Assembly: GCA_017309115.1 (NCBI GenBank)
Contig: JAFLEF010000032.1
Location: 24,010-88,009 of the forward strand
Origin: Verrucomicrobiota bacterium
GTDB lineage: Bacteria; Verrucomicrobiota; Verrucomicrobiia; Limisphaerales; UBA9464
DNA: 64,000 nucleotides
Direction: 5' to 3'
The notes beneath the pieces were generated by a model, which saw only the letters and a list, made by a program, of their open reading frames with translations, ran no database searches and had not been told where the DNA came from. Position numbers and translations under genes: made by a program. Shown in pieces: positions 1 through 64,000 of this stretch. Each line of letters begins with the position of its first letter. Position 1 is the first letter of the stretch.

Positions 1-1558
1 GCAGATCCAGGCTCCAAAGCCGGGTTCCATCGCGATTATGGTGCGAAACCGTGGCGACGCGGGTGCGGCCGTCGATGTGAACCTGACCAAAGTATTGTTC
101 GAGCGAATAGGGGCCAGAAGGTGCGCTTCCTGAAGGGCGGGCCGTCCAGCGGGCGACCGGGCCGAAGGTTCCATCGAGAGAATTGGGCCCGAAGGTGCCG
201 GCGTGGAGTGGGCCGCTAACGAACTCCCAGAACGGATCGAAGTCGGTGAACTTGGCCTGGGCCGGATCGTAGTAGTGCGAGGCGGCGTAGTGCACATCGG
301 CGGTCAGCCAGATCACGTTCCGGATTTTTTGAGCCTTCAGGAATGAAAGGAGATCGGCGACCTCTAGTTCCCGACCCGCCGGGATCCCACTGTCACCGTT
401 CGCAAACGCTTCCCAGCGATCCTTGCCGTCGCCGACTAGGAGCGCGAGGGGCATGTCGGAACAGATCACTTTCCACGTCGCGCGACTGGCCAGAAGGGAC
501 TCCTTGAGCCAGTTGAGCTGCGAGTGTCCGAGGATGGCGGATTCGGCGGTGAGTTGAGGCTGGCGGTTGGCGGAGTTGGGACCGCGGTAGCTGCGCAGAT
601 CGATGAAGAAGAGATCGCACAATGGTCCCCGCGGCACGACCCGGTAGATCCGGCTATCGGCTCGGGGCGCGACGGGTTGGTAGTCGAAGAACGCCTGGCG
701 CGCGCGAGCGGACAGCACGTTGACATCCTTCTCACGATAGCGCGGGTCGCTCTCGAGGGTCTGACCGGGATACCAGTTATTGCGGACCTCGTGGTCGTCC
801 CATTGGGCGAGGATGGGCGTAGTGGCGTTGAACGCGCGCACGTGTTCGTCGGCGAGGTTGTAGCGGAAGGAGGCGCGGAATTCGTCGAGGCTTTCGGCGA
901 CCTTGGTCTTTTCGTCCATCACCCAGTTCTGCCATTTGGAACCATCGGCCAGAGTGACCGATTCGAGAATGGGATTGTCGGCGTAGACCGTGTCCCCGCT
1001 GTGAATGAAAAAGTCGGGTCGGGCTTCCCTGAGCGCGGCGTAGGTTTTCATGCCGCGACGATCGGGTGAGGTGCCGTAACCTTGGCCGCAGGTGTCGCCG
1101 CTCCAGGCAAAGGTGATGGATCGGGAATCGGTGGGCGCGGTGACGAACTGGCCCACGACCGGTTCGCCGCGGCCACGCCCGTCGGGATTCTCGAAACGCG
1201 CCCGGTAGAAGATTCGTTCGCCGGGGGGCAGGTTGGTGAGTTCGAGTTTGGCCGTGTAGTCCGCGTCTGGTCCGCTGAGGGGGCCGCTGACGACGCGGGG
1301 ATTGGAGAATGATTCCGTGGTGCTCCATTCGACCCAGAGGCGGGCGGGACGATCAGCACGACTCCAAAGAACGGCGGAGTTTGTGGTGACATCCCCGCTC
1401 ATGACGCCGCCGGCGATGGAGGGGAGAGTGCCATTTCGGATTCCGGGTCCGGCGGGTGTGGTTGCTGTTTGCGCGCGAGCCGTGAGGACGGCGGCGCTGG
1501 CTTGGAGCAACTGAGCCGTGAAGCGGCGTCGGGAAACCGCGGGTCCAACGAATCGCAT
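1..1558 (-). CDS. phoD: PhoD-like alkaline phosphatase/phosphodiesterase, 3' end beyond window
   Basis: Secreted metallophosphatase of the PhoD family, expected to release phosphate from phosphomonoesters or diesters outside the cytoplasm. Reading the minus strand from the ATG at 1558 gives 519 codons without a stop to the window edge. The N-terminus has a twin-arginine-like signal (VSRRRFTAQLLQ, then a hydrophobic Ala-rich stretch ending near ARAQ). A PhoD N-terminal domain follows (GGVMSGDVTTNSAVLWSRAD), then metal-site motifs: SGDTCGQGYG, HSGDTVYAD and QWDDHEVRNNWYPG. The last visible residues (RVATVSHHNRDGTRLWSLDL) resemble the family C-terminus, so little is probably missing. The gene is monocistronic as far as visible and is followed upstream by repeat-rich DNA. 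Family assignment is confident; the substrate is unknown. Confidence 0.88.
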   Translation of the reverse strand, partial: MRFVGPAVSRRRFTAQLLQASAAVLTARAQTATTPAGPGIRNGTLPSIAGGVMSGDVTTNSAVLWSRADRPARLWVEWSTTESFSNPRVVSGPLSGPDADYTAKLELTNLPPGERIFYRARFENPDGRGRGEPVVGQFVTAPTDSRSITFAWSGDTCGQGYGTSPDRRGMKTYAALREARPDFFIHSGDTVYADNPILESVTLADGSKWQNWVMDEKTKVAESLDEFRASFRYNLADEHVRAFNATTPILAQWDDHEVRNNWYPGQTLESDPRYREKDVNVLSARARQAFFDYQPVAPRADSRIYRVVPRGPLCDLFFIDLRSYRGPNSANRQPQLTAESAILGHSQLNWLKESLLASRATWKVICSDMPLALLVGDGKDRWEAFANGDSGIPAGRELEVADLLSFLKAQKIRNVIWLTADVHYAASHYYDPAQAKFTDFDPFWEFVSGPLHAGTFGPNSLDGTFGPVARWTARPSGSAPSGPYSLEQYFGQVHIDGRTRVATVSHHNRDGTRLWSLDL

Positions 1559-1618
1559 GCTGGAAACCAACCACAACCTGGACAGCTTGCCAGCCTTTGC
1601 TGAGGGACCGGTGGGAAA

Positions 1619-1646
1619 GCTGAGAGCTGAGAGCTGAGAGCTGAGA
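1619..1646. repeat. Heptanucleotide array (GCTGAGA)4
   Basis: Four perfect head-to-tail copies of the 7-base unit GCTGAGA, followed by GGTCGGAACGG. The same unit and almost the same flank (GGTCGGAGCGG) occur at 54214-54281, and inverted copies occur at 54670-54690. It lies in the 357-base gap between the phosphatase gene and argB, where no gene was recognised. Confidence 0.9.
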
Positions 1647-1662
1647 GGTCGGAACGGGAAAG

Positions 1663-1830
1663 CGGTGAGGAAGGCGCGAAGCGTTTTGGACTGCGCCAGC
1701 CCTCTGGCGCTTTGGGGCGGGTGAGTCGCGGCTGAGGGTTGTGGATGGACTGACGCGTCAGCAGCCGTGACGAAAAGCGGTAGTAGCTCGCGGCGCTCGC
1801 GACCGCACTCCAAGACGCTTCGCGAGGGCG
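1663..1830. repeat. REP-like hairpin sequences
   Basis: The non-coding stretch upstream of the phosphatase gene holds two related motifs in opposite orientation. One (near 1668-1710) reads CGCGAAGCGTTTTGGACTGC and runs into the hairpin GCGCCAG-CCCT-CTGGCGC. The other (1774-1828) starts AAAGCGGTAG and ends ACCGCACTCC, then CAAGACGCTTCGCG, which is the reverse complement of the first motif's core. The same words occur at 61668-61733 and 61797-61832, so this is a dispersed family rather than a single promoter or terminator. Confidence 0.6.
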
Positions 1831-1915
1831 ACGCGGGTGAGGAGACGAACTTCTTGTGTCTGCTGCGCGAACGGCTCGGTGGAACCTCGCCCTACCGGGG
1901 GCGCGGAGAGGGAAG

Positions 1916-2791
1916 TCAGGCGACGACTTCGGTGCCGGTGCCGGCGTCGGTGAAGATTTCCAGCAACACCGAGTGGGGCAGGCGGCCGTCGACGAACTGG
2001 ACCTTTTCCACTCCGGCAGTCAGGGCAGTGACCGCACTGTCCACTTTGGGAATCATGCCGGCATCAATGACGCCCGCCTTTTTGAGATCGGCCACGTCGC
2101 TGCGGCGCAGATGCCGAATCAAGGTTTCGGGATCCTTGGGATTCTGCAGCAGTCCGGGCACATCGCTCATGAACACCAGGCGTCGGGCTTGCAAGGCCAC
2201 GGCCGTCATGGCGGCGGCGACGTCGGCGTTGCAGTTGTAGATCCGGCCGTCCTCGCCGCGGGCCGTCGGGCTAATCACCGGAGTAAAGCCGTGGGAGATG
2301 CAATCGATGAGCGGGGCAGTGTTGACCCGGATTACTTCGCCGACGAATCCGAGATCAATTACCGAGCCGTCCGCCGCCCGCGGAGTCGCCTTGCGGCAGG
2401 TGAAGATGTCGGTGCCGGCAAAGCCCTGGGCGACGCCGCCGAGATGGTTGATCGTGGAAACGATCTCGGGATTGATCTCGCGGGACAGCACCTGGTCTAC
2501 GACCGCGACCGTCGCTTCGTCGGTGACCCGCTGGCCCTGGATGAAGTTGGCCTTCAATCCGGCCTTCTCCATCGCGCGGGTGATGGCTTTGCCGCCGCCA
2601 TGGACCACCACCGGGTTGATCTCCACTGCCTCGAGAAAGACGATATCGCGAGCGACCCCCTGGCGGATGGTCGGATCGGGCGAGTCCATAAAGGAACCAC
2701 CGTACTTCACCACGAAGGTGGCACCGCTGAATTTTTGAATGTAGGGGAGCGCCTCGAGCAAGGTCGCGGCCTTGGAAATCAGGTCCTGCAT
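1916..2791 (-). CDS. argB: Acetylglutamate kinase
   Basis: Cytoplasmic enzyme that phosphorylates N-acetyl-L-glutamate, the second step of arginine synthesis. The 291-residue product starts at the ATG at 2791 (MQDLISKAATLLEALPYIQK). This start is preferred over an upstream in-frame start at 2878, because the family begins here and the upstream DNA is heptad-repeat sequence. Visible motifs are the nucleotide-binding VVKYGGSFM, the N-acetylglutamate loop VVHGGGKAIT, and the C-terminal stretch GMIPKVDSAVTALTAGVEKV. Length matches the family. It lies downstream of argJ on the same strand, separated by 174 bases containing a repeat element, so the two probably form an arginine operon. Confidence 0.95.
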   Translation of the reverse strand: MQDLISKAATLLEALPYIQKFSGATFVVKYGGSFMDSPDPTIRQGVARDIVFLEAVEINPVVVHGGGKAITRAMEKAGLKANFIQGQRVTDEATVAVVDQVLSREINPEIVSTINHLGGVAQGFAGTDIFTCRKATPRAADGSVIDLGFVGEVIRVNTAPLIDCISHGFTPVISPTARGEDGRIYNCNADVAAAMTAVALQARRLVFMSDVPGLLQNPKDPETLIRHLRRSDVADLKKAGVIDAGMIPKVDSAVTALTAGVEKVQFVDGRLPHSVLLEIFTDAGTGTEVVA

Positions 2792-2851
2792 GAGTTCGCC
2801 GCAATTGGGCCGCGACGGAAGCGGCTGTCGAGTCTGGAGTCGGGGGCTACT

Positions 2852-2949
2852 AGTTGAAAGTTGGGAGTTGAGAGGCAAAGCGGGGGCGTCTGGCAGAGCG
2901 TCGCCCTACCGGCCTTTTCCTCTCAGCTCTCAGTTCCCAGTTCTCAGCT
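2852..2949. repeat. Composite heptad repeat element between argJ and argB
   Basis: Three degenerate 7-base units, AGTTGAA-AGTTGGG-AGTTGAG, occupy 2852-2872. About 50 bases later come heptads of the opposite polarity, TCTCAGC-TCTCAGT-TCCCAGT-TCTCAGC (about 2921-2948). The spacer contains GAGCGTCGCCCTACC, a word also found at about 54637-54651 and, inverted, at about 54290-54303. The layout resembles the larger element at 54214-54690. Confidence 0.75.
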
Positions 2950-2965
2950 GGTTTGCGAGACGAGT

Positions 2966-4300
2966 TCAGCCTCCGAGGGTGGTGGGATCGGTGACGTCGC
3001 CTTTGTTGTAGTCCACATACTTTTCGGTGAGATCGGCGGCGTACATCACCGCTTCGCCGACGCCGAGGTTGAGGCGGATGTGCAGGTCGTACTCTGTCGG
3101 AGCTACGGCGGCGCACAGGTCGCGGAAGGTGGCGCGTGTGGGTTGTCCTCGTTTGAGACTCCAGAGGATTTTGCGCGCCCCGGGGGCGCTGTAGCCGATG
3201 TCCACCCGGTCCTCGACGACGGTGGCGGGGCTGTAGCCGAGGGCGTCGATAATGCGGCCCCAATTGGGATCCCCACCGTGCCAGCTCGTCTTGACCAGGG
3301 CACTGTTGGCCACGGCGCGGGCGGCAGCGTCGGCTTCGGCCACGGACTTGGCGCCGCTGACCCGGACAGTCACCACCCGGTGAACTCCCTCGCCGTCGCG
3401 AACGATCATTTTGGCGAGTTCCAGACACACGAATTGCAAGGCGGCGGCGAACACGGCGAAGTCCTTCGACTTGAACTTGGAGCATTCCTTGGCGGAATTG
3501 CCGGCGCGACCGTTGGCGAGGACGAGCACGGTGTCGTTGGTGCTCATGTCGCCGTCGACGGTGATTCGGTTGAAGCTGTGGGCGACGGCCTCCCGCAGGG
3601 CGCGCTGAAGTGCCTTGGCTTCCAGGGCGGCGTCGGTGGTGACAAAGGCCAGCATCGTGGCGTGCAATCCGGCGGGCAGAGCTGCGGGTCGGGCGCCGGT
3701 GGCACTCATGCCGGGCTGGATCATTCCGGCGCCCTTGCACATGCCGCCCAGGCGAACCGTTTTTCCGCCCAGCTTGAACTCGATGGCAATCTGCTTGGGT
3801 CGGCTGTCACTGGTCATGATGGCTTCGGCTGCATGCGCGGCGTGGGCTTCGGTTCGGCCCAGTTGGCTGGCGGCGTCGCGAATGCCCGCCCGGACTTGTT
3901 CCATGGGCATTTCCACGCCGATGCGGCCGGTGGATCCCACCAGGGCGTACCCGTCGGGAATCTGCAGGGCCTTCTCCGTCAGCCGCGTCATTTCCCGGGC
4001 GTCTTTCAATCCCTGGCGTCCGGTGCAGGCATTGGCGTTGCCCGAATTGATGACCACTGCCTGAGTGATTCCCTTGGCAACCCGGGAGACGCATACCTTT
4101 ACGGGCGCAGCGCAGATCTGATTGGTGGTGAACATTCCGGCAACGGAACACGGCGTGTCCGAGACGAGGAGGGCGAGGTCGCGTTTGGGTCCTTTGTTGG
4201 ACCCTTTGCCGGTGCCGAGGCGCTTGATATCGCAGAAAACGCCGCCGGTTTGGAATCCGAGCGGGGCCACCACGGCGCCCGGGATGACTTTGAACTTCAT
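2966..4300 (-). CDS. argJ: Bifunctional glutamate N-acetyltransferase/ornithine acetyltransferase
   Basis: Transfers acetyl from N-acetylornithine to glutamate in the cyclic arginine pathway, and may also use acetyl-CoA. The 444-residue product begins MKFKVIPGAVVAPLGFQTGG at the ATG at 4300; a longer in-frame start at 4381 lacks family similarity. The self-cleavage site typical of ArgJ is present as HATMLAFVTTDA, whose Thr becomes the N-terminal nucleophile of the beta chain. Other family motifs are NSGNANACTGRQG, GDMSTNDTV and WGRIIDALGYS. The gene lies upstream of argB on the same strand. Whether the enzyme uses acetyl-CoA (bifunctional) cannot be told from sequence alone. Confidence 0.95.
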   Translation of the reverse strand: MKFKVIPGAVVAPLGFQTGGVFCDIKRLGTGKGSNKGPKRDLALLVSDTPCSVAGMFTTNQICAAPVKVCVSRVAKGITQAVVINSGNANACTGRQGLKDAREMTRLTEKALQIPDGYALVGSTGRIGVEMPMEQVRAGIRDAASQLGRTEAHAAHAAEAIMTSDSRPKQIAIEFKLGGKTVRLGGMCKGAGMIQPGMSATGARPAALPAGLHATMLAFVTTDAALEAKALQRALREAVAHSFNRITVDGDMSTNDTVLVLANGRAGNSAKECSKFKSKDFAVFAAALQFVCLELAKMIVRDGEGVHRVVTVRVSGAKSVAEADAAARAVANSALVKTSWHGGDPNWGRIIDALGYSPATVVEDRVDIGYSAPGARKILWSLKRGQPTRATFRDLCAAVAPTEYDLHIRLNLGVGEAVMYAADLTEKYVDYNKGDVTDPTTLGG

Positions 4301-4457
4301 GTGCACCGCCGTGTTGAACGGGAGAAGACGAAAGACTGCAATCAAAAGTCGGCGGCGGAGTCGACGCTCCTCCGGCTCCACGACGCTTCTCCCGGACCGG
4401 AAAACGCCGAGGGGTCGGTGAATCGTCGTCCGCCCGGACCCGGCCCGGGGTCAATAT

Positions 4458-5936
4458 TTAGGTCCGCTTGGGGAAGGTTGGTTCGGAGTCCCGTTTCCGG
4501 GCTAGAACCACGAGTCCCCCAGCGACCAGCAGGCCATTGAGGATCAGTAGTTCAAAGCCGAAGACGTAGCCGTTCAGCCATTGCTTCGAATTCATCGCCA
4601 GCACCGCACAGAGGATCGGCGCGATCACGCAGACGACTGGCACCCGCGGTCCACCCACCCGCAGACGGGTGAACAAGCCCAAGGCAAAGAGTCCCAGCAA
4701 CGGCCCGTAGGTGTAGCCCGCCATTTGTAACACCAGTTTGATAACGGCGCCCTGGTTCACAGCCTTGAAGATCAAAATGGTGGCCAGCAGGACCACGGCG
4801 AATCCGAAGTGGGTCCATTGGCGTCGACGGGTTTGCTCTTCCGGCGTCAGGTCTGAGCGTCGTTCGAAACCCAGGAAATCAATGCAGAAGCTGGTAGTGA
4901 GCGTGGTGAGAACCGAATCCGCGCTATTGAATGTGGCTGCCGTTAAGCCCAGCACGAAGACCCCGGCCGCAAGTGGGCCCAGATGTTGCAGGGCCACGGT
5001 GGCAAACAACTGGTCAGTCTGCTCGGGCAGGGCCAAGTCACGCACTTCCATGTACCGATACAACATCACTCCCAAGGCCAGGAAGCAGGCGTTCACCAGG
5101 ACCATGATCACTGTGAACGAATACAGATTCTTCTGGGCGGCCCCGAGGGATCGGCAGCTCAGGCTTTTCTGCATGTTGTTTTGGTCCAATCCGGTCATGA
5201 CCACGGCAATGGCCGCCCCACTCAGAAACTGCTTCCAGAAGTTGTCTGCCGCCCGCCAGTCCCAAACGAAGACCTGTGACATTGGGCTGTTGAGCACTTC
5301 CTGGATCAGGGCGGAAGGACCGAGGTTCAGGTCGCGGGCGATGAAGGTGATGGACAGAACCACACCCAAAACGAGGAACAGGCTTTGAAAGGAATCGGTC
5401 CACACCAGCGTCTTGATGCCACCCCGCCACGTGTAGAGGAGAATCAGACCGATGATGCCGGTGACTGCGGCCGCGAAAGGCAGGCCCAGAGGTGTGAAGA
5501 CGAAAGTCTGAAAGACGTTGGCCGCGAGGTAAAGTCGGGCGGCGGCACCCAAGGTTCGCGAGAGGAGGAAGAAGGCCGAGCCGGTCAGTTCAGCGGAACG
5601 TCCAAAGCGTTCGCCCAGATAACTGTAAATGCTGGTGAGGTTGAGTCGGTAATAGAGAGGCAGAAGAATCTGGGCGATCAGGATGTATCCCAGGACGTAG
5701 CCCAGGATGACTTGCAGATAGGAACACTTGTCTTTGGCCACCTGGCCGGGAACTGACAAGTAGGTGACGCCGGACAGCGAATCACCGATGAGTCCGAAGG
5801 CGACGATGTACCAAGGGGACTGCTTGTTTCCGAGAAAGTAGCCGGCTTCATCGGCTCGACGGCCGGTGACCCAGGCAATGGAGAGCAGGAGACTGAAATA
5901 AACGCCGACGCAGGCGAGGATCAGCCAGGGACTCAT
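4458..5936 (-). CDS. Sodium:solute symporter (SSS family)
   Basis: Integral inner-membrane transporter of the solute:sodium symporter family, 492 residues when started at the ATG at 5936 (MSPWLILACVGVYFSLLLSI). About thirteen hydrophobic segments are visible. Family signatures include the early stretch TGRRADEAGYFLGNKQSPW, GLIGDSLSGVTYLSVPG in the second helix region, and FNSADSVLTTLTTSFCIDF in the sodium-site helix. The substrate cannot be deduced; sialic acid-, sugar- and proline-type members all share this architecture. An extra 23 codons upstream would be proline/arginine-rich and are not adopted. The 157-base gap to argJ suggests a separate unit, while the UreF-like gene lies 53 bases upstream on the same strand. 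Confidence 0.85.
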   Translation of the reverse strand: MSPWLILACVGVYFSLLLSIAWVTGRRADEAGYFLGNKQSPWYIVAFGLIGDSLSGVTYLSVPGQVAKDKCSYLQVILGYVLGYILIAQILLPLYYRLNLTSIYSYLGERFGRSAELTGSAFFLLSRTLGAAARLYLAANVFQTFVFTPLGLPFAAAVTGIIGLILLYTWRGGIKTLVWTDSFQSLFLVLGVVLSITFIARDLNLGPSALIQEVLNSPMSQVFVWDWRAADNFWKQFLSGAAIAVVMTGLDQNNMQKSLSCRSLGAAQKNLYSFTVIMVLVNACFLALGVMLYRYMEVRDLALPEQTDQLFATVALQHLGPLAAGVFVLGLTAATFNSADSVLTTLTTSFCIDFLGFERRSDLTPEEQTRRRQWTHFGFAVVLLATILIFKAVNQGAVIKLVLQMAGYTYGPLLGLFALGLFTRLRVGGPRVPVVCVIAPILCAVLAMNSKQWLNGYVFGFELLILNGLLVAGGLVVLARKRDSEPTFPKRT

Positions 5937-5989
5937 TCCGGGAGGGCGAGCAGACGAAAGAGGGGGGAAGAGAATCCGGGGGGCGCGCT

Positions 5990-6634
5990 TCAGACGGAAG
6001 CCCAATGCTCCGGGGACGGCAGTTGGGGAAGGTGGGAGGGCAGCAGCGAGACGGCGTTTTGAAGGGCGGTTTGGCAGGCTCGGGCCGGGACTTTACCGGA
6101 GCGTTCCGCAGCGTGGGCGAGTCCGGTGAGAGATTTGGCAGCAAACTGCATCAGGCCCTGGCGCAGCGGAAGGTGATACACGGCGAGGACCACGCCATAG
6201 ACCACGGGATGCCAGCCGTGCGCTTGTCCGGCGTCGATGGCTTCCAGGTAGCGGGCGATGACGCGTTCGTGGCGCAGGCCCCGCAGCTTGTTCAATTGGC
6301 GTCTACCCACTCGAAAACTGGCTTCAGCAAACTGCTGGTGACGGGCCGTTTGACCCCAGGCTTGATCGAGGGCGAGTAGTTCCCGCGTCTTGCCTTCGCG
6401 GGCGAACTGCCAGGCCTGCAGGATCACCGGCCATTCATGTTGGGCGAGGGTCTCATGAGAGTACCGACCCAGTTGTGATTGCAGGGCCGTCAGAGAATCC
6501 GGGGGAGTACTCAGCCGGGCGGGCGCTAGGTTGAGTCCGGGAGCCGGCGCCAATTGACCCGCCAAATCCTGAACGTCGCCGAGCATCTCAGCGGTTTGTC
6601 CGGCCCCTTCCGGGACATCAGTGGAGTTCCACAT
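5990..6634 (-). CDS. UreF-like urease accessory protein homologue (orphan)
   Basis: A 214-residue, mostly helical protein with weak but ordered similarity to UreF, which helps load nickel into urease. The parts that match are ELLALDQAWGQTARHQQFAE, FRVGRRQLNKLRGL (UreF: charged helix then AS-x-x-x-GR-x-LL) and HPVVYGVVLAVYHLPLRQGL (UreF: H-P-V-V-F/Y-G). The C-terminal helix FAAKSLTGLAHAAERSGKV also fits. The start is taken at the ATG at 6634; a TTG lies three codons upstream. No urease structural gene, ureD, ureE or ureG is present in the window, so its partner is unknown. It is followed on the same strand by the symporter gene. Assignment rests on motif resemblance and could be a distant homologue with another role. 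Confidence 0.5.
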   Translation of the reverse strand: MWNSTDVPEGAGQTAEMLGDVQDLAGQLAPAPGLNLAPARLSTPPDSLTALQSQLGRYSHETLAQHEWPVILQAWQFAREGKTRELLALDQAWGQTARHQQFAEASFRVGRRQLNKLRGLRHERVIARYLEAIDAGQAHGWHPVVYGVVLAVYHLPLRQGLMQFAAKSLTGLAHAAERSGKVPARACQTALQNAVSLLPSHLPQLPSPEHWASV

Positions 6635-6703
6635 CGCGACCAAAACCGTAGCCTCAGACCGAGTTGAAGCGAGCCGATTCCCGCGGCCGCCGATTCTTCC
6701 GGA

Positions 6704-8116
6704 TCAGCTCAGGTTCCGTGGGCGACAGCGCCACACCGCGGCGGTCAGGGCCAGGGCGCAGGCGGTGTAGATCAGCGCATTGGGGGTGCGAGTCGTCCAG
6801 GTTTGCCAAGGCCACGGGAATTGGAAGAACGCGAAGTTGAGGGCGAAGTAGAGCCAAGTGTTGGCCAGCAGCACCGGACCCAGCCAAGAGCCGGCGCGGG
6901 CGGGACTGGCTCGTCGGTTGGCCAGCCAAACAGCCGCCCACGTGGTCGCTGTCAGGGGAATGATCACGTACAGGATCCAACCCACCGGGAGCGGCAGCGT
7001 GGCTTGTTCGTAGGCCAGATTGCGAAGCGTTTTCCCGGCGATGGGCAATAGGGTGATGGGACCCAGCATGAGCCAGGGCCACCAGCGTCCCGCCGCCACG
7101 CCGACCACCGGCAGAACGCCCAGACACAGTCCGAAGTCGTACACCTCATCGACCCAGCCGACGCTCAAAAACTCAACAGTCACCAGCAGACCCAGGTGAA
7201 CCGCCAGCAACGCCAACTCCCCAGGCACGGGCCAGGGCGTCTCGGGAGTTTCGTCAAACCGAAGGCGAGTCCGGTTGAGTCCCAAGCCCAACCCCAAGAG
7301 GGCTCCCATAAGGGCGCCAAAGGCGGTTTCCATGAAGTTCCACCAATTGATCACGGGTTCGAGCCGGGCGCCGAATCCACTTTGGAACAACCCTGGATTC
7401 CAGGCGTGAAAGGCTTGGAGACATTGCCCAGCCGGGAAACCGATGGCTCCGCCCAGCAGACCCCAGAAAGCCAGGCGCGGCGCGAGGGCATCGCGTCGGA
7501 CCCAATGCAGGTAGGCCACGAGTCCCACCCAGGCGAAGAGGAATCCGCCCCAGACTTCCCGCCGCGGTTTAAGGTCCGCTCCAGGTTCCCAGCGCCAGTC
7601 GTCGGAGAAATAAATCCACGGCAGGATTTTTCGGGTGGGATCGTAGGGTTCGTTGAGCACCCAGATGCCCAGGGCGCTCAAGGCCAGCAGCCCCAACATC
7701 AGGGTCAGTAGTTCGCCAGGTCGATAGCGGTTTCCGCCGAGTCCGAGTCCGAGAAATGCGCCGGCGAATCCGATCCACAGGCCGCCCTTGATCGCCAAGC
7801 CCAACAGACCCCACGCGAGGGCTGCGTGATTGCCAACCAAGGTGGCATCCTGCGTTAGCCCCACGGTCTGTCCATAGGTCATGGATCCGCCGAATCCCAT
7901 GGCGATCGTTCCCCAGGCGACCGCTCGGGCCACTGCGGAAGATGGGCCGTGCGGAGCCAGAAGAAAGGTCAGGACGAGGGAGACCAGCAAGCCGGCCAGC
8001 ATCGCGCCGGTTTCGTGGCCGTACTGACCTCGAATGCCCCAACCCAGTCCACCCGCACAGGCGCCCAGCAGCATGGGTTTCCACAGGGGCGGAGAGGGCG
8101 GCGGGAAAGTGGACAT
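6704..8116 (-). CDS. Polytopic membrane protein of unknown function
   Basis: A 470-residue protein with roughly 11-12 hydrophobic helices and a short N-terminal cytoplasmic tail (MSTFPPPSPPLWKPM). Conserved-looking polar features inside the membrane part are GWGIRGQYGHETGAM near the N-terminus, GGSMTYGQTVGL, and the soluble loop around FSDDWRWEPGADLKPRREVW. The recurrent Gly-rich helices suggest a transporter- or enzyme-like core. No family could be named. It is transcribed in the same direction as, and 69 bases upstream of, the UreF-like gene. The stop codon of the large ligase fusion upstream is 45 bases away. The ATG at 8116 is the only good start. Confidence 0.8.
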   Translation of the reverse strand: MSTFPPPSPPLWKPMLLGACAGGLGWGIRGQYGHETGAMLAGLLVSLVLTFLLAPHGPSSAVARAVAWGTIAMGFGGSMTYGQTVGLTQDATLVGNHAALAWGLLGLAIKGGLWIGFAGAFLGLGLGGNRYRPGELLTLMLGLLALSALGIWVLNEPYDPTRKILPWIYFSDDWRWEPGADLKPRREVWGGFLFAWVGLVAYLHWVRRDALAPRLAFWGLLGGAIGFPAGQCLQAFHAWNPGLFQSGFGARLEPVINWWNFMETAFGALMGALLGLGLGLNRTRLRFDETPETPWPVPGELALLAVHLGLLVTVEFLSVGWVDEVYDFGLCLGVLPVVGVAAGRWWPWLMLGPITLLPIAGKTLRNLAYEQATLPLPVGWILYVIIPLTATTWAAVWLANRRASPARAGSWLGPVLLANTWLYFALNFAFFQFPWPWQTWTTRTPNALIYTACALALTAAVWRCRPRNLS

Positions 8117-8161
8117 GAGCTGGTCCGAGTCTGCCCAGAACCCGGGGCCAAGGGAATCCCC

Positions 8162-10918
8162 TCAATCCCGGAGACCCGCCAGCCGTCGGGCCTGCGCCAA
8201 GGTGTCAATTTCCGCGGCCGTTTTGTCGTCGCGAATCCGGGCAATCCGGGGAAAGCGCAGGGCGAGCCCGCTGTTGTGTCGGGGGCTGGGTTGGATTGAA
8301 TCGAAGGCGATTTCGAGCACGAGGTCGGGCACGACTTCGAATCGACGTCCCGTTTGGCGAACTACCCGGGCGAGGAAGTGTTCGGTCAGTCGGTCAATCT
8401 CCGCATTGGTCAATCCGCTGTAGGCTTTGCCAATGACCTTGAGTTCCTGGGTGCGTTCGTCGCGAACGGCAAAGGTGTAGTCGCTCAGGACTCCGTGGCG
8501 TTTGCCATGACCGTATTCGGCGCCCACCACCACACAGTCCAGCGTCGCCAACGCACGTTTTAATTTCAGCCAGTTGAGCCCGCGCCGACCCGGGGAATAA
8601 GGGGAGGCCGGGTCCTTAATCATCAGCCCTTCGTTGCCGCGGGCGCGGGCGGCCAGGAAGGCTGCGTCAATGTCCTGGTCACTCGTTGCCGGGGTGAGGT
8701 GGGCGCGTCGAAACGAAGCGGGCAGATCCAACGCATCCAAGGCCTGACGTCGTTCGCGCAAGGGGCGCCGCATCCAGTCCTGGCCCTGGGACCAGAGCAA
8801 GTCGAAGGCGAGGTAGCGCACCGGCACTTCGTCGCCGAGAAACAGATCGCCTTCCCGCCGACCCAAGCGACGCTGGAGTTCCGCAAAGGGCAGGACGCGT
8901 TCGCCGTCCATGGCGATGACTTCCCCGTCGAGAATCCATTCGCCGGGATGGCGGCGGGCGGCGGCGACGAGTTCGGGGAAGGTGTCGGTCACGTCTTTGA
9001 GGTCGCGGCTGTAGAGCGTGACCCGGGAACCGCGCTGATGCAGTTGGCAGCGGATGCCGTCGTATTTGTCTTCCAGCCAAAGGTTCGGGAGTTCGCCGGG
9101 GGAGCTCCAAGCGGCGGCCCGCTCCAGAATCGAGGCGGCGTCGGGTTCGGGGGACGCGAGCATCACGCGAAAGGGCCGAAACGGCGTGAGGCCGGCCTCC
9201 GCCAGCCGATCCGCTCGGGCGAGCGCGGCGGTTTCGCCCAAATCGCCTAGAATCTGATGCGCGGAGCGAACGGACTCGGCGGTGCGGTGGAAGGCCTGGG
9301 CTACGGCCTCCTCGACCAGACCTTCCTTGAGGCCGATGCGCAGATCGCCGGTGAGAATCTTCACCAGGAACCGGGCCTCCTGGGGGCCGCAGCGGCGGAG
9401 GAATTCCCGCAGCAACGGTTCCTTCTCGGTGGGTCCCCGGGCGGCGGCGAGTTGGGTGAACAAAGTTTGGACGTCGTCGAGTGTGGGAGTCGGACCGGCC
9501 GGTTCGGGTTGGTGCACGGCGAACAGCGCCGCCACGGTTTCGCCGGTGTCGCTGAACCGCTGATAGGTGCTGCGAAAAGTGGCGAGCGTAACGCCCAGTT
9601 GTTGCTGCACTGCCGACCGCAGTAGAGCGAAGCCGACCGACAAGGATTGGTTGGCGATTGAGGCGAAGGGCAACCCTGTGAACCAGGTCACCACGGCGGC
9701 CAGGGATTTGGAATCTACGATGGCGAGGTAGTCGGCCAGAAGCCGGCACTTCTCCAGTTTGGAACTGATCTGTCCGACCGACTGGCAGGTTTCCGCGAAG
9801 CGGGAGAAGGAGTTGATGCCACCGTTGGCGGCGCGGGTTCCGGCGACGGAAGGCGGTGGTTGGGAGTTGTGGGGCGCCGAAGGGGCGGCGGGTGTTTCCG
9901 GTCGCCCTTCCAGAGAGGTGAGTTCCAGTTGTTCCACCGCCCCGAGAGCTCGGGCATCGAATCCCAAACGGCGCAGGTAAGCGGCGAATTCGGCAGCGAA
10001 CCCGTGGAGGGTGTACACCCGCTTGGGCTTCACCTGTTGGACGAACGCAACCAGATCCGGGAAGTCGGCGTGATCACTCAGTGGGAAGGCGGCGTCGGCC
10101 TGGTAGCGGAAGTGGCAGCCGGGATTCAACGCCCAACCGGTCAGAACGGCCATCTGACATCGCCCCAGGCGTCGGCGGAGCGACGTGGTGGACGTCCCCG
10201 GCGGGGCCAGCACGACTTTGCCGGCGGCCTGACCGGGATCGAATTCTTCGTAGGCCGGAAACTGGACGCCGAAGTCCTCATAGATGCGGGTCAGGCGCGC
10301 CACGCTGCTGTGGACCATGACGGGTAGGCCAGCAGCGGTTAGACCGCTCAGCATTTCCTGCGATTTGCCGAGGGAATATCCGAGCAGGACCGGGACCTCA
10401 TCGTTGTCGATCGCCTCTCGGCAGAAGCGGATAATGCCGGCCAACACGTCGGCGGTGGGAGGGAAAACATACTCCGGCCGGCCGTAGGTGGTTTCCATCA
10501 CCAGGACATCGGCGGGGCGTGGTTCGCAGCGTTCCGCGCTCAGGCCCGGTCTAAGTTTGAAGTCACCGGTGTAGAGCAAGGATCCGGAGGCATCTTCCAG
10601 CAGGGCCATGGCGGAACCGAAGATGTGTCCGGCGGGCAACAGGGTTAGTCCCGACAGTCCCACGCCGAGTTCGGTTCCGGAGTAGCGGCGACCGAATTCC
10701 AGAACGTGTTCCTCCCGGGTTCCGGAGACCCGGGCGCGCATCAGTCGTTGAGTAGCGGGGGTAAAGAGGACCCGGGCATGATGGCCGGTATGATCGCTGT
10801 GGGCGTGGGAGACGAAGACCGTTTCGCCGGGACCGATGGGGTCATGGGCATCCAGCCACAGGTGGGCCTGCGGGAAGTGCAGGGCGCCGTGGTGAAAGCG
10901 AAACCCAAGTTCAAACAT
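8162..10918 (-). CDS. Metallo-beta-lactamase exonuclease-like / ATP-dependent DNA ligase fusion
   Basis: A 918-residue two-part DNA repair protein. Residues 1 to about 335 form a metallo-beta-lactamase/beta-CASP-like domain with the metal motif SHAHSDHTGHH (H38, H40, D42, H43), PAGHIFGSAM and LYTGDF; the family of 'ligase-associated exonucleases' looks like this. A Pro-rich linker (about 345-385) leads to an ATP-dependent DNA ligase. The ligase has a helical N-terminal domain, an adenylation domain with the nucleophile motif EDKYDGIRC (K618), DGEVIA, EGLMIKDP and WLKLKR, and an OB-fold end. In other bacteria these two proteins are usually separate neighbouring genes. The ATG at 10918 is chosen because MFELGFRFHHGALHF matches the usual domain start; an upstream TTG at 10945 is possible. 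It diverges from the H-NOX gene across a 145-base gap. Confidence 0.9.
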   Translation of the reverse strand: MFELGFRFHHGALHFPQAHLWLDAHDPIGPGETVFVSHAHSDHTGHHARVLFTPATQRLMRARVSGTREEHVLEFGRRYSGTELGVGLSGLTLLPAGHIFGSAMALLEDASGSLLYTGDFKLRPGLSAERCEPRPADVLVMETTYGRPEYVFPPTADVLAGIIRFCREAIDNDEVPVLLGYSLGKSQEMLSGLTAAGLPVMVHSSVARLTRIYEDFGVQFPAYEEFDPGQAAGKVVLAPPGTSTTSLRRRLGRCQMAVLTGWALNPGCHFRYQADAAFPLSDHADFPDLVAFVQQVKPKRVYTLHGFAAEFAAYLRRLGFDARALGAVEQLELTSLEGRPETPAAPSAPHNSQPPPSVAGTRAANGGINSFSRFAETCQSVGQISSKLEKCRLLADYLAIVDSKSLAAVVTWFTGLPFASIANQSLSVGFALLRSAVQQQLGVTLATFRSTYQRFSDTGETVAALFAVHQPEPAGPTPTLDDVQTLFTQLAAARGPTEKEPLLREFLRRCGPQEARFLVKILTGDLRIGLKEGLVEEAVAQAFHRTAESVRSAHQILGDLGETAALARADRLAEAGLTPFRPFRVMLASPEPDAASILERAAAWSSPGELPNLWLEDKYDGIRCQLHQRGSRVTLYSRDLKDVTDTFPELVAAARRHPGEWILDGEVIAMDGERVLPFAELQRRLGRREGDLFLGDEVPVRYLAFDLLWSQGQDWMRRPLRERRQALDALDLPASFRRAHLTPATSDQDIDAAFLAARARGNEGLMIKDPASPYSPGRRGLNWLKLKRALATLDCVVVGAEYGHGKRHGVLSDYTFAVRDERTQELKVIGKAYSGLTNAEIDRLTEHFLARVVRQTGRRFEVVPDLVLEIAFDSIQPSPRHNSGLALRFPRIARIRDDKTAAEIDTLAQARRLAGLRD

Positions 10919-11063
10919 GCCGAAATGATATGGCGAGTTGACCAACGGGGGAATCCGGGGTCATTAATGGGCAGCTTCGACCCGGAAACCCATTCGCAGC
11001 AAACCTTAACCGCAGCTCGCGGAGGGGTATCGGGCAGCCAACCAAACAACCCATACGCCCCTT

Positions 11064-11627
11064 ATGTACGGAATGGTCAATCGCGCCGTGGAAGACCTCG
11101 TGTGCACTAACTTTGGCGAGGAGAAGTGGGAGCAAATTCGACAGAAGGCCGGCGTGGAGGAGGAGTTTTTTGTCAGCAACGAAGGCTATCCGGATGCCCT
11201 GACCTATCGATTGGTGGGAGCGGCCAGCGAGGTGTTGGGTCTGACTCCGGAAGCGATCCTGATGGCCTTTGGTGAACATTGGATTCTCAAGACGGCCCGG
11301 GAGGGCTATGGTGACCTTATGCAGGCTCATGGTCGAACCATGCCGGAGTTCCTGAGTAACCTGCCGAACTTCCACACCCGGGTGGCCTTGCTGTTTCCGA
11401 AGCTCCAGCCGCCCCGGTTCGAGGTGAGCGATTCCACACCGACGTCGCTGCACCTGCACTACCATACCCATCGGCTTGGCTTGGAGGCCTTTGTGGTCGG
11501 GCTTTTGCACGGGTTGGGCAAGATGTTCGAAACCCCGGTTACGGTGAAACAGATTGGCTTTCGGGGGGCTGATCTGGATCACGCGATTTTCCTCGTGGAC
11601 TGGTCGGCGGGCCCGGCCGCCGCATGA
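11064..11627 (+). CDS. H-NOX haem nitric oxide/oxygen-binding sensor
   Basis: Soluble haem sensor of 187 residues covering exactly one H-NOX domain, starting MYGMVNRAVEDLV at the ATG at 11064. The proximal haem ligand is H104 (NLPNFHTRV). The haem-propionate motif Y-x-S-x-R appears as Y133-H-T135-H-R137, with Thr replacing Ser. Other family blocks are AASEVLGL, AREGYGDLMQAHGRTMPEFL and FPKLQPPRF. Stand-alone H-NOX proteins normally bind NO (some bind O2) and inhibit or activate a neighbouring kinase or cyclase. The next gene starts 10 bases after the stop and encodes a kinase whose N-terminal domain is the H-NOX-associated domain, so the two almost certainly act together. Ligand selectivity cannot be read with certainty. 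Confidence 0.95.
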   Translation: MYGMVNRAVEDLVCTNFGEEKWEQIRQKAGVEEEFFVSNEGYPDALTYRLVGAASEVLGLTPEAILMAFGEHWILKTAREGYGDLMQAHGRTMPEFLSNLPNFHTRVALLFPKLQPPRFEVSDSTPTSLHLHYHTHRLGLEAFVVGLLHGLGKMFETPVTVKQIGFRGADLDHAIFLVDWSAGPAAA

Positions 11628-11637
11628 ATTTACTCAG

Positions 11638-14600
11638 ATGAATTCGGTGCCTCAGACGGCCCGGACAACGGGATTGACGCCGGCGCAGTTCGGCTTGGTC
11701 TTCCCGTTTCATCTGATCCTGGATGAGCAGGAAGTGGTGGTGGCGGTGGGGAAGTCATTGCTGAAGCTGGCCCCGCGGTTGGGAGAACGGCCGAAGTTTT
11801 CGGAGGTGCTGCGGGTCTCCCGACCCCAGATGACGTTTTCGGTGGCTGGACTGCGGGAGAAGGCCAACGCCCTGTTCCTGATCGAACTGCTCGGCACCGA
11901 CATTCTGCTGCGCGGTCAATCCCTTCCCCTGGAGGACGGCCGGGTGTTGTTTCTGGTGTCCCCGTGGTTGGGCGAGGGAATGACTTTCAGCCGTCTGGGG
12001 CTCAACCTGGAGGACTTTGCGATTCATGACCCAGCGCTGGACCACTTGCAGGCAGTGCAGGCGCAGAAAATGGCGGTGGCGGATCTGCAGCGGTTGAACC
12101 TGCGCCTCAAGAAGCGCAGCACTGAGCTCAACGAAATCAACGAACGTCTAACCGCGCAAAATCAGGCGTTGCGTAAGGCCGACGAAGTGATTCGCGCGCG
12201 GGAATTGGAGACCCGCACCCTGGCGTTGGTGGCGGCGCTGACGGATAATGCAGTGATTGTGGCCGACGCCCAGGGCCGCATTGAGTGGGTCAACGAAGGG
12301 TTCACCCGCACGACGGGGTACACCTTGGAGGAAGTGAAGGGACAGAAACCGGGGGCGATCCTTCAAGGCCCGGATACGGATCCCGCCACGATCCGTTACA
12401 TGCAGGAGCATCTGGCCCGGGGAGCCGGCTTCAAGGCGGAGATTCTAAACTACGGCAAGGGCGGACGGCGTTATTGGCTCTCCATTGAAGTTCAGCCCAT
12501 TCACGACGAAAACGGTCGGTTGGTGAACTTCATGGCCGTGGAGACGGAGATCACCGAGCGGGTGCAGAGCGAACGCCGTCGGAATCTTCAATACGAAGTG
12601 TCCCGGGCGTTGGCCGAAGCCAATTCCCTCGGCGCGGGGCTAACGCGGTCCCTGCGCGCCGTCGCGCTGTCCCTGGGTCAGGTCTTCGCCACTTATTGGG
12701 AATGGGATGAACGGAACGAGCTGTTGCGACCTAGTTCGTTTTGGCACGAATCGACCACCGAATTCGGCGCGCTGAGAGCTCGGTTCGAGCAAACTACTCT
12801 TCGGCCCGGGGAGGGATTGGCCGGACAGAGTTATCGAGCCGAACAGCCGCGGTGGATTGATTCCGGAGCTGACTCCGCCGGACTTGCCGCCGAGGAGTTG
12901 CGGAAGTTGAACTTGACCAAGGCCTTGTTGTTCAACTGCCGGGTCGATGGAAAGGTGCTGGGGGTGATGGAATTCTGGGGTCGCAGCCAGGAAGTCCCCG
13001 AGGCGGAGTTGCTGCAGATGTTTTCGGTGCTCGGCAGTCAGATCGGCCAGTTTGTGGTGCGCAAGTTGGCCGAACTGGAGGTTCAGCGGCAGCGGGACTT
13101 CGCCCTGCAAGTGATGAACCTGATGGGTCAGGGACTCACGATCACCGATGAGTCGAGCTGTTTTGTGTTCGCCAATTCCGCCTATGGACGGTTGGTGGGA
13201 TTGGCGCCGGAACAGCTGATTGGCCGGTCGCCGGTGGAGTTCACATTCCCGGAAGATCGGCCGGCTCTGGCGGAGGCCGCCCGGCGGCGGTTGGAGGGAG
13301 AGATCAGTAGTTATGAAACCCGCCTCAGGGGTGCTTCCGGACAGGTGGTACACGCGCTGGTCACCGGCGTCCCGCGATGGCGCGGCGATCGGGTGGTGGG
13401 AACGATTGCGACCATCACCGACCTCACCGAGCGCAAACACGTTGAGGACGAATTGCAGCGAGCCAAGGAGGTCGCCGAGTCCGCCAATCGGGCCAAGAGC
13501 GAGTTCCTGGCCGTCATGAGCCACGAGATTCGCACGCCGATGAATGCGATCATTGGCATGACGGGATTGCTGCGCGAAACGACGCTGGACGGTCGGCAAC
13601 AGGAGTTCGTCGAGGCGGTCCGCAGCAGTGGGGAAGCGCTGTTGGAGATCATCAACGAGGTTCTGGACTTCTCGAAAATTGAGTCGGGCGGGCTCTCCCT
13701 GGAGCCGGAGGACTTTGATTTACGCAGCCTGGTCGACGGAGTGATCGAGCTGCTCGCCCCGCGCGCCTTTCAAAAGGGGCTGCAATTCGCCTCTGTGATT
13801 GAACCGGACATCCCGGCGGTATTGCGCGGGGATGACGGCCGATTGCGGCAGATCCTGGTCAATCTGCTGGGCAATGGAATCAAGTTCACGTCCCAGGGTG
13901 AAGTGGTGATGCAGGTCTCGATCGTTTCCCGGGAGGAAACTCATTTGCGGTTGCGCTTTGCCGTTACCGACACCGGGATTGGCATCGACCAGGAATCGCA
14001 GGCGAAGATTTTTTCGCCCTTCACCCAGGTCGACTCCACTTCGAAGCGAAAGTATGGCGGCACGGGACTGGGGTTGGCGATTTGTCGACGGTTGGTGGAG
14101 CTCATGGGGGGAACCATCGGCTTCCAAAGTGAACTGAAGCAGGGCTCGAACTTCTGGTTCGAAGTGGATTTCAGTATCGGCGAGGCCGAGCAGGACACGC
14201 CCATGCCGCTGGATCTTTCCGGTATGCGGGTCCTGATTGTGGATGCGCATGCCCCCAGCCGACGCTCGGTGGCGGCCATTTTAACCAACTGGAAGATCGC
14301 TTATCAGGAGGCCGCTAGTGGGGAAGAGTTGTTGCAGAAGCTGCGCCAGGCGGTCACGGCCGGAAAACCATTTCAATTGGTTCTCATCGACAAGGTTGTC
14401 TGCGATGCGGCCAGTGATCTCGTGGCCCGCGAGGTGATGTCGGAAATTCGTGGGTCCCGGGCCCGAGTGGTGCTCGCCTTGTCAGCGGTCCAGGCGGTGC
14501 AGTCGCCCCTGCATCCGAAGTTTGATGCGGTGGTTTCCAAGCCGGTCAAACAGTCTCAGTTGTTCAATGTCTTGCTGACCATCGCCCAGCAAACGGTGGC

Positions 14601-15432
14601 CAACAGTCCCACGGCTGCGGAGCCTTCCTTGCCGACCGGGATGGAGCCGAAGCCGACCGAGCGACTGCGCATTCTGGTTGCCGAGGATCATGACATCAAT
14701 CGACGGCTCGCCATTTTCATGCTCGAGCGATTGGGGTACACCGCAGATTTTGTCAGTGACGGAAACGAGGCGGTGGAGTCCTGGCAACGGTTCCCATACG
14801 ACGTCATTCTGATGGATTGTCAGATGCCGATGATGGATGGCTATGAGGCCACTCGGGAAATCCGCCGTCGGGAAGCGATCCTACCTCCCAACACCCGACG
14901 TCATGTACGTATCGTGGCCATGACCGCAAACGCCATGCAGGGCGATCGGGAGAAGTGTCTCGAAGCGGGCATGGACGACTACGTTTCCAAGCCGGTTCGG
15001 ATGGAGGCGTTGCAGGCCGCCCTGAAGCGGCATCTGGCGGCCGATCGTTCAGCTGGAGTTGAGAAGGCGGCGGTTCGGTCACTGTCCGAGTCACTGGCGG
15101 AATTGCAGCGCGAGTTTGGTCGGGAAGCGGCGGTGGAACTGCTCGGTTCGTTCCTGCGGGACACCCCCATGCGCCTGGCGGAATTGCATCAGCTGTCGTT
15201 TGGTCCGGACGATCGGGCCTTGGCCCGGAGTGCCCATTCCCTGGCGGGTAGCAGCGGCATTTTTGGTCTGAACGAAATGCGGGAACTGGCGCTGGAAGTC
15301 GAAGCCGTCGCCGGACGCAAGGCCCCCACCGCCAGCAATGCCGTGGTGATGCAGCTTGACCGTTGCTTCGAACGACAGCGACCCGAGTTGGAACGACTTT
15401 TTCACGAACTCCAGCAAGCCCCAACGAATTGA
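11638..15432 (+). CDS. H-NOX-associated hybrid histidine kinase with receiver and Hpt domains
   Basis: A 1264-residue phosphorelay protein. The domain order is an HNOBA (H-NOX-associated) domain (about 12-165; FPFHLILDEQEVVVAVG, LLRGQSLPLEDGRVLFLVSP, GLNLEDFAIHD), a short coiled coil, PAS (about 195-310), GAF (about 335-480) and a second PAS (about 490-605). It continues with HisKA (MSHEIRTPMNAI, H629), HATPase (NLLGNGIKFT, DTGIGI, GGTGLGLAI), a divergent receiver (LIVDAHAP, LIDKVVCD), a canonical receiver (AEDHDINRR, D1060 in LMDCQMPMMDG, then SKP) and a C-terminal Hpt (H1200 in RSAHSLAGSSGIFG). No membrane segment is visible, so it is cytosolic. The ATG at 11638 is chosen because HNOBA begins shortly after it. 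Its TGA overlaps a TTG start of the first EPS glycosyltransferase, which suggests co-transcription. The output target is unknown. Confidence 0.93.
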   Translation: MNSVPQTARTTGLTPAQFGLVFPFHLILDEQEVVVAVGKSLLKLAPRLGERPKFSEVLRVSRPQMTFSVAGLREKANALFLIELLGTDILLRGQSLPLEDGRVLFLVSPWLGEGMTFSRLGLNLEDFAIHDPALDHLQAVQAQKMAVADLQRLNLRLKKRSTELNEINERLTAQNQALRKADEVIRARELETRTLALVAALTDNAVIVADAQGRIEWVNEGFTRTTGYTLEEVKGQKPGAILQGPDTDPATIRYMQEHLARGAGFKAEILNYGKGGRRYWLSIEVQPIHDENGRLVNFMAVETEITERVQSERRRNLQYEVSRALAEANSLGAGLTRSLRAVALSLGQVFATYWEWDERNELLRPSSFWHESTTEFGALRARFEQTTLRPGEGLAGQSYRAEQPRWIDSGADSAGLAAEELRKLNLTKALLFNCRVDGKVLGVMEFWGRSQEVPEAELLQMFSVLGSQIGQFVVRKLAELEVQRQRDFALQVMNLMGQGLTITDESSCFVFANSAYGRLVGLAPEQLIGRSPVEFTFPEDRPALAEAARRRLEGEISSYETRLRGASGQVVHALVTGVPRWRGDRVVGTIATITDLTERKHVEDELQRAKEVAESANRAKSEFLAVMSHEIRTPMNAIIGMTGLLRETTLDGRQQEFVEAVRSSGEALLEIINEVLDFSKIESGGLSLEPEDFDLRSLVDGVIELLAPRAFQKGLQFASVIEPDIPAVLRGDDGRLRQILVNLLGNGIKFTSQGEVVMQVSIVSREETHLRLRFAVTDTGIGIDQESQAKIFSPFTQVDSTSKRKYGGTGLGLAICRRLVELMGGTIGFQSELKQGSNFWFEVDFSIGEAEQDTPMPLDLSGMRVLIVDAHAPSRRSVAAILTNWKIAYQEAASGEELLQKLRQAVTAGKPFQLVLIDKVVCDAASDLVAREVMSEIRGSRARVVLALSAVQAVQSPLHPKFDAVVSKPVKQSQLFNVLLTIAQQTVANSPTAAEPSLPTGMEPKPTERLRILVAEDHDINRRLAIFMLERLGYTADFVSDGNEAVESWQRFPYDVILMDCQMPMMDGYEATREIRRREAILPPNTRRHVRIVAMTANAMQGDREKCLEAGMDDYVSKPVRMEALQAALKRHLAADRSAGVEKAAVRSLSESLAELQREFGREAAVELLGSFLRDTPMRLAELHQLSFGPDDRALARSAHSLAGSSGIFGLNEMRELALEVEAVAGRKAPTASNAVVMQLDRCFERQRPELERLFHELQQAPTN

Positions 15433-16622
15433 AAATCCTCTACGTCCACGAACGGTTTGGCGCGCTGGCCGGCGCCGAGGCCAACGCCCACATCACCGCC
15501 ACCGAACTGGGCCGGCGGGGTCATGAACTGGGTATTCTGCACGGACCTTCCACCGGCAAAAATGAAGCCGGTTGGCAAACCACGTTTCCGAACCGGTTCC
15601 CGCTAACCGCTGGTTCCACGGCCGAGGCCACACGCGCGGCGTTGCGAACGTTCCAGCCGGCCGTGGTGTATGTGCACAAGATGTCGGACCTCGCGGTGAT
15701 CAGCGCGCTGGTGGACTCCGGCGTGCCGCTCGTGCGAATGGTCCACGACCACGACATCTACTGCATGCGCAGCTACAAGTATGATTACTTCACACGCGAG
15801 ATCTGTACCCGGCCGGCCTCGCTGGCCTGCATCGTGCCGTGTCTCGCATCGGTAGTGCGCAATCCGGACGGCGGCTTTCCGCTCAAGTGGGTCAGTTACA
15901 CCGCCAAGAAACGAGAGATCGCCCTCAATCGCCAGTTTCGCCGAATGGTGGTGGTGACGACCTACATGCGGGATGAACTGTTGAAGAATGGGTTCGACGC
16001 GAACCGCATTCGCATTCACGCGCCGGTGCCGCGCATGGGCGATCCCAATCTCCGCTCCAGTTTCAGTGACCGGAATCTGATCCTGTACGCCGGGCAGATC
16101 ATTCGCGGCAAAGGAGTCGACGTCCTGTTGGAAGCGTTGGCGAAGGTGAAGTCGAAGTTTGAATGCATCATCCTGGGCGATGGCAATCACCGGCAATACT
16201 GCGAAGACCTCAACCGGCGTTTGGGACTGGCGGATCGGGTCCACTTCAAGGGCTTCATTCCGCAGGACGAACTCAAAGGCTACTACCGGGAATGCAGCAT
16301 GGTGGCGTTGAGTTCCGTGTGGCCGGAACCGATTGCCACCATTGGTCTCGAGGTGATGCGCTATGCCCTGCCGGTGGTCGCTTTCGACGCCGGAGGCATC
16401 AAGGACTGGTTATTGGACGGCCACAACGGGTACCTCGTACCCTGGATGGATCGGGACGCTTTTGCGGCCCGGACGGATGAGCTCCTGCAAAACAAGGCGA
16501 AGGCCCGGGAGATGGGCGAGAATGGGCTCAAATTGGTTTCGGAACGGTATGACTTCGAGGGTTACATTGGCGACCTGGAGGTGCTGTTCGCCGAGGTCGC
16601 CCGGGAGAAGGTCGGGAAATGA
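15429..16622 (+). CDS. GT4-type glycosyltransferase
   Basis: A 397-residue retaining glycosyltransferase of the GT-B fold, first gene of the EPS cluster. It reads from a TTG start whose last bases overlap the TGA of the kinase gene (TTGA), giving KILYVHERFGALAGAEANAH as the expected Rossmann start. The donor-binding C-terminal half has LILYAGQIIRGKGVDVLLEA, ILGDGNHRQYCEDL, HFKGFIPQDELKGYY and EPIATIGLEVMRYALPVVAF, the E-x7-E region typical of GT4. An upstream ATG at 15363 would overlap the kinase's Hpt end and adds unrelated residues. Donor and acceptor sugars are unknown. The stop overlaps the next gene by ATGA. Confidence 0.88.
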   Translation: MKILYVHERFGALAGAEANAHITATELGRRGHELGILHGPSTGKNEAGWQTTFPNRFPLTAGSTAEATRAALRTFQPAVVYVHKMSDLAVISALVDSGVPLVRMVHDHDIYCMRSYKYDYFTREICTRPASLACIVPCLASVVRNPDGGFPLKWVSYTAKKREIALNRQFRRMVVVTTYMRDELLKNGFDANRIRIHAPVPRMGDPNLRSSFSDRNLILYAGQIIRGKGVDVLLEALAKVKSKFECIILGDGNHRQYCEDLNRRLGLADRVHFKGFIPQDELKGYYRECSMVALSSVWPEPIATIGLEVMRYALPVVAFDAGGIKDWLLDGHNGYLVPWMDRDAFAARTDELLQNKAKAREMGENGLKLVSERYDFEGYIGDLEVLFAEVAREKVGK

Positions 16623-17242
16623 AACCGCGGCTCGTCGCCATCGCCGGCGGCAGCGCCTCGGGCAAGACCTGGCTGGCCCAGCGGTTGGTGGAACAGTTGG
16701 GGTCCCTGGCGACCCGGGTGTCGTTGGACGACTTCTATCGCGACCGCACGCATCTGACCCTCGCGGAACGCAAGAAGATCAATTTTGACCATCCCCGGGC
16801 GATTGATTGGGACCTGTTCGGATCGGTGCTGGAACAGATTCGCCAGGGCCGGACTTGTCCGGTTCCCCGGTATGATTTCGTGGCGTCCAATCGGGAACCA
16901 GAGCCGCGTCTGTTCGAACCGGTGCCGCTGGTCCTGGTGGATGGATTGTGGCCGCTGGTTTCGGCGGGCTTGTCCGCCCGGTACGATCTCAAGGTGTTTG
17001 TGGATTGTCCGGCGGAGCAGCGTTTGGCGCGCCGATTGGCTCGGGACACCGTGGAACGGGCCTGGCCGGCGGAGGTGGTGACCCGGCAGTTTTGGGAGCA
17101 GGTGGAACCGATGCACCAGCGGTTCGTGGAACCTCAGCGCGCGGTGGCCGATGAAATTTTGGACTCTCCGATCGCGGTGACAAATCTGCAACGGCTTGCA
17201 GATCGACTCAAAAAGCTTTCCAGTGAGGGCGCCCAAACATGA
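16619..17242 (+). CDS. Uridine kinase-like P-loop kinase
   Basis: A 207-residue kinase of the uridine kinase/phosphoribulokinase superfamily. It has a Walker A motif at residues 10-17 (GGSASGKT), a substrate region SLDDFYRD, FDHPRAIDWDLF, PRYDFVASNR and LVDGLWPL, followed by RRLARDTVERAW. These match uridine kinase, which makes UMP from uridine. Within an EPS cluster it could feed UDP-sugar supply or act on another small molecule. Start and stop both overlap neighbours by four bases, so it is translationally coupled to the flanking glycosyltransferase and sugar-transferase genes. Confidence 0.8.
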   Translation: MKPRLVAIAGGSASGKTWLAQRLVEQLGSLATRVSLDDFYRDRTHLTLAERKKINFDHPRAIDWDLFGSVLEQIRQGRTCPVPRYDFVASNREPEPRLFEPVPLVLVDGLWPLVSAGLSARYDLKVFVDCPAEQRLARRLARDTVERAWPAEVVTRQFWEQVEPMHQRFVEPQRAVADEILDSPIAVTNLQRLADRLKKLSSEGAQT

Positions 17243-17991
17243 CCGACGAACAGATCAAGTCGCGGTTGATGGAACGATTGCTCCAAGCCCAGACGCCCTG
17301 GGGACGCACTCGCCTGCTGTGTTACGTCAAATGGAAGCGACTCTCTTGGACGGTCGTTGTTAACGGCACCCTTTTTCTCAAGCGCGCCCTCGACATCGGG
17401 GTCAGCCTAGTTGCCCTCATCCTCCTTGCCCCGGTCTTTGCGGTCATCGCCCTCTTGGTGAAGCTGGATGGCGGCCCGGTTTTCTTTAAGCAGACCCGGA
17501 TCGGTCTGCGGGGTCGGGAGTTTAAGATGCTGAAGTACCGATCGATGGTCGTGGATGCCGAGGCCAAGCTGAAGGAGCTTCTGGCCAAGAACGAGAAGGC
17601 TTCCGGGGTCACGTTCAAGATGAAGGATGATCCGCGCATCACTCGGGTGGGCCGGATCCTGCGGAAGACGTCGCTGGATGAACTCCCGCAGTTTTTGAAT
17701 GTTCTGCGGGGGGAAATGTCGCTGGTGGGCCCGCGCCCGCCGGTGCCCCGGGAGGTCGCGTTGTATACCCAGGCCGACCGCCGACGCCTGATGGTCAAGC
17801 CGGGCATTACCTGTCTCTGGCAGGTGGGCGAACGGGAGGGCCGGTTCTGGGAAATCGGCGACCGCAACTCCATCGATTTTCCCGAACAGGTGGACCTGGA
17901 TGTCCGGTACATCGAGAGCCAGAGTTTCTGGGGCGATCTCTGGATTCTGCTGAAGACGGTTCCGGCCATCCTGTTTGGTCGTGGTGCGTAA
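17239..17991 (+). CDS. Undecaprenyl-phosphate sugar phosphotransferase (priming enzyme)
   Basis: A 250-residue initiating sugar transferase (bacterial sugar transferase family, like the C-terminal half of WbaP/WcaJ) that loads the first sugar-phosphate on the undecaprenyl-phosphate carrier at the inner membrane. A single hydrophobic helix (residues about 53-75, DIGVSLVALILLAPVFAVIA) precedes the catalytic block: QTRIGLRGREFKMLKYRSM, TRVGRILRKTSLDELPQFLN, VLRGEMSLVGPRPPVPREV and KPGITCLWQV. It lacks the N-terminal four-helix part of large WcaJ proteins and is therefore of the short type. The start overlaps the kinase gene by ATGA; the next ORF begins four bases after its stop. Confidence 0.92.
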   Translation: MTDEQIKSRLMERLLQAQTPWGRTRLLCYVKWKRLSWTVVVNGTLFLKRALDIGVSLVALILLAPVFAVIALLVKLDGGPVFFKQTRIGLRGREFKMLKYRSMVVDAEAKLKELLAKNEKASGVTFKMKDDPRITRVGRILRKTSLDELPQFLNVLRGEMSLVGPRPPVPREVALYTQADRRRLMVKPGITCLWQVGEREGRFWEIGDRNSIDFPEQVDLDVRYIESQSFWGDLWILLKTVPAILFGRGA

Positions 17992-17995
17992 TGTC

Positions 17996-19258
17996 ATGAA
18001 GGCACTCCTTATCTGCCCGGCTGACCGTACTGAAGTGGCGGTACTGGCGTTGAAGCGCCCGTTGGCTCTGATCCCCATTTTGGGCCGGAGTTTGCTGGAT
18101 CTGATGCTCGCGGATCTGGCCCATGCTGGCGTGAAGGAACTTTGGATTCTGGCGGCGGATCGGCCGGACGAAATCAGGTCGGCGGTGGGCCGGGGGGAAG
18201 CCTGGGGGTTGAAGGTGGAGGTTTTGCCGGAGACCCGGGAACTGACTCCGGAAGCTGCGCGAGCAAAATATCGCCCAGCTGGTGCGGCGGGTTGGCGGGA
18301 AGAGCCGAATGACGTGGTGGTGCTGGATCATTTGCCGGGGCGTCCCCCGGGTTCCCTGTTTACCAATTACGCGTCCTGGATCTGCGAGGTGCTGGGGCAG
18401 TTGCCGGAGGGAGCGCGTTTTCGGTTGGGGGTGCGTCAGATTTCGCCGGGCGTGTTTGTTGGATTACGCACCCGGGTGGCACCGACGGCCAAGTTGGTGG
18501 CACCCTGCTGGGTGGGCGAGAATGCCTGGATTGCGGCGGGAGCGGTGGTGGGACCGGAAGGAATTGTGGAGAGTGGTGCCTATGTGGATGAAGGGGCGGA
18601 AGTCGCCCAAAGTGTGGTGGGGCCGGAAACGTACATTGGCGTTCTGACCGAACTGCGTAACTCCGTGGCCTGGGGAAGGGGCTTGTTAAACTGGGAGTCG
18701 GGATCCTTCACGGAGGTGGTGGACGACATTCTGTTGTCCGATCTGAGCAACCGGAAATCAATTCGTGCCGAGGGTTCGTGGATGGGCCGGGTTCTGGCCG
18801 GAATGGTTCTGTTGCTCACTTTCCCCATTTTGGCGGTGGCGTGGCTTCGGCGGCCGAAGGGCCAGCCATTGTTTCTCCGACGCGAAGCGGTACGGACTCC
18901 ATGGGAGGGCCTCGATGGCACGTTTTCCCGCACGGTGGTTTACCATGAACTTAGCGGGGTTCCGGGCTTGCTGCGGCGTTGGCCGGAGCTGTGGAAGGTG
19001 CTGACCGGGGAGTTCAATTGGGTGGGCAACCGGCCGCTGACCGCCCAGCAGGCGGCGCGGTTGTCGGGTGAGTTCGAGCGGTTGTGGCTGGCGGTTCCGT
19101 CGGGGGTGGTATCGCTCGCTGATGTCGAGGGCTGTCCGGTCCCATTCGGGGACGAGGCCCGGGCGCATTCCAGCTTTTACGCGGTCCATCCGTCGCGTCA
19201 CGGCGATATTCGTATGCTGGGTCGGATGTTTGCGCGTGCGTTTTTGAACGTCTCATAG
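17996..19258 (+). CDS. NTase-like / left-handed beta-helix / degenerate sugar-transferase protein
   Basis: A 420-residue composite protein starting MKALLICPADRTEVAVLALK at the ATG at 17996. The N-terminal 100 residues resemble a nucleotidyltransferase-type Rossmann fold but lack an obvious G-x-G-T-R nucleotide motif. Residues about 150-245 show hexapeptide-like repeats (RVAPTAKLVAPCWVGENAWI, then AAGAVVGPEGIVESGAYVDE). A hydrophobic helix (about 262-280, GRVLAGMVLLLTFPILAVAW) leads to a C-terminal region that aligns with the priming transferase encoded just upstream (LWKVLTGEFNWVGNRPL versus VLRGEMSLVGPRP), but the catalytic acidic/Arg residues are not recognisable. It may be a regulatory partner or scaffold for the true transferase; this is inference. 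Confidence 0.7.
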   Translation: MKALLICPADRTEVAVLALKRPLALIPILGRSLLDLMLADLAHAGVKELWILAADRPDEIRSAVGRGEAWGLKVEVLPETRELTPEAARAKYRPAGAAGWREEPNDVVVLDHLPGRPPGSLFTNYASWICEVLGQLPEGARFRLGVRQISPGVFVGLRTRVAPTAKLVAPCWVGENAWIAAGAVVGPEGIVESGAYVDEGAEVAQSVVGPETYIGVLTELRNSVAWGRGLLNWESGSFTEVVDDILLSDLSNRKSIRAEGSWMGRVLAGMVLLLTFPILAVAWLRRPKGQPLFLRREAVRTPWEGLDGTFSRTVVYHELSGVPGLLRRWPELWKVLTGEFNWVGNRPLTAQQAARLSGEFERLWLAVPSGVVSLADVEGCPVPFGDEARAHSSFYAVHPSRHGDIRMLGRMFARAFLNVS

Positions 19259-19295
19259 GAAACTTTCCCCAGCCCAACAACTCGCAAACCCAAAC

Positions 19296-19598
19296 ATGAA
19301 CATAACCTCTGAAGGCAGCACCCTGCAGGTGGCCGGCCTGGCTGAGTTGAATGCGGCCAATGCCAGCGCCTTCCGCGATCAAGTCCGGGCCGCGATCCAA
19401 CCGCAGCACGTCAACGTGCTGTTGGATTTCTCCCAAACTCGTTTCGTGGACAGCTCCGGCCTCGGCGCCCTGATTTCCATCCACAAATCCCTCTGCGGCC
19501 GGGGCGGGGTGGTCCGCATTCTTAACCCGACCCCACCGGTCCAACAGATTCTCGAGCTGACCCGCATGCACCGCATCTTTGAGGTCACTCGTTCCTAA
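19296..19598 (+). CDS. STAS-domain anti-sigma-factor-antagonist-like protein
   Basis: A single 100-residue STAS domain. The diagnostic phosphoacceptor loop is RFVDSSGLGALISIH, preceded by a beta strand (VNVLLDFSQT) and followed by GVVRILNPTPPVQQILELTR. Proteins of this type are phosphorylated by an RsbW/SpoIIAB-type kinase and dephosphorylated by a PP2C phosphatase, which toggles binding to partner proteins. Such enzymes are encoded two genes downstream. The leader upstream of the ATG is C/A-rich with no Shine-Dalgarno sequence. Confidence 0.92.
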   Translation: MNITSEGSTLQVAGLAELNAANASAFRDQVRAAIQPQHVNVLLDFSQTRFVDSSGLGALISIHKSLCGRGGVVRILNPTPPVQQILELTRMHRIFEVTRS

Positions 19599-19604
19599 AT
19601 CCAC

Positions 19605-19910
19605 ATGAGGACCATTTCACAGGGGGAGACCTTATTGTTTACCGGGTTCGACAATCTCAGCGGGGTCAATGCGGGATTGTTCCGGGAATTCCTGCGGGCC
19701 ACGTTGCGGCCTGAGCATCGCTTCGTGGAGGTGGATCTCCAGCGAGCCACCTTCATGGACAGCGACGGTCTGGGGGCCGTGGTTTCGGCTCACAAAGCCG
19801 TGGCCGGACGAAATGGCGGGGTTCGCTTGAAGGGAGCGCCACCCATGGTGCGGGAACTGTTTCGAATCACCCGGCTCGACACCCTGGTCGAGTTCGTACC
19901 CCAGGCTTGA
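19605..19910 (+). CDS. Second STAS-domain protein, variant phosphoacceptor loop
   Basis: A 101-residue single-domain STAS protein starting 6 bases after the first one ends. Its loop reads TFMDSDGLGAVVSAHK, with Asp where the first STAS protein has Ser (DSDG versus DSSG). This might mimic the phosphorylated state or move the phosphosite to the preceding Ser. The rest of the fold is intact (FVEVDLQRA, GVRLKGAPPMVRELFRITRL). Its stop overlaps a possible TTG start of the next gene. It is probably a paralogue of its neighbour and a second client of the same kinase/phosphatase. Confidence 0.9.
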   Translation: MRTISQGETLLFTGFDNLSGVNAGLFREFLRATLRPEHRFVEVDLQRATFMDSDGLGAVVSAHKAVAGRNGGVRLKGAPPMVRELFRITRLDTLVEFVPQA

Positions 19911-19912
19911 TC

Positions 19913-21706
19913 ATGGCGCCCAGCATCAGTTCCTCGCCTGGGCGGGTACTGACGCTCAGTTTTCCGTGCGATCTGGCGGCGGTCCGGGAGGCCGCCCGCC
20001 AGTTCCGCACGTTTCTGAACGATCAGGGGGTCTCCGCCGAGGAGTTGGATGCCTGGGAACTGATCGTCTCCGAGGCAGGCAATAACGCGGTGGAATACAC
20101 CCGCCCGGAATCTGTCGGACTGCCGATCGAAGCCACCGTCTGGGTGACCCACCTCAACGTCGAACTCCAGGTTCGCGACCATACCCCGGGATTTGATTTG
20201 CCGGAGGACACTCCGTTACCCGACTTCGAGGCGGAAGGCGGGCGCGGGCTGTTCCTGATGCGGTCGCTGTCCGATCAACTGCGCTACCTCCGAAGCCCGG
20301 GGGACAACTGCCTGATTGTGCGCAAGGGCCGGTCGGGAATTTCCCCCGCCCGGGAATCAGCGGGGGATTCCCTCCAGATGGCGATCATGGAGTCGACGTT
20401 GCACACCCTCACCGAGGAGTTGGCTGCGTCCTATGAAAGTTTGTCGGCAATCTTTCGATTCACTGCCGAGTTGAACCGCGGCGGAGCGGGCACTGAGTTT
20501 GTCGACCGCTGGTTGCGGGAATTGATGATGGTGGCGTCGGCGGATTGGTTTGTGCTCCGTCTTTCCAACGACACCACGACTCAACTGCGGGTGGAGGGTA
20601 TTTCCCGGGCGGACCTGCGGTTCGAGCCGCTGGATCTGCGGGAAGGCCAGCGCTTGGAATCGTCGGTGGAATTGCAGGCGGTGATGGGACGTCAGGACAT
20701 GTGGTTCGACGCCGCGTCTCCGACGGCTGCGGGTGATCCCTTGACCCAATTCGGGGTCGCGCTGGCTGGCTTTGCACATCCGATTTATGTGAATGAGGAA
20801 CTGGTCGGTGTCCTGGCAATTGGCCGGTACGCGAGCCACCAGTCGTTCACCGCCGGACAAGTCAACATCATCCACACCTTCGCCGACTTCCTGGGCATCC
20901 AGATTCGCAACGCCCGGATTCAGGAGGGGTATCTGCGTTCGCGGTTGGTCACACGCGAGCTCGAGATCGCCGCGAGCATTCAGCGCTCGCTGCTGCCTGA
21001 ACGGCTGCCGGAGCCTCCGGGATTTCGTCTGGCCGGCTATTCGGAAAGCGCCAACAAAGTGGGCGGGGATTTCTTTGACGTCATTCAAATTGAGAATCAG
21101 CAGCATCGCGGGTTGCTGCTGGTGATTGCCGATGTGATGGGCAAGGGCGTGCCGGCCGCGATGTTTGCGGCGATCTTCCGGAGTCACTTGCACGCCCTGA
21201 TCAGTCTGTCGGGTCTGCCGGGTAAGTTGATGTCCTGGCTGAACCGGGCGTTGCATCCGGATCTGGCCCGGGTGGACATGTTCGTCACCGCGCAGATCGT
21301 TTTCCTGGACTGGATGGACAATGAGATCCGGATTGCGTCGGCCGGGCATTGTCCGCTGCTGATTGCCGCGAAGGAATTGGGAATCATGGAGGTGACGGCG
21401 GATGGTATGCCGTTGGGCATCGATTTGCAGATGGAGTTTGAAGAGAAGTGTCTGCCCATGCCGGAGACACTGCGGCTGGCGATGCTGACGGACGGATTGA
21501 TTGAAGCGCGTTCTCCGGAAGGAGAGTTGATGGGGATCGACCGGGTGAAGTCCTGGATGGCGGATTCGATCCGGCGCAATGACACGGCCCAGACTTCCTG
21601 CGAATCGCTGGTGGAACTGGCTCGAACGTTTCAGGCGGATGCTCCTGCTGCCGACGATCTCACCCTTCTGGTGATCACCCGGCAGCCCGAAGTTGAACTC
21701 AGTTGA
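19913..21706 (+). CDS. Partner-switching regulator: RsbW-like kinase, GAF, SpoIIE-type PP2C phosphatase
   Basis: A 597-residue protein carrying both opposing activities of a partner-switching system. Residues about 10-135 form a GHKL serine-kinase/ATPase domain with an N-box (VSEAGNNAVEYT), G1 (VRDHTPGFD) and G2 (EGGRGLFLM). A GAF domain covers about 185-325. The C-terminal SpoIIE-like PP2C domain (about 345-595) has QRSLLPERLP, KVGGDFFDV, IADVMGKGVPAAM, SAGHCPLL, LTDGLIEAR and DDLTLLVI, including the metal-binding Asp residues. It should phosphorylate or dephosphorylate STAS proteins according to the GAF signal. The ATG at 19913 is used; a TTG at 19907 would overlap the previous stop. A receiver gene follows at once. 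Confidence 0.92.
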   Translation: MAPSISSSPGRVLTLSFPCDLAAVREAARQFRTFLNDQGVSAEELDAWELIVSEAGNNAVEYTRPESVGLPIEATVWVTHLNVELQVRDHTPGFDLPEDTPLPDFEAEGGRGLFLMRSLSDQLRYLRSPGDNCLIVRKGRSGISPARESAGDSLQMAIMESTLHTLTEELAASYESLSAIFRFTAELNRGGAGTEFVDRWLRELMMVASADWFVLRLSNDTTTQLRVEGISRADLRFEPLDLREGQRLESSVELQAVMGRQDMWFDAASPTAAGDPLTQFGVALAGFAHPIYVNEELVGVLAIGRYASHQSFTAGQVNIIHTFADFLGIQIRNARIQEGYLRSRLVTRELEIAASIQRSLLPERLPEPPGFRLAGYSESANKVGGDFFDVIQIENQQHRGLLLVIADVMGKGVPAAMFAAIFRSHLHALISLSGLPGKLMSWLNRALHPDLARVDMFVTAQIVFLDWMDNEIRIASAGHCPLLIAAKELGIMEVTADGMPLGIDLQMEFEEKCLPMPETLRLAMLTDGLIEARSPEGELMGIDRVKSWMADSIRRNDTAQTSCESLVELARTFQADAPAADDLTLLVITRQPEVELS

Positions 21707-21723
21707 ACCCAACCCCACTGATC

Positions 21724-22098
21724 ATGCCGAAGAAAATTCTCATTGCGGACGACGAACCCCACATGTTGCGGGTGACGGAGTTGAGCTTGAAGAAGGGCGG
21801 GTATGATTTGGTCATGGCCCGCAACGGGCGGGAAGCCATCGAGATCGCCCGACGCGATTTGCCCAATTTGATTGTGATGGATGTCTTGATGCCGGAAGTG
21901 GACGGACTAACGGCCTTGAAGGTCCTCAAGGAGGATCCGCTGACGTCTGGGATTCCGGTGATCATGTTCAGTGCCCGCGGGCAATTGGTGACCCGCAAGG
22001 ATGGCCAGGCATCCGGAGCTGCTTTGTTCATCACCAAACCTTTCAGTCCCACCCAACTGCTGAACGAAGCCCGCCGTCTGCTCGGCGACGGGAGTTGA
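21724..22098 (+). CDS. Single-domain response regulator
   Basis: A 124-residue CheY-like receiver without an output domain. The acidic pair is in LIADDEPHM, the phosphoacceptor Asp in IVMDVLMPEVDG, and the conserved Ser and Lys in MFSARGQL and ITKPFSPTQ. It begins 17 bases after the partner-switching regulator (ATG at 21724; a TTG at 21703 would overlap the upstream stop). Single-domain receivers commonly shuttle phosphate or bind a partner protein. A cognate donor could be the hybrid kinase encoded upstream at 11638-15432, but this is inference. Confidence 0.93.
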   Translation: MPKKILIADDEPHMLRVTELSLKKGGYDLVMARNGREAIEIARRDLPNLIVMDVLMPEVDGLTALKVLKEDPLTSGIPVIMFSARGQLVTRKDGQASGAALFITKPFSPTQLLNEARRLLGDGS

Positions 22099-22218
22099 CC
22101 TCCTGACCTCCTCCGCAAACGCCCCATGAACCTCGCCACCAACCAACCCCAAACCCCCAAACCCAAACTTGTTTCCGCCCAGACTGCCAACCGTTTCACC
22201 CGTTTCTGAATCCCGGCC

Positions 22219-23391
22219 ATGAAACCGCTGCTGCCGCTTTTCATCATGGTGGACGCGTGCGGCTGGGAGATCATCCGCAACGATCCGTTCGGAAAGGACT
22301 TCGCGCCGAATCGCAAACGGCTCGAGAGTGTCTTTGGGTACAGTTCCACCTGTGTGCCGTCGATCCTGTCGGGACGCTGGCCGGTGGAACATCGCAACTG
22401 GTGTTACTTCGTTTACGACCCGGCCAATTCGCCGTTTCGCTCGCTGAAGATTCTGCGCTGGTTGCCGACGGCCATCACCAGTCGCCGGATCTTTCGCCGA
22501 TGGCTGACGAAGTTCGTCAAGGTGCAGCTCAAGTTCCGCGGCTACTTCGATCTCTACAACATTCCCTTCCGGCACATTTCGCTCTTCGACTTCACCGAGA
22601 AGAAGAGCCCGCTCAAGCCGAAGGGCATGAACCGGGGAACCAACATCTTCGACTTTCTTGAAGAGAAGAAGATCCCGTACTTCGTCAGCGATCCGGCCCG
22701 AACCGAAGAACAGAACCGGGACGAATTGATTCAGCGCGTGGGCCGCGAGGAGATTGATTTCGCCTTCATGTACTGGGCTGGCCTCGACGGACTGCTGCAC
22801 ATGGTGGGGAACCAATCGCCGGAAGTGCCGGCGCGACTGCGAATCTACGAGCAGTGGATCGGTCAATTGCTGGCGGCGGCGAAAGGACACTACGAGGAGG
22901 TTCGCCTGTATGTCTTCAGCGATCACGGCATGGCGAACTGCGATGAACTCCTCGACCTCAAGTCGAAGATCGAGGCCTTGCCGCTGAAAATGGGTGAGGA
23001 CTACGCAGTGGTGTACGATTCGACGATGGCCCGCTTCTGGTTCCTCCGTCCTGGAGCGCGCGAACCCATTACCCAGGTGCTCCAGCAGGTGCCTCAGGGT
23101 CGGATCCTTCCCGACGACGAACTGGAACGAATGCGGGCCAAGTTCGAGGACCGCTACTTCGGAGAACTGATTTTTCTCGTGAAGGAGGGCGTCCTGATTG
23201 TGCCCAGTCACATGGGGGAACGTCCCATTCGGGCGATGCACGGGTATCATCCGACTGATCCCCACAGCTATGCGAGCCTGCTCACGAATCAGGCGGCGAT
23301 CCCGGAGGATGTCACGGCCATTCCCCACATTTATCGGCTGATGGAGCGGGACGCCGCCCTGGCCCGGCAGAGGAACCAAGGGAAGTCATGA
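22219..23391 (+). CDS. Alkaline phosphatase superfamily phosphodiesterase-like protein
   Basis: A 390-residue protein of the alkaline phosphatase superfamily, close to type I phosphodiesterase/nucleotide pyrophosphatase members. Metal-site motifs are LFIMVDACGWEII (first Asp), FGYSSTCVPSILSG (Thr/Ser nucleophile region), YVFSDHGM and MHGYHP. There is no signal peptide or membrane helix, so it appears cytoplasmic. In EPS clusters such proteins may trim or transfer phospho-substituents or nucleotide-activated precursors; the real substrate is unknown. The 120-base gap upstream is C/A-rich. The stop overlaps the next glycosyltransferase gene by ATGA. Confidence 0.8.
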   Translation: MKPLLPLFIMVDACGWEIIRNDPFGKDFAPNRKRLESVFGYSSTCVPSILSGRWPVEHRNWCYFVYDPANSPFRSLKILRWLPTAITSRRIFRRWLTKFVKVQLKFRGYFDLYNIPFRHISLFDFTEKKSPLKPKGMNRGTNIFDFLEEKKIPYFVSDPARTEEQNRDELIQRVGREEIDFAFMYWAGLDGLLHMVGNQSPEVPARLRIYEQWIGQLLAAAKGHYEEVRLYVFSDHGMANCDELLDLKSKIEALPLKMGEDYAVVYDSTMARFWFLRPGAREPITQVLQQVPQGRILPDDELERMRAKFEDRYFGELIFLVKEGVLIVPSHMGERPIRAMHGYHPTDPHSYASLLTNQAAIPEDVTAIPHIYRLMERDAALARQRNQGKS

Positions 23392-24671
23392 GCGCATCCC
23401 TAGCCCGAGGCATTGTTCATGTTCCCCGTCGTTTTGTGGCGGAGGAGTGGGGTGGCACCGAGACGGTGATCCTGGAGATCTCGCGCCAGCAGCAGCGGGC
23501 CGGACAACGTCCAGTGATCATGACCTCAATGGCCCTGGCTCGGCAGCGGGAAGAGTCGATCGCCGGGGTTCCCGTTCGACGTTATCCCTACTGTTATCCA
23601 TTCCTGGGCCTGACCGACGCCGATCGGGCGGCCATGGACAAGAAGGGGGGCAATCTGCTGTCACTCTCCTTCTTTTGGGCGCTGTTGCGGGAGCCGGATG
23701 TTCGCCTGTTTCACGCGCATGCGTTGAAACGATTGGGTGGGGAAGTCCGGACGGCGGCGCGTCTGCGCAAGAAGCCGTTTGTGGTGACGCTGCATGGCGG
23801 GGTGTTCGACGTGCCGGAGGCGGAGTTGGAAGCGATGCGCCAGCCGATTGGCAACAAGGTGGAGTGGGGCAAGCCATTTGGGGCCTTGTTCGGATCGCGT
23901 CGGGTGTTGGAGGACGCTGATCAGGTGATTTGTGTGGGTCAGTCGGAACGCGACCGGGCGCAGAAGGAACTGACCCATGATCGCGTGGCGTATCTTCCGA
24001 ATGGCGTCGATTGCGCTCGGTTTGCCGAAGGTTCCGGAGCTTCCTTCCGGGCGAAGCACGGAATTCCAGCCGAGGCCTTCCTGGTGCTCAATCTCAGCCG
24101 GATTGATGCGCAGAAGAATCAGATGCTGTTGCTGGAGGCCTTCGCCCAGTTCCAACGGAATCAGCCGGGGGCCTTTTTGGTGTTAGTCGGACCCGAGACG
24201 CAACCCTCGTACGCCGCCAAGTTGCGGGAGTTCATCGCGGCGCAGCAGCTGGGGAACTGCGTTCGACTGCTGCCCGGATTGCGCAATGACAATCCCGACC
24301 TCATTCACGCGTTTCACGCCTGTGACGTCTTTGTGTTGCCGTCCATGCACGAGCCGTTTGGAATTGTGGTGCTCGAAGCTTGGAGTTCCGGTCGGGCGGT
24401 GATTGCGAGTCGGGTGGGTGGATTGCAGGCGTTGGTTCGGGACGGCGAGACGGGGCTGTTCGTGGATCCGAATGCGGCCACTGCGGCGGCCGATCTGGCG
24501 GGTCGATTGCAGCGGTTGGCTATCGACCCGGGATTCCGAAAGCAGCTGGCCGAGGCAGGACGCGTCGAGGCCAGGTCGCGCTACGATTGGAAGGAGATCA
24601 ACCGGCAGCTCGAGGAGCTTTATCAGAAGGCGGAACACCACGCGGCCCGGAGTCGCTCAGCCACTTCCTAA
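23388..24671 (+). CDS. GT4-type glycosyltransferase
   Basis: A 427-residue GT-B glycosyltransferase. The N-terminal half has EEWGGTETVILEISRQQQRA, the typical GG-[ST]-E acceptor loop, and LFHAHALKRLGGE. The C-terminal half has VLNLSRIDAQKNQMLLLEAF, LVLVGPETQPSYAAKL, DVFVLPSMHEPFGIVVLEAW and SRVGGLQALVRDGETGLFVD, which is classical GT4 donor binding with an E-x7-E motif. The start overlaps the stop of the upstream phosphodiesterase-like gene by four bases, and the flippase gene begins 2 bases after it. Sugar specificity cannot be predicted. Confidence 0.92.
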   Translation: MSASLARGIVHVPRRFVAEEWGGTETVILEISRQQQRAGQRPVIMTSMALARQREESIAGVPVRRYPYCYPFLGLTDADRAAMDKKGGNLLSLSFFWALLREPDVRLFHAHALKRLGGEVRTAARLRKKPFVVTLHGGVFDVPEAELEAMRQPIGNKVEWGKPFGALFGSRRVLEDADQVICVGQSERDRAQKELTHDRVAYLPNGVDCARFAEGSGASFRAKHGIPAEAFLVLNLSRIDAQKNQMLLLEAFAQFQRNQPGAFLVLVGPETQPSYAAKLREFIAAQQLGNCVRLLPGLRNDNPDLIHAFHACDVFVLPSMHEPFGIVVLEAWSSGRAVIASRVGGLQALVRDGETGLFVDPNAATAAADLAGRLQRLAIDPGFRKQLAEAGRVEARSRYDWKEINRQLEELYQKAEHHAARSRSATS

Positions 24672-24672
24672 A

Positions 24673-26238
24673 ATGACACGCGACCAGGTCAAAAAGAACG
24701 TCGTTCGCAGCACGGTTTCGGGATACGTCCGCATCCTGGCCCGGATGGTTCTGGGTCTGGTGACGTTTCGGCTCCTGTATCAGGGGCTGAGCGCGGAACA
24801 GTTCGGGTTCTGGTCCCTGCTGTGGGCGATTTTTGGCTACGGCATCCTGTTGGATTTCGGTTTCGGATACGCGGCGCAAAAGAAGGTCGCCGAGCTATCC
24901 GTGAAGCAACAGTGGGACGAACTCAGTCGGGTCCTGAGTTCGATTGTGGGATTCTACTTTTTGGCAGCGGCGGTGGCAGTGTTGTTGGGAATCGTATTTT
25001 CCGGGACGCTCATCGATCTCTTCAAGGTCAGCCCGGAGAATCGGGAGTCGTTCCGGTACATCATGATGGTCTTCCTCGCGGGAATCGGACTGGCGTTTCC
25101 CTTGGGCGTCTTTCCGGAGATCCTGCAAGGCCAGCAACGGCTGGTGCTGGCCAACAACCTCGCGTTGGTGACCAACGTGACGAACTTCTTCTGTGTGGGA
25201 ATGGTGGTCTGGTTCAAATGGAGCTTTCTGACGCTTGTGGTCCTGGCCCTGACGTGTGTGGTGGTGCCGTATTTTGCGGCGGCCTGGCTCGCACTAAAGC
25301 ACATGCCCGGTGTGCGCTTGAGCCCGTCGCTGTTCTCCAAGCAGGCCCTGCTGCACACCGGCAAGTTCAGTGTCTACGCCTACCTGAACATGCTGGGGAA
25401 TGTCCTGCGGAACAAAGCCGATCAGCCGGTCATCAGTTCCATTCTCGGGGTGGCCGCCATCACTCCCTATCAAGCCGGCGGTAAAATCGGCGAGATGTTT
25501 GGTCAGTTGACCAAACAAATCGCCGACGTCCTCTCCCCAACTGCGGCCCATCTCCATGCCAAGGGTGACCATGCTGGATTGCGCGAGATGCTGGTGGGCG
25601 GCATGCGCTTCAGCATTCTGGCGGCGACCCCGCTGTATCTCCTGTGCGTGTTCTATATGGAGGGGCTGATCCGCCTGCTGACGGGCGAGAAGAGTCCGAC
25701 CAACGAAATGTTCTGGGTCGGTCAGCTCCTGCTGCTGTGGTACTACTCGCTGGTTCTCACGCACTGGGTATTCAAGCGGATGTTCCTGATGGCGGGTCAG
25801 GAGAAGCGGATGATGAAGCAGGGCGTGGCGGAAGCGCTGGTCAATCTGGCCCTGAGCATTGGTTTGACGATCTGGATGCGCAGCATTGTGGGTGTGGCCT
25901 TGGGTTCCCTGATTCCGACGGTGCTGTTTGGTTGGGGGGTGCTGTGGGGTTGGGCGGCGAAGGAAGCCCAGCTCTCCCGGATGGCCTTATTTCGTCAGGT
26001 GGTGGTGCCGGCTTGGAAAGGCTGTTTGCCGATGATCCTGCTGGCGTTGGGATTTCACTTTCAACCCTGGTGGCCCAGTGGGGGCAACGCCTTTCTGGTG
26101 TTGGCGGAGGGCTCAATTGTGGGGCTCGTGGGCTTGGTGGGGATCTGGCGTTGGGGGCTCACGCCGCCCGATCGCGAGAAGGTCACCCAAAAATTTGGTG
26201 GGCGATTCCGGCGTTCGGTGGCACCGGCCAAGGCATGA
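24673..26238 (+). CDS. wzx: Wzx-type polysaccharide flippase
   Basis: A 521-residue integral membrane protein with 12-14 hydrophobic segments, of the polysaccharide transport (MOP/MATE-like) family that flips undecaprenyl-linked repeat units to the periplasm. The N-terminal pattern VRSTVSGYVRILARMVLGLV, then RLLYQGLSAEQFGFWSLLWA, is typical. The middle segment ADQPVISSILGVAAITPYQA and the late helix pair also fit. It starts at the ATG at 24673; a far upstream in-frame start overlaps the previous gene and is rejected. The 100-base gap to the next gene holds no recognised element. Confidence 0.88.
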   Translation: MTRDQVKKNVVRSTVSGYVRILARMVLGLVTFRLLYQGLSAEQFGFWSLLWAIFGYGILLDFGFGYAAQKKVAELSVKQQWDELSRVLSSIVGFYFLAAAVAVLLGIVFSGTLIDLFKVSPENRESFRYIMMVFLAGIGLAFPLGVFPEILQGQQRLVLANNLALVTNVTNFFCVGMVVWFKWSFLTLVVLALTCVVVPYFAAAWLALKHMPGVRLSPSLFSKQALLHTGKFSVYAYLNMLGNVLRNKADQPVISSILGVAAITPYQAGGKIGEMFGQLTKQIADVLSPTAAHLHAKGDHAGLREMLVGGMRFSILAATPLYLLCVFYMEGLIRLLTGEKSPTNEMFWVGQLLLLWYYSLVLTHWVFKRMFLMAGQEKRMMKQGVAEALVNLALSIGLTIWMRSIVGVALGSLIPTVLFGWGVLWGWAAKEAQLSRMALFRQVVVPAWKGCLPMILLALGFHFQPWWPSGGNAFLVLAEGSIVGLVGLVGIWRWGLTPPDREKVTQKFGGRFRRSVAPAKA

Positions 26239-26338
26239 TCTACTTCGCTTTCCAGTTTGTTCGTCCGCATTGGTCTGCCCCTGCTCTCGGGAGGATCGCT
26301 TGGTGCTGGCGAACTGGAGCAGGAGGTGACTTCGCTTC

Positions 26339-27529
26339 ATGAGTCGACCTCGGATTCTCTACATTGATGTCCCGTTTGAATTGGAATCGGGCGGGGACAA
26401 GAATCGCAGTCGCTTCCTCTGGAGTGTGCTGAGCGAGTCCTTCGACGTGGAGTGTCTCCTGGTGGCGGGCCCTTCGCCGGCAGGTTCCCGACCTCGCTTC
26501 GCCTCAATTGTTCCCGTTCGGGAACTCCGTCCGCAGCCCGCCCCCTGGTACCAGTCGGATTCGATCTTTCGGTTTGCCCAGGCGGAACGGGATGAGTTTC
26601 GACAACTGCTGACCAAGCGCGGCTACGCGGCCGTGTTCCTGCGGTTTCATTCCTCGTGGGAGTTGGCGGAGTTGGCGTTGGGTCAGACGAACGGTCCGGC
26701 GGTGATCGTGGATCTCGACATGCTTTCTTCCCGGTTGGTGGGGCTGCGCTGGCAGCAGGAACCCTCGCTTCGCAATCGCTGGTTTCTTTTTGAACGGATC
26801 AAGCTCGACCGCTTCGAGCGTCGCTTGCTGGTGCGACCAGCACTGGTGCTGTTCAGCAATCCCGTGGAGTTGGCGGATCAGCGCAAACGGGTGGAAAACC
26901 TCCAGGCCACGCTCGCGGTTCTGCCCAATGTCATGCCGGAACTGGCTCCGCCAACTGACGTCAAGGTTGAGCCGGTGATCCTGTTTTTCGGTAGCCTCAA
27001 TTCGGCCGCCAATACGGACGCCTTTCGGTTCCTGGTTACCGATCTGCTGCCGTATCTGGAAGCCGATCTGCAACGGCATGGGGTAAAAATTCATGTGGTC
27101 GGCAAGAATCCTCCGGCTTGGATGGAAAAACTCCTGAAGGATGCCGGCAGCGATCGGGTGGTGTTGGTGGGCGGGGTCGCGTCCATGGAGCGGGCGATTG
27201 CCGAAAGCCGCTTCGTGTTCCTACCGCTACGGGTGGCCTCCGGAACGCGGACCCGGATACTGGAAGCCGCCGCCGTGGGTCGGGCGGTAGTCACCACGGC
27301 GCTTGGCGCTGAGGGTATCGAGGTGGGGGATGATGCGTTGATCGCGGATGAGCCGGAACAATTGGCGGCCGCGGTGCGGACGCTCCTGGAGAATCCCTCC
27401 CGGGCTGAGCAGTTGGGACAACGGCTGCGGGAACGGTGTCAGGCCCGCTATTCGGCGCAGCGGGTGGCGCGGGATTTGGTGCAGGAAGTCTCGCGATTCC
27501 TGCCGGCGGGAAAGGGAGGCTCAACATGA
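26339..27529 (+). CDS. Glycosyltransferase with GT4/GT1 fold
   Basis: A 396-residue GT-B protein beginning MSRPRILYIDVPFELESGGD. The N-terminal half resembles enzymes that process stored polysaccharide precursors (FDVECLLVAGP, VDLDMLSSRL). The C-terminal half has ILFFGSLNSAANTDAFRFLV, KIHVVGKNPPAWMEKLL, FVFLPLRVASGTRTRILEAA and GRAVVTTALGAEGIEV, typical of GT4 proteins of the 'glycosyltransferase with PQQ-dependent sugar operons' type. It overlaps the next gene by four bases (ATGA). Acceptor and donor are unknown. Confidence 0.87.
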   Translation: MSRPRILYIDVPFELESGGDKNRSRFLWSVLSESFDVECLLVAGPSPAGSRPRFASIVPVRELRPQPAPWYQSDSIFRFAQAERDEFRQLLTKRGYAAVFLRFHSSWELAELALGQTNGPAVIVDLDMLSSRLVGLRWQQEPSLRNRWFLFERIKLDRFERRLLVRPALVLFSNPVELADQRKRVENLQATLAVLPNVMPELAPPTDVKVEPVILFFGSLNSAANTDAFRFLVTDLLPYLEADLQRHGVKIHVVGKNPPAWMEKLLKDAGSDRVVLVGGVASMERAIAESRFVFLPLRVASGTRTRILEAAAVGRAVVTTALGAEGIEVGDDALIADEPEQLAAAVRTLLENPSRAEQLGQRLRERCQARYSAQRVARDLVQEVSRFLPAGKGGST

Positions 27530-28404
27530 GTGATCCCCTCGTCAGCATCATCATGCGCTCGTTCAACGAGGCCTGGGCCCTGCGCGGAACTCTGCCGGCG
27601 TTGCAGGCCCAGGAATATCGGAACTGGGAGCTGATTGTGATCGATTCGGGGTCCACCGATGGTTCGCAGGACCTCATTCGCGCGACCCAACCGGCGCACT
27701 TCGTGCAGATCACTCCGGCGGAGTACAATCCCAGCCGGGTGATGAACCACGGGATGCGCCTGGCCGGATCGGAGTTCGGAATCTTTCTCAATGCCGATGC
27801 CACGCCGCAGGGGACCGGATGGCTGCGACCTCTGGTCACCGCGCTGCAGAATCCGCGAACGGCGGCCTGCTTTGGTCGCCAGATTCCCCGGCCGGACTGC
27901 CAAGCGGTGTTCGCCTGCGACTACGAGCGATGTTTTGGGCCCGAACGGGAATCGGCGTCGTGGGACCATTTTTTCAGCATGGTGAGCAGTGGACTGCGCA
28001 AGGATGTCTGGTCCCGCCGCGGGTTTCGCGAGGATCTCCAGTACGCCGAGGACGACGAGTACACCCGGTGGTGTCGGGCGGAGAAGTATGACGTGGTGTA
28101 CGTTCCGGAGTCGGTGGCCATGCATTCCCACAACTACACCGCGCAACAGGCTTTCAAGCGGGCGGCGGGGGATGCCCGGGCGATGGCGGCGACGTGGCCG
28201 GGTTCGCGGAACGATCTGAATTTTGCCCGGACGGTGCTGTTGGGCTGGGCGCAAGATTTCCGCAAGGACGTCCGGTTTTGTCTTCGGTCGGGCCGGTGGC
28301 AGGAACTGCCGCACGCTGCGCAGATTCGCTGGCAGCAGCGGCGCGGCCGGCTCGCAGGATTTCAACAAGGCTGGCGGGACTATCGGGAAGGGAAGGCACG
28401 ATGA
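27526..28404 (+). CDS. GT2-type glycosyltransferase
   Basis: A 292-residue inverting GT-A glycosyltransferase. It starts MSDPLVSIIMRSFNEAWALR at the ATG at 27526, preceded by a purine-rich GGGAGGC that is one of the few good ribosome-binding sites in the cluster. Motifs are VIDSGSTDGSQDLI, FLNADATPQGTGW (DxD-like NAD) and DLQYAEDDEYTRWC (catalytic EDD). Length and layout match rhamnosyl- or similar small-sugar transferases, but specificity is not determinable. Both ends overlap neighbours by four bases, so it is tightly coupled in the operon. Confidence 0.9.
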   Translation: MSDPLVSIIMRSFNEAWALRGTLPALQAQEYRNWELIVIDSGSTDGSQDLIRATQPAHFVQITPAEYNPSRVMNHGMRLAGSEFGIFLNADATPQGTGWLRPLVTALQNPRTAACFGRQIPRPDCQAVFACDYERCFGPERESASWDHFFSMVSSGLRKDVWSRRGFREDLQYAEDDEYTRWCRAEKYDVVYVPESVAMHSHNYTAQQAFKRAAGDARAMAATWPGSRNDLNFARTVLLGWAQDFRKDVRFCLRSGRWQELPHAAQIRWQQRRGRLAGFQQGWRDYREGKAR

Positions 28405-29561
28405 ACGAACCGGTGGGAACACGATTCACGTTGGATGGCAGTCCGGAGTTGGAGGCGCATCTGTCGCGGGTGTGTGCCCGGGTGCGCGCCGGAGTCCAGG
28501 AAATCATTCCGGCGGGGGAACTCGAGGGCATCCTGCTGGGCGGAGGTTATGGCCGGGGCGAAGGCGGAGTTCTGCGCGGTCGGGCCGGGGACGAACCGTA
28601 CAACGACCTGGAGTTTTATGTACTCGCCAAGGGGAACGCGATTCTCGCGGAACGCCGCTACGCGCCGGAACTGCATGAGCTCGGACATCGCCTAACGCCC
28701 ACCGCCGGGCTCGAGGTGGAGTTCAAGGTCCTGACGTTGGCGAAGCTGCGGCAGAGCGCCCCATCGATGTTCTACTACGACCTCGTGACCGGTCATCGCT
28801 GGTTGCAGGGCGACGATTCGTTGCTGGTGGGCTGCGGGGTTCATCGCGATGCGAGTCAGATTCCGTTGCATGAAGCCACGCGGTTACTGATGAACCGGAG
28901 CTCGGGTTTGCTCTTTTCGAAAGAACGTCTGCTGCGGCCGGAGTTCGGTCTGGAGGAGTCCGACTTTGTGGGTCGCAATCTGGCGAAGGCGCGACTGGCG
29001 CTGGGAGACGTGGTCCTGGCCGCCCAGGGTTTGTATCACTGGAGCTGCCGGGAACGACACTCCCGGTTGGAGAAGTTGACCCCGGGGATGGCCTGGCCGT
29101 GGTTGAAAGCCCTGCAGGACCACCACTCGCTGGGACTCGACTTCAAGTTGTATCCGGAGCGTTCCCAGGCGACCCGCGAGACGCTCCAGCCGCAGCATCA
29201 GGAGTTGGTCCAGTTGGCCGGGCAGGTTTGGCTGTGGTTGGAGAACCGCCGGCTTCAGTCGCACTTTGCCAGCTTGCGGGACTACGCGTTGACCACCGAT
29301 TCGCTTTGTCCGGAGACCTCGCCACTGCGCAACCGGTTGGTCCGCATCAAGGCCTTTGGGGCGTCCGCCCTGCTTGAAGCGGGGGCCGATCGATATCCCA
29401 GGGAAGCTCTGTTCCGTAGTCTTTGCCTCCTGTTGTTCGCCGACGTTCCACCCCTGGCTGCGGACGATTTGAAGCGGGTGCAGACCTGGCTGCGGACAGG
29501 AACCCAGGAATTCGCCTCCCTGGTGGGTGCCTATCGCCAGATTTGGGAACGTTTCAACTGA
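28401..29561 (+). CDS. Nucleotidyltransferase-fold protein of unknown role
   Basis: A 386-residue protein with an N-terminal Pol-beta-type nucleotidyltransferase signature: ILLGGGYGRGEGGV (glycine-rich turn) followed by PYNDLEFYVL, in which D-x-E stands in the usual D-x-D metal site, and LEVEFKVLTL as a possible third acidic strand. The C-terminal two thirds are helical with many Leu/Arg residues and no named domain. It could adenylylate a protein or small molecule, or be an inactive homologue. It is coupled to the upstream GT2 gene (ATGA overlap), and the acetyltransferase gene begins 2 bases later. Confidence 0.65.
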   Translation: MNEPVGTRFTLDGSPELEAHLSRVCARVRAGVQEIIPAGELEGILLGGGYGRGEGGVLRGRAGDEPYNDLEFYVLAKGNAILAERRYAPELHELGHRLTPTAGLEVEFKVLTLAKLRQSAPSMFYYDLVTGHRWLQGDDSLLVGCGVHRDASQIPLHEATRLLMNRSSGLLFSKERLLRPEFGLEESDFVGRNLAKARLALGDVVLAAQGLYHWSCRERHSRLEKLTPGMAWPWLKALQDHHSLGLDFKLYPERSQATRETLQPQHQELVQLAGQVWLWLENRRLQSHFASLRDYALTTDSLCPETSPLRNRLVRIKAFGASALLEAGADRYPREALFRSLCLLLFADVPPLAADDLKRVQTWLRTGTQEFASLVGAYRQIWERFN

Positions 29562-29563
29562 CC

Positions 29564-30097
29564 ATGTTCGACACGTTGCGCATAGATGTTCGAAGAAACC
29601 TGCAGGATTACGCTCCGCGGTCGTTCCTGCATCGACTGGCGCTGTGTCTCACGCTCAACAGCGTTCACGCTGTGGCGTTGATCCGTTTTCAGTTTTGGTG
29701 CGCGCGTCATCGGCTGCCAACGGTGTTTGCCGCCAAGATCCTGTTTTGGTTTTTCGGCATTGAAGTCAGCAAGCAAGCGCGCATTGGTCCGGGGCTTCGA
29801 TTGCCACATCCGATGGGATTGATCATTGCGCCCAATGTCTCCATCGGAACCGACTGCGATCTGTATGCCGACGTCCGGCTCGTGCTGGCGGGTGGCGTGA
29901 AGCAGGGCCCGCAGATTGGCAACCACGTCTTCCTGGGGGACGGTGCCAAGGTGGTGGGCCACGTGACAGTGGGCGATCACGCGGTGATTGGCGTTTCGAG
30001 TGTGGTCACCCGAGACATTCCGCCCAACGCCACCGCGGTCGGGATTCCCGCCAAGGTCATCAACACCGACAACAACCGGGCCGCAGATCTTCGTTAG
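29564..30097 (+). CDS. Serine acetyltransferase-like hexapeptide transferase
   Basis: A 177-residue left-handed beta-helix acyltransferase of the CysE/SAT branch. The N-terminal helices (FLHRLALCLTLNSVHAVALI) lead into IEVSKQARIGPGLRLPHPMG, IIAPNVSIGTDCDLYADV, IGNHVFLGDGAKVVGHVTVG and GVSSVVTRDIPPNATAVGIP. CysE makes O-acetylserine, but similar proteins in EPS loci O-acetylate sugars. The GLRLPHPMG motif (active-site His) is intact. The EPS context favours sugar acetylation, which is inference. The start is the ATG at 29564, just after the upstream stop. Confidence 0.83.
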   Translation: MFDTLRIDVRRNLQDYAPRSFLHRLALCLTLNSVHAVALIRFQFWCARHRLPTVFAAKILFWFFGIEVSKQARIGPGLRLPHPMGLIIAPNVSIGTDCDLYADVRLVLAGGVKQGPQIGNHVFLGDGAKVVGHVTVGDHAVIGVSSVVTRDIPPNATAVGIPAKVINTDNNRAADLR

Positions 30098-30117
30098 CAA
30101 CGTTCTCCTCTCCATTC

Positions 30118-31362
30118 ATGAAAACCATCATCTCCGGAGTTACCAGTTTTCGAAACCACGGTGTCGAAGCTCTCGTCACCACCATCATCGAGCAGTTGCG
30201 GACCCGGCTGCCCTCTCCCGAGTTTCTCGTGCTCGATCGAAACCCGGAATATGACGCCAGCCGAATCTCGGCGAAGGATGTCCGGTTTGCTCAGGATCTC
30301 ACGCCCAAGCCGCAGGTGAGTACCCGTCTGCGCGCCATGGTGCTGAAACTATCGAGTCAGGTGAAGGCGCTGGCTCGGGACTATCAGGCCGCCCTCGACG
30401 AATTTGAATCGGCCGATCTGCTGATCACCACCGGGGGCGATGTTTTTGCCTCGGAGTATGGTCATCGCTCGCTGTTGACCCACCTGGCGCCACTCAAGGT
30501 GGCTCGGGAGTTTGGAAAGCCCTTTTTCTTTGCCGCCCATTCCATCGGCCCTTTCAAGAACTCCGCCGATCGTGAGGCGTTCCTCGAAGTGGCCCGCAGT
30601 GCGGCGGGAATCTCCGTTCGCGAGGGACGATCCTACGATTACGTGACCAAGGAACTGGGACTGCCCACCAGCCTGGTGACGCATACGGCCGATCCGGCGT
30701 TCCTGCTGACCAGACCCGATCCCTCCCAGCAGACTCCAGTTCGTCGGTATTTCGGCTTTGGTCCGGACCGGCCGGTCATCGCACTGACGCCGAGCCAGGC
30801 CATCTGCAACTGGATGAACTCCGACTATGATCAGCATTTTCGGGTGTGGTGTGCGGTGATCGAAATGTTGTTGAAGGAGTTGGATGCCGGACTGGTTTTG
30901 GTGCCGCATGTTCAGGAGACCTCGCCTAAGAACGACGATCGTGTACTGGCGACCGAATTGCTGCGGCATTTCCGGTTTGATTCGCGGTTGCAACTGGCTG
31001 GAGCCGACTACACCGCTGGCGAGTACAAGGGCATCATCAGCCAGTGCGACATGGTGGTGTCGGAGCGGATGCACTCCTGCATTGCGGGCCTTTCCAGCGG
31101 GGTTTGCACCGTGGCCATCGGCTACTCGGTGAAGGCGGAGGGAATCCTTTGTGATCTGTTTGATCCGGCGCAGGTGAATGGCGGGCTGTTGCTGCCGATC
31201 AAGGATTTCCTGGAGGTGGAAGTGGCCTGTCTTAAGGTGCGTCAGGCATGGCAGATGCGGGATGCCGTGCGCAGTCGGCTGAAGTCAGCTCTTCCCGAAG
31301 TGCAACGACGGGCGGGACTGACCTTTGATCTGATCGCCCAAAAAATGGGAGTCGGTCGGTGA
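30118..31362 (+). CDS. Polysaccharide pyruvyl transferase family protein
   Basis: A 414-residue protein of the polysaccharide pyruvyl transferase family (CsaB/WcaK type), which adds ketal-linked pyruvate from phosphoenolpyruvate to sugars. Motifs are ISGVTSFRNHGVEALVTTII at the N-terminus, LLITTGGDVFASEYG, FFFAAHSIGPFKN, VSERMHSCIAGLSSGVCTVA (the conserved [ST]-x-R-x-H near the C-terminus) and GYSVKAEGILCDL. It would give the polymer acidic groups. It is the last plus-strand gene before an inverted pair (31367-33171). Confidence 0.88.
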   Translation: MKTIISGVTSFRNHGVEALVTTIIEQLRTRLPSPEFLVLDRNPEYDASRISAKDVRFAQDLTPKPQVSTRLRAMVLKLSSQVKALARDYQAALDEFESADLLITTGGDVFASEYGHRSLLTHLAPLKVAREFGKPFFFAAHSIGPFKNSADREAFLEVARSAAGISVREGRSYDYVTKELGLPTSLVTHTADPAFLLTRPDPSQQTPVRRYFGFGPDRPVIALTPSQAICNWMNSDYDQHFRVWCAVIEMLLKELDAGLVLVPHVQETSPKNDDRVLATELLRHFRFDSRLQLAGADYTAGEYKGIISQCDMVVSERMHSCIAGLSSGVCTVAIGYSVKAEGILCDLFDPAQVNGGLLLPIKDFLEVEVACLKVRQAWQMRDAVRSRLKSALPEVQRRAGLTFDLIAQKMGVGR

Positions 31363-31366
31363 GTGA

Positions 31367-31789
31367 TTATTCGTCGATCTTGGGCGCTCCCCAGAACCAC
31401 CGTCGCCAGATCGAAATCTGAGCATGATACTCGACCACCCCATCCTCGAAGATCCGGAGGGAAACGCGAAATCCTCCGGTGGGTTCGATGTAGCCGCCCT
31501 TCCAGACGTGGGGCGGTTCGGTGGCGAGTTCCAACTCCAGTTCGCTTCCCCCGCCCTTGGGTTGGAGGGTCCACAGCAATGACTCACCTTCCGGGAGATT
31601 GCGACGGGTGGTGGACTGACCGCTGGCGGCCAGTCGTAATCCGGCAATGGAGTCGAGCGTTTCGTTGTAGACCACCACAGTGGAGGCGTTGGATTCCCGG
31701 GCCGCCCAGACCACTGCGGCGGTCAGCGCAACCACTGACAGCACAGGCAGCCAGATTCGTTTACGATTCCACAGGTGGGACGGGCTCAT
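31367..31789 (-). CDS. Small membrane-anchored hypothetical protein
   Basis: A 140-residue protein with one N-terminal hydrophobic anchor (RIWLPVLSVVALTAAVVWAA) and a periplasmic beta-rich remainder, including STVVVYNETLDSIAGLRLAA and KGGYIEPTGGFRVSLRIFED. No family was recognised. It starts at the ATG at 31789, 5 bases after the end of the Wzy-like polymerase gene on the same strand, so the two form an inverted two-gene unit and may function together. The stop is 4 bases from the convergent pyruvyl transferase stop. Confidence 0.7.
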   Translation of the reverse strand: MSPSHLWNRKRIWLPVLSVVALTAAVVWAARESNASTVVVYNETLDSIAGLRLAASGQSTTRRNLPEGESLLWTLQPKGGGSELELELATEPPHVWKGGYIEPTGGFRVSLRIFEDGVVEYHAQISIWRRWFWGAPKIDE

Positions 31790-31794
31790 GTGGG

Positions 31795-33171
31795 TCAGAC
31801 CTTGGTTGGGGTGCGGGCTGCGCGGGCTTCGCGGCGCATGATTTCCAGTCGGGCGGTGATGGCGAAGAGAACCATCCAGAGGGTCAGATTCCGTGGTTGA
31901 ACCAACACCCGTTCGAGCGTGCTTTGGACGTAGTTCAACGCGCAACCCGTGGCGATGCCGAGCGCGAGGCAACGGCGAAAGGAATGGGGAAAGAAGAGGA
32001 GCGCCCGGAAATTGCGCCAGAGGCCCACCAGGATCATGACCAGGTACGAGATCAGCCCGGGATATCCGGTTTCGCCCAGCAGCAGATAGTAATGACTCTC
32101 GACCACGGCGTTGGGCTTGGACTCGTCCACCTTCATGCCCCGGCCGCGGATCCATTCATAGTAAACGTCGGCGTAGGGATACGGCGGATTCACGACCAAG
32201 GCGTAGTTGTTCCAGCCGATGCCCAGGGCGCGGTCGGCCGCCATTTCTTTGCAGGCCGCGTTCATGACTTCACGCAACTCGCTGCTGGCGGTATTCCCCG
32301 AGTCGTTGAAGCGGGCAATGATGGTGTCGATGGTCAGCAACAGACCCAGGGCTCCGATGACGGCCATCGCCGCGGTCATGCCGAGTCGGCGGGCGGTGGG
32401 TTTTTCGAGCACGCTCAGACCCAGAATGCCGATGGCGCCGGCTCCGAACATGGCGAGGCCGGCGCGGGAGAGGGTGGACTGCACGATAATCGCCGAGGCG
32501 AGAAAACCCCAGAGCACGAAATTGGCGCCCTTGAAGGGTGGGCCGAGGGCGGAGGCCAGCATCACCATGCCGATCAGAATGGAGTACATGGCCAGCGGGT
32601 TTTGGTGCTCAAAGGTGCCGCGGACCTGGTACATGCCTTCGAGATACTTGAGTTTCAGCACCACCAGGAACTGCCACGTCATGGTGAAGGCCATCACCCG
32701 CAGGAAGAATTGGAGATCCTCGTCGGTGCGCAGGTAGTTGAAGGCGGCGATCATAATGACCGACGCGAAGATCATCTTGTGGGCCGCCATCCACGACAGG
32801 TTCGGTTGGGGCGCGTTAATGATCGAAAGCAGGGAGACGCCGCAGTAGAGCAGGTACCAACCGAGTCCGGGAGGCAGCCAACGAAAGCCCTTGGGCTGTC
32901 CGGTCCAACGCGCGAAAATCAGAGCGATCGCCAGCGCGTGGTTGAAGTAAAAATGGTATCCCTTGGTGTGCCCTCGATACGTCTCGATCGAGCCCAGGGT
33001 CAGTCCCCAGTTTCCCGGCCCCAGAAGACCGTTGATGGTCATGAAACACATCAAGCCGAACACCCAGCGCTGGCCGTTGGGATTGTTCTTCAGGGCGATT
33101 CCCCCGATGGGAGCGGCCACGAAGAACAGCGGCAGAATGATCGCCAGCTTGATGAAATCGGCGGAACTCAA
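31795..33171 (-). CDS. wzy: Wzy-like O-antigen polymerase/ligase family membrane protein
   Basis: A 458-residue inner-membrane protein with about 11-12 hydrophobic helices and a large soluble loop in its second half (about residues 285-365), with ALGIGWNNYALVVNPPYPYA, VVESHYYLLLGETGYPGLIS and a conserved H-x-x-x-L-x-x-x-x-E-x-G-like region. This is the signature of the O-antigen ligase/polymerase superfamily, which joins lipid-linked repeats in the periplasm. The reading frame opens with a TTG at 33171; a stop lies a few codons upstream and no ATG is near, so the start is uncertain. It is encoded opposite to the rest of the EPS cluster. Divergent promoters probably share the 124-base gap with the next gene. 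Confidence 0.85.
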   Translation of the reverse strand: MSSADFIKLAIILPLFFVAAPIGGIALKNNPNGQRWVFGLMCFMTINGLLGPGNWGLTLGSIETYRGHTKGYHFYFNHALAIALIFARWTGQPKGFRWLPPGLGWYLLYCGVSLLSIINAPQPNLSWMAAHKMIFASVIMIAAFNYLRTDEDLQFFLRVMAFTMTWQFLVVLKLKYLEGMYQVRGTFEHQNPLAMYSILIGMVMLASALGPPFKGANFVLWGFLASAIIVQSTLSRAGLAMFGAGAIGILGLSVLEKPTARRLGMTAAMAVIGALGLLLTIDTIIARFNDSGNTASSELREVMNAACKEMAADRALGIGWNNYALVVNPPYPYADVYYEWIRGRGMKVDESKPNAVVESHYYLLLGETGYPGLISYLVMILVGLWRNFRALLFFPHSFRRCLALGIATGCALNYVQSTLERVLVQPRNLTLWMVLFAITARLEIMRREARAARTPTKV

Positions 33172-33295
33172 CGCTGGAAAAACCTAGGGAGGATCGCGTC
33201 GGGTCGGAAGGTAAAACGCTGGAAACCCCAACTCCCGTCAGCCGTGGTGGTGCGGCCGGGCGGAGGGATTCCGCGGTGCCGAAGGATTCCACTTT

Positions 33296-34795
33296 ATGAA
33301 CGGTACTGAACGTAACCAATCGCCGGTGGGCGCCCGGAAGGCACCGGTGGCCATTCTGGGCGTGCCCTTCGACAACGTGACGATGGCGGAAACGATTGAG
33401 CTGATCGCCGAAATGGTGGCCTCGCGTCAGCCTCACTATCTCGCGACTGCCAACGTTGATTTCGTGGTGCAGGCGAGTGCCGACATCGAGTTGCGCCGGA
33501 TTCTATTCGATTCCCATCTGGTGCTGTGTGACGGCATGCCCTTGGTTTGGGCTTCGAAGCAATTGGGCAATCCCCTCCCGGAACGGGTGACCGGTTCGGA
33601 TCTGGTGCCGCGGCTCCTTGCGGAATCCGAGCGTCGGGGCTGGCGCGTGTATTTTCTGGGAGGGACCGAAGAAAGTGTCGCCCAAGCCGCTGCCAAGACG
33701 TTGGAAAAACATCCCCGGTTGAATCTGGTGGGCGCGTATTCTCCCCCGTTTCGGCCCCTGCTTGAAATGGACCACAGCGACATTCTTCGCCGCGTCACCA
33801 ATGCTGCGCCGGACATCCTGCTGGTGGCCTTCGGATGTCCCAAACAGGAAAAGTGGATCAACATGCACTATCGGCACCTGGGCGTCCCGGTGAGTGTTGG
33901 GGTCGGCGCGACCATCGATTTCCTCGCCGGGACCTTCAAGCGCGCACCAGTGTGGATGCAGCGCACCGGAACAGAATGGATCTTCCGAATGCTGCAGGAA
34001 CCGCGGCGCTTGGTGAAACGCTACACCAAGGATCTATTCATTTTCGGCCGGGCCATTCTCCGGCAGGCGCGGGAACTGGGGTCGCGGCCACCGCCGCCAG
34101 CCATCAGCGAGGCGGAACGGATTCCCCGGGTGGAGGCCGCGCCGCCCGCGGCCCGCGGGGTTCAGGTCCGAGTGGTCCCGGAGCGTCTGGACGCGGCGTC
34201 AGCCGCGCAGGTTCGGGAAGATTGGCTGGCGGCTCTGGATGCCGGTCCCTTGATTCTGGAGTTTGTGGGCTGTCGGTTTGTGGACAGCACGGGCGTCGGG
34301 TTGTTGGTGCGGTTGCGGAAGCGGGCGCGCGAGGTGTCGCGACCCTTTCTGCTCGCGGGCGCCCCGGATCCCGTAGTGCGGGCGCTCGAGTTGATGAAGC
34401 TGGACTCCTTCTTTGATCGGGTGGCGGACGTGGCCGCGGGCCAACAACAGATTCTGGGGCGCCCCCCGAACACGCCGCCGGCTTCGGTGCTTTCGAGTCA
34501 ACCGGCCGATGCCGAAGTGTTGCACTGGCACGGTGAGGTAACCTCGGCGACGATCAGCATTTTGGCGGAATCCACCGAGCCCCGTCTGAGCAACGTCGAG
34601 AGCGGACGGACGGTAACGATTGATCTTTCCGGCGTGCCATTTGCGGACAGTTCGGGCGTGGGATTCATGGTCCGGTTGCGCAAGCGGTCCTGGCAACGCG
34701 GGGTGAAGGTGGTGTTCATCTCGCCCGGACCAGCGGTGGCCAACGTGCTTCGACTCACCAAACTCGACGAATACCTCCTGGGCAAAAAACTGTGA
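33296..34795 (+). CDS. WecG/TagA/CpsF glycosyltransferase fused to two STAS domains
   Basis: A 499-residue fusion. Residues 1 to about 265 form a WecG/TagA/CpsF (GT26) glycosyltransferase with YLATANVDFVVQA, LVLCDGMPLVWASK, ERVTGSDLVPRL, LLVAFGCPKQEKWI, VGVGATIDFLAGTFKRAP and EWIFRMLQEPRRLVKRY, so all usual signature blocks are present. After a Pro/Ala linker (about 266-285) come two STAS domains, one around CRFVDSTGVGLLVRLRKR (about 325-342) and one around VPFADSSGVGFMVRLRKR (about 446-463). Both keep the DS[ST]G loop. STAS proteins are normally regulated by Ser/Thr phosphorylation, so the fusion suggests phosphorylation-controlled glycosyl transfer or docking to the partner-switching module encoded 11 kb upstream. 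Its stop overlaps the GTG start of the next gene. Confidence 0.93.
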   Translation: MNGTERNQSPVGARKAPVAILGVPFDNVTMAETIELIAEMVASRQPHYLATANVDFVVQASADIELRRILFDSHLVLCDGMPLVWASKQLGNPLPERVTGSDLVPRLLAESERRGWRVYFLGGTEESVAQAAAKTLEKHPRLNLVGAYSPPFRPLLEMDHSDILRRVTNAAPDILLVAFGCPKQEKWINMHYRHLGVPVSVGVGATIDFLAGTFKRAPVWMQRTGTEWIFRMLQEPRRLVKRYTKDLFIFGRAILRQARELGSRPPPPAISEAERIPRVEAAPPAARGVQVRVVPERLDAASAAQVREDWLAALDAGPLILEFVGCRFVDSTGVGLLVRLRKRAREVSRPFLLAGAPDPVVRALELMKLDSFFDRVADVAAGQQQILGRPPNTPPASVLSSQPADAEVLHWHGEVTSATISILAESTEPRLSNVESGRTVTIDLSGVPFADSSGVGFMVRLRKRSWQRGVKVVFISPGPAVANVLRLTKLDEYLLGKKL

Positions 34796-35937
34796 AAATC
34801 GGCTTCAGTACCACGATGATTCAGCGCGGCAAGACGGGCGTCGCCCAATATGTCTTTGCCTTGTTGAAGGCGATGATTCCCCTGTCCGCGGGGCACGAGT
34901 TTCACCTGTTCGTGCTGGAGGAGGATCGGTCGTTGTTCGACTTCGCCGGCGACGCAATGAAGATCGTGGCAGTCCCGGAAACGGAACGCCCGGCGGTGCG
35001 CAATGTGCTTTGGCATCAGAGGACCCTGCCCGGGCTGATTCGGGAGCGGGGGTTGGACGTGATGCATGTGCCCAGCTACCGGCGGTTGATCTGGCCGCGT
35101 CCGTGTGCCCGGGTGGCGACGATTCACGATCTCGCGCCCTTCCATGTGCGCGGCAAGTACGACTGGAAGCGGATGATTTATGGTCGGGTGATTGTGAAGC
35201 GCCTGGCCCGCCGGCAGGAGGCGATCATGGCGGTGAGTGAAAACACTGCTCGCGATCTGGAGCAGTTCTTTGGGTTGGGCCGTGATCGGGTCACGGTGGT
35301 TTGGAACGGGATTGACCATGCCCGCTTCCAGCCGGGCGAGGCGGCCACTGCGAAGACGGGCGTGGCGCAGCGCTGGGGACTCGATCGGCCGTTTTTTCTG
35401 TACGTGTCCCGGTTGGAACATCCCGGGAAAAATCATGTTCGGCTGATTGAGGCGTTTGATCAGTTCAAGGCGGCCACCGGATCCAACTGGCTGCTGGCCC
35501 TGGGTGGGAGCGACTGGCATGGCGCGGAGGCCATTCATGCGGCGGCCAAGTCCGCCCGGTATTCGGCCGACATTCGGTTCCTCGGATTTGTGGATGATCC
35601 GTCGCTCCCGGAACTTTATCGGGCGAGTGACGCGTTTGTGTATCCGTCGCTCTTCGAAGGCTTCGGATTTCCGCCGATTGAAGCGATGGCGTGCGGATGT
35701 CCGGTCATCAGTTCCGCCCGTGGTTCCCTGCGGGAAGTGGTGGCGGATGCGGCCGAAATCGTGGAACCGGAGTCGGTGACCGACATCGCGGGTGCCCTGA
35801 CCCGGCTCGCGACGGAAGCACCTCGCCGCAACCGATTGGTTGCCACCGGCTTCAAGAACGCGCAACGATTCCGTTGGGACCGCTGTGCGGCCGAAACGCT
35901 CGAGATCTACGAGCGGGCGCGCCGAGCCCGGACCTAA
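34792..35937 (+). CDS. GT4-type glycosyltransferase (GTG start)
   Basis: A 381-residue GT-B glycosyltransferase reading from a GTG that overlaps the stop of the STAS-fused glycosyltransferase (GTGA). The N-terminus KIGFSTTMIQRGKTGVAQYV, then MHVPSYRRLIWPRPCARVAT and IHDLAPFHV, is typical of the mannosyl/rhamnosyl-type GT4. The C-terminal blocks are FFLYVSRLEHPGKNHVRLIE, LLALGGSDWHGAEAI, IRFLGFVDDPSLPELYRASD, FVYPSLFEGFGFPPIEAMAC and GCPVISSARGSLREVV, including the E-x7-E region (EGFGFPPIE). Donor sugar is unknown. The PCP-OPX fusion gene follows after 23 bases. Confidence 0.92.
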   Translation: MKIGFSTTMIQRGKTGVAQYVFALLKAMIPLSAGHEFHLFVLEEDRSLFDFAGDAMKIVAVPETERPAVRNVLWHQRTLPGLIRERGLDVMHVPSYRRLIWPRPCARVATIHDLAPFHVRGKYDWKRMIYGRVIVKRLARRQEAIMAVSENTARDLEQFFGLGRDRVTVVWNGIDHARFQPGEAATAKTGVAQRWGLDRPFFLYVSRLEHPGKNHVRLIEAFDQFKAATGSNWLLALGGSDWHGAEAIHAAAKSARYSADIRFLGFVDDPSLPELYRASDAFVYPSLFEGFGFPPIEAMACGCPVISSARGSLREVVADAAEIVEPESVTDIAGALTRLATEAPRRNRLVATGFKNAQRFRWDRCAAETLEIYERARRART

Positions 35938-35960
35938 ACCCAAATGAAGGTGACAGCGCC

Positions 35961-38900
35961 ATGAGTTCACCTGAGACAACCACCACTCCGACGCCCCCCG
36001 CGGCTCCTGCTGGAGGTGGGCTGGGTGCGCTCATCCCTTTTGATCCACTGCGGTTGGCGTTGGCCGTGTGGAAGGGCAAGTGGTGGGTGGTGGCGGCAGC
36101 GCTGCTGTTGGGTGTGCCGGCGGTGGCCCTGGGTTACTGGCGGTTAGCCACGAGTTACACCGTCAGCGTGCAGCTGATTCGGCGCGATCTGCCCAACAGT
36201 TTTCGGGTGAGCGATCTCGGGGAAGCGTTCAAGCCCCGGCAGCTGTCGGTGGCGAGCATTGTCTCGATCATGCGCTCGCCGAGCCTGCTGACCCGGGTGG
36301 GCGGGGAAGTCAAACCCCGCATCGGAGCCGGGACGTTGCTGCGTTCCCTGACCATCACGCCGGAAAAGAACACCGACCTCATCACCGTCACCCTGCGGGC
36401 CGATCGGAGCGCCCCAGCCACGGTCGAGTTAATCAACCGTTATGCCAGCGGGGTTGTGGAGTTGACCAGCAGTCTGCAGCAGCAGGAGGCGGCGGAACTG
36501 GATCGGTTCCTTCGGGAGCAGCTGGGTCGGGCTGATTCCGAGTATGGCGCGATCACCGCCGAGATTTTGCAGTTCACGAAGGAAACCGGCTTTTACAGCG
36601 CTGAGAAGGAGGTTGAGGCGTATCTGCGAGAACTGGGCGAAGCGGAATCGCGGCTCCAGACTGCGGCCCTGGAGAGTGAGACGGTACGGTTTCAAATTGA
36701 AGGATTGGAACGAGAGTTGGCGCGACAGAATCCGTTGCTGTTGGAACTCAGCACCGCCAAGGACCAGTTGAAGACCCTGTTGGTCCGCTACACCGATGCC
36801 AATCCGCTGGTGATGGAACAGAAGGCGCGAGTTCAGGCCTTGGAGTTGGAAGTCGCGAATTCGACGAATTCCGTGCAGGAGTTTCAGCCCGGCGCCAACA
36901 CCGTCGCCAACGCGATGTTCACCGACCTGGTATCATTGCGGGCGCAGCGGTTGGCGCTGGCGCAACAGGAGAAGCCACTGAAGGACCGATTGGCGGCCGT
37001 TCAGGTGAAACTGGCGGCGATGCCCCAGAAAGACATGCAGTTCGCGCGTCTGCGGGCGAAGCAACAGGCCTTGGAGACCACGCGATCCCTCCTGGCCGCC
37101 CGGCAACGCGAGGCTCAGTTGTTCTCCGAAAGTTCTCCCGGGTATTACCGGCTGTTCGCCCCGGCGACTCCCGACGATGTGGAGGTCAGCAGCAAGAAGC
37201 AGAAGTTGATCATTCTCGGGTTGGCCGCGTTGTTGGCCGGAGCGGGATTGGCCACGCTCGGGTTGTGTGTGCGGGAGGCCCTGGACACCCGGGTGATTTC
37301 GCCAGCGGACATGCGCCGGGTGGCGGGGGCGCCGATGTTGGGATGGCTCGGCGACCTTGGCCTGATGAAGCCGGATCAATTGGCGCTTTGGCGTTTTCGC
37401 ACCTGGTCGGCCCTGTTTCGCACCGCCGGCCGGGCAGACAACCGCACTTTGGTCGCCGGGATTGTTTCCTTGGGATCCGGGGAAGGTCGTTCCACCTGGA
37501 TCCGGTTGTTGGAGGAAGCCGCCGCCGAGCGGGACTTCCGAACCCTCATTCTCAGCAACGGTGTTTCGGCGGAAGAAGCCGTCCGGGCGGTGTCGCTTCC
37601 GAATGCGTTGCAAGATCCCACCGCAATTACCCAACGACTCGAACGGGAGCACACCGCCCGGGTGATCCTCACGATCCCGAACGAGTGGCAATGGGACAGC
37701 GAGCAGCGCGGGCAATGGATTCTGGCCTTGCGCGAATGGCAGAGATTGCCCCGGTTGGCTTTATTCCTGGAACTGCCGCCAGCGCGTCGCTTGGACACAC
37801 TGTTGTTGGCGGAAACGCTGCCTCAGTTGCTGTGGCTCAGCCGTTCAGGCGCCTCCGAACAGGACGAGGTCAAGGAAGTCATCCGAACCCTGAAGTCGGG
37901 CGATGGGCGGGTCAGCGGAGTTCTCGCCAATTGGGTTCCCGTCATTTTCGACAAACTCCCCGACCTGGGCCGATTCGGTCTTCTGCTCCTGTTGGGCTGG
38001 GGATTGTCGTGGGGGCTGCCCGTACAAGCCCAGGACCCAGCCCCAACCAATTCCTTTTTGTCAGCCACCGCTCGGGGGCCGCAGTTGGCGGGCTGGCAGC
38101 AGCGATTGACCCTGGGCGCCGGGGATCAGGTCAATCTCATGGTCTACGGGCACAAGGATCTGACGCGGACGGAAGTGGCGATCGGTCCGGATGGTCGGAT
38201 CAGTTATCTCCAAGCTCAGGGAATCCAGGCTTCCGGGCTGACCATTGATGAATTGCGGGAAAAGCTGACGGAGGAGCTTTCGAAGTATTACCGCAACGCC
38301 CGGGTGGTGATCACGCCGGCCTCCTTTCGGAGCAAAAAATACTTCCTGCTGGGCACGGTCATGGATCGGGGTGCGTATCCCTTGGATCGCCCCATGACCA
38401 TTATTGAGGCGATTGCCCGGGCTCGCGGTATTTCGACGGGATTGTTAGAGCAGAACACGGTGGAGATTGCCGATCTTCCCCGGGCGTTCTTGGTGCGGAA
38501 TCAAAAGCGGGTTCCGGTGGATTTCGTAAGGCTGTTTCAGCAGGGAGATCTATCTCAGAATATTCAGTTGGAACCGGACGACTACATTTACTTCCCGTCT
38601 TCGGTGCTGAACGAAGTGTATATTCTCGGCTCAGTCTCCAGCCCAGGCACCGTTGGGGTCACGGAGAGTTCGACAGTGGTGGGAGTACTCACGGTTCGGG
38701 GCGGATTCACCGATAAGGCGTATCGACAACGGGTGCTGGTGGTCCGTGGCTCGTTGAGTCAGCCGGAGACGTTTGTCGTCAACGTGGCCGAGATTCTTCG
38801 CGGCAATACCCTCGACTTCCGGCTCAAGCCAAAGGACATCGTTTACGTCACCGACCGGCCTTGGGCTCGGGCGGAAGAGTTGCTGGATATGGCCATCTCG

Positions 38901-38987
38901 GCCTTCGTGACCACGGCGATGGCGACGTGGGCGGGTCAGAATATTGGTCCATTCATCACCGAGCCCATCATCCCGTCTACCCGATGA
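35961..38987 (+). CDS. Fused polysaccharide co-polymerase (Wzz-like) and outer-membrane export (Wza-like SLBB) protein
   Basis: A single 1008-residue polypeptide joining two normally separate EPS-export components. Residues about 28-445 are a PCP/Wzz part: TM1 (about 41-61), a long periplasmic coiled coil, and TM2 (about 414-436). A cytoplasmic BY-kinase-like domain follows, with a degenerate Walker A at about 503-513 (SLGSGEGRST, Arg in place of the catalytic Lys). A third hydrophobic segment (about 671-692, FGLLLLLGWGLSWGLPVQAQ) resembles an internal signal peptide with a VQA-type cleavage site. The rest (about 700-1005) is OPX-like: a polysaccharide-export domain (LTLGAGDQVNLMVYG) and SLBB repeats (YFLLGTVMDRGAYPLDRPMT, VYILGSVSSPGTVGV). 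No in-frame ATG/GTG precedes the signal-like helix. It may be cut by signal peptidase. Confidence 0.92.
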   Translation: MSSPETTTTPTPPAAPAGGGLGALIPFDPLRLALAVWKGKWWVVAAALLLGVPAVALGYWRLATSYTVSVQLIRRDLPNSFRVSDLGEAFKPRQLSVASIVSIMRSPSLLTRVGGEVKPRIGAGTLLRSLTITPEKNTDLITVTLRADRSAPATVELINRYASGVVELTSSLQQQEAAELDRFLREQLGRADSEYGAITAEILQFTKETGFYSAEKEVEAYLRELGEAESRLQTAALESETVRFQIEGLERELARQNPLLLELSTAKDQLKTLLVRYTDANPLVMEQKARVQALELEVANSTNSVQEFQPGANTVANAMFTDLVSLRAQRLALAQQEKPLKDRLAAVQVKLAAMPQKDMQFARLRAKQQALETTRSLLAARQREAQLFSESSPGYYRLFAPATPDDVEVSSKKQKLIILGLAALLAGAGLATLGLCVREALDTRVISPADMRRVAGAPMLGWLGDLGLMKPDQLALWRFRTWSALFRTAGRADNRTLVAGIVSLGSGEGRSTWIRLLEEAAAERDFRTLILSNGVSAEEAVRAVSLPNALQDPTAITQRLEREHTARVILTIPNEWQWDSEQRGQWILALREWQRLPRLALFLELPPARRLDTLLLAETLPQLLWLSRSGASEQDEVKEVIRTLKSGDGRVSGVLANWVPVIFDKLPDLGRFGLLLLLGWGLSWGLPVQAQDPAPTNSFLSATARGPQLAGWQQRLTLGAGDQVNLMVYGHKDLTRTEVAIGPDGRISYLQAQGIQASGLTIDELREKLTEELSKYYRNARVVITPASFRSKKYFLLGTVMDRGAYPLDRPMTIIEAIARARGISTGLLEQNTVEIADLPRAFLVRNQKRVPVDFVRLFQQGDLSQNIQLEPDDYIYFPSSVLNEVYILGSVSSPGTVGVTESSTVVGVLTVRGGFTDKAYRQRVLVVRGSLSQPETFVVNVAEILRGNTLDFRLKPKDIVYVTDRPWARAEELLDMAISAFVTTAMATWAGQNIGPFITEPIIPSTR

Positions 38988-40060
38988 AGTCCTGGGGATT
39001 CATTCTTGGCGCGTTGCTGCTTGGCCTCGGCTGGTTAGCGTCCGGATGCGCCAGCCTGGGGCCTCGATTTGATCCGTACTCGACCAACACCGTCGCCACA
39101 GCCACCAACCTGTTAGTGGGCTCGGTGGTTACGAATCAGCTGAGCCAGGATTTCCTCAAGGTACCCGATGCGCCCTTTCGTTTGGGGCCCGGAGATCGGC
39201 TGGACATTGAAGTATTGGGGGATGAAGCCGGACCAGTGGCGACCTTCATCGGTCCCGATGGGAAGCTCTACTTCGGTTTGCTCGCCGGCCAAAAAGTCTG
39301 GGGCTTGACGCTTGCTGAAACCAAGAAGTTGCTCGAGACCAACCTCGCGACGTACCTCCGGGAGCCTCAGGTAGCGCTCACCCTTCGAGCCGTGGAGAGT
39401 CAACGGGTGTGGGTCATGGGTCGCGTGAACACACCGGGCATTTATTCGTTGGACGGACCCATGACGGTGTTGGAGGCGATCACCAAGGCGGGTGGTCTAT
39501 TCACCTCGCGCTTTTCCGGAACCACTGAGGAACTCGCCGACCTCCATCACAGCTTCATCGTGCGCCGGGGCCAGTATCTGCCGGTCAACTTCCACCAGTT
39601 GATCCGGGAGGGCGACACGAGTCAAAACATCTACCTCGAACCGGATGACTTCATCTATCTGCCGTCGTCTCTTTCGACTGAAGTCTTTGTGTTGGGAGCG
39701 GTCATGCAGCCCCGGGCCGTGGCCTTCAAGGATCAGGTGACCCTGGTGTCAGCCATTGCCAACGCCCGCGGTCTGGCGCCTGACGCCCGGGCCGGACAAA
39801 TTGCCGTGATTCGAGGTTCGCTCACCACGCCGTCCATCGCGCTGGTCAACTTTCAAGACATCGTGACCGGACGTGCTCCGGACATTCGACTCCAACCGCG
39901 GGATATCGTGTATGTGCCCGTCTCGCCGTACTCCACGTTGGAGAAATATTTGCAGTTGGCCGTGAACACGTTTGTTCGGACCGTGGCGGCCAACGAGGGT
40001 GGTCGGGCAGTGGACCCGAACTACCAAGGTACTGGCACGAGCATTCCGATCGGCCAATAG
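38984..40060 (+). CDS. Polysaccharide export outer-membrane lipoprotein (Wza-like)
   Basis: A 358-residue lipoprotein of the OPX/Wza family with a signal peptide ending in the lipobox LASGC (ALLLGLGWLASGC). It has a polysaccharide-export domain (RLGPGDRLDIEVLGDEAGPV) and two SLBB domains (VWVMGRVNTPGIYSLDGPMT, EVFVLGAVMQPRAVAFKDQV). The C-terminus (QYLQ- to ANEGG-like stretch) has amphipathic potential. It is a second OPX paralogue next to the OPX half of the fusion upstream (shared motifs LQPRDIVYV and LKPKDIVYV). The start overlaps the fusion's stop by four bases. Confidence 0.93.
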   Translation: MKSWGFILGALLLGLGWLASGCASLGPRFDPYSTNTVATATNLLVGSVVTNQLSQDFLKVPDAPFRLGPGDRLDIEVLGDEAGPVATFIGPDGKLYFGLLAGQKVWGLTLAETKKLLETNLATYLREPQVALTLRAVESQRVWVMGRVNTPGIYSLDGPMTVLEAITKAGGLFTSRFSGTTEELADLHHSFIVRRGQYLPVNFHQLIREGDTSQNIYLEPDDFIYLPSSLSTEVFVLGAVMQPRAVAFKDQVTLVSAIANARGLAPDARAGQIAVIRGSLTTPSIALVNFQDIVTGRAPDIRLQPRDIVYVPVSPYSTLEKYLQLAVNTFVRTVAANEGGRAVDPNYQGTGTSIPIGQ

Positions 40061-40078
40061 CGAAAATCGTCGGCGCGA

Positions 40079-40549
40079 TCACTCCACGGTGTCGCCCGGA
40101 TGCCAGTGCAGCGGCCGACCTTCCCAAATGTTGCGCAGATTGTTTTCCACCGCGAGGCCGGCAGCAAACATCAGCAGTAACGCTTGAATCAGCGCCAGAC
40201 AGAGTCCCAATCGGGCCAGGCGAGGCGTGACGCGGGCCGCGCGCAGGACGACTAGAAATGCGAGCGCCACCAACAGGAAATCGACGCCGTAGAGAAGGGG
40301 GAAACCGATCTTAACCCAGTCCCGCAATCCTTCGGAGTAGCCGCCCGCGTGGCGCCAAAACAAGGGGGTTTCCCGCAAACGGGCGGCCCAGATGAGCAGG
40401 CCGGCGAGGAAGGTGTTGGCGAGAAGCAACAGGGTGGCAACGAGAGGTCGGGCGACCTCATCGCTGCGGGCATCGTTCCCGTGAAAGAGTTCCATCCGGC
40501 AGTTGGGTGAGACGGATGGTGCCCGAGATAAGGTGGGAACGCTGTTCAT
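40079..40549 (-). CDS. Small four-helix membrane protein coupled to the sigma-54 activator
   Basis: A 156-residue protein with about three to four hydrophobic segments (PLVATLLLLANTFLAGLLIW, FPLLYGVDFLLVALAFLVVL, LGLCLALIQALLLMFAAGLA) and no recognised family. Its ATG at 40549 overlaps the TGA of the sigma-54 activator gene on the same strand (ATGA), which favours this start over the internal Met at 40495 and suggests translational coupling. It could be an accessory or sensory partner of the activator, but nothing in the sequence shows this. It converges with the Wza-like lipoprotein gene. Confidence 0.65.
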   Translation of the reverse strand: MNSVPTLSRAPSVSPNCRMELFHGNDARSDEVARPLVATLLLLANTFLAGLLIWAARLRETPLFWRHAGGYSEGLRDWVKIGFPLLYGVDFLLVALAFLVVLRAARVTPRLARLGLCLALIQALLLMFAAGLAVENNLRNIWEGRPLHWHPGDTVE

Positions 40550-41928
40550 ATTTTTCCGCTCTTACGCCATCGAAAGAGGGTGGTGGAGTGCACGCCGGTT
40601 CGCGCCGCAATCTCACACAGGGAGAGCTGATGCTCGGACAGCAGTTGACGGGCGAGTGCCATCCGGGCGGAACGGGAAGGTAAGCTGAATTCGGCGGGGA
40701 GCTGCGAGGGAAGTTGCAGGGGCAGGGCAGACTTCGGCGTCGGGGCTTCTTCAGGGGGCTCGGTCGCGACCGCTGGGGTGGATTGGGTGAAGAGATCACT
40801 GCTCGGCGGTTCCCACCAGCCGACGCGGAGTACCGGGCCATCGTGAAATAACACCAAGCGGTCGATCACGCTCTTGAGTTCACGGACGTTGCCTGGCCAG
40901 GAATAATCGCGGAGTTTCTGGATCAAGGCGGGTTCGAGGCTTTCGATGTTTTTACCGAAGCGTTCGTTCGCCTTTCCGAGAAACACTTGGGCCAGATCCG
41001 GGATGTCATCAGGACGATCGCGAAGCGGCGGAATGCGCAGAACAAACTCGGCGAGCCGATAGTAGAGATCGGCGCGGAACCGACCGGCACGAACCTCGGT
41101 TTCGAGATCCCGGTTGGTTGCGGCGACGACCCGAAGTTGGACGGAGTACTCCTTTTCGCCGCCGACGCGTCGGGCTCGTCGCGTTTCCAGGAAGCGGAGC
41201 AGTTTGGGTTGAACTGCGAGATCCATTTCGCCGATTTCGTCCAGGAACAACACGCCGCCAGCGGCCTGTTCAACCAAGCCGGGCCGCATTTTGTGGGCGC
41301 CGGTGAAGGCACCCTTCTCCACGCCGAATAACTCGGCTTCCAGCAGATCCTTGGGAATGGCGGCACAGTTCAGGGTGACCAATTCGCCACCGCGACCGAC
41401 CTCGTGCAGGGCGGCGGCAAACCTCTCCTTGCCGACGCCGGATTCGCCCAGGAGAAGCACGGTGACATCCGTGGGGCCCACTCGTTCCAGGCTGCGCCGC
41501 AACTCCATCATCGTCCGGGAGCGTCCGACCAGTCGGTTGCTCTCCGGTAGCAAATGGCTGCCGTACACCTGGAGCCAGAGGCGCTGATTGTCCGCGGTAT
41601 GGTCGAAGGCGGAACGCCAGCGGGAGTCGGAATCGGTGACCGCCAAGACGTCGAACGCGCCGTCCCGCATGGACTCCACGACTCCGGCGGTGTCGTTGGA
41701 CGGAAGTAGACGAAGATACAGACGGCCCGCCTGGGCGAGTCGGATGCGGAGCCGGGGCCAATCCGGGGAATCCGCGAAGGATTGGGAAATCATCCAGACA
41801 CCGTGTGCCGTGGCTTCGTCGAGCCGGGAAACAGGGTCGATGGGCCGAACCTCGGGACACAGGCCCAGGGAGGTCAGTCGACGGCTGGAAACAGGGTCCA
41901 ACCCGGGTGGATGCCAGACAGAAGTCAT
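40546..41928 (-). CDS. Sigma-54-dependent transcriptional activator (EBP) with pseudo-receiver
   Basis: A 460-residue bacterial enhancer-binding protein. The AAA+ domain (about 135-365) has Walker A GESGVGKE, the sigma-54 contact loop GAFTGAHK, Walker B VLFLDEIGEMD, sensor II region and the arginine finger stretch RFRADLYYRL. The C-terminal HTH is Fis-like (SLCEIAARTGVHSTTLFRWR). The N-terminal 120 residues have the spacing of a receiver (VVESMRDGAFDVLAV) but lack a clear phosphoacceptor Asp. The ATG at 41928 is chosen because the longer in-frame start adds a Cys-rich tail that reads through upstream DNA motifs. It diverges from the first PEP-CTERM gene. It is the likely activator of the two sigma-54 promoters found here, similar in role to PrsR in other PEP-CTERM systems. 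Confidence 0.92.
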   Translation of the reverse strand: MTSVWHPPGLDPVSSRRLTSLGLCPEVRPIDPVSRLDEATAHGVWMISQSFADSPDWPRLRIRLAQAGRLYLRLLPSNDTAGVVESMRDGAFDVLAVTDSDSRWRSAFDHTADNQRLWLQVYGSHLLPESNRLVGRSRTMMELRRSLERVGPTDVTVLLLGESGVGKERFAAALHEVGRGGELVTLNCAAIPKDLLEAELFGVEKGAFTGAHKMRPGLVEQAAGGVLFLDEIGEMDLAVQPKLLRFLETRRARRVGGEKEYSVQLRVVAATNRDLETEVRAGRFRADLYYRLAEFVLRIPPLRDRPDDIPDLAQVFLGKANERFGKNIESLEPALIQKLRDYSWPGNVRELKSVIDRLVLFHDGPVLRVGWWEPPSSDLFTQSTPAVATEPPEEAPTPKSALPLQLPSQLPAEFSLPSRSARMALARQLLSEHQLSLCEIAARTGVHSTTLFRWRKSGKI

Positions 41929-41933
41929 GCAAG

Positions 41934-41970
41934 TGCAATGCGGAGGCAGCTCCTTCACGCATTTGCAATG
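41934..41970. promoter_or_regulatory. Candidate activator-binding sites (TGCAATG repeats)
   Basis: Two copies of TGCAATG at 41934-41940 and 41964-41970, 30 bases apart (about three helical turns), lie between the sigma-54 activator gene and the PEP-CTERM gene it faces. The same word recurs upstream of the second PEP-CTERM gene (43434-43440), next to the palindrome CTGCAATTGCAG. The distance to the -24 element (about 75 bases) is typical for enhancer sites. Assignment to this activator is inference. Confidence 0.45.
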
Positions 41971-42044
41971 TGCTTCCAAGTGGTGCCGGATTTCAAACGG
42001 GGAATTCCGGGGTCTTTTTAGGGGTTTTCCCTAGCTTCATAGGC

Positions 42045-42060
42045 TGGCACGCCTAGTGCT
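42045..42060 (+). promoter_or_regulatory. Sigma-54 promoter of the first PEP-CTERM gene
   Basis: TGGCACGCCTAGTGCT matches the sigma-54 consensus TGGCACG-N4-TTGC, with all seven -24 bases and the required GG-N10-GC spacing (GG at 42046-42047, GC at 42058-42059). The expected transcript start is about 57 bases before the ATG at 42129, and the leader is A/C-rich. Confidence 0.8.
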
Positions 42061-42128
42061 TTCCCCTAGGTGTTGGTAAGAAAATCCAAGTAACGAACCA
42101 AAGAACTAACCTAGTAAGAACCACTCAC

Positions 42129-42968
42129 ATGAAAAACACTATGATTCGCAGCTCGTACCTCGCTCTGATCACCGCCGCTTTGGCCCTGCCGGCCTCCGTT
42201 TTGGCGGACGACGACGACAAGAAGGCCAAGCTGCCCTGGGGCCTCGAGATTGTGGACGAAGTTCAGTACGGCGCGACCGATGAAGCCTCCAAGATCTTCT
42301 TCACCCAGGACCTGCCGAAGTTGTCGGAGTTGGTGAGCACCACGCTGTATGAAACCAAGGCGATCAATGACGCCACCATCCTGCTCGATCCTTCGAAGTT
42401 GGTTCTCAAGAATGAGTCCGACGTCCGAGTGTACTTCGTTGGCGAAGGCGCTGGGTACCACAACATTCTCGGGTTCAGCACGGACGGTGGAAGTCCCAAG
42501 GGTAAAGACGCAGCCGTGATCTTCCCGGATGCTTCCAGCTTGGTTTCCCCGCTGACTCCCAAGAATGACATGACCGTGAAGCGCACGGCGAACGAACCGC
42601 TGCTGCCCGGTGACTTTGTTGACCTCGGCGAATTCAAGGCCGGCACCAAGCTCGACTTCTTCCTGATCGCCGACGGCGCCAACGGCGGCAAGAACGTGTA
42701 CTCGACGGACGCCTCAGTGAACTCTGACGGGATCAACCACGTGGTTTCCTTCGCGGCCATCAGCGGTTCCTACCTCCTGATCGGGTTCGAAGACATGTTC
42801 AAGGGCGGCGACCGGGACTTCAACGATGTTCTCTTCGCCGTGGATATCGGGGCCAAGAATCTGGCGGCCCTGACGGCCACTCCGGAACCGGCCACGTATG
42901 CGATGCTCGGTACGTTCCTGGCCCTGGGTGGTTGGGCAATGCGCCGCCGCAATGCGACCCAGGCCTAA
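42129..42968 (+). CDS. DUF4114-domain PEP-CTERM protein 1
   Basis: A 279-residue secreted protein. A signal peptide (SYLALITAALALPASVLA) is followed by an acidic stretch (DDDDKKAK), a DUF4114-type domain (GEGAGYHNILGF, KLDFFLIADGANGG, HVVSFAAISGSYLLIGFEDM, GGDRDFNDVLFAVDIG) and the sorting tail TPEPATYAML, a hydrophobic helix and RRRN. The PEP-CTERM signal is expected to be cleaved by exosortase (encoded 5 kb downstream), releasing or anchoring the protein at the outer surface together with EPS. The exact role is unknown; DUF4114 proteins carry Ca-binding-like acidic loops. It is one of three paralogues here and has its own sigma-54 promoter. Confidence 0.93.
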   Translation: MKNTMIRSSYLALITAALALPASVLADDDDKKAKLPWGLEIVDEVQYGATDEASKIFFTQDLPKLSELVSTTLYETKAINDATILLDPSKLVLKNESDVRVYFVGEGAGYHNILGFSTDGGSPKGKDAAVIFPDASSLVSPLTPKNDMTVKRTANEPLLPGDFVDLGEFKAGTKLDFFLIADGANGGKNVYSTDASVNSDGINHVVSFAAISGSYLLIGFEDMFKGGDRDFNDVLFAVDIGAKNLAALTATPEPATYAMLGTFLALGGWAMRRRNATQA

Positions 42969-43383
42969 TCGATAACCGGGTTAAGCAACGATCATCCCAA
43001 GACTCCAAGTAACCATGAATGCAGCGGATCACTTTGAACCCTCCCGTCCGGCGAATCGATGCCGACTGGCTTTGGCCCGGGTTCGGGGTTGTGTCCGACG
43101 CCTTCCGAGCGGGGCGGGAACCCCGGAAGGTGCTGACCGACGACGAATTGACGCTCTGTGGAGATACCTGCTTCGACGCAAGGAGCGCGAACAGGAGCGG
43201 AACTCAGGTTCCGGGCGGCCCATCCCGGTGGCTGCCCTCGGAACCCAGACCGCGGAACCTCTGCGAAAGGAGCACACCGCCCGACCGGTGCTGATCGGCT
43301 GGCGACGGGATTTCGAGCAAGCGATTTGGTAGACTGTTAGTGCGTTTGGAACAGCAGCTCCCGGCGGGGAGCTGGACTGGACG

Positions 43384-43425
43384 GGTTGGCTCCGACCGTG
43401 AGTGGCGGTTGGAGCCAGCCTTTTT
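43384..43425 (+). terminator. Strong Rho-independent terminator
   Basis: GGTTGGCTCCGACCG and CGGTTGGAGCCAGCC form a 15-pair stem (two G-U pairs) with a TGAGTGG loop, followed by TTTTT at 43421-43425. It sits about 415 bases after the first PEP-CTERM gene and about 110 bases before the next sigma-54 promoter. A second hairpin, CAGCTCCC-GGC-GGGGAGCTG (43355-43374), lies just upstream. Apart from these two hairpins, nothing supportable was seen in 42969-43383. The spacer could be a long 3' leader or an unrecognised RNA. Confidence 0.8.
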
Positions 43426-43433
43426 CGCGCATC

Positions 43434-43469
43434 TGCAATGCAATCTCAAAGCTGAGGCTGCAATTGCAG
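43434..43469. promoter_or_regulatory. Candidate activator-binding sites upstream of the second PEP-CTERM gene
   Basis: TGCAATG at 43434-43440 in the context CGCATCTGCAATG matches CGCATTTGCAATG at 41958-41970 at all but one position. The perfect 12-base palindrome CTGCAATTGCAG follows at 43458-43469. Both are 70-100 bases upstream of the sigma-54 promoter at 43537, the usual position of enhancer sites. Confidence 0.45.
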
Positions 43470-43536
43470 AGGGCGGTTTTTGAGGAATTCGGCCTAAAAG
43501 TACAGAAATTGGGCCCCGGCGGGCCTTCGGAGGCCC

Positions 43537-43552
43537 TGGCACGCTCTCTGCG
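43537..43552 (+). promoter_or_regulatory. Sigma-54 promoter of the second PEP-CTERM gene
   Basis: TGGCACGCTCTCTGCG has the complete -24 heptamer TGGCACG and GG-N10-GC spacing (GG at 43538-43539, GC at 43550-43551). It is the same element, with similar context, as the promoter at 42045-42060. The leader to the ATG at 43671 is rich in A and C (CAAAC/CGCAAA repeats). Confidence 0.82.
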
Positions 43553-43670
43553 TTCTCGCATCTGTCGCGAGGATCCACCGACGGACAGCCGAAGGAGGGG
43601 ATCGCGACAACCAAACCAAACAAACGCACACGCAAACGCAAACGCACTAACCTCACAGTCTCAATTCGCA

Positions 43671-44528
43671 ATGAACAACCAAACCTCCACTGTTTCCCGA
43701 TTCTCGATCCTGGCCGCTTCCCTGACTGTTTCGGCGAGCGTCCTCGCTCAAACTGCCGCTCCCGTTCAATCCAATGCCCGGCCGTTCGGCTTGGATATTG
43801 TTGGACCCGTCATGGCTGCTGGCTCGGATTCTAAATCCGCGACCTTTCAATCGGAGGCTCTGCCTTCGCTGATTGCCCTGGCGAACACTGAACTTTCCGA
43901 AAGTCAGGCCGTTAACGACTCCAGCATGTTGCTGGATCCGTCCAAGCTCTTCCTCAAGAACGCCTCGGATGTTCGGGTGTATTTTGTGTCCGAAGGCGCG
44001 GGCTACCACAACACCCTGGGATTCAACACCGGCGGTGGCGGCGTAACCTCCGGGGATCCCTTGTTGATCTTTCCGGATGCTTCGAGCAAGGGGACGACTT
44101 CGACCGTCCGCTCGGGATCTGAACCGCTGCTCTCTGGTGATTTCGTGGACCTCGGAAACTTCGCGGCCGGAACCAAGTTGGACTTCTTCCTGATTGCCAA
44201 CGGCGCCAGTGGAGGTGACGACGTGTACTCCACCGACATGTCGGTGAATCCGGATGGCATCAACCACGTGGTGTCGTTCGCGGCCTTGAGCGGCAGCTAC
44301 CTGATGATTGGGTTTGAAGATCTCCTGGGCGGCGGTGACCGGGACTTCAATGATGTTCTCTTCGCGGTGGACATCGGAGCCCGGAACCTGGCGGCGCTCA
44401 CGGCGACGCCGGAACCGGCCACTTATGCGATGCTCGGAACATTCCTGGCCTTGGGCGCCTGGGCGACCCGCCGCCGCTCGGCCGTCGCCGCTCTGGCCCA
44501 GGTGCCGGCGAATCAGAGTCGGGCTTAA
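43671..44528 (+). CDS. DUF4114-domain PEP-CTERM protein 2
   Basis: A 285-residue paralogue of protein 1. It has a signal peptide (SILAASLTVSASVLAQ), a DUF4114 region (SEGAGYHNTLGFNTGGGGVT, KLDFFLIANGASGGDD, YLMIGFEDLLGGGDRDFND, VLFAVDIGARNLAALTATPE) and a C-terminal PEP-CTERM tail (TPEPATYAMLGTFLAL, then RRR and an unusually long 18-residue extension after the Arg cluster). The sorting signal is identical to that of protein 1 over its core. It has its own sigma-54 promoter and upstream repeats. Confidence 0.93.
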   Translation: MNNQTSTVSRFSILAASLTVSASVLAQTAAPVQSNARPFGLDIVGPVMAAGSDSKSATFQSEALPSLIALANTELSESQAVNDSSMLLDPSKLFLKNASDVRVYFVSEGAGYHNTLGFNTGGGGVTSGDPLLIFPDASSKGTTSTVRSGSEPLLSGDFVDLGNFAAGTKLDFFLIANGASGGDDVYSTDMSVNPDGINHVVSFAALSGSYLMIGFEDLLGGGDRDFNDVLFAVDIGARNLAALTATPEPATYAMLGTFLALGAWATRRRSAVAALAQVPANQSRA

Positions 44529-44542
44529 TCGACTCCCGCACA

Positions 44543-44578
44543 CCTCGGCCGGGCGGAGCGGTTTCCGTCCGGCCGAGG
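44543..44578. terminator. Stem-loop after the second PEP-CTERM gene
   Basis: CCTCGGCCGG and CCGGCCGAGG pair perfectly over 10 bases with an inner CGGA/TCCG stem, starting 15 bases after the stop codon. There is no U-run, so it is either a factor-dependent terminator or an mRNA-stabilising 3' hairpin. The 362-base gap to the third paralogue (44529-44890) otherwise holds no recognised gene. Confidence 0.55.
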
Positions 44579-44890
44579 TAATGTCGCTCCCGAGCGACCA
44601 CCGATCTGAGCTGAGGAGGCGTTGGCCGGTGATGGTGGTTGACTGTCTGATTCGATCGATGAGTTGAGTGGTCTTCGGGGGAACCGGTGGGGCGACACGT
44701 GGCCATCGGTTGCAACCCATGAGGTTCCGTGCTTTTCAAATGGGAACCGCTGGGGCAGGTTGGCCGCAGTTCTCCCGGTTATTGGCCGTGATGGTGTTGC
44801 ACCGCCCGGTGATTCCCGGAGAACTCTGATGGTCTAACCCAAGCCCACAGACACCCCAAACCCAGCGAACCCATAACGATTGTTCGTGTC

Positions 44891-45766
44891 ATGAGACCGC
44901 CCATCTCTGGTCGCCGCCTGTTGCTCTCCTCCCTTTTCGGAACTTGGACCGCCCTGGCGGCCGACTCCGGAATCAATTCTCCGGTTCAATCCGCCGCGCG
45001 ACCCTTCGGATTGGAAATCGCGGGTCCCGTCAAGTTGGCGGGCAGTGATGCCGCCGCGAGCACGTTCCAAACAGAGGCGCTTCCTGGTTTAAGCGCCTTG
45101 GTGCAGACCCGACTTTCCGAGCAGGGGCCGATTAACGATTCCACCCTCCTGCTGGATCCGGACAAACTGATCCTCAGTACGGCAGCCGATGTCCGGGTGT
45201 ATTTCGTGGGCGAAGGCGCAGGTTACCACAACTCCCTCGGATTCAATACAGCGGGCGGGGGCGTTACGTCGGGCAATCCGCTGCTGATCTTTCCCGACGC
45301 ATCGAGCCGGGTTTCCACCTACAGCCCCAATGCCCAAGGGTCGGTGGCGCGGACGGGGGCTGAGCCGTTGTTGGCGGGCGACTTTGTGGATCTGGGCAAC
45401 TTTGCGGCCGGCACCAAGCTGGACTTCTTCCTCATCGCGAATGGAGCCAGTGGCGGCAATCAGGTCTTTTCCACCGATGGCTCGGTCAATCCCGACGGAA
45501 TCAATCATGTCGTCTCCTTCGCGGCTCTGAGCGGGTCCTATCTGTTGATCGGTTTTGAAGATCTCTTCGGGGGCGGGGATCGGGATTTCAATGATGTCCT
45601 TTTCGCAGTGGACATCGGAGCTCGCAATCTGGCGACGCTTACAGCGGCTCATGAGCCGGCGACAGTGGCCATCTTGGCGGCGTTCCTCGGGGTGGGTGGA
45701 TGGATCTTCCGGCGACGGGCGAACCCGCCGGGCGGATCGCCGTCGCAAAGTCTTCGACCGGGCTGA
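44891..45766 (+). CDS. DUF4114-domain protein 3 with variant HEP sorting signal
   Basis: A 291-residue third paralogue, closest to protein 2 over the mature part (SAARPFGLEIAGPVKLAGSD, KLDFFLIANGASGGNQ, YLLIGFEDLFGGGDRDFND, VLFAVDIGARNL). The signal peptide is short (LLLSSLFGTWTALAA). The C-terminal signal reads HEPATVAILAAFLGVGGWIF then RRR, with His in place of the first Pro of PEP, which is the only difference from a canonical tail start. No good sigma-54 promoter or TGCAATG repeat was found upstream. Its stop is 32 bases before the TPR-exosortase operon, so it may be the first gene of that unit. Confidence 0.9.
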   Translation: MRPPISGRRLLLSSLFGTWTALAADSGINSPVQSAARPFGLEIAGPVKLAGSDAAASTFQTEALPGLSALVQTRLSEQGPINDSTLLLDPDKLILSTAADVRVYFVGEGAGYHNSLGFNTAGGGVTSGNPLLIFPDASSRVSTYSPNAQGSVARTGAEPLLAGDFVDLGNFAAGTKLDFFLIANGASGGNQVFSTDGSVNPDGINHVVSFAALSGSYLLIGFEDLFGGGDRDFNDVLFAVDIGARNLATLTAAHEPATVAILAAFLGVGGWIFRRRANPPGGSPSQSLRPG

Positions 45767-45798
45767 GGGATTAAATCGAACTTGGCCCGCTTCTCGTC

Positions 45799-47739
45799 AT
45801 GAAGAAAAAACTACTGATCGCGTTGGTTGTTCTGGTGGCTTTGGGCGTAGGCGCCTTTTTCGGGGTTCGGTCCTGGCGCCAGAAAGTCGTCCGTTTCCAG
45901 GATGAAAATGCCTTTCGCGCGGCGCAAAAGGCCCTTCGCGAGAATCGTCCCGCGGACGCTTTAGCGCTGTATGAGGCGCGCAATCGCGAGCGAAACGTTC
46001 TTCCGTGGAGCGAAGTTGAATTGGGCGCCCTCGCTGGGACGCGTCAGTTGCCTCGGCTTCTCGCCCTGTTTGAGACCTCTCCGGAGCGCATTGCCAAGGA
46101 TTCGACAGCCTCGTTACTGGTGGCCCGAACCCTGTTGCACTCCAAACGACAGAAGGAGTTCAACGAACTACGCGAGAAATGGCGTCAACGCGACAATACC
46201 GTCGACTGGCTGGTCCTGGACTCGGACGCGCAGTTGCTGCAAGGCAACTACCGACAGGCGCGGGAGCTCTTGAAATCCCGGACCTTTCCCGGAACCAACG
46301 ACGTTCCCCGCTTGGTCCGGTTGGCGATTTTGTCGCGGGGGCGGGATTTGACGGAATCCTGGAACTATCTGGCGGAGGCTTCGCGCCTGAATCCGCGCGA
46401 TCCCGAAGTGCGCTCGTTTCGGGCGCAAATTCTGGAACAACTCGACAAGACGGCTCTGGCGCGAGTGGAGTATGTCGCGGCCCATGTCGCCGATCCGAAG
46501 AATCCCCTGCTGCGGGATCAGTTGGCGGAGTTTTATCGTCGGCAGGGATCCTATGATCTGGCGCTCACCACCTGGCGGGATGCCCTCAAGACGCCCACGC
46601 TGGATTACTTGTGGCTGAAAGCGGCGTTTTGGGGACGGATGATCCAGCCGGTGAAGTTGGAGCTGAAGGCGGAGGAACGGCCGCAGGGAGACCTGACGCC
46701 CCTGGCCGAGTATGTCCTCCAACTCGCTCCGGGATCATTTTGGAATGACTCCTTCGAGAAGGTGCCTGGCGCCCGGACTTTGGAGGGACAACGGCAGGAA
46801 ATTTTCTGGCTGAAACTGGCCGATCGACTGCGGCAGAAGCAGGACAAGGCGGCCTTGGAATTGATCAGTTTCAATCGGTTCGGACCGAACACCTGGCAGC
46901 CAGATCTTGAGCGAGCCTTGGCGCGAATCCTGGCTTTTCGGACGGCGACCAATTTGAACCCGGCCAGTGTCACCCTGCCGACGGGCGGGTTGGCCGAGAC
47001 GAACCGCCATCAATACTTCAATCAGCTGGAGCAATTGGCGAAGCGGGAGCGGGACGGCGGCGGCAAGAGTGCGGTGCCTCCGGACATGGCGAAATTTCTA
47101 CGCAGCGATGCCGCCGTGGGTGCGGCGTTTCTCGCGGCGGGTTGGCGCGAAGCGGCGTTGGATCTGTTGCCGCCGCAGCCCCAGGCCGAGGCGCCGGAGT
47201 GGTTGCTCTACGGTCAAGCTCAAGCGCTGCGGTACAATCGGAATGCGGCGTCGGCTTTGGCCTTTCTGTCCCAGGCCCCGGCCACACCCACCTTGGAACT
47301 GCTTCGCGGAGAATTGGAGATTGCTGATGGCAAGATGGCCGAAGGTCTGGCCCGACTGGCGCCCCTGGCTGGCCAAAACTCCGAAGTTGGATTCCGGGCG
47401 GCCTGGCTCCTGGCCGTATCGAGTTTCGAGAAATCAGACTTTGCAGCGGTTAAGAAGTTGGTCGCTGGTCAGCCGCGGTTGGCCAAGAGTCCGACAGGAT
47501 TGGAGTTGCTCGCCCGAGTTGCCCTGGTCGAAGGACAGTCGGCCGAGGCGGATCGTTTGTATCGGCAGATTGCGGGTCAGTCGGTGGAAGCCCGGACCTA
47601 TCTCGCGCGGCAGGCGTTTGCCCAGAAGGATTGGGTGACGGCGCGGAAGTACACCGAGGAATTGATTGCGATCATGCCCGATGAACTGCAACTGCGGGCG
47701 AATCTGGAAGCGATCGCGGTGGCCCAATCCAAACCATGA
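45799..47739 (+). CDS. Membrane-anchored TPR-repeat protein of the exosortase operon
   Basis: A 646-residue protein with an N-terminal signal-anchor (LLIALVVLVALGVGAFFGVR) and a long helical solenoid outside the membrane. TPR-like helix pairs are visible throughout, for example AAQKALRENRPADALALYEA, LDSDAQLLQGNYRQARELLK, LAEFYRRQGSYDLALTTWRD and YLARQAFAQKDWVTARKYTE. TPR proteins of this type accompany EPS/exosortase loci (PEP-CTERM TPR protein families) and probably scaffold the export machinery. The stop overlaps the exosortase start by ATGA. Confidence 0.8.
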   Translation: MKKKLLIALVVLVALGVGAFFGVRSWRQKVVRFQDENAFRAAQKALRENRPADALALYEARNRERNVLPWSEVELGALAGTRQLPRLLALFETSPERIAKDSTASLLVARTLLHSKRQKEFNELREKWRQRDNTVDWLVLDSDAQLLQGNYRQARELLKSRTFPGTNDVPRLVRLAILSRGRDLTESWNYLAEASRLNPRDPEVRSFRAQILEQLDKTALARVEYVAAHVADPKNPLLRDQLAEFYRRQGSYDLALTTWRDALKTPTLDYLWLKAAFWGRMIQPVKLELKAEERPQGDLTPLAEYVLQLAPGSFWNDSFEKVPGARTLEGQRQEIFWLKLADRLRQKQDKAALELISFNRFGPNTWQPDLERALARILAFRTATNLNPASVTLPTGGLAETNRHQYFNQLEQLAKRERDGGGKSAVPPDMAKFLRSDAAVGAAFLAAGWREAALDLLPPQPQAEAPEWLLYGQAQALRYNRNAASALAFLSQAPATPTLELLRGELEIADGKMAEGLARLAPLAGQNSEVGFRAAWLLAVSSFEKSDFAAVKKLVAGQPRLAKSPTGLELLARVALVEGQSAEADRLYRQIAGQSVEARTYLARQAFAQKDWVTARKYTEELIAIMPDELQLRANLEAIAVAQSKP

Positions 47740-48548
47740 AGCCTCGGGATTACGCGTGGTGGGCGGCCCTGCTGGGCTTGGCCTTGTTCATCTGGCTGCG
47801 GGACCGCTCGTGGATGGGGACGTCTGAGGACACCGTGCCGCTTCTGATTGCCATGCCCTTGGCGTGGTGGCTGGGCCGTCCCTGGAATCTCCGGGAAACC
47901 TCCGAATTTTTGCACCTACCGTTGGTGGTGCTGGCGGCGGCCTCCCTGGTGCTGGGGAGTTTGCTCAATATCACCTTGTTGTTGGCGCTGGGCTGGACGG
48001 CGTCGCTCTGGGCGTGGTTGCGGCCCCGGTTGGATCTGGGAGATCGGGCCCGGGTGTTTGGACTGATGGCCCTGCCGTTGATGGCCTTTCCCTGGGTCGC
48101 TCTCGATGGGCAGCCGATTGGCTGGTGGTTTCGCCTGTCGGGGGCCTGGTTCGCCGAGCATTTTTTTCGAGGGTTCGGATTTTCGGTAACTCGGGAAGGT
48201 ACGAGCATGATGGTTCAGGGAACTCCGGTGACGGTGGATGCCGCCTGTTCCGGTCTGAAGGTGCTCCAGTCCTTGCTGATTGCGGGAACCTTTTTGGCGT
48301 ACGTTCAATTCGCCCGCACCGCCTTGTACTGGTGGAATGTGGTGGCGCTGGTCGGCGTGGCGTGGTTGGCCAATACGGCGCGGATCGTGGTGATTACGGC
48401 CGCCGCGATGACTTGGGGACAGGAGTTTGCCATGGGCGTTTTCCACACGTGGGGAGGACTGTTGGTGTTGGTTCTCATGTTCATCATCTGCGGCGTGACT
48501 TTTGAGGTGGAACGTCGCTGGTTGCTGAACCAATCGCCTGCGGCATGA
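47736..48548 (+). CDS. xrt: Exosortase/archaeosortase family transpeptidase
   Basis: A 270-residue multi-pass membrane protein with about eight hydrophobic segments, of the exosortase family that recognises PEP-CTERM signals. The catalytic triad is visible: Cys in TVDAACSGLKVLQSLL, Arg in WLANTARIVVIT, and His in MGVFHTWGGLL. The other conserved part (LPLMAFPWVALDGQPIGWWF) fits the family N-terminal half. It is coupled to the TPR gene before it and to a membrane-protein gene after it (four-base overlaps). Its likely substrates are the DUF4114 proteins encoded just upstream. The subtype (for example XrtA- or XrtC-like) could not be fixed. Confidence 0.93.
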   Translation: MKPRDYAWWAALLGLALFIWLRDRSWMGTSEDTVPLLIAMPLAWWLGRPWNLRETSEFLHLPLVVLAAASLVLGSLLNITLLLALGWTASLWAWLRPRLDLGDRARVFGLMALPLMAFPWVALDGQPIGWWFRLSGAWFAEHFFRGFGFSVTREGTSMMVQGTPVTVDAACSGLKVLQSLLIAGTFLAYVQFARTALYWWNVVALVGVAWLANTARIVVITAAAMTWGQEFAMGVFHTWGGLLVLVLMFIICGVTFEVERRWLLNQSPAA

Positions 48549-49030
48549 ATTCCCTGGGTCGATGGCTGCGCCCCGAATGGGCGGTAACGGCGTTTACCCT
48601 GTGGCGTTCGCTGGTGCTCATCGAGGGCTGGCGGCATGCCCCGCTGGAGCGGGCAGCCTGGGTGATGTTTTTGGTGTGGCTGGTGCCTCTGGGCGTCTTC
48701 ACCTGGCGCGCCGCAACCGGACCTTCGCTACCCACTACGAATCGACCCATCTGGCCCTTCATTCCGGCGCTCCTCCTGACGCTGGTGGGAACTCTGGGGT
48801 CTCTCAACGCGCTGTGTTATGTCGGATTGGCCTTTGCGTTGGTGGGGCTGACCGGGTGGTCCTGGTGGCACTGGCTGTGGCTGGCCACGGCCGTGAGTTG
48901 GATGCCGGTGTTCGGCTGGCTGGCCCAGGGACTCGGACTGAATCTGTTGTTCGCCGTCCGCCTGGCCGTCGCCCTGGCCGGTGTCGTCATCGCCTTCCGT
49001 TGGATCCTCCCCCGAACCTCCCCTTCATGA
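48545..49030 (+). CDS. Four-helix membrane protein of the exosortase operon
   Basis: A 161-residue hydrophobic protein with about four helices (for example RAAWVMFLVWLVPLGVFTWR, IPALLLTLVGTLGSLNALCY, GLAFALVGLTGWSWWHWLWL). Proteins of this size often lie between exosortase and EpsI genes, but no named family was recognised. Both ends overlap neighbours by four bases (ATGA), so it is coupled to the exosortase and EpsI genes and may assist substrate insertion or sorting. Confidence 0.7.
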   Translation: MNSLGRWLRPEWAVTAFTLWRSLVLIEGWRHAPLERAAWVMFLVWLVPLGVFTWRAATGPSLPTTNRPIWPFIPALLLTLVGTLGSLNALCYVGLAFALVGLTGWSWWHWLWLATAVSWMPVFGWLAQGLGLNLLFAVRLAVALAGVVIAFRWILPRTSPS

Positions 49031-49611
49031 AAACGTCGCATCGTCTGCTCTGGATTGCCCTGGCCCTTTCGGTGGTCCTGGCCCTTTCGTGGCAGTTGTT
49101 TCCCCTGGCGGATTCCGGGGATCGCTTGCAGCAACTGCCCCCTCAGGGCTGGCGCTTGATCAGTCGCGACATGCCGCTCACGCCGACTGAGAAATCCATC
49201 TTTGGCCAGGCCCGGGTGCTCAAGCGCCTGTATCAGGCCGACGGGCAACGAGTCGTTTTGGTGGGAATTGACGGCAGCCAGGAGCGCCACGCCGTGCACG
49301 ATCCCTTGTATTGTTTTCGCGGGGCCGGCTGGGAGGTGGAATCCAAGATCGACCTCCCGGTTCCGGGGGGAGTGGCAAGGCGTCTGATTCTGGGAAAGGG
49401 GCCGGAGAAGGCAGAGGCTGTGTATTGGATCAGCAACGGACAGGTCCGCCACACCTCTCCACTGCGGTACTGGTGGCAGGCCACCTGGCGACGTCTGACT
49501 TTGGGTCGGTCCGGAGCAGAACCGGTGTTGATCATCCTGCAACCCGCGACGGGCGAAGGGGTGCGTTGGGAGAAGCTGTTCCAGTCGTTTCCTGGCTTGT
49601 TCGAACTCTGA
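49027..49611 (+). CDS. EpsI-like exosortase-associated periplasmic protein
   Basis: A 194-residue protein with a signal-anchor (LLWIALALSVVLALSWQLFP) and an EpsI-like body: LPLAD/PPQGWRLISRDMPLT near the start, VLVGIDGSQERHAVHDPLYC (EpsI: H-P-x-x-C-Y-like), FRGAGWEVESKIDLPVPGG and the Trp-rich stretch RYWWQATWRRLTLG. The domain is found fused to or beside exosortase in most EpsH-type systems; its biochemistry is unknown. It is the last gene of the operon. A terminator for the facing gene follows. Confidence 0.8.
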   Translation: MKTSHRLLWIALALSVVLALSWQLFPLADSGDRLQQLPPQGWRLISRDMPLTPTEKSIFGQARVLKRLYQADGQRVVLVGIDGSQERHAVHDPLYCFRGAGWEVESKIDLPVPGGVARRLILGKGPEKAEAVYWISNGQVRHTSPLRYWWQATWRRLTLGRSGAEPVLIILQPATGEGVRWEKLFQSFPGLFEL

Positions 49612-49647
49612 AATCCGCCGGGCGAATGGGGCGAACGGATGTCGGGC

Positions 49648-49683
49648 AAAACAAAAAACGCCGCCCTGGTGAAGGGCGGCGTT
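49648..49683 (-). terminator. Rho-independent terminator of the DUF481-type gene
   Basis: AACGCCGCCCT and AGGGCGGCGTT form a perfect 11-pair stem with a GGTGA loop (49657-49683). Read on the minus strand, it is followed by a T-rich run (49648-49656), so it terminates the leftward gene ending at 49701. The rightward exosortase operon ends 37 bases before the element and may use it in the other direction. Confidence 0.85.
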
Positions 49684-49700
49684 AAAGCGAACCGAACTGC

Positions 49701-50552
49701 TTAATTGAATTTGTAAATAATTCCGGCGAGGAGTTGATAGTCGTTCTTCTCGCGTTGGATCGTCGTGCCTTCCCAGAACGGAGGCCGGCTGTTGTAGAAA
49801 TTCTTGAACACCACTTGGAGGGCCAATCCTTTGGCGATGTCCGTCTCGACGCCGACGGTGGCATTGGCGGTGTAGAGACCCCAATCGGAGATGTCAGGCA
49901 GGTACTCGAAGGATTGGAACAGCCGGCTCTTCTCGGCGAATTTCCATTCGAGGTTCTCGGCAAAACGAATAGTGGCGTAGTCGGTGTCTTCGCCGTTGTC
50001 GTTATCGAACTGCTGCCAGACATAACCGGGACCGGCTTCGACGCTGAGGGTCAACTTGTCCCGTTTGATCAGGAAGTACCCAAGGCTGGCGGTGGCCGCG
50101 ATCCGATAGTCGAGACCGGCGATTTCGTCGTGGCGTCCTTCCACCCGTCCGCCGATGTACCAACGGTCGGACAAGGCATAGTTGTACTGAAGAAAGGCGC
50201 CGTAGTTATTGACGTTGGTAACGTCAGTCTCGATGAGTTGTCCGTTCTCGACGGACTGCGTGGTGGACTCACCGTAGTTAATGTTGCCGCCGATCTGGAC
50301 TGAATGGGGATCCCAACTCTTTTGAGTTAGAAAATTGGCGCCGACGTTAAAATTATCGGAGTTGCCGCCGGCCAGGCCCAGTTGGAGTCCAACGGACGTT
50401 TCCCAGCCTTTCGGCTTGTCGGGGATGGGTTCGGCGGCCGCAGCGGCGGCCGCAGCAGGAGCATTGGCCGAAGCGTCTTGAGCCATCACTCCTGGCAAAA
50501 CCAGGGCGAAGGCCGATGAGGCAAACAGGAGTCTTTTGACAGATTGGTGCAT
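49701..50552 (-). CDS. DUF481-type outer-membrane beta-barrel protein
   Basis: A 283-residue protein with a signal peptide (LLFASSAFALVLPGVMAQ), an Ala-rich spacer, and a beta-barrel-like body with alternating hydrophobic/polar strands: GWETSVGLQLGLAGGNSDNF, VNNYGAFLQYNYALSDRWYI, RIAATASLGYFLIKRDKLTL and a C-terminal aromatic (final residues YKFN). This resembles the DUF481/YdiY family of salt-stress outer-membrane proteins. It starts at the ATG at 50552; an upstream in-frame start has no signal peptide at its N-terminus. It has a strong terminator and looks monocistronic. Confidence 0.8.
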   Translation of the reverse strand: MHQSVKRLLFASSAFALVLPGVMAQDASANAPAAAAAAAAEPIPDKPKGWETSVGLQLGLAGGNSDNFNVGANFLTQKSWDPHSVQIGGNINYGESTTQSVENGQLIETDVTNVNNYGAFLQYNYALSDRWYIGGRVEGRHDEIAGLDYRIAATASLGYFLIKRDKLTLSVEAGPGYVWQQFDNDNGEDTDYATIRFAENLEWKFAEKSRLFQSFEYLPDISDWGLYTANATVGVETDIAKGLALQVVFKNFYNSRPPFWEGTTIQREKNDYQLLAGIIYKFN

Positions 50553-50623
50553 AGCGGAGCGAGGCTGGTACCTCAGAATTTTCCGGAGCGCAACGGGAGA
50601 GCCACAGCGGTTCACCACAATTT

Positions 50624-52462
50624 TCAGCGCTCCTTCTTGCTCCACCAATCCTTGGCACCGAGTAGGAAATGACCGGCAGTCATGTACGGGCCTCCCAGCA
50701 CGTTCTTCAGCGGGAAGCCGCTCGGCAGGTTTGAACGAAGCATCACATCGAGATAAAAACGGCCCCAGGCGAAATCAGGATCGGCCAAATAGCGCGAACG
50801 CAGGGGCTGATTCGCCCAAAACGGGGAAATGTAGACGGCCTCCACCGGTCGCCGCGCTTCGGTGAAGACGAAGAAATCCTCCCGCCGGTTCTGCACGTTG
50901 GCCTCCGCCGAGTCCATGACCCGCAGCGTAGCCCAGACACATTCGCGTGGTCCGTACCAAGCCACCGCCCAGGGAATGTCACTCATGAACAAGGTGCCGG
51001 GCGGAGTGTAATCGGCGAATTCACGGATCAGATTGGGTCGATACGGCGGATCGCGCAGGGCAAACTCCCGCGGCGGCAGCAGCGACAGCAGGAACGGAGA
51101 GGAGAACGCCACCAGCAGACATCCCACCACCAGCGACCGGACCATCGGCGCCGGCCATTCGATCTGATCCAGCAGGGTCAACAGGAATCCAGTGCCAAAC
51201 ACAAAGACGACTGGTGCCAAGACCACCAGGAGGTTTTCGCTGGTGATGGGTCCGAACACCGTGGTGATCCAGGTTCGGCCGCCCGCCTGAACCACCGCCA
51301 GCAGGAACATCGACACCAGAACAAAGAATCGTAGTCGGTTCAGACTGGCGTTTCCAAAGGGGATCAGAAGTCCGACCAGAAAGAAGGCGGTGATCCAGTT
51401 GCCGCCCAGTCGGAGGACATCGTCGCGCAGAATCTCCCGCAGGTTGAGGATGACTTTGCGCGCGACTTCGGCGGCCTGACCGCGAAAGAACTGGGGATGT
51501 TGGGACCGTTCCAGACGGTCCCCGGGAAAGGAATCCGTGCCGGACAACACGGCGAAACCGGCAGTGCCGAATGGTTGTCCGCTCAACTGATAATTGCGCA
51601 CCAGCCACGGGGTAATCGGTCCGAAGCCGAATAACAGGGCCAGCAGTGGCGCGAGTAGGCGTACGCCCGCGCCCCGCCAGAGCAGGAAACCCATCACCGG
51701 CAACAGCAACCAACCAAAGGAATATTGCGTCAAAAACATCAAGGCCACGGACAGTCCGGCGGCGATGGCCAGCCAGATGAGTCGTCGCCGGTTGGGTTCG
51801 GTCTGGGAAGCTACCCGTTCAAACGAGAGGAGCACGTGGGCCAAGACCAGGCTCAGGAACATCAGCAGCAGCGTGGGCAGGCCGGAGTTGGCAAAGTTCC
51901 AGAGTGGCTCGGTGCCAAAGGTAAGGGCGGCGGCGATCCAGCCAGCGGTGGCATCAAAAAGGCGCTGCCCGAGCCAGAAGACCAACAACAGCACTCCGCC
52001 AAACAGGCCCAGGTTGACCACGCTGATGGCCACTTCCTCAATTGGCCGGCGCCGGAATTCATCCGCCGGCAATTGCCCCCACCAGGCGGCTGGCATCGCC
52101 TTGAACAGGGCGGCGAGCAACACCGGATACAGGGGCGGATTCTGCAAATCCGGATGCGGCTGGGTCAGAATGTTCCGAGGGTCGAGTCCGCGTTCCGTCG
52201 CGCGGGTCTGCAGCAAATGCAGGCTGAGGGGGCGAATGAAACTCGTGTGGTAGCCCCGACCGGCGGCCAGATTGCGCCCCAACTGCGCGGCGTCCATCGC
52301 TTCGGGAGCGTTCAGATTCCGGGCTTCATTGAACTGATACAACGCCACCCCCAGGGCTAGGAGAATCAACGCCAGGATCCGGCGGGCCCAGACTTTGCCG
52401 GCACCTTCCTCCAGAAAATGGATCAGGGTTTGCACGCCTTTGGGCGGCTCAGATGGCTTCAT
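50624..52462 (-). CDS. ArnT/GT39-like polytopic membrane glycosyltransferase
   Basis: A 612-residue protein with about 11-12 hydrophobic segments and a C-terminal periplasmic domain. It resembles GT39/ArnT/PMT-type lipid-dependent glycosyltransferases. The early part AMDAAQLGRNLAAGRGYHTS matches the D-x-x-x-x-A-R/x-N periplasmic loop of that group, and QNPPLYPVLLAALFKAMPAA and LRNYQLSGQPFG-like loops follow. The exact substrate is unknown; it could modify lipids or EPS. It begins with an ATG at 52462, 246 bases from the divergent MFS gene, and ends 72 bases from the DUF481-type gene. Confidence 0.7.
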   Translation of the reverse strand: MKPSEPPKGVQTLIHFLEEGAGKVWARRILALILLALGVALYQFNEARNLNAPEAMDAAQLGRNLAAGRGYHTSFIRPLSLHLLQTRATERGLDPRNILTQPHPDLQNPPLYPVLLAALFKAMPAAWWGQLPADEFRRRPIEEVAISVVNLGLFGGVLLLVFWLGQRLFDATAGWIAAALTFGTEPLWNFANSGLPTLLLMFLSLVLAHVLLSFERVASQTEPNRRRLIWLAIAAGLSVALMFLTQYSFGWLLLPVMGFLLWRGAGVRLLAPLLALLFGFGPITPWLVRNYQLSGQPFGTAGFAVLSGTDSFPGDRLERSQHPQFFRGQAAEVARKVILNLREILRDDVLRLGGNWITAFFLVGLLIPFGNASLNRLRFFVLVSMFLLAVVQAGGRTWITTVFGPITSENLLVVLAPVVFVFGTGFLLTLLDQIEWPAPMVRSLVVGCLLVAFSSPFLLSLLPPREFALRDPPYRPNLIREFADYTPPGTLFMSDIPWAVAWYGPRECVWATLRVMDSAEANVQNRREDFFVFTEARRPVEAVYISPFWANQPLRSRYLADPDFAWGRFYLDVMLRSNLPSGFPLKNVLGGPYMTAGHFLLGAKDWWSKKER

Positions 52463-52708
52463 GTTTGCGAGCGGAAACTATGCGCACGCGAACCTCGGAA
52501 TGGGAAGCGTGAGCTTCTTCCCAAAGACCTTCTCCAGGGTGGCGTGCGGCGAAGGGCAGACAGGCAGATCCTGGTATTGTTCAAGGCGAGTGGATGGGAT
52601 TCTTCTGATCGATTGGGAAAGTAACTTCCGCGATCTCCGGCGATCACTGATCGCTGACGAACCCGGGCATTGCTTTGCGGGCGCTGACAGGATTTCCTAC
52701 GCGTGCGT

Positions 52709-54205
52709 ATGAATTCCGCAGTTCCCGGACCCAAACGATTGGGCACCACTGAGTGGCTCATTTGTATCATCGCGGCGATCGGGTTCGCGTTCGATATCTA
52801 CGAGCTGTTGATGCTGCCGTTGATTGTGAAGCCGGCGATCGCGTCGCTCAGTGCGCCGTTGGTGGATGCCTTGGTGCAGGGAGGAATGGCCCGACCCGAG
52901 GCCGCTGCGCTGTGGGCTCCGGGAGGGGAGAATTACGTGAAATGGGCGCGGACCCTGTTCTTTGTTCCGGCGATTGTGGGTGGGGTGTTTGGCCTGTTGG
53001 GTGGGTATCTGACCGATCGCCTGGGTCGGCGGCGGGTCCTGACCTTCAGCATTCTGCTTTACGCGTTTTCGGCGTTCGCTGCGGGCTTCTCCACCACGCT
53101 GACACAGTTGCTGATTCTCCGCTGCGGGGTGTTCATTGGGGTGTGCGTGGAGTTTGTCGCGGCAGTGGCATGGCTGGCCGAGCTGTTTCCGAATCCAATG
53201 CAGCGGGAGAAGGTGCTGGGATACACCCAGGCGTTCTCCTCGATCGGCGGTTTGCTGGTGGGTGGTGCCAACCTGCTCGCCGCCAGATGGGCCTTGGATT
53301 TGCCGGCGATCCATTCGGGTCATGAGGCTTGGCGATACACGCTGATTTCCGGGGTGATTCCTGCGTTGCCGCTCATTCTGATCCGTCCGTTCCTTCCGGA
53401 ATCGCCGGTGTGGGCGCAGAAGAAAGCCTCAGGCAAACTCCGACGACCGAGCATCGGCGAGCTGTTCAGCCCGGCGCTCATCCGCACTACCGTGCTGACC
53501 ACGCTCGTCTTCGCCGCCAGTTATGGCATCGCGTTCGGGGCGATTCAGCAGTTACCGCAGATCTTGGCGGCGCCCAAGGGTCATGCGGCGATTCTGGCGA
53601 TTTCGAAGGCGGCGCAGGACAAGGCCGTGGCGGATGCCCAAGCAGCGGGCACGAATGCTCCGACCGCGCTGAGGCTCCGGCAAATCGGCGGGAACGCCAC
53701 GGACGGAGCGGTCGCCAAGGTTACCCTGTGGCAGGAAATCGGTGGCCTGGTGGGGCGAATGGTGTTGGCCTTTTTAGCGGTACGTATCCTCAGCCGACGC
53801 ACACTCCTGCGCCTCTTCCAGATTCCGGCGCTCCTTTATGTGCCGTTGCTGTTTTGGTGGATCTCCGGGGCCCTGCCCAATGCGGACAGTTTGATGACCA
53901 TCAAGCTGGGGATTTTCGTGGCCGGCTTCCTGACCGTTGCGCAGTTCAGTTTCTGGGGGAACTACATTCCATTGGTGTTCCCGGTCCATCTTCGCGGCAC
54001 GGGGGAAAGCTTTGCGGCCAACATTGGCGGGCGGGTGATCGGAACGGCAGCGGCCTGGATCACGATCACGCTGTCGGCCTCCAAGCCGCCGGATCCGGTG
54101 AAAATCGCCCTCGTGGGTGCCGCGGTGGCGGGTGCCTACGCCCTCGTCGGCGTGCTTCTGACGCAATGGCTGCCGGAACCGAAGCCGGAGATGGAAGAGG
54201 AGTGA
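52709..54205 (+). CDS. Major facilitator superfamily transporter
   Basis: A 498-residue MFS permease with 12 predicted helices. The N-terminal half shows the loop 2-3 signature GGYLTDRLGRRRVLTFSILL and FLRC-like GVFIGVCVEFVAAVAWLAEL; the second half has FWGNYIPLVFPVHLRGTGES and GGRVIGTAAAWITI, similar to sialic-acid/shikimate-type sugar-acid permeases. A hydrophilic middle loop (about 210-335) contains an unusual Ala/Lys-rich insertion (AQDKAVADAQAAGTNAPTAL). The start is the ATG at 52709; a GTG lies two codons upstream. The 3' flank is a large repeat element. Confidence 0.87.
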   Translation: MNSAVPGPKRLGTTEWLICIIAAIGFAFDIYELLMLPLIVKPAIASLSAPLVDALVQGGMARPEAAALWAPGGENYVKWARTLFFVPAIVGGVFGLLGGYLTDRLGRRRVLTFSILLYAFSAFAAGFSTTLTQLLILRCGVFIGVCVEFVAAVAWLAELFPNPMQREKVLGYTQAFSSIGGLLVGGANLLAARWALDLPAIHSGHEAWRYTLISGVIPALPLILIRPFLPESPVWAQKKASGKLRRPSIGELFSPALIRTTVLTTLVFAASYGIAFGAIQQLPQILAAPKGHAAILAISKAAQDKAVADAQAAGTNAPTALRLRQIGGNATDGAVAKVTLWQEIGGLVGRMVLAFLAVRILSRRTLLRLFQIPALLYVPLLFWWISGALPNADSLMTIKLGIFVAGFLTVAQFSFWGNYIPLVFPVHLRGTGESFAANIGGRVIGTAAAWITITLSASKPPDPVKIALVGAAVAGAYALVGVLLTQWLPEPKPEMEEE

Positions 54206-54213
54206 TGGAAGAA

Positions 54214-54690
54214 GCTGAGAGCTGAGAGCTGAGAGCTGAGAGCTGAGAGCTGAGAGCTGAGAGCTGAGAGGTCGGAGCGGAAGAGCAGGTGGGGCGACGC
54301 TCTGCGGAGCCGTACGTGGGTGGACTGGTGACGCGGTAATTCGCCTTTTCCTCTCAGCCCTCAGATTCACGCCTCGCTTCAGCTGAGTACACCGGAGGTG
54401 AACCGCAGATTAGGCGCAGATTAAATGCAGATTCCCTGTTCTGTTTGCGGCGAGTTAGGGGTCGAGAGACGTGCTCGATGAGCGGTTGGGGAGCAACGAT
54501 GGAGGTTCTTTCTGCTGGAAAAAATCGGCGTTTAATCTGTGTTTTAGTCTGCGGTTCCAACTGCACCGTTCCGTCCAAGAGCTGAGGGTAAAAGGCGAAT
54601 TGCAGCGATACGACTCCACTCCCAGACGGCTCCGCTGAGCGTCGCCCTACCTACTTTTCCCCTCCGACCTCTCAGCTCTCAGCTCTCAGC
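54214..54690. mobile_element. Nested inverted-repeat element of about 480 bp (MITE-like)
   Basis: A structured intergenic element without a coding region. Five pairs of inverted arms are nested from outside to inside. (1) (GCTGAGA)8 then GGTCGGAGCGG (54214-54280) pairs with CTCCGACC and three TCTCAGC units (54662-54690). (2) GGTGGGGCGACGCTCTGCGG (54288-54307) pairs with the run ending GAGCGTCGCCCTACC (54627-54651). (3) AATTCGCCTTTTCCTCTCAG (54338-54357) pairs with GCTGAGGGTAAAAGGCGAATT-like sequence (54581-54601). (4) GAACCGCAGATTAGGCGCAG (54400-54419) pairs with TTTAATCTGTGTTTTAGTCT, then GCGGTTC (54531-54557). (5) Short GC-rich repeats fill the centre. The right end supplies the last codons and stop of ispG. 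It resembles a MITE or large REPIN; no terminal duplication was resolved. Confidence 0.7.
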
Positions 54691-56474
54691 TGATTTGCGT
54701 TCTGCGGTTCGGCTTCGACCCACTTGCCATGTTCCTTGATGAGGTCCACGAGCCGATCCACCGCTTCGTCCTCTGGGATGTTGAACTTCACCGGCTTTTT
54801 GCCGACGTAGAGGTTGATCTTGTTGGGGGCGCCACCGACGTAGCCGAAGTCGGCATCGGCCATTTCGCCGGGACCGTTCACGATGCAGCCCATGATGGCG
54901 ATCTTGACCCCTTTCAGGTGGTCTGTTCGTGCCTTGATGCGGGCGGTGACAGTTTGCAGGTTGAACAAAGTTCGACCGCAGCTGGGGCAGGCGACGTAAT
55001 CGGTCTTGAAGGAGCGGCAGCCGGCCGCTTGCAGGATGTTGAAGGACAACCGCAGTGAAAGGCCGGCACCGGATTCTCCGCGAACAAGAATGGCGTCGCC
55101 CAGTCCGTCGGCGAGCAGGGAACCAACATTCACCGCCGCTTGGAGCAAGGCGACTTCGGGGGACAGCGGAACCGGGGCAAACGACAGGCAATCCTTGAGC
55201 AGAATCGGATTCTTCCGGCCGAGTTGGTGGAGTCTGACGGCGAGCAGCCGGAAGGCAGTGATCGGTGGCAGGGGGACGCCGTCCCGAACGGTCACCAATT
55301 GGGTGTCGCAGGGAATGGTTTCCAGCGCCAGCGGGGCGGTCGGATCCAGCTCCAGCACATTCAGGTCCTCGTAAATGCCTTCCGGCTTCACGTCCGCCTT
55401 GGGGGAGATTTTGGGCGCCACCTTATCAAACGTGGCCTGAGTCACGATCACGCGAACCACGTTGTCGCCGCCGCAGCCGAGGTCTCCGAGGTTGGCCACG
55501 GCACTTTCGCGGCGCTTGTAGACGAAGGGATCCCAAGGCACGCCGACCGTGCTCACGCCCGGACCGGATTGCGTCAGGCGGGGGATCTGAGCCAGCAGGT
55601 CATTGCAGACAGCAATCTCTCGCGGGCTGTCCTCGGTGAGAGACACCCGGATGGTGTCCCCGAGGCCATCGCACAAGAGGGAACCAATACCAATGGCGGA
55701 CTTGATCCGGCCGTCTTCGCCTTCGCCGGCTTCGGTGACCCCGAGGTGCAAGGGGTAGTTCCAATCGGGCCCCTCCTGGGCCAGGCGGGCGGCCAGCAGG
55801 CGGTAGCACTCGATCATCACCTTCGGGTTCGATGACTTCATCGAAAACACGAAATTGTGGAACTCGTTCTGGCGGCAGATGCGGGCGAATTCCAGGGCGC
55901 TTTCGACCATGCCGAGCGGGCTGTCGCCGTAACGGTTCATGATCCGGTCGGACAACGAACCATGGTTGGTTCCGATGCGCAGGGCGCGGCCCAGACGTTT
56001 GGCTTCGAGGACCAACGGGGTGAACTTCTCCTCGATGCGCCGGAGTTCCGCGCCGTAGGCGTCGTCGGTGTACTCCTTGACCGCGAACTTCTTGGAATCG
56101 GCGTAGTTGCCGGGATTGATCCGGACCTTCTCCACCCATTTCACCGCCTCCAGAGCGGCCTCGGGTTTGAAATGAATGTCGGCGACAATGGGCACGTGGC
56201 AGCCGACGGCCCGGAGTTCGCGAACGATGTTCTCGAGATTGGCCGCATCCTTCACGGTCGGAGCGGTGATGCGCACGATCTGGCAGCCAACCGCCACGAG
56301 TTCCAGCGTCTGCTTCACGCACTCGGCGGTGTTCATCGTGTCGCAGGTGAGCATCGATTGCTTCACGACGGGATGAGCGCCGCCGATGATAACGCCGCCA
56401 CGGGTGGGATCCCCCACGACGACTTCGCGGGTGGGACGACGATGGAAGGACCAGGGAGACGAACAGTAGTTCAT
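54672..56474 (-). CDS. ispG: 4-hydroxy-3-methylbut-2-enyl diphosphate synthase, large form
   Basis: A 600-residue IspG (GcpE) of the long, plant/chlamydia type. It catalyses the ferredoxin/flavodoxin-dependent penultimate-but-one step of the MEP isoprenoid pathway, using a [4Fe-4S] cluster. The N-terminal TIM-barrel part begins RRPTREVVVGDPTRGGVIIG and has VKQSMLTCDTMNTAECVKQ and KVRINPGNYADSKKF. An insert domain of roughly 230 residues follows. The C-terminal part has the cluster Cys residues in YVACPSCGRTLFNL and AIMGCIVNGPGEM, and HGKWVEAEP near the end. The start is the ATG at 56474; the longer in-frame start would add an Arg-rich tail. The last residues (NQLRAES) are encoded by heptad repeats of the adjacent element. 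Confidence 0.95.
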   Translation of the reverse strand: MNYCSSPWSFHRRPTREVVVGDPTRGGVIIGGAHPVVKQSMLTCDTMNTAECVKQTLELVAVGCQIVRITAPTVKDAANLENIVRELRAVGCHVPIVADIHFKPEAALEAVKWVEKVRINPGNYADSKKFAVKEYTDDAYGAELRRIEEKFTPLVLEAKRLGRALRIGTNHGSLSDRIMNRYGDSPLGMVESALEFARICRQNEFHNFVFSMKSSNPKVMIECYRLLAARLAQEGPDWNYPLHLGVTEAGEGEDGRIKSAIGIGSLLCDGLGDTIRVSLTEDSPREIAVCNDLLAQIPRLTQSGPGVSTVGVPWDPFVYKRRESAVANLGDLGCGGDNVVRVIVTQATFDKVAPKISPKADVKPEGIYEDLNVLELDPTAPLALETIPCDTQLVTVRDGVPLPPITAFRLLAVRLHQLGRKNPILLKDCLSFAPVPLSPEVALLQAAVNVGSLLADGLGDAILVRGESGAGLSLRLSFNILQAAGCRSFKTDYVACPSCGRTLFNLQTVTARIKARTDHLKGVKIAIMGCIVNGPGEMADADFGYVGGAPNKINLYVGKKPVKFNIPEDEAVDRLVDLIKEHGKWVEAEPQNANQLRAES

Positions 56475-56598
56475 CGAAATAGGAGGGGATGCTAGGGCGA
56501 AACCGGAACCGGGGAAACCCCGAAACAGCCCGTTTTCCGGGTCTCTGAGTCTCGTGGCCGGGGAACCTCGGCGGGCTGGAAGCGGTCGACCGGTCGGA

Positions 56599-57999
56599 TC
56601 AAGGCTTGGCCGGCGCCGCCGTCGGCGCCGGCTCGCTGGCCGGACGCGCGGGCGATTCAATCACGCTCTTCTGTCGGAGCAACTGACCGAAGATCGGCGC
56701 CCGCCGCACGTCGTAGAACGTCACGTAGGCCATGAAGGAAATCAGCATGACCGCAAAGCCGGTGGTCACCACTTCCTGGAAGCGCACGCCCACTCGGCGG
56801 CGGGTCACGATTTCGTAAAGCGCCATCAGGATGTGTCCACCGTCCAAGACCGGCAACGGCAGCAGGTTCAGCAGCGCGAGGTTGATGTTCAACATCACCA
56901 TGAAACTGAGCGCGAGGCGGAAGTCGGTCTTCACGTCCACCGCCAGTTTGCCGAGAATTCCCACCGGGCCGCTCATGTCCTTGGCCGTGACCCCAGTCTC
57001 TTTCGAATGGAACAGGGCGCTGAAGGTCTTGCCCATCAGGCGCAACACATCACTGAACTGGTCCACCGGCGTCGGACCCGGGCGTTGAACTTCATAATGA
57101 CCGCCGGCGAAGCCTACCCCGATGCGCCCGCGCTTAATCTCCGGATCGTACACCGGGGTGACGGTCAGGGTGAGCTTCTTGCCGTCGCGTTCGACCACCA
57201 CTTCGCAAGGGCGCCCTTCGCCTTTGTTGATGACGTCGCTCAGGTGTTCCTGACTGAGCACGTAGACCCCATCGAAGGACAGAAACTTGTCCCCAGTCTG
57301 CAAGCCCACCTTTTCGGCCGGCATACCGGGTTGGATCAGGCCGATGATCGGTCGTTCCTGCGGTTCGACATCAAGCCACTTCAAGCCGAGGGCTTCCGAG
57401 CGGCGGGTGGGGAGATTGAAGGAAAGCTTTTGTCCGTCGCGTTCGACGGTGACCGGGATGACGTTGGTCAGGGCGGTGATGACTTCGAGATTGATATCCT
57501 GCCAAGAGCGGACGCGGTGACCGTTCACTTCGGTAATGCGGTCCCCGGAGCGGACCCCCAGGCGGCCTTCGGCGGAGTTGGGATCAACGGGACCGATAAT
57601 CGGGGGATTGACCAGAACCGGCAGTCCGATCGCCCAGATGACACTCGCGATTAACAGGGCGAACACGATGTTCATGGCCGGCCCGGCGACAGCGACGAGG
57701 ATTCGGGAGAGCGGGGGAGCGGGGGGGATTTCTCCGCCAGCTTTGCCTTCGATCGCCTCGGAGGTGATCATTTGGGGCAACTTCACGAACCCGCCGGCGG
57801 GGATCCAGCGGATGGACCATTCCACGCCGTCCTGCATCCAGGAGAAGATTTTCGGGCCGAAGCCGATGGCGAACCCTTCGATGCGCATGCGGCGCCGGCG
57901 GGCCATCCAGTAATGGCCGTATTCATGGACAAAGATACTGGCGCCAAAGAGCACCAGTACGGTGACCGCGACATACAGCCATCCGAAGAGGGAATCCAT
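56599..57999 (-). CDS. rseP: Site-2 intramembrane zinc protease RseP-like
   Basis: A 466-residue M50-family membrane protease. The zinc-binding HExxH is HEYGH in ASIFVHEYGHYWMARRRRM, and the second metal motif is LLPLPVLDGGHILMALYEIV. Two PDZ regions lie between them (PNSAEGRLGVRSGDRITEVN, and IGLIQPGMPAEKVGLQTGDK). In E. coli RseP cuts the anti-sigma factor RseA and old signal peptides; the local substrate is unknown. A Pro/Ala-rich C-terminal tail is unusual. It is transcribed towards ispG on the same strand (124-base gap) and diverges from the acyl-CoA synthetase gene. Confidence 0.95.
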   Translation of the reverse strand: MDSLFGWLYVAVTVLVLFGASIFVHEYGHYWMARRRRMRIEGFAIGFGPKIFSWMQDGVEWSIRWIPAGGFVKLPQMITSEAIEGKAGGEIPPAPPLSRILVAVAGPAMNIVFALLIASVIWAIGLPVLVNPPIIGPVDPNSAEGRLGVRSGDRITEVNGHRVRSWQDINLEVITALTNVIPVTVERDGQKLSFNLPTRRSEALGLKWLDVEPQERPIIGLIQPGMPAEKVGLQTGDKFLSFDGVYVLSQEHLSDVINKGEGRPCEVVVERDGKKLTLTVTPVYDPEIKRGRIGVGFAGGHYEVQRPGPTPVDQFSDVLRLMGKTFSALFHSKETGVTAKDMSGPVGILGKLAVDVKTDFRLALSFMVMLNINLALLNLLPLPVLDGGHILMALYEIVTRRRVGVRFQEVVTTGFAVMLISFMAYVTFYDVRRAPIFGQLLRQKSVIESPARPASEPAPTAAPAKP

Positions 58000-58131
58000 A
58001 CAGAGCGCTGCAACCTACGTGTACCGTGGACAAGTGGCAACGATGAGAAATGAAGACGCCTCGACTGGTTTCGCCCCACCGCCACCCTTGACGCGGAGCA
58101 AGCCTCCCCGTTCCACTGGGACGTCCCCGAC

Positions 58132-59634
58132 ATGAGTGACAATCTTTTTTCAGCGTTCGCCCACTCTGCCGCCTCTCGCCTAGAGAAGCCCGCGCTTCTC
58201 TGGTCGCGGCAGCAGTTCTCGTATGGGAAGTTCTTCGACCAATCCCTGTGGGTCGCCGAGCATTTGAGTCGGCAGCTGGGGGTCCATCCCGGGGATCGGG
58301 TGGCCATCTGGATGCGCAATCGGCCGGAGTTTGTGCCGACCTTGTTCGGAATTTTCGCCGCCGGCGCCGCCGCCGTCCCAGTGAACAACTTCCTCAAGCC
58401 CACGGAAGTCGCCTACATGCTCGCCGACGCAGGAGTTCGCGTCCTGATTACGGATGATGCCGCGCCCGACGCGGTGGCGGCGCTCCAGGCCCTCCGGCCG
58501 GAATTGAAGGTCATCCGGGCGGATGAGATTCCCGCGGATCCGCCGGCCAGTTCCTTCGAACCGGTTCCGCGTCGGCGGTCCGATCTGGCCGTACTGATCT
58601 ATACCAGCGGCACGACTGGCAAGCCCAAGGGCGCCATGCTCACCCACGGCAACCTGCTGCACAACGTGGAGTCGTGTCGGCAAATCCTGCAGATCGCGGA
58701 CATCGATCGCATGGTCCTGATGCTGCCGATGTTTCACAGCTTCATGCTCACAGTCTGTATTCTCCTGCCATTGCTCGTGGGCGGGTCGATCGTGCTGATT
58801 CAATCCCTGACGCCGCCCAAGGCCATGCTGGAGGAACTGCTGGGCAACTCGGGCACCGTGCTGCCAGCCATGGCCCAGATCTTTCGGGCGTTGGCGGGAT
58901 TGCCCGCAGGGGTCGAGCTTCCACTGCGGTTGTGCATCAGCGGGGCCGGACCGCTGCCGCATGAGATTCTCCGCGCCTTCAATGCCCGCCATCCGAAGGT
59001 GCCGCTGATCGAAGGCTACGGTTTGAGTGAGGCCAGTCCGGTGGTGTCCCTCAATCCAGTTCAAGGGCCTTGGATTCCGGGAACCATTGGGCCGCCGATT
59101 CCGGACGTTGAAGTTTCGGTTCAGGATGACACCGGACGATTTCTTCCGGATGGCGAGGATGGCGAGATCTGCGTTCGGGGGGGCAACGTCATGGCCGGTT
59201 ACTGGAACGCTCCGGAGAAGACCGCCGAAACGATCGTCAACGGCTGGCTGCGCACCGGCGATATCGGCCACCGCCGACCGGATGGCTATTTTGTCATCAC
59301 TGATCGCAAGAAGGACATGCTGAAGCCCAATGGGATCAACGTGTATCCGCGGGAGATTGAAGAAGTGATCTATCAATTCCCCGGCGTGCGGGAGTGTGCC
59401 GTGGTGGGCGAACCGGATGAACGCCGGGGCGAACGTCCGGTGGCCTTTGTCGCTCTGGACGAAGGGACGGTGTTTGACGAAAAGGCGCTGCTGGCGTTTT
59501 TGAAGGAGCGTCTGGCCGACTTCAAACTGCCGCGCCGGGCCATCTTGCTGCCGACCTTGCCGCGCAACGCGACGGGGAAGATCCTGAAGACTTCCCTGCG
59601 GGATCTGTTGGTCGCGCGATCCGAAGCGGCGTGA
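58132..59634 (+). CDS. AMP-forming long-chain acyl-CoA synthetase
   Basis: A 500-residue ANL-superfamily enzyme that activates a carboxylate (probably a fatty acid) as acyl-AMP and then acyl-CoA. Motifs are the P-loop YTSGTTGKPKGAMLTHGN, EGYGLSEASPVVSLNPVQG, the hinge GWLRTGDIGHRRPDGYFVI (with D-x-x-x-R region) and the C-terminal LPRNATGKILKTSLRD (Lys for adenylation). Length and motifs match FadD/long-chain ligases. It is followed after 22 bases by a Cys-cluster protein gene and diverges from rseP. Confidence 0.9.
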   Translation: MSDNLFSAFAHSAASRLEKPALLWSRQQFSYGKFFDQSLWVAEHLSRQLGVHPGDRVAIWMRNRPEFVPTLFGIFAAGAAAVPVNNFLKPTEVAYMLADAGVRVLITDDAAPDAVAALQALRPELKVIRADEIPADPPASSFEPVPRRRSDLAVLIYTSGTTGKPKGAMLTHGNLLHNVESCRQILQIADIDRMVLMLPMFHSFMLTVCILLPLLVGGSIVLIQSLTPPKAMLEELLGNSGTVLPAMAQIFRALAGLPAGVELPLRLCISGAGPLPHEILRAFNARHPKVPLIEGYGLSEASPVVSLNPVQGPWIPGTIGPPIPDVEVSVQDDTGRFLPDGEDGEICVRGGNVMAGYWNAPEKTAETIVNGWLRTGDIGHRRPDGYFVITDRKKDMLKPNGINVYPREIEEVIYQFPGVRECAVVGEPDERRGERPVAFVALDEGTVFDEKALLAFLKERLADFKLPRRAILLPTLPRNATGKILKTSLRDLLVARSEAA

Positions 59635-59656
59635 ACGGCCGGAGCCAACTCCGAAC

Positions 59657-60046
59657 GTGCCCATCTTCTACGAATGCGATCGCTGTACCGCGTGCTGCCG
59701 TTGGCCCGGGCAGGTGCGTTTGCGGGACGGCGAGACCACCGCGATTGCCGCTCACCTGAAACTGACGGAAGCAGAGTTCATCGAGCGTTTCACCCGGTTG
59801 GATCGGCATCGCACGGGGCTGGCCCTGACCGATCAGGCCGATGGGTCGTGCGTGTTTCTGGACGGCGCGGATTGTCGGATTAATCCGGTGAAGCCACAGC
59901 AGTGCCGGGAATTTCCGAACCTCTGGAACTTTCCCAATTTTCAAGAGGTTTGCCAGGCCCGGCCAGTGGCGCTGGAAGAGGCGGAATGGCGGGAACGAAT
60001 CCGGTCCGCGACGGGTCGGGAAGCCGCGCCGCCGCTGACGAGTTGA
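59657..60046 (+). CDS. YkgJ-family Cys-cluster protein (GTG start)
   Basis: A 129-residue protein reading from a GTG at 59657. It has the YkgJ pattern of clustered cysteines: CDRCTACCRWPGQVRL at the N-terminus, GSCVFLDGADCRINPVKPQQ, CREFPNLWNF and a later Cys (QEVCQARPV), consistent with a zinc or iron-sulphur site. No enzymatic function is established for the family. It lies directly after the acyl-CoA synthetase and converges with thiS. Confidence 0.85.
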   Translation: MPIFYECDRCTACCRWPGQVRLRDGETTAIAAHLKLTEAEFIERFTRLDRHRTGLALTDQADGSCVFLDGADCRINPVKPQQCREFPNLWNFPNFQEVCQARPVALEEAEWRERIRSATGREAAPPLTS

Positions 60047-60059
60047 GCCTCGCCGCAGC

Positions 60060-60260
60060 CTAGCCTCCGGCCACGATCCGGACGATTTCGAGTCGGTCGC
60101 CGGGGTTCAGTGGGCGTTGGCCAAATTCCGACGGAGCCACGGCTTCGCCGTTGTGTTCCACCACAACGCTGCGCGGCAGGAGTCCCTGGGACACCAGGAA
60201 TTCCTCCAGCGTGCAGGGCTCAGACGCCGTTGCTTCGCGGCCGTTGGCGAGGATGGTCAT
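60060..60260 (-). CDS. thiS: Sulfur carrier protein ThiS
   Basis: A 66-residue ubiquitin-like protein ending in the essential Gly-Gly (RIVAGG). It has the typical ThiS start MTILANGREATASEPCTLEE and VVVEHNGEAVAPSEFGQRPL with DRLEIVRIVAGG. ThiS is thiocarboxylated and donates sulfur to the thiazole ring of thiamin with ThiG. No thiG, thiF or thiH gene is in the window, so the partner genes are elsewhere. It is 31 bases downstream of comB on the same strand. Confidence 0.93.
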   Translation of the reverse strand: MTILANGREATASEPCTLEEFLVSQGLLPRSVVVEHNGEAVAPSEFGQRPLNPGDRLEIVRIVAGG

Positions 60261-60291
60261 GGGCGAAGTTTAAGAACTACGGGAGGATTCA

Positions 60292-61068
60292 TCAATTGGC
60301 CGACCGCGCTGCTTCCGGCCGAACCAAACCGTCGGCATCCCGGAGAGCGGCGAAGTCGAAGCGGTCGGGCAGAAGGCACAGGGGAACGTCCTCGGCCAAT
60401 TCTGGGATGCCCAGCAACCGGCGTCCGTTGCGTCCACTGCCGGCGGCACCGAGCACATCGTCCTGATGACTCCGATACACCTCGCGCACCACTCGGGCGG
60501 CGTCATCGATCCAGGCGCTGCGCGCGGAATCCCACAGTCGATCGACCAGCGCCCCGGCACCCAGCGTGTCCTCGAGCGCGGAGTGTTCGAGAGTGCCGGC
60601 ACACACCACGAGCAGATGCGACCACTGCCGGCGGGAGATCCAAGCGGCGGTGGCGGCGAGATTGCCAAAGGAGGCGACCGCCACGGCGGCGGCGCCTCGG
60701 CAGGCGTCGATGGCGCGGGTTCCGTTGGTGGTGGTCATCACCAATCGGCGGCCCGCCACGCGTTCGCGGGTGAATTCCCTTGGTGAGTTTCCGAGATCGA
60801 ATTCCACGCCGCCCGTGAGGTCGGCGCCAATGCGCAACCCTTCCCGTTCCCCGGCCAAGAGAACGGAGGGATCCTGCCGATGCCATTCCAACGCGGTGCG
60901 AATGTCCGCCACGGGTCGGATCGACTCCGCGCCGTGGGCCATTGCCTGCAACATGGTGGAGGTGGCCCGAAAGACATCCAGAACCACACACGCCGATTGG
61001 CGCAGATCGCGGGCGGGAAGCGTGGCGAACTCCGCCGGGGTCAGCAGGACTTCAAGTCGGGTCAACAT
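60292..61068 (-). CDS. comB: 2-phosphosulfolactate phosphatase family protein
   Basis: A 258-residue ComB-family protein. Motifs are VVLDVFRATSTMLQAMAHGA, LLAGEREGLRIGADLTGGVE, FDLGNSPREFTRERVAGRRL, VMTTTNGTRAIDACRGAAAV and SAWIDDAARVVREV. In archaea the enzyme makes sulfolactate for coenzyme M; many bacteria carry homologues of unclear function. The ATG at 61068 is used; a TTG three codons upstream is possible. The first 20 codons and upstream DNA are duplicated at 61507-61632 (a remnant). Confidence 0.87.
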   Translation of the reverse strand: MLTRLEVLLTPAEFATLPARDLRQSACVVLDVFRATSTMLQAMAHGAESIRPVADIRTALEWHRQDPSVLLAGEREGLRIGADLTGGVEFDLGNSPREFTRERVAGRRLVMTTTNGTRAIDACRGAAAVAVASFGNLAATAAWISRRQWSHLLVVCAGTLEHSALEDTLGAGALVDRLWDSARSAWIDDAARVVREVYRSHQDDVLGAAGSGRNGRRLLGIPELAEDVPLCLLPDRFDFAALRDADGLVRPEAARSAN

Positions 61069-61154
61069 CGCGACCAACCTGCCGGGGAGAGAGGCGTGGC
61101 GACAAGGGGGAAGGGGGGCGAGGGGTGCGGGCGCGGCGATCCCGACGGAACGGC

Positions 61155-61460
61155 TTAGGCCGGTCCCAGTTTCGGCAAGGCGAGCCAGATGCTCAGGATT
61201 CCCGCAGCCAACAATTTGGCCGTATCCCGTTGGCCGAGATCCGATAGATCTACCTTGGTTTTCCCGTACTCCAGAAGTTTCATCCGCATCGTCTCCACTT
61301 CCTCAGTGGCGGGGCAGGCGTCATCCGCGATCCTCTGCGGCTCTACGGCACTGAATTCAACGGCGGCGTCGAAGACCCTTTGGGCGAGTGGTTCGTTTCC
61401 AAAATAAATGGCTCGAAAGGCACGTTCCACTCCCAGACGCCGATAAGTTAAAATTGGCAA
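61155..61460 (-). CDS. Small hypothetical protein between comB and its remnant (TTG start)
   Basis: A 101-residue ORF from a TTG at 61460, ending KLLAAGILSIWLALPKLGPA, with a possible C-terminal helix (hydrophobic stretch). No family was recognised. It sits between the complete comB gene and the duplicated comB 5' remnant on the same strand. A weak promoter-like pair (TTGTAA and TAGAAT, 19 bases apart) lies at about 61468-61498 on the minus strand and would give a nearly leaderless mRNA. Whether it is translated is uncertain. Confidence 0.45.
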   Translation of the reverse strand: MPILTYRRLGVERAFRAIYFGNEPLAQRVFDAAVEFSAVEPQRIADDACPATEEVETMRMKLLEYGKTKVDLSDLGQRDTAKLLAAGILSIWLALPKLGPA

Positions 61461-61506
61461 GGGGATAATTCTATGGGCTGCGCGCTGAATCTTTACAACT
61501 AATTTC

Positions 61507-61566
61507 AGCGGGCGGGCAGCGGGGCGAACACCGCCGGGGTCAGCAGGACTTCAAGTCGGGACAACA
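61507..61566 (-). pseudogene. 5' remnant of comB with duplicated upstream DNA
   Basis: The minus-strand frame starting at 61566 reads MLSRLEVLLTPAVFAPLPAR then a stop, almost identical to the first codons of comB (MLTRLEVLLTPAEFATLPAR). The homology continues upstream of the start (61567 to about 61632 versus 61069 to about 61131). A segment of about 110-120 bases is therefore present twice in direct orientation, and the copy here is broken. The duplication flanks the small ORF at 61155-61460. Confidence 0.75.
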
Positions 61567-61691
61567 TCGCGACCAACCTGCCGGGGAGAGAGGCGTGGCG
61601 ACAAGGGGGAAGCGGGGAGACGAGGGGAGGGGGTGAAGGTGGGAAGGGGAGACGAAAGGTGACGGTCTGCGATCGCGAAGCGTTTGGAGCA

Positions 61692-61830
61692 GTGCGGTAG
61701 CCATGCTAGCCATGCTAGCCATGCTACCGCTTTCACATTTCCCGGGGCGGATGTCGCCATGGACGCGCGACTTGCTGCCGGACCCTCGCCCGTGGGAAAG
61801 CGGTAGCATGGCTGGCATGGCTACCGCACT
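61692..61830. repeat. REPIN-like inverted pair of hairpins
   Basis: Two palindromic hairpins face each other. One at 61692-61733 starts GTGCGGTAGC, contains three 9-base CATGCTAGC-type units and ends GCTACCGCTTT. The other at 61797-61830 reads AAAGCGGTAG, then CATGGCTGGCATGG and CTACCGCACT, i.e. the reverse complement with one unit fewer. About 63 bases separate them. Related words occur at 1668-1828 and at 61668-61691 (CGCGAAGCGTTTGGAGCAG), so this is a dispersed REP-type family. Confidence 0.65.
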
Positions 61831-61898
61831 CCATAGTTCCGGCTTTGACACGAGGGGTGGGCGCATTGTCAGGTTGGTCGCACGCCGGTGTTCTGGTC

Positions 61899-62375
61899 AT
61901 GACGACGAATCGATTCATGCTGATAGGGGTCATGGGCCTCGGTGCCTTGATGGGCTGCACGAGCGTTCACCAATCCACGGCGAAATCCGGGGAGCCGACT
62001 CGTGACCCCAAAGCCGTCATGCTCGACTTTTATCAAGTAGCACTCGGACAGAAGCAGGTTCGCCCGGCCTTCGAGCGGTTCACTTCGAGTACGTTCGTGG
62101 AGCACAAGCCGGATGTTCCGGTGGGGGATCGGGAGTCCACCATCCGTTATCTCGAGGAATTGGTAGTCAGCCTACCCGACGCCCAGTGGGAGGTGGTCCG
62201 AACCATCGCCGAGGGCGACTGGGTCTTTCTACACGCCAAATTTGTGCCGGCGCCTGGAGCGCCTCCGTATGCCATCGCCGATGTGTTTCGCGTTCAGAAT
62301 GGTTTGATTGTCGAACACTGGGATGTCGTAGCGGGTCCTCCGAAGGACCCGGTCAATCCCCACTCCCGATTCTAG
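61899..62375 (+). CDS. Lipoprotein with SnoaL/NTF2-like domain
   Basis: A 158-residue lipoprotein: signal peptide (MTTNRFMLIGVMGLGALMGC, lipobox LMGC) followed by a SnoaL/NTF2-like fold (AVMLDFYQVALGQKQVRPAF, EHKPDVPVGDRESTIRYLEE, DWVFLHAKFVPAPGAPPYAI, DVFRVQNGLIVEHWDVVAGP). The family contains cyclases, isomerases and proteins of unknown role; no activity can be assigned. The start is the ATG at 61899 (the upstream in-frame ATG lacks a signal peptide). It overlaps the convergent glycosylase gene by 23 bases at the 3' end. Confidence 0.85.
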   Translation: MTTNRFMLIGVMGLGALMGCTSVHQSTAKSGEPTRDPKAVMLDFYQVALGQKQVRPAFERFTSSTFVEHKPDVPVGDRESTIRYLEELVVSLPDAQWEVVRTIAEGDWVFLHAKFVPAPGAPPYAIADVFRVQNGLIVEHWDVVAGPPKDPVNPHSRF

Positions 62376-63225
62376 TTGGCCTGGGTCGTTGGGTACGGAC
62401 GTAATGAAAGAGGTATTGCTGGGCGTAGCCGGCATTCGGACCGAAGTGCGTTTCGGTGAACCGAATCAGTGTCTGCGGGTTCGGACGGCGTCGGGGAAAA
62501 TAGAGTTCTTCCAGCGCTCGCAGAACCCACACGTCGACCGGGAAGGCGTCCTGACGTCCATAGGCGAAGAGGAGGACGCAGTTGGCGATCTTCGGGCCAA
62601 CTCCGGGCAATTGGGTGAGGCGCTCCCGGGCCACCGCGGTGGTCAACTTCGTCAGCTGATCCAGATCCAGGTCGCCTCCAGCAATGGCTCGGGCCGCCGC
62701 CGAGAGGTACTTCGCACGAAAGCCCAGTTTGCAGGAACGCAACGCCGATTCCGGAACATCGGCCAGCTGAAGAGCCGTCGGGAACGCGTGAAGGGGTTGG
62801 GTGGGGTCAGGTCCGGGAATCGGTGAACCAAAGTCCCGGCTCAGCAACGCGACGCACTGGCGGATCTGAATGATCTGCTTGGTCGAACTGAGGATGAAGC
62901 TGGCGAGGCATTCCCAGGGATCCTGCCGCAACAAACGCAATCCCGGGCAGGCCTGGACAGCCGCTCGCAGGGGTTCGTCGGCCGGAAACGTGGTCAGGAT
63001 CTCTTCGAGATTCTCCGTCAGTCCCAGGTAGTGGGTGAGCCAATCCCAGGTTCCTGGGTCCTCAACAGTTTCTGCTTCCAGGGCGTCGGGAAGAGCGCGG
63101 AGCCGGACCCACCGACCGTGGATGATTCCCTCCCAGCTCGCGCCCGACCGCCACCAGCGAAAGGCCTGCCCACTGTCGAGGGTGGCGTCGAGGTTGTAAT
63201 TCTGGACCGCGAAAGGCGCCGTCAT
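62353..63225 (-). CDS. 8-oxoguanine DNA glycosylase, OGG1-type
   Basis: A 290-residue HhH-GPD base-excision repair glycosylase with the eukaryote/archaea-like OGG1 layout. The N-terminal domain has NYNLDATLDSGQAFRWWRSG and DPWECLASFILSSTKQIIQI. The helix-hairpin-helix/GPD motif is LPGVGPKIANCVLLFAYGR, which places the catalytic Lys in GPKIANC, followed by the catalytic Asp in DAFPVDVWVL. It removes 8-oxoguanine (and FapyG) and cuts the abasic site. The gene runs towards the lipoprotein gene. The apt gene ends 13 bases upstream of its start on the same strand. Confidence 0.92.
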   Translation of the reverse strand: MTAPFAVQNYNLDATLDSGQAFRWWRSGASWEGIIHGRWVRLRALPDALEAETVEDPGTWDWLTHYLGLTENLEEILTTFPADEPLRAAVQACPGLRLLRQDPWECLASFILSSTKQIIQIRQCVALLSRDFGSPIPGPDPTQPLHAFPTALQLADVPESALRSCKLGFRAKYLSAAARAIAGGDLDLDQLTKLTTAVARERLTQLPGVGPKIANCVLLFAYGRQDAFPVDVWVLRALEELYFPRRRPNPQTLIRFTETHFGPNAGYAQQYLFHYVRTQRPRPTRIGSGD

Positions 63226-63237
63226 GGCCGGCCCCGA

Positions 63238-63768
63238 TCAGTAGCGAACGAGGGCATCCACCGGGTAACCATTCAAACGCTTCCGTCCGTCGAGGAAGCC
63301 CAGTTCAATGACGAAGTTCACTCCCACAATTTGGGCGCCGAGTTTCTCCAGCAATTGAACCGCGGCGGCGGCAGTGCCACCGGTGGCGAGCAGATCGTCC
63401 ATCAGGAGCACGCGTTCGCCGGGTTTCACGGCGTCTACATGGATGGCCACGGTCGCGGAGCCGTATTCCAGGTCATAACTCTGTTCGTGGGTGTTCCACG
63501 GTAGCTTGCCTTTCTTGCGAATCGGGACGAAGCCCGCCCCGAGTTTTACGGCGGCAGCGGCTCCGAAGATGAATCCGCGGGCATCGATGCCGACGACTTT
63601 GTCCACGCCCTGATGCCGATGGCCATCAATCAGGAGTTGGATGGTGGCTTCCAACAGGCGGCCGTCCGACAGAACTGGGGTGATGTCCTTGAATTGAATG
63701 CCCGGCTTGGGGAAGTCGGGAACATTGCGAATGGCGCGTTCGATGTCGGCCCGGGTGGCTTGGCTCAT
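63238..63768 (-). CDS. apt: Adenine phosphoribosyltransferase
   Basis: A 176-residue APRT: MSQATRADIERAIRNVPDFP, KPGIQFKDITPVLSDGRLLE, VGIDARGFIFGAAAAVKLGA, FVPIRKKGKLPW and the PRPP-binding loop RVLLMDDLLATGGTAAAAV. It converts adenine and PRPP to AMP in purine salvage. The ATG at 63768 is chosen because a longer in-frame start adds repeat-derived sequence. Its ending is 13 bases before the start of the downstream OGG1-type gene on the same strand. Confidence 0.95.
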   Translation of the reverse strand: MSQATRADIERAIRNVPDFPKPGIQFKDITPVLSDGRLLEATIQLLIDGHRHQGVDKVVGIDARGFIFGAAAAVKLGAGFVPIRKKGKLPWNTHEQSYDLEYGSATVAIHVDAVKPGERVLLMDDLLATGGTAAAAVQLLEKLGAQIVGVNFVIELGFLDGRKRLNGYPVDALVRY

Positions 63769-63885
63769 GCGGCCAGCGTTGTCGGCGATGAGGCGAGCCG
63801 GGTCAAGCGTCGCTCGACGGTAGGGAGTAGGGATGGATCGCTGGGCCGTCCCCGCGATTCCGAGCGGAGCGAGGGAACGAAGGCA

Positions 63886-63913
63886 GGTAAGGGGTAAGCG
63901 GTAAGGGGTAAGG
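63886..63913. repeat. Heptanucleotide array GGTAAGG/GGTAAGC
   Basis: Four 7-base units GGTAAGG-GGTAAGC-GGTAAGG-GGTAAGG in the 232-base stretch upstream of apt (63769-64000), where no gene was recognised. The period is the same as in the GCTGAGA and AGTTGAG arrays elsewhere in the window, although the unit differs. A purine-rich run (about 63957-64000) follows. Confidence 0.8.
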
Positions 63914-64000
63914 AAGAATAAGGGGAAGGGGACGAATCTGGAAAACATGAAAACAGGAATGGGAAAAGGAGAGGGGGAGAAAGTGGGAGGGGGAGACTGG

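Follow-up and report, generated by a model that had tools for sequence, protein, structure and literature searches.

We analysed a 64,000-nucleotide stretch of contig JAFLEF010000032.1 from a Verrucomicrobiota bacterium, referred to here as the window. One open frame of 499 aa on its + strand, starting with ATG and overlapping the next gene (34792..35937) by 4 bases, joins an intact WecG/TagA glycosyltransferase (GT) to a C-terminal appendage and two STAS domains, in that order:

33344..34024, + strand: GT domain, residues 17-243 (alignment to 7mpk, conservation)
33932..34081, + strand: C-terminal appendage of the GT, residues 213-262 (7mpk alignment, AlphaFold2 model)
34163..34459, + strand: STAS1, residues 290-388, with S331 at 34286-34288 (Pfam, loop, model)
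34481..34780, + strand: STAS2, residues 396-495, with S452 at 34649-34651 (Pfam, loop, model)
33296..34795, + strand: the whole gene, WecG/TagA-type glycosyltransferase plus two STAS domains (ORF, Pfam, AlphaFold2, Foldseek)

The GT part matches Pfam Glyco_tran_WecG (PF03808) over residues 74-243 (E 2.8e-63, 213.1 bits against a cut-off of 27.4) and TIGR00696 (140.8 bits, cut-off 69). The Pfam profiles STAS (E 2.3e-27) and STAS_2 (E 3.5e-26) each match two stretches of the protein, and the STAS part scores 72.8 bits with TIGR00377 (cut-off 53.45). Alignment to 7mpk places T51, N53, D79, R97, Q184 and E185 on T37, N39, D65, R83, Q167 and E168 of TagA, and the appendage residues R231 and R238 on R214 and R221, whose roles in TagA are described in the available part of PMC6493773. 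The family profile, the Asp base, the Thr and Arg, and the appendage of WecB/TagA/CpsF enzymes are therefore all found in the window. Both STAS domains combine the STAS fold with the DS[ST]G loop and acceptor Ser of antagonist-type STAS proteins, the loops reading FVDSTGVG (S331) in STAS1 and FADSSGVG (S452) in STAS2. In the AlphaFold2 model of the fusion (mean pLDDT 86.8, pTM 0.85) the appendage helices are present, and S331 and S452 each open a helix (H331-346 and H452-467). Foldseek retrieved the TagA/TarA entries 7mpk and 5wb4 with the GT part, and TM1442 and chains of SpoIIAB:SpoIIAA entries with one STAS domain. Profiles, loops, model and Foldseek thus agree with the original prediction of a WecG/TagA/CpsF GT and two STAS domains with intact loops in a single ORF. 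The best reading of the sequence is a sugar transferase of the WecG/TagA step, with its activity predicted. The frame, on whose integrity that prediction depended, is continuous in 33 relatives aligned full length and in further genomes, which excludes a sequencing error. We likewise rejected a sequencing or assembly artefact, since several dozen genomes carry this architecture, in some cases on contigs that run to several million bases.

The gene lies in an exopolysaccharide (EPS) cluster, which hosts the fusion in all 18 intact close loci with downstream DNA. In the window, its surroundings comprise:

17239..17991, + strand: initiating sugar-phosphate transferase (Bac_transf)
17975..19258, + strand: protein that weakly matches hexapeptide and Bac_transf, its gene immediately upstream of the STAS/K genes
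19296..19598, + strand: stand-alone STAS protein A, loop FVDSSGLG (STAS match)
19605..19910, + strand: stand-alone STAS protein B, loop FMDSDGLG (STAS match)
19913..21706, + strand: K, predicted Ser kinase/phosphatase, HATPase_c_2 (RsbW-like)-GAF-SpoIIE-type PP2C
22219..23391, + strand: type I phosphodiesterase-like EPS-cluster protein, neighbour of K
23388..24671, + strand: GT4 glycosyltransferase of the EPS cluster
31795..33171, - strand: membrane protein resembling O-antigen ligase/Wzy, encoded divergently to the fusion gene (E 1.1e-6, 28.9 bits, below the curated cut-off of 31.7)
34792..35937, + strand: GT4 glycosyltransferase, conserved next neighbour of the fusion gene
35691..38987, + strand: Wzz-like chain-length protein and Wza-like export protein in one frame
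38861..40060, + strand: second Wza-like export protein
40549-41979: sigma-54 activator gene, after the EPS cluster

A partner-switching set, consisting of STAS, HATPase kinase and SpoIIE-type PP2C, is encoded together at 19296-21706, 12 kb upstream of the fusion and in the same cluster. The kinase/phosphatase of the right type that had been placed in the cluster is confirmed at 19913-21706 by its HATPase_c_2, GAF and SpoIIE-type PP2C domains, the GAF match being weak (23.7 bits against a cut-off of 22.4); the two stand-alone STAS genes directly preceding K are new to this analysis. A STAS gene lies directly upstream of K in 30/30 of the best K loci by score, and residues that we take to serve ATP binding in the HATPase and phosphatase activity in the PP2C are kept in at least 29 of 30 sequences. 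A chance neighbourhood of K is unlikely, with two PP2C matches in the whole 7.5 Mb genome and four of its six STAS stretches in the cluster. The domain order of K, HATPase-GAF-PP2C, differs from that of SypE, which has a central response regulator.

The search for the WecG-STAS architecture across genomes, proposed earlier, revealed a widespread fusion in two phyla. It occurs in about 35 of 146 genomes of the window's order, in 34 of 387 Verrucomicrobiota genomes (loci outside the order; 36 minus G369, with GT4-WecG and no STAS, and G481, at a contig edge) and in 13 of 301 Chloroflexota genomes (14 minus G578, a 282 aa frame with no fusion). Some genomes stand in both samples under two handles (e.g. 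G101 and G154). Within the order sample, G066 (fragments) was not scored as a fusion genome, G140 was scored on the strength of a partial GT where its contig ends, and G050 and G076 have one STAS domain each. One origin is suggested for all fusions. A tree of 81 fusion and 26 plain GT rows needs three label changes, to be read with its SH-aLRT-only support, long-branch warnings and few plain WecG rows outside Bacillota; duplicates L204, L205 and L168, the window copy L001 and rows with fewer than 170 GT-profile positions were left out of it.

Catalytic and acceptor positions are largely preserved across these copies. D79, R231 and R238 are kept in 38/38 further loci (34 outside the order; two of the 38, L187 and L197, show no STAS) and in all 12 Chloroflexota loci, and the active site is intact in most fusion copies examined. 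The S331 site is Ser in 38/38 aligned sequences, window included, and the S452 site is Ser or Thr in all 37 sequences of the same alignment that reach it; alignment A1 excludes L004, L017 and L018. Outside the order, STAS1 frequently carries W-x-S-L-E-L-G instead of DSxG, and its Ser site is Ala in three domains (L199, L200, L202) and Ile in one (L175). In the Chloroflexota STAS2, the Asp preceding the Ser is replaced by Ala or Ser.

Fusion and K co-occur in the window's order. Across its 146 genomes, 27 carry both, 8 the fusion only, 13 K only and 98 neither (Fisher p 5.8e-13, shared descent uncorrected; 26/8/14/98 without G140), and counting by family gives 16/5/6/35 in the same sequence (Fisher p 2.8e-6, again uncorrected for shared descent). 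K was scored present in G008 and G019 from partial matches, and G051 and G136, with the PP2C half only, were not scored. Among the 27 genomes yielding closer fusion loci, 25 have K, two by partial match; these derive from 35 of the 37 loci L003-L039 (minus L018 and L037), spread over 34 genomes, less seven distant ones (G171-G174, G176, G177, G179). K was not found in 8 of the 35 fusion genomes of the order, in draft assemblies. Because 13 genomes carry K without the fusion, K has other work too. Nine genomes have the two genes within about 12 kb of each other; the GT is intact in five of them (G000, G068, G101, G152, G169) and altered in the other four (G161, G164, G165, G178). Adjacency to the fusion was rejected as a general rule for K, as 24 of the 27 order genomes with both have them on separate contigs of draft assemblies. 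An EPS phosphodiesterase gene adjoins K in 13/20 loci from fusion genomes vs 1/10 from non-fusion genomes (Fisher p 0.007).

In Chloroflexota, STAS, PP2C and HATPase genes lie within 5 kb of the fusion in 9 of 12 fetched loci and are missing over that distance in the other three (L224-L226). The 12 exclude G179, whose locus, L039, also has the three genes within 5 kb. At L219 the trio adjoins initiating transferase, GT2 and flippase genes and is preceded by a nucleotidyltransferase-hexapeptide-Bac_transf gene, in the place taken in the window by the gene at 17975..19258 with its weak hexapeptide and Bac_transf matches. Among the 34 Verrucomicrobiota loci outside the order, with 10-20 kb fetched, a PP2C gene was near the fusion in 5 and absent in 29. 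The expected co-occurrence with HATPase-PP2C proteins therefore holds in Chloroflexota, with synteny, and in the window's order, with synteny in part of it; in other Verrucomicrobiota it is weak at the distance examined. By this co-occurrence, the fused GT is a candidate switchable partner of K. As a separate observation, L172 encodes a receiver, PP2C and HATPase in one protein (14888-16996) close to another fusion.

Some relatives retain the STAS pair on an altered GT. In seven of them (degA) the GT is without catalytic residues and appendage helices, and in two further copies (degB) two of its active-site positions are altered. The STAS and GT halves of degA differ in history, according to a tree test on 17 chosen rows in which degA was defined by GT residues before the STAS tree. 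The degA GT domains show pairwise dN/dS of 0.06-0.21 (six sequences, dS near saturation), indicating purifying selection. G156 and G161 each hold an intact copy together with an altered one, whereas G165 has an altered copy and one with G80D. Altered-GT copies lie beside K at L022, L038, L124 and L125 and beside response-regulator genes at L021, L022 and L124, where a sigma-54 activator gene follows. In 6 of the 7 degA genomes we found no other fusion, nor anything that matched the GT4 neighbour from the EPS cluster at E 1e-40. The first of these two results led us to drop the idea that pseudo-GTs only ever occur as additional copies alongside an intact GT. Since degA and degB keep the STAS pair, the pair is useful without, or with impaired, sugar transfer, and because it is kept on a non-catalytic GT, enzyme control cannot be its sole use.

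Taken together, we consider it fairly probable that a partner-switching module acts directly on the committing sugar transfer, via the STAS pair fused to the GT. The fusion, together with the kinase and phosphatase genes that often accompany it in two phyla, points to control of slime production on the enzyme. The GT would extend a lipid-linked primer of a secreted polysaccharide, with the two STAS domains as phospho-receivers. Their serines would be phosphorylated by the HATPase half of K and dephosphorylated by its PP2C half, a signal read by the GAF domain setting one activity against the other, and the stand-alone STAS proteins would compete for K, that is, by partner switching. The phosphorylation state would then decide whether K or another partner docks on the STAS pair and thereby gates the GT. 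The simplest route may run through the appendage directly preceding STAS1; the accessible text of PMC6493773 reports that TagA needs its appendage to become an active membrane-bound monomer and that a truncation is inactive. Phosphorylation by K, partner exchange and the effect on activity, with its direction, are what we infer from these sequences.

The STAS pair could instead be a mere tether that holds the GT in an EPS protein complex, with no phospho-control. The Ser at the S331 site (38/38), the Ser or Thr at the S452 site (37/37) and the kinase and phosphatase genes found with the fusion both in Chloroflexota and in the order argue against this, and we regard it as rather unlikely, even though STAS domains build larger assemblies elsewhere, MlaB (a transporter part) and SLC26 are among the matches, and, outside the order, the DSxG loop is often missing from STAS1 and just 5/34 loci have a PP2C gene nearby. 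No more credence can be given to a reversed flow, in which the GT fold would be the sensor, either for a sugar nucleotide or for a lipid-linked sugar, and the STAS output would titrate K to affect transcription. Purifying selection on the degA GT domains is consistent with it, as are the altered-GT copies beside K or response-regulator genes, the sigma-54 activator genes after the L124 copy and after the EPS cluster of the window, and the wording of SypA output as transcription in the available part of a review (PMC8256260). However, the active site is intact in most copies examined, the 18 intact close loci all sit in the EPS cluster, no sigma factor gene came up near K as far as an unsystematic look can tell, and SypA acts below transcription according to the accessible text of PMC10120452.

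For the pseudo-GT copies, a role as decoys or heterodimer partners that trap the intact GT in an inactive dimer appears very improbable. Without appendage helices degA resembles the inactive TagA truncation, and intact and altered copies do coexist in G156 and G161, as do the altered and G80D copies in G165, but with no other fusion or GT4-neighbour match in 6/7 degA genomes (drafts, perhaps incomplete), there is often nothing for degA to inhibit. A further account, tentative and on the doubtful side, is that the WecG/TagA fold turned into a signalling domain. STAS-fused enzymes would have been duplicated and their active site altered on two separate branches (all of it in degA, two positions in degB) while the STAS pair was kept, with the degA STAS continuing to exchange sequence with intact copies; the pseudo-GTs encoded next to STAS, K or response-regulator genes would monitor how much sugar nucleotide or lipid-linked sugar is present, or else vie with the enzyme for a shared kinase.

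Direct switching of the enzyme has parallels in known systems. The window protein resembles TagA/TarA, WecG and HfsJ (WecB/TagA/CpsF, GT26) in GT fold, catalytic residues and C-terminal appendage, whereas these enzymes are described without STAS domains in the available parts of their sources. HfsJ is under post-translational control by HfiA, which binds it and inhibits it by acting at its C-terminus (PMC3900383, accessible part); HfiA is a separate small protein, unlike the fused STAS domains. In Vibrio fischeri, a STAS protein (SypA) and a Ser kinase/phosphatase (SypE) likewise control a polysaccharide, below transcription (PMC10120452, available part); SypA is a stand-alone STAS of 105 aa, whereas in the window the STAS pair belongs to a polysaccharide enzyme. 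In the accessible text on SiaABCD of Pseudomonas aeruginosa, a PP2C and a kinase balance phosphorylation of the antagonist-like SiaC (PMC7647112), which binds and activates the enzyme SiaD (PMC8457831); unlike the fusion, SiaD is a diguanylate cyclase and SiaC is separate and phosphorylated on Thr. All4160 of Anabaena PCC 7120, linked to the heterocyst envelope polysaccharide, combines a glycosyltransferase and STAS in one protein, with one N-terminal STAS as opposed to two C-terminal ones here, a likeness drawn from the description in the available part of a review (PMC8256260). The acceptor Ser, HATPase kinase and SpoIIE-type PP2C are those of SpoIIAA/SpoIIAB/SpoIIE and RsbV/RsbW/RsbU, which canonically have a sigma factor as output, whereas in the window the acceptor forms one protein with an enzyme. 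By analogy with SypA/SypE, SiaABCD, HfiA-HfsJ and All4160, the kind of control proposed would already be known. Literature searches, with most subscription journals outside their range, gave no match for STAS domain + glycosyltransferase + WecG or for STAS domain + Verrucomicrobia + exopolysaccharide; the terms STAS domain and glycosyltransferase domain both occur in PMC7159879.

A STAS acceptor fused to a polysaccharide enzyme in two phyla, often near K, offers a candidate target class for the SypA question: the target of SypA, given as not known in the accessible literature, becomes testable through a natural fusion. If the STAS pair does switch the enzyme, partner switching would be widened from sigma factors and a cyclase to committing sugar transfer. 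If the altered copies are indeed signalling domains, polysaccharide synthesis and gene expression would share one phospho-switch.

The fusion gene (499 residues in one open reading frame) lies in a polysaccharide cluster that also contains K, a predicted HATPase-GAF-PP2C serine kinase/phosphatase. The principal features of the cluster are:

15363-16622: GT4 transferase, then a uridine kinase-like protein
17239-17991: initiating Bac_transf
17975-19258: protein weakly matching hexapeptide and Bac_transf
19296-19598: STAS A
19605-19910: STAS B
19913-21706 (+): K, then a phosphodiesterase-like protein, a GT4, a MATE-like flippase, more transferases and a pyruvyl transferase
33296-34795 (+): fusion, preceded by a Wzy-like protein on the opposite strand and followed by a GT4 and Wzz/Wza-like proteins
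35691-38987 (+): Wzz-like chain-length and Wza-like export protein in a single frame

The single Wzz-Wza frame recurs in nine fusion loci (L003, L005, L006, L009, L010, L011, L012, L013 and L028), and the two are encoded separately in L008, L014, L016 and L019. In the genome (7.53 Mb, 95.3% complete), WecG and PP2C have two matches each and STAS has six stretches, four of which lie inside the cluster together with one of the PP2C matches. The window also encodes a 455 aa frame (28194-29561, +) with no Pfam or NCBIfam match, whose relatives occur in many fetched EPS clusters within the order and outside, and a frame (8162-10945, -) joining weak metallo-beta-lactamase-type nuclease matches to an ATP-dependent DNA ligase.

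In Pfam, the WecG/TagA/CpsF family covers residues 74-243 of the fusion (E 2.8e-63), and C-terminal to this glycosyltransferase (GT) two stretches hit STAS (E 2.3e-27) and STAS_2 (E 3.5e-26). Alignment to TagA (7mpk, E 5.1e-41) revealed that T51 (T37 in TagA), D79 (D65), R97 (R83), Q184/E185 (Q167/E168), R231 (R214) and R238 (R221) are kept, as is the C-terminal appendage. PMC6493773 proposes D65 as the base, reports the importance of the other TagA residues and describes the appendage as required for activity. The AlphaFold2 model (mean pLDDT 86.8, pTM 0.85) contains the GT and places helices at 219-224, 227-234 and 236-262 in the appendage region, a weakly predicted linker (269-286 below pLDDT 50), and two STAS folds, in each of which the acceptor-site serine (S331, S452) begins a helix. 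Foldseek matched the model to TagA/TarA entries (TM 0.93-0.95 over the target) and, for a STAS domain, to TM1442, SpoIIAA and RsbV entries.

Scanning genome contigs yielded 61 loci encoding relatives, with titles that include Verrucomicrobia (some labeled Limisphaerales or Pedosphaera), Kiritimatiellaeota, Desulfonatronospira, Fibrobacteres and Oscillochloris. The matched frame extends from GT into STAS in 36, although in L004, L017 and L018 the contig ends before STAS2 is complete; the window and the other 33 formed our first alignment. Among the remaining 25, 24 match the GT only and one (L037) is cut inside it. Wherever a close locus has an intact GT and downstream DNA (18 cases), the GT4 neighbor adjoins the fusion; it does not in L023, which carries G80D. 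The L018 contig, labeled Akkermansia muciniphila, carries EPS genes and a fusion like those of the window's group, and its label may be a binning error.

Within the order, 104 of 146 genomes match the fusion at E 1e-20, and 35 were counted as carriers, nearly all others matching over the GT part only. Four small genomes (G127, G032, G106 and G079) encode STAS-STAS frames of 234-248 aa without a GT, resembling the fusion's STAS pair. Across the phylum, 387 genomes yielded 36 with a match at E 1e-90, 34 of them showing one or two STAS domains, and in Chloroflexota 14 of 301 match, 13 with fusion-length frames; all 12 of these that were fetched have two STAS regions. Related architectures include a fusion of a WecG domain and a GT4 transferase that lacks STAS (L187 9576-11963, -), a single GT2-WecG-STAS protein (L195 2521-5121, +), and frames of 417 and 381 aa adjoining a fusion gene (L169 10869-12119, -; L184 8120-9262, +), in which about 280-310 residues without a Pfam match precede a C-terminal STAS domain.

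Fusion and K tend to co-occur in the order. Of the 146 genomes, 42 match K at E 1e-30 and 40 were counted; 27 carry both genes, 8 the fusion only, 13 K only and 98 neither (Fisher p 5.8e-13), and the corresponding family counts are 16, 5, 6 and 35 (p 2.8e-6), both tests ignoring descent. Fusion and K carriers coincide exactly in families f11, f15, f35 and f52, while some members of f1, f8, f13 and f22 carry just one. K is also present in 25 of 27 genomes reached via closer fusion loci, two by partial matches, and was not found in G153 and G155. A STAS gene lies directly 5' of K in 30/30 best K loci, and an EPS phosphodiesterase gene adjoins K in 13/20 loci of fusion genomes versus 1/10 others (Fisher p 0.007, loci truncated by contig ends scored as no).

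Fusion and K share a contig, 9.5-12 kb apart, in three of the 27 genomes with both (G000, G068, G101); in the second sample the distance is 10-12 kb with an intact GT (G152, G169) and 0.5-1.3 kb with an altered one (G161, G164, G165, G178). Among 34 phylum loci outside the order (10-20 kb fetched), 29 contain no PP2C gene and five do (L172, L180, L182, L183, L186); a HATPase match accompanies it in four of the five. Separate STAS, PP2C and HATPase genes lie within 5 kb of the fusion in 9 of 12 Chloroflexota loci (L218-L223, L227-L229) and in L039, the trio not being seen within that distance in L224-L226. In L219 the order is Bac_transf, WecG-STAS-STAS, nucleotidyltransferase-hexapeptide-Bac_transf, STAS, GAF-PP2C, HATPase, GT2 and flippase, so that the succession hexapeptide-Bac_transf, STAS, phosphatase/kinase is common to the window and this operon-like Chloroflexota group.

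At least 29 of 30 K sequences keep E56, N60, D91, G95, G112 and G114 in the HATPase half and D388, D391, D409, G412, G414, D529, D583 and D584 in the PP2C half, which we take to be ATP- and metal-binding residues, as in the SpoIIAB and SpoIIE families. In the alignment of closer fusions, window included, the S331 site is Ser in 38/38 sequences, and the S452 site is Ser in 36 of the 37 reaching it and Thr in L019. Among 38 further loci (34 outside the order), 32 have Ser at the S331 site, L199, L200 and L202 have Ala and L175 has Ile, two loci lacking STAS. All 12 Chloroflexota loci have Ser at both sites, the residue preceding the STAS2 serine being Ala or Ser, not Asp.

Two sets of fusions carry altered GTs. 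In the seven degA loci (L021, L022, L024-L027, L038), which lack catalytic residues, N53 is Gly and the appendage arginines are absent; the six readable there also carry Glu for D79 and have lost R97, and all seven keep DSTG in STAS1 and STAS2 alike. Modeled with AlphaFold2 (mean pLDDT 86.0, pTM 0.76), the L038 protein retains the GT fold, with a single helix replacing the appendage helices. Six degA GT domains gave pairwise dN/dS values of 0.06-0.21, and four intact relatives gave 0.05-0.09, dS being close to saturation. The two degB copies (G161:C30, G165:C16) adjoin K, branch separately from degA next to L019/L023, and carry T51M and N53D; R97 and R231 are also lost in the former and retained in the latter. 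Since both keep D79 and R238, degB is probably impaired rather than surely dead, which slightly lowers the already modest odds that the WecG/TagA fold became a signaling domain; we consider this unlikely. Response-regulator genes adjoin altered copies in L021, L022 and L124, with a MASE1 hybrid kinase gene beside those of L021 and L022; K lies within 1.3 kb of the fusion in L022 and L038 and on another contig in L021 and L025.

Trees of 17 rows, two with long STAS branches, gave different histories for the two halves. The seven degA rows form one clade in the GT tree (100/100) but not in the STAS tree, where an AU test rejects constraining them to one clade (p 6.7e-6). There, L025 pairs with L013, an intact copy from the same draft genome (81/85; not strongly supported), and L026 with L028 from a different genome (99/94); neither pairing is compatible with the GT data (p 6e-53 and 1.6e-39). 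Comparing L013 with L025 at third codon positions gives identities of 0.67 (STAS1), 0.75 (STAS2) and 0.55 (GT); the corresponding values for the intact L013 and L028 are 0.51, 0.60 and 0.64. The simplest reading of these few draft-genome sequences is that the STAS part may have been exchanged between intact and pseudo-GT genes, which would fit a common binding partner.

Partner switching is already known on polysaccharide, as in SypA/SypE (PMC10120452, PMC4517449), and on an enzyme, as in SiaABCD (PMC7647112, PMC8457831). PMC10120452 places SypA control below transcription, unlike PMC8256260, which describes its output as transcription. A STAS-glycosyltransferase is also known: Anabaena All4160 carries its STAS domain N-terminally (PMC8256260), whereas the fusion's pair is C-terminal to the GT. 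No account of WecG-STAS-STAS came up in the literature searched, which omits most subscription journals; it appears to be a variant with a putative function in this theme.

That the STAS pair is purely a tether seems improbable to us, and we give equally little weight to signaling in the opposite direction, with the GT fold as sensor and the STAS pair as output, although the altered copies favor some such role as an addition. WecG/TagA enzymes transfer a sugar onto a lipid-linked primer, a committing step, and PMC6493773 describes TagA as active when a membrane-bound monomer with folded appendage and inactive as a dimer; in Caulobacter, HfiA inhibits the family member HfsJ via residues near its C-terminus (PMC3900383). 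Because the STAS pair is attached to the appendage, K or another partner docking on it could open or close the GT through that appendage.
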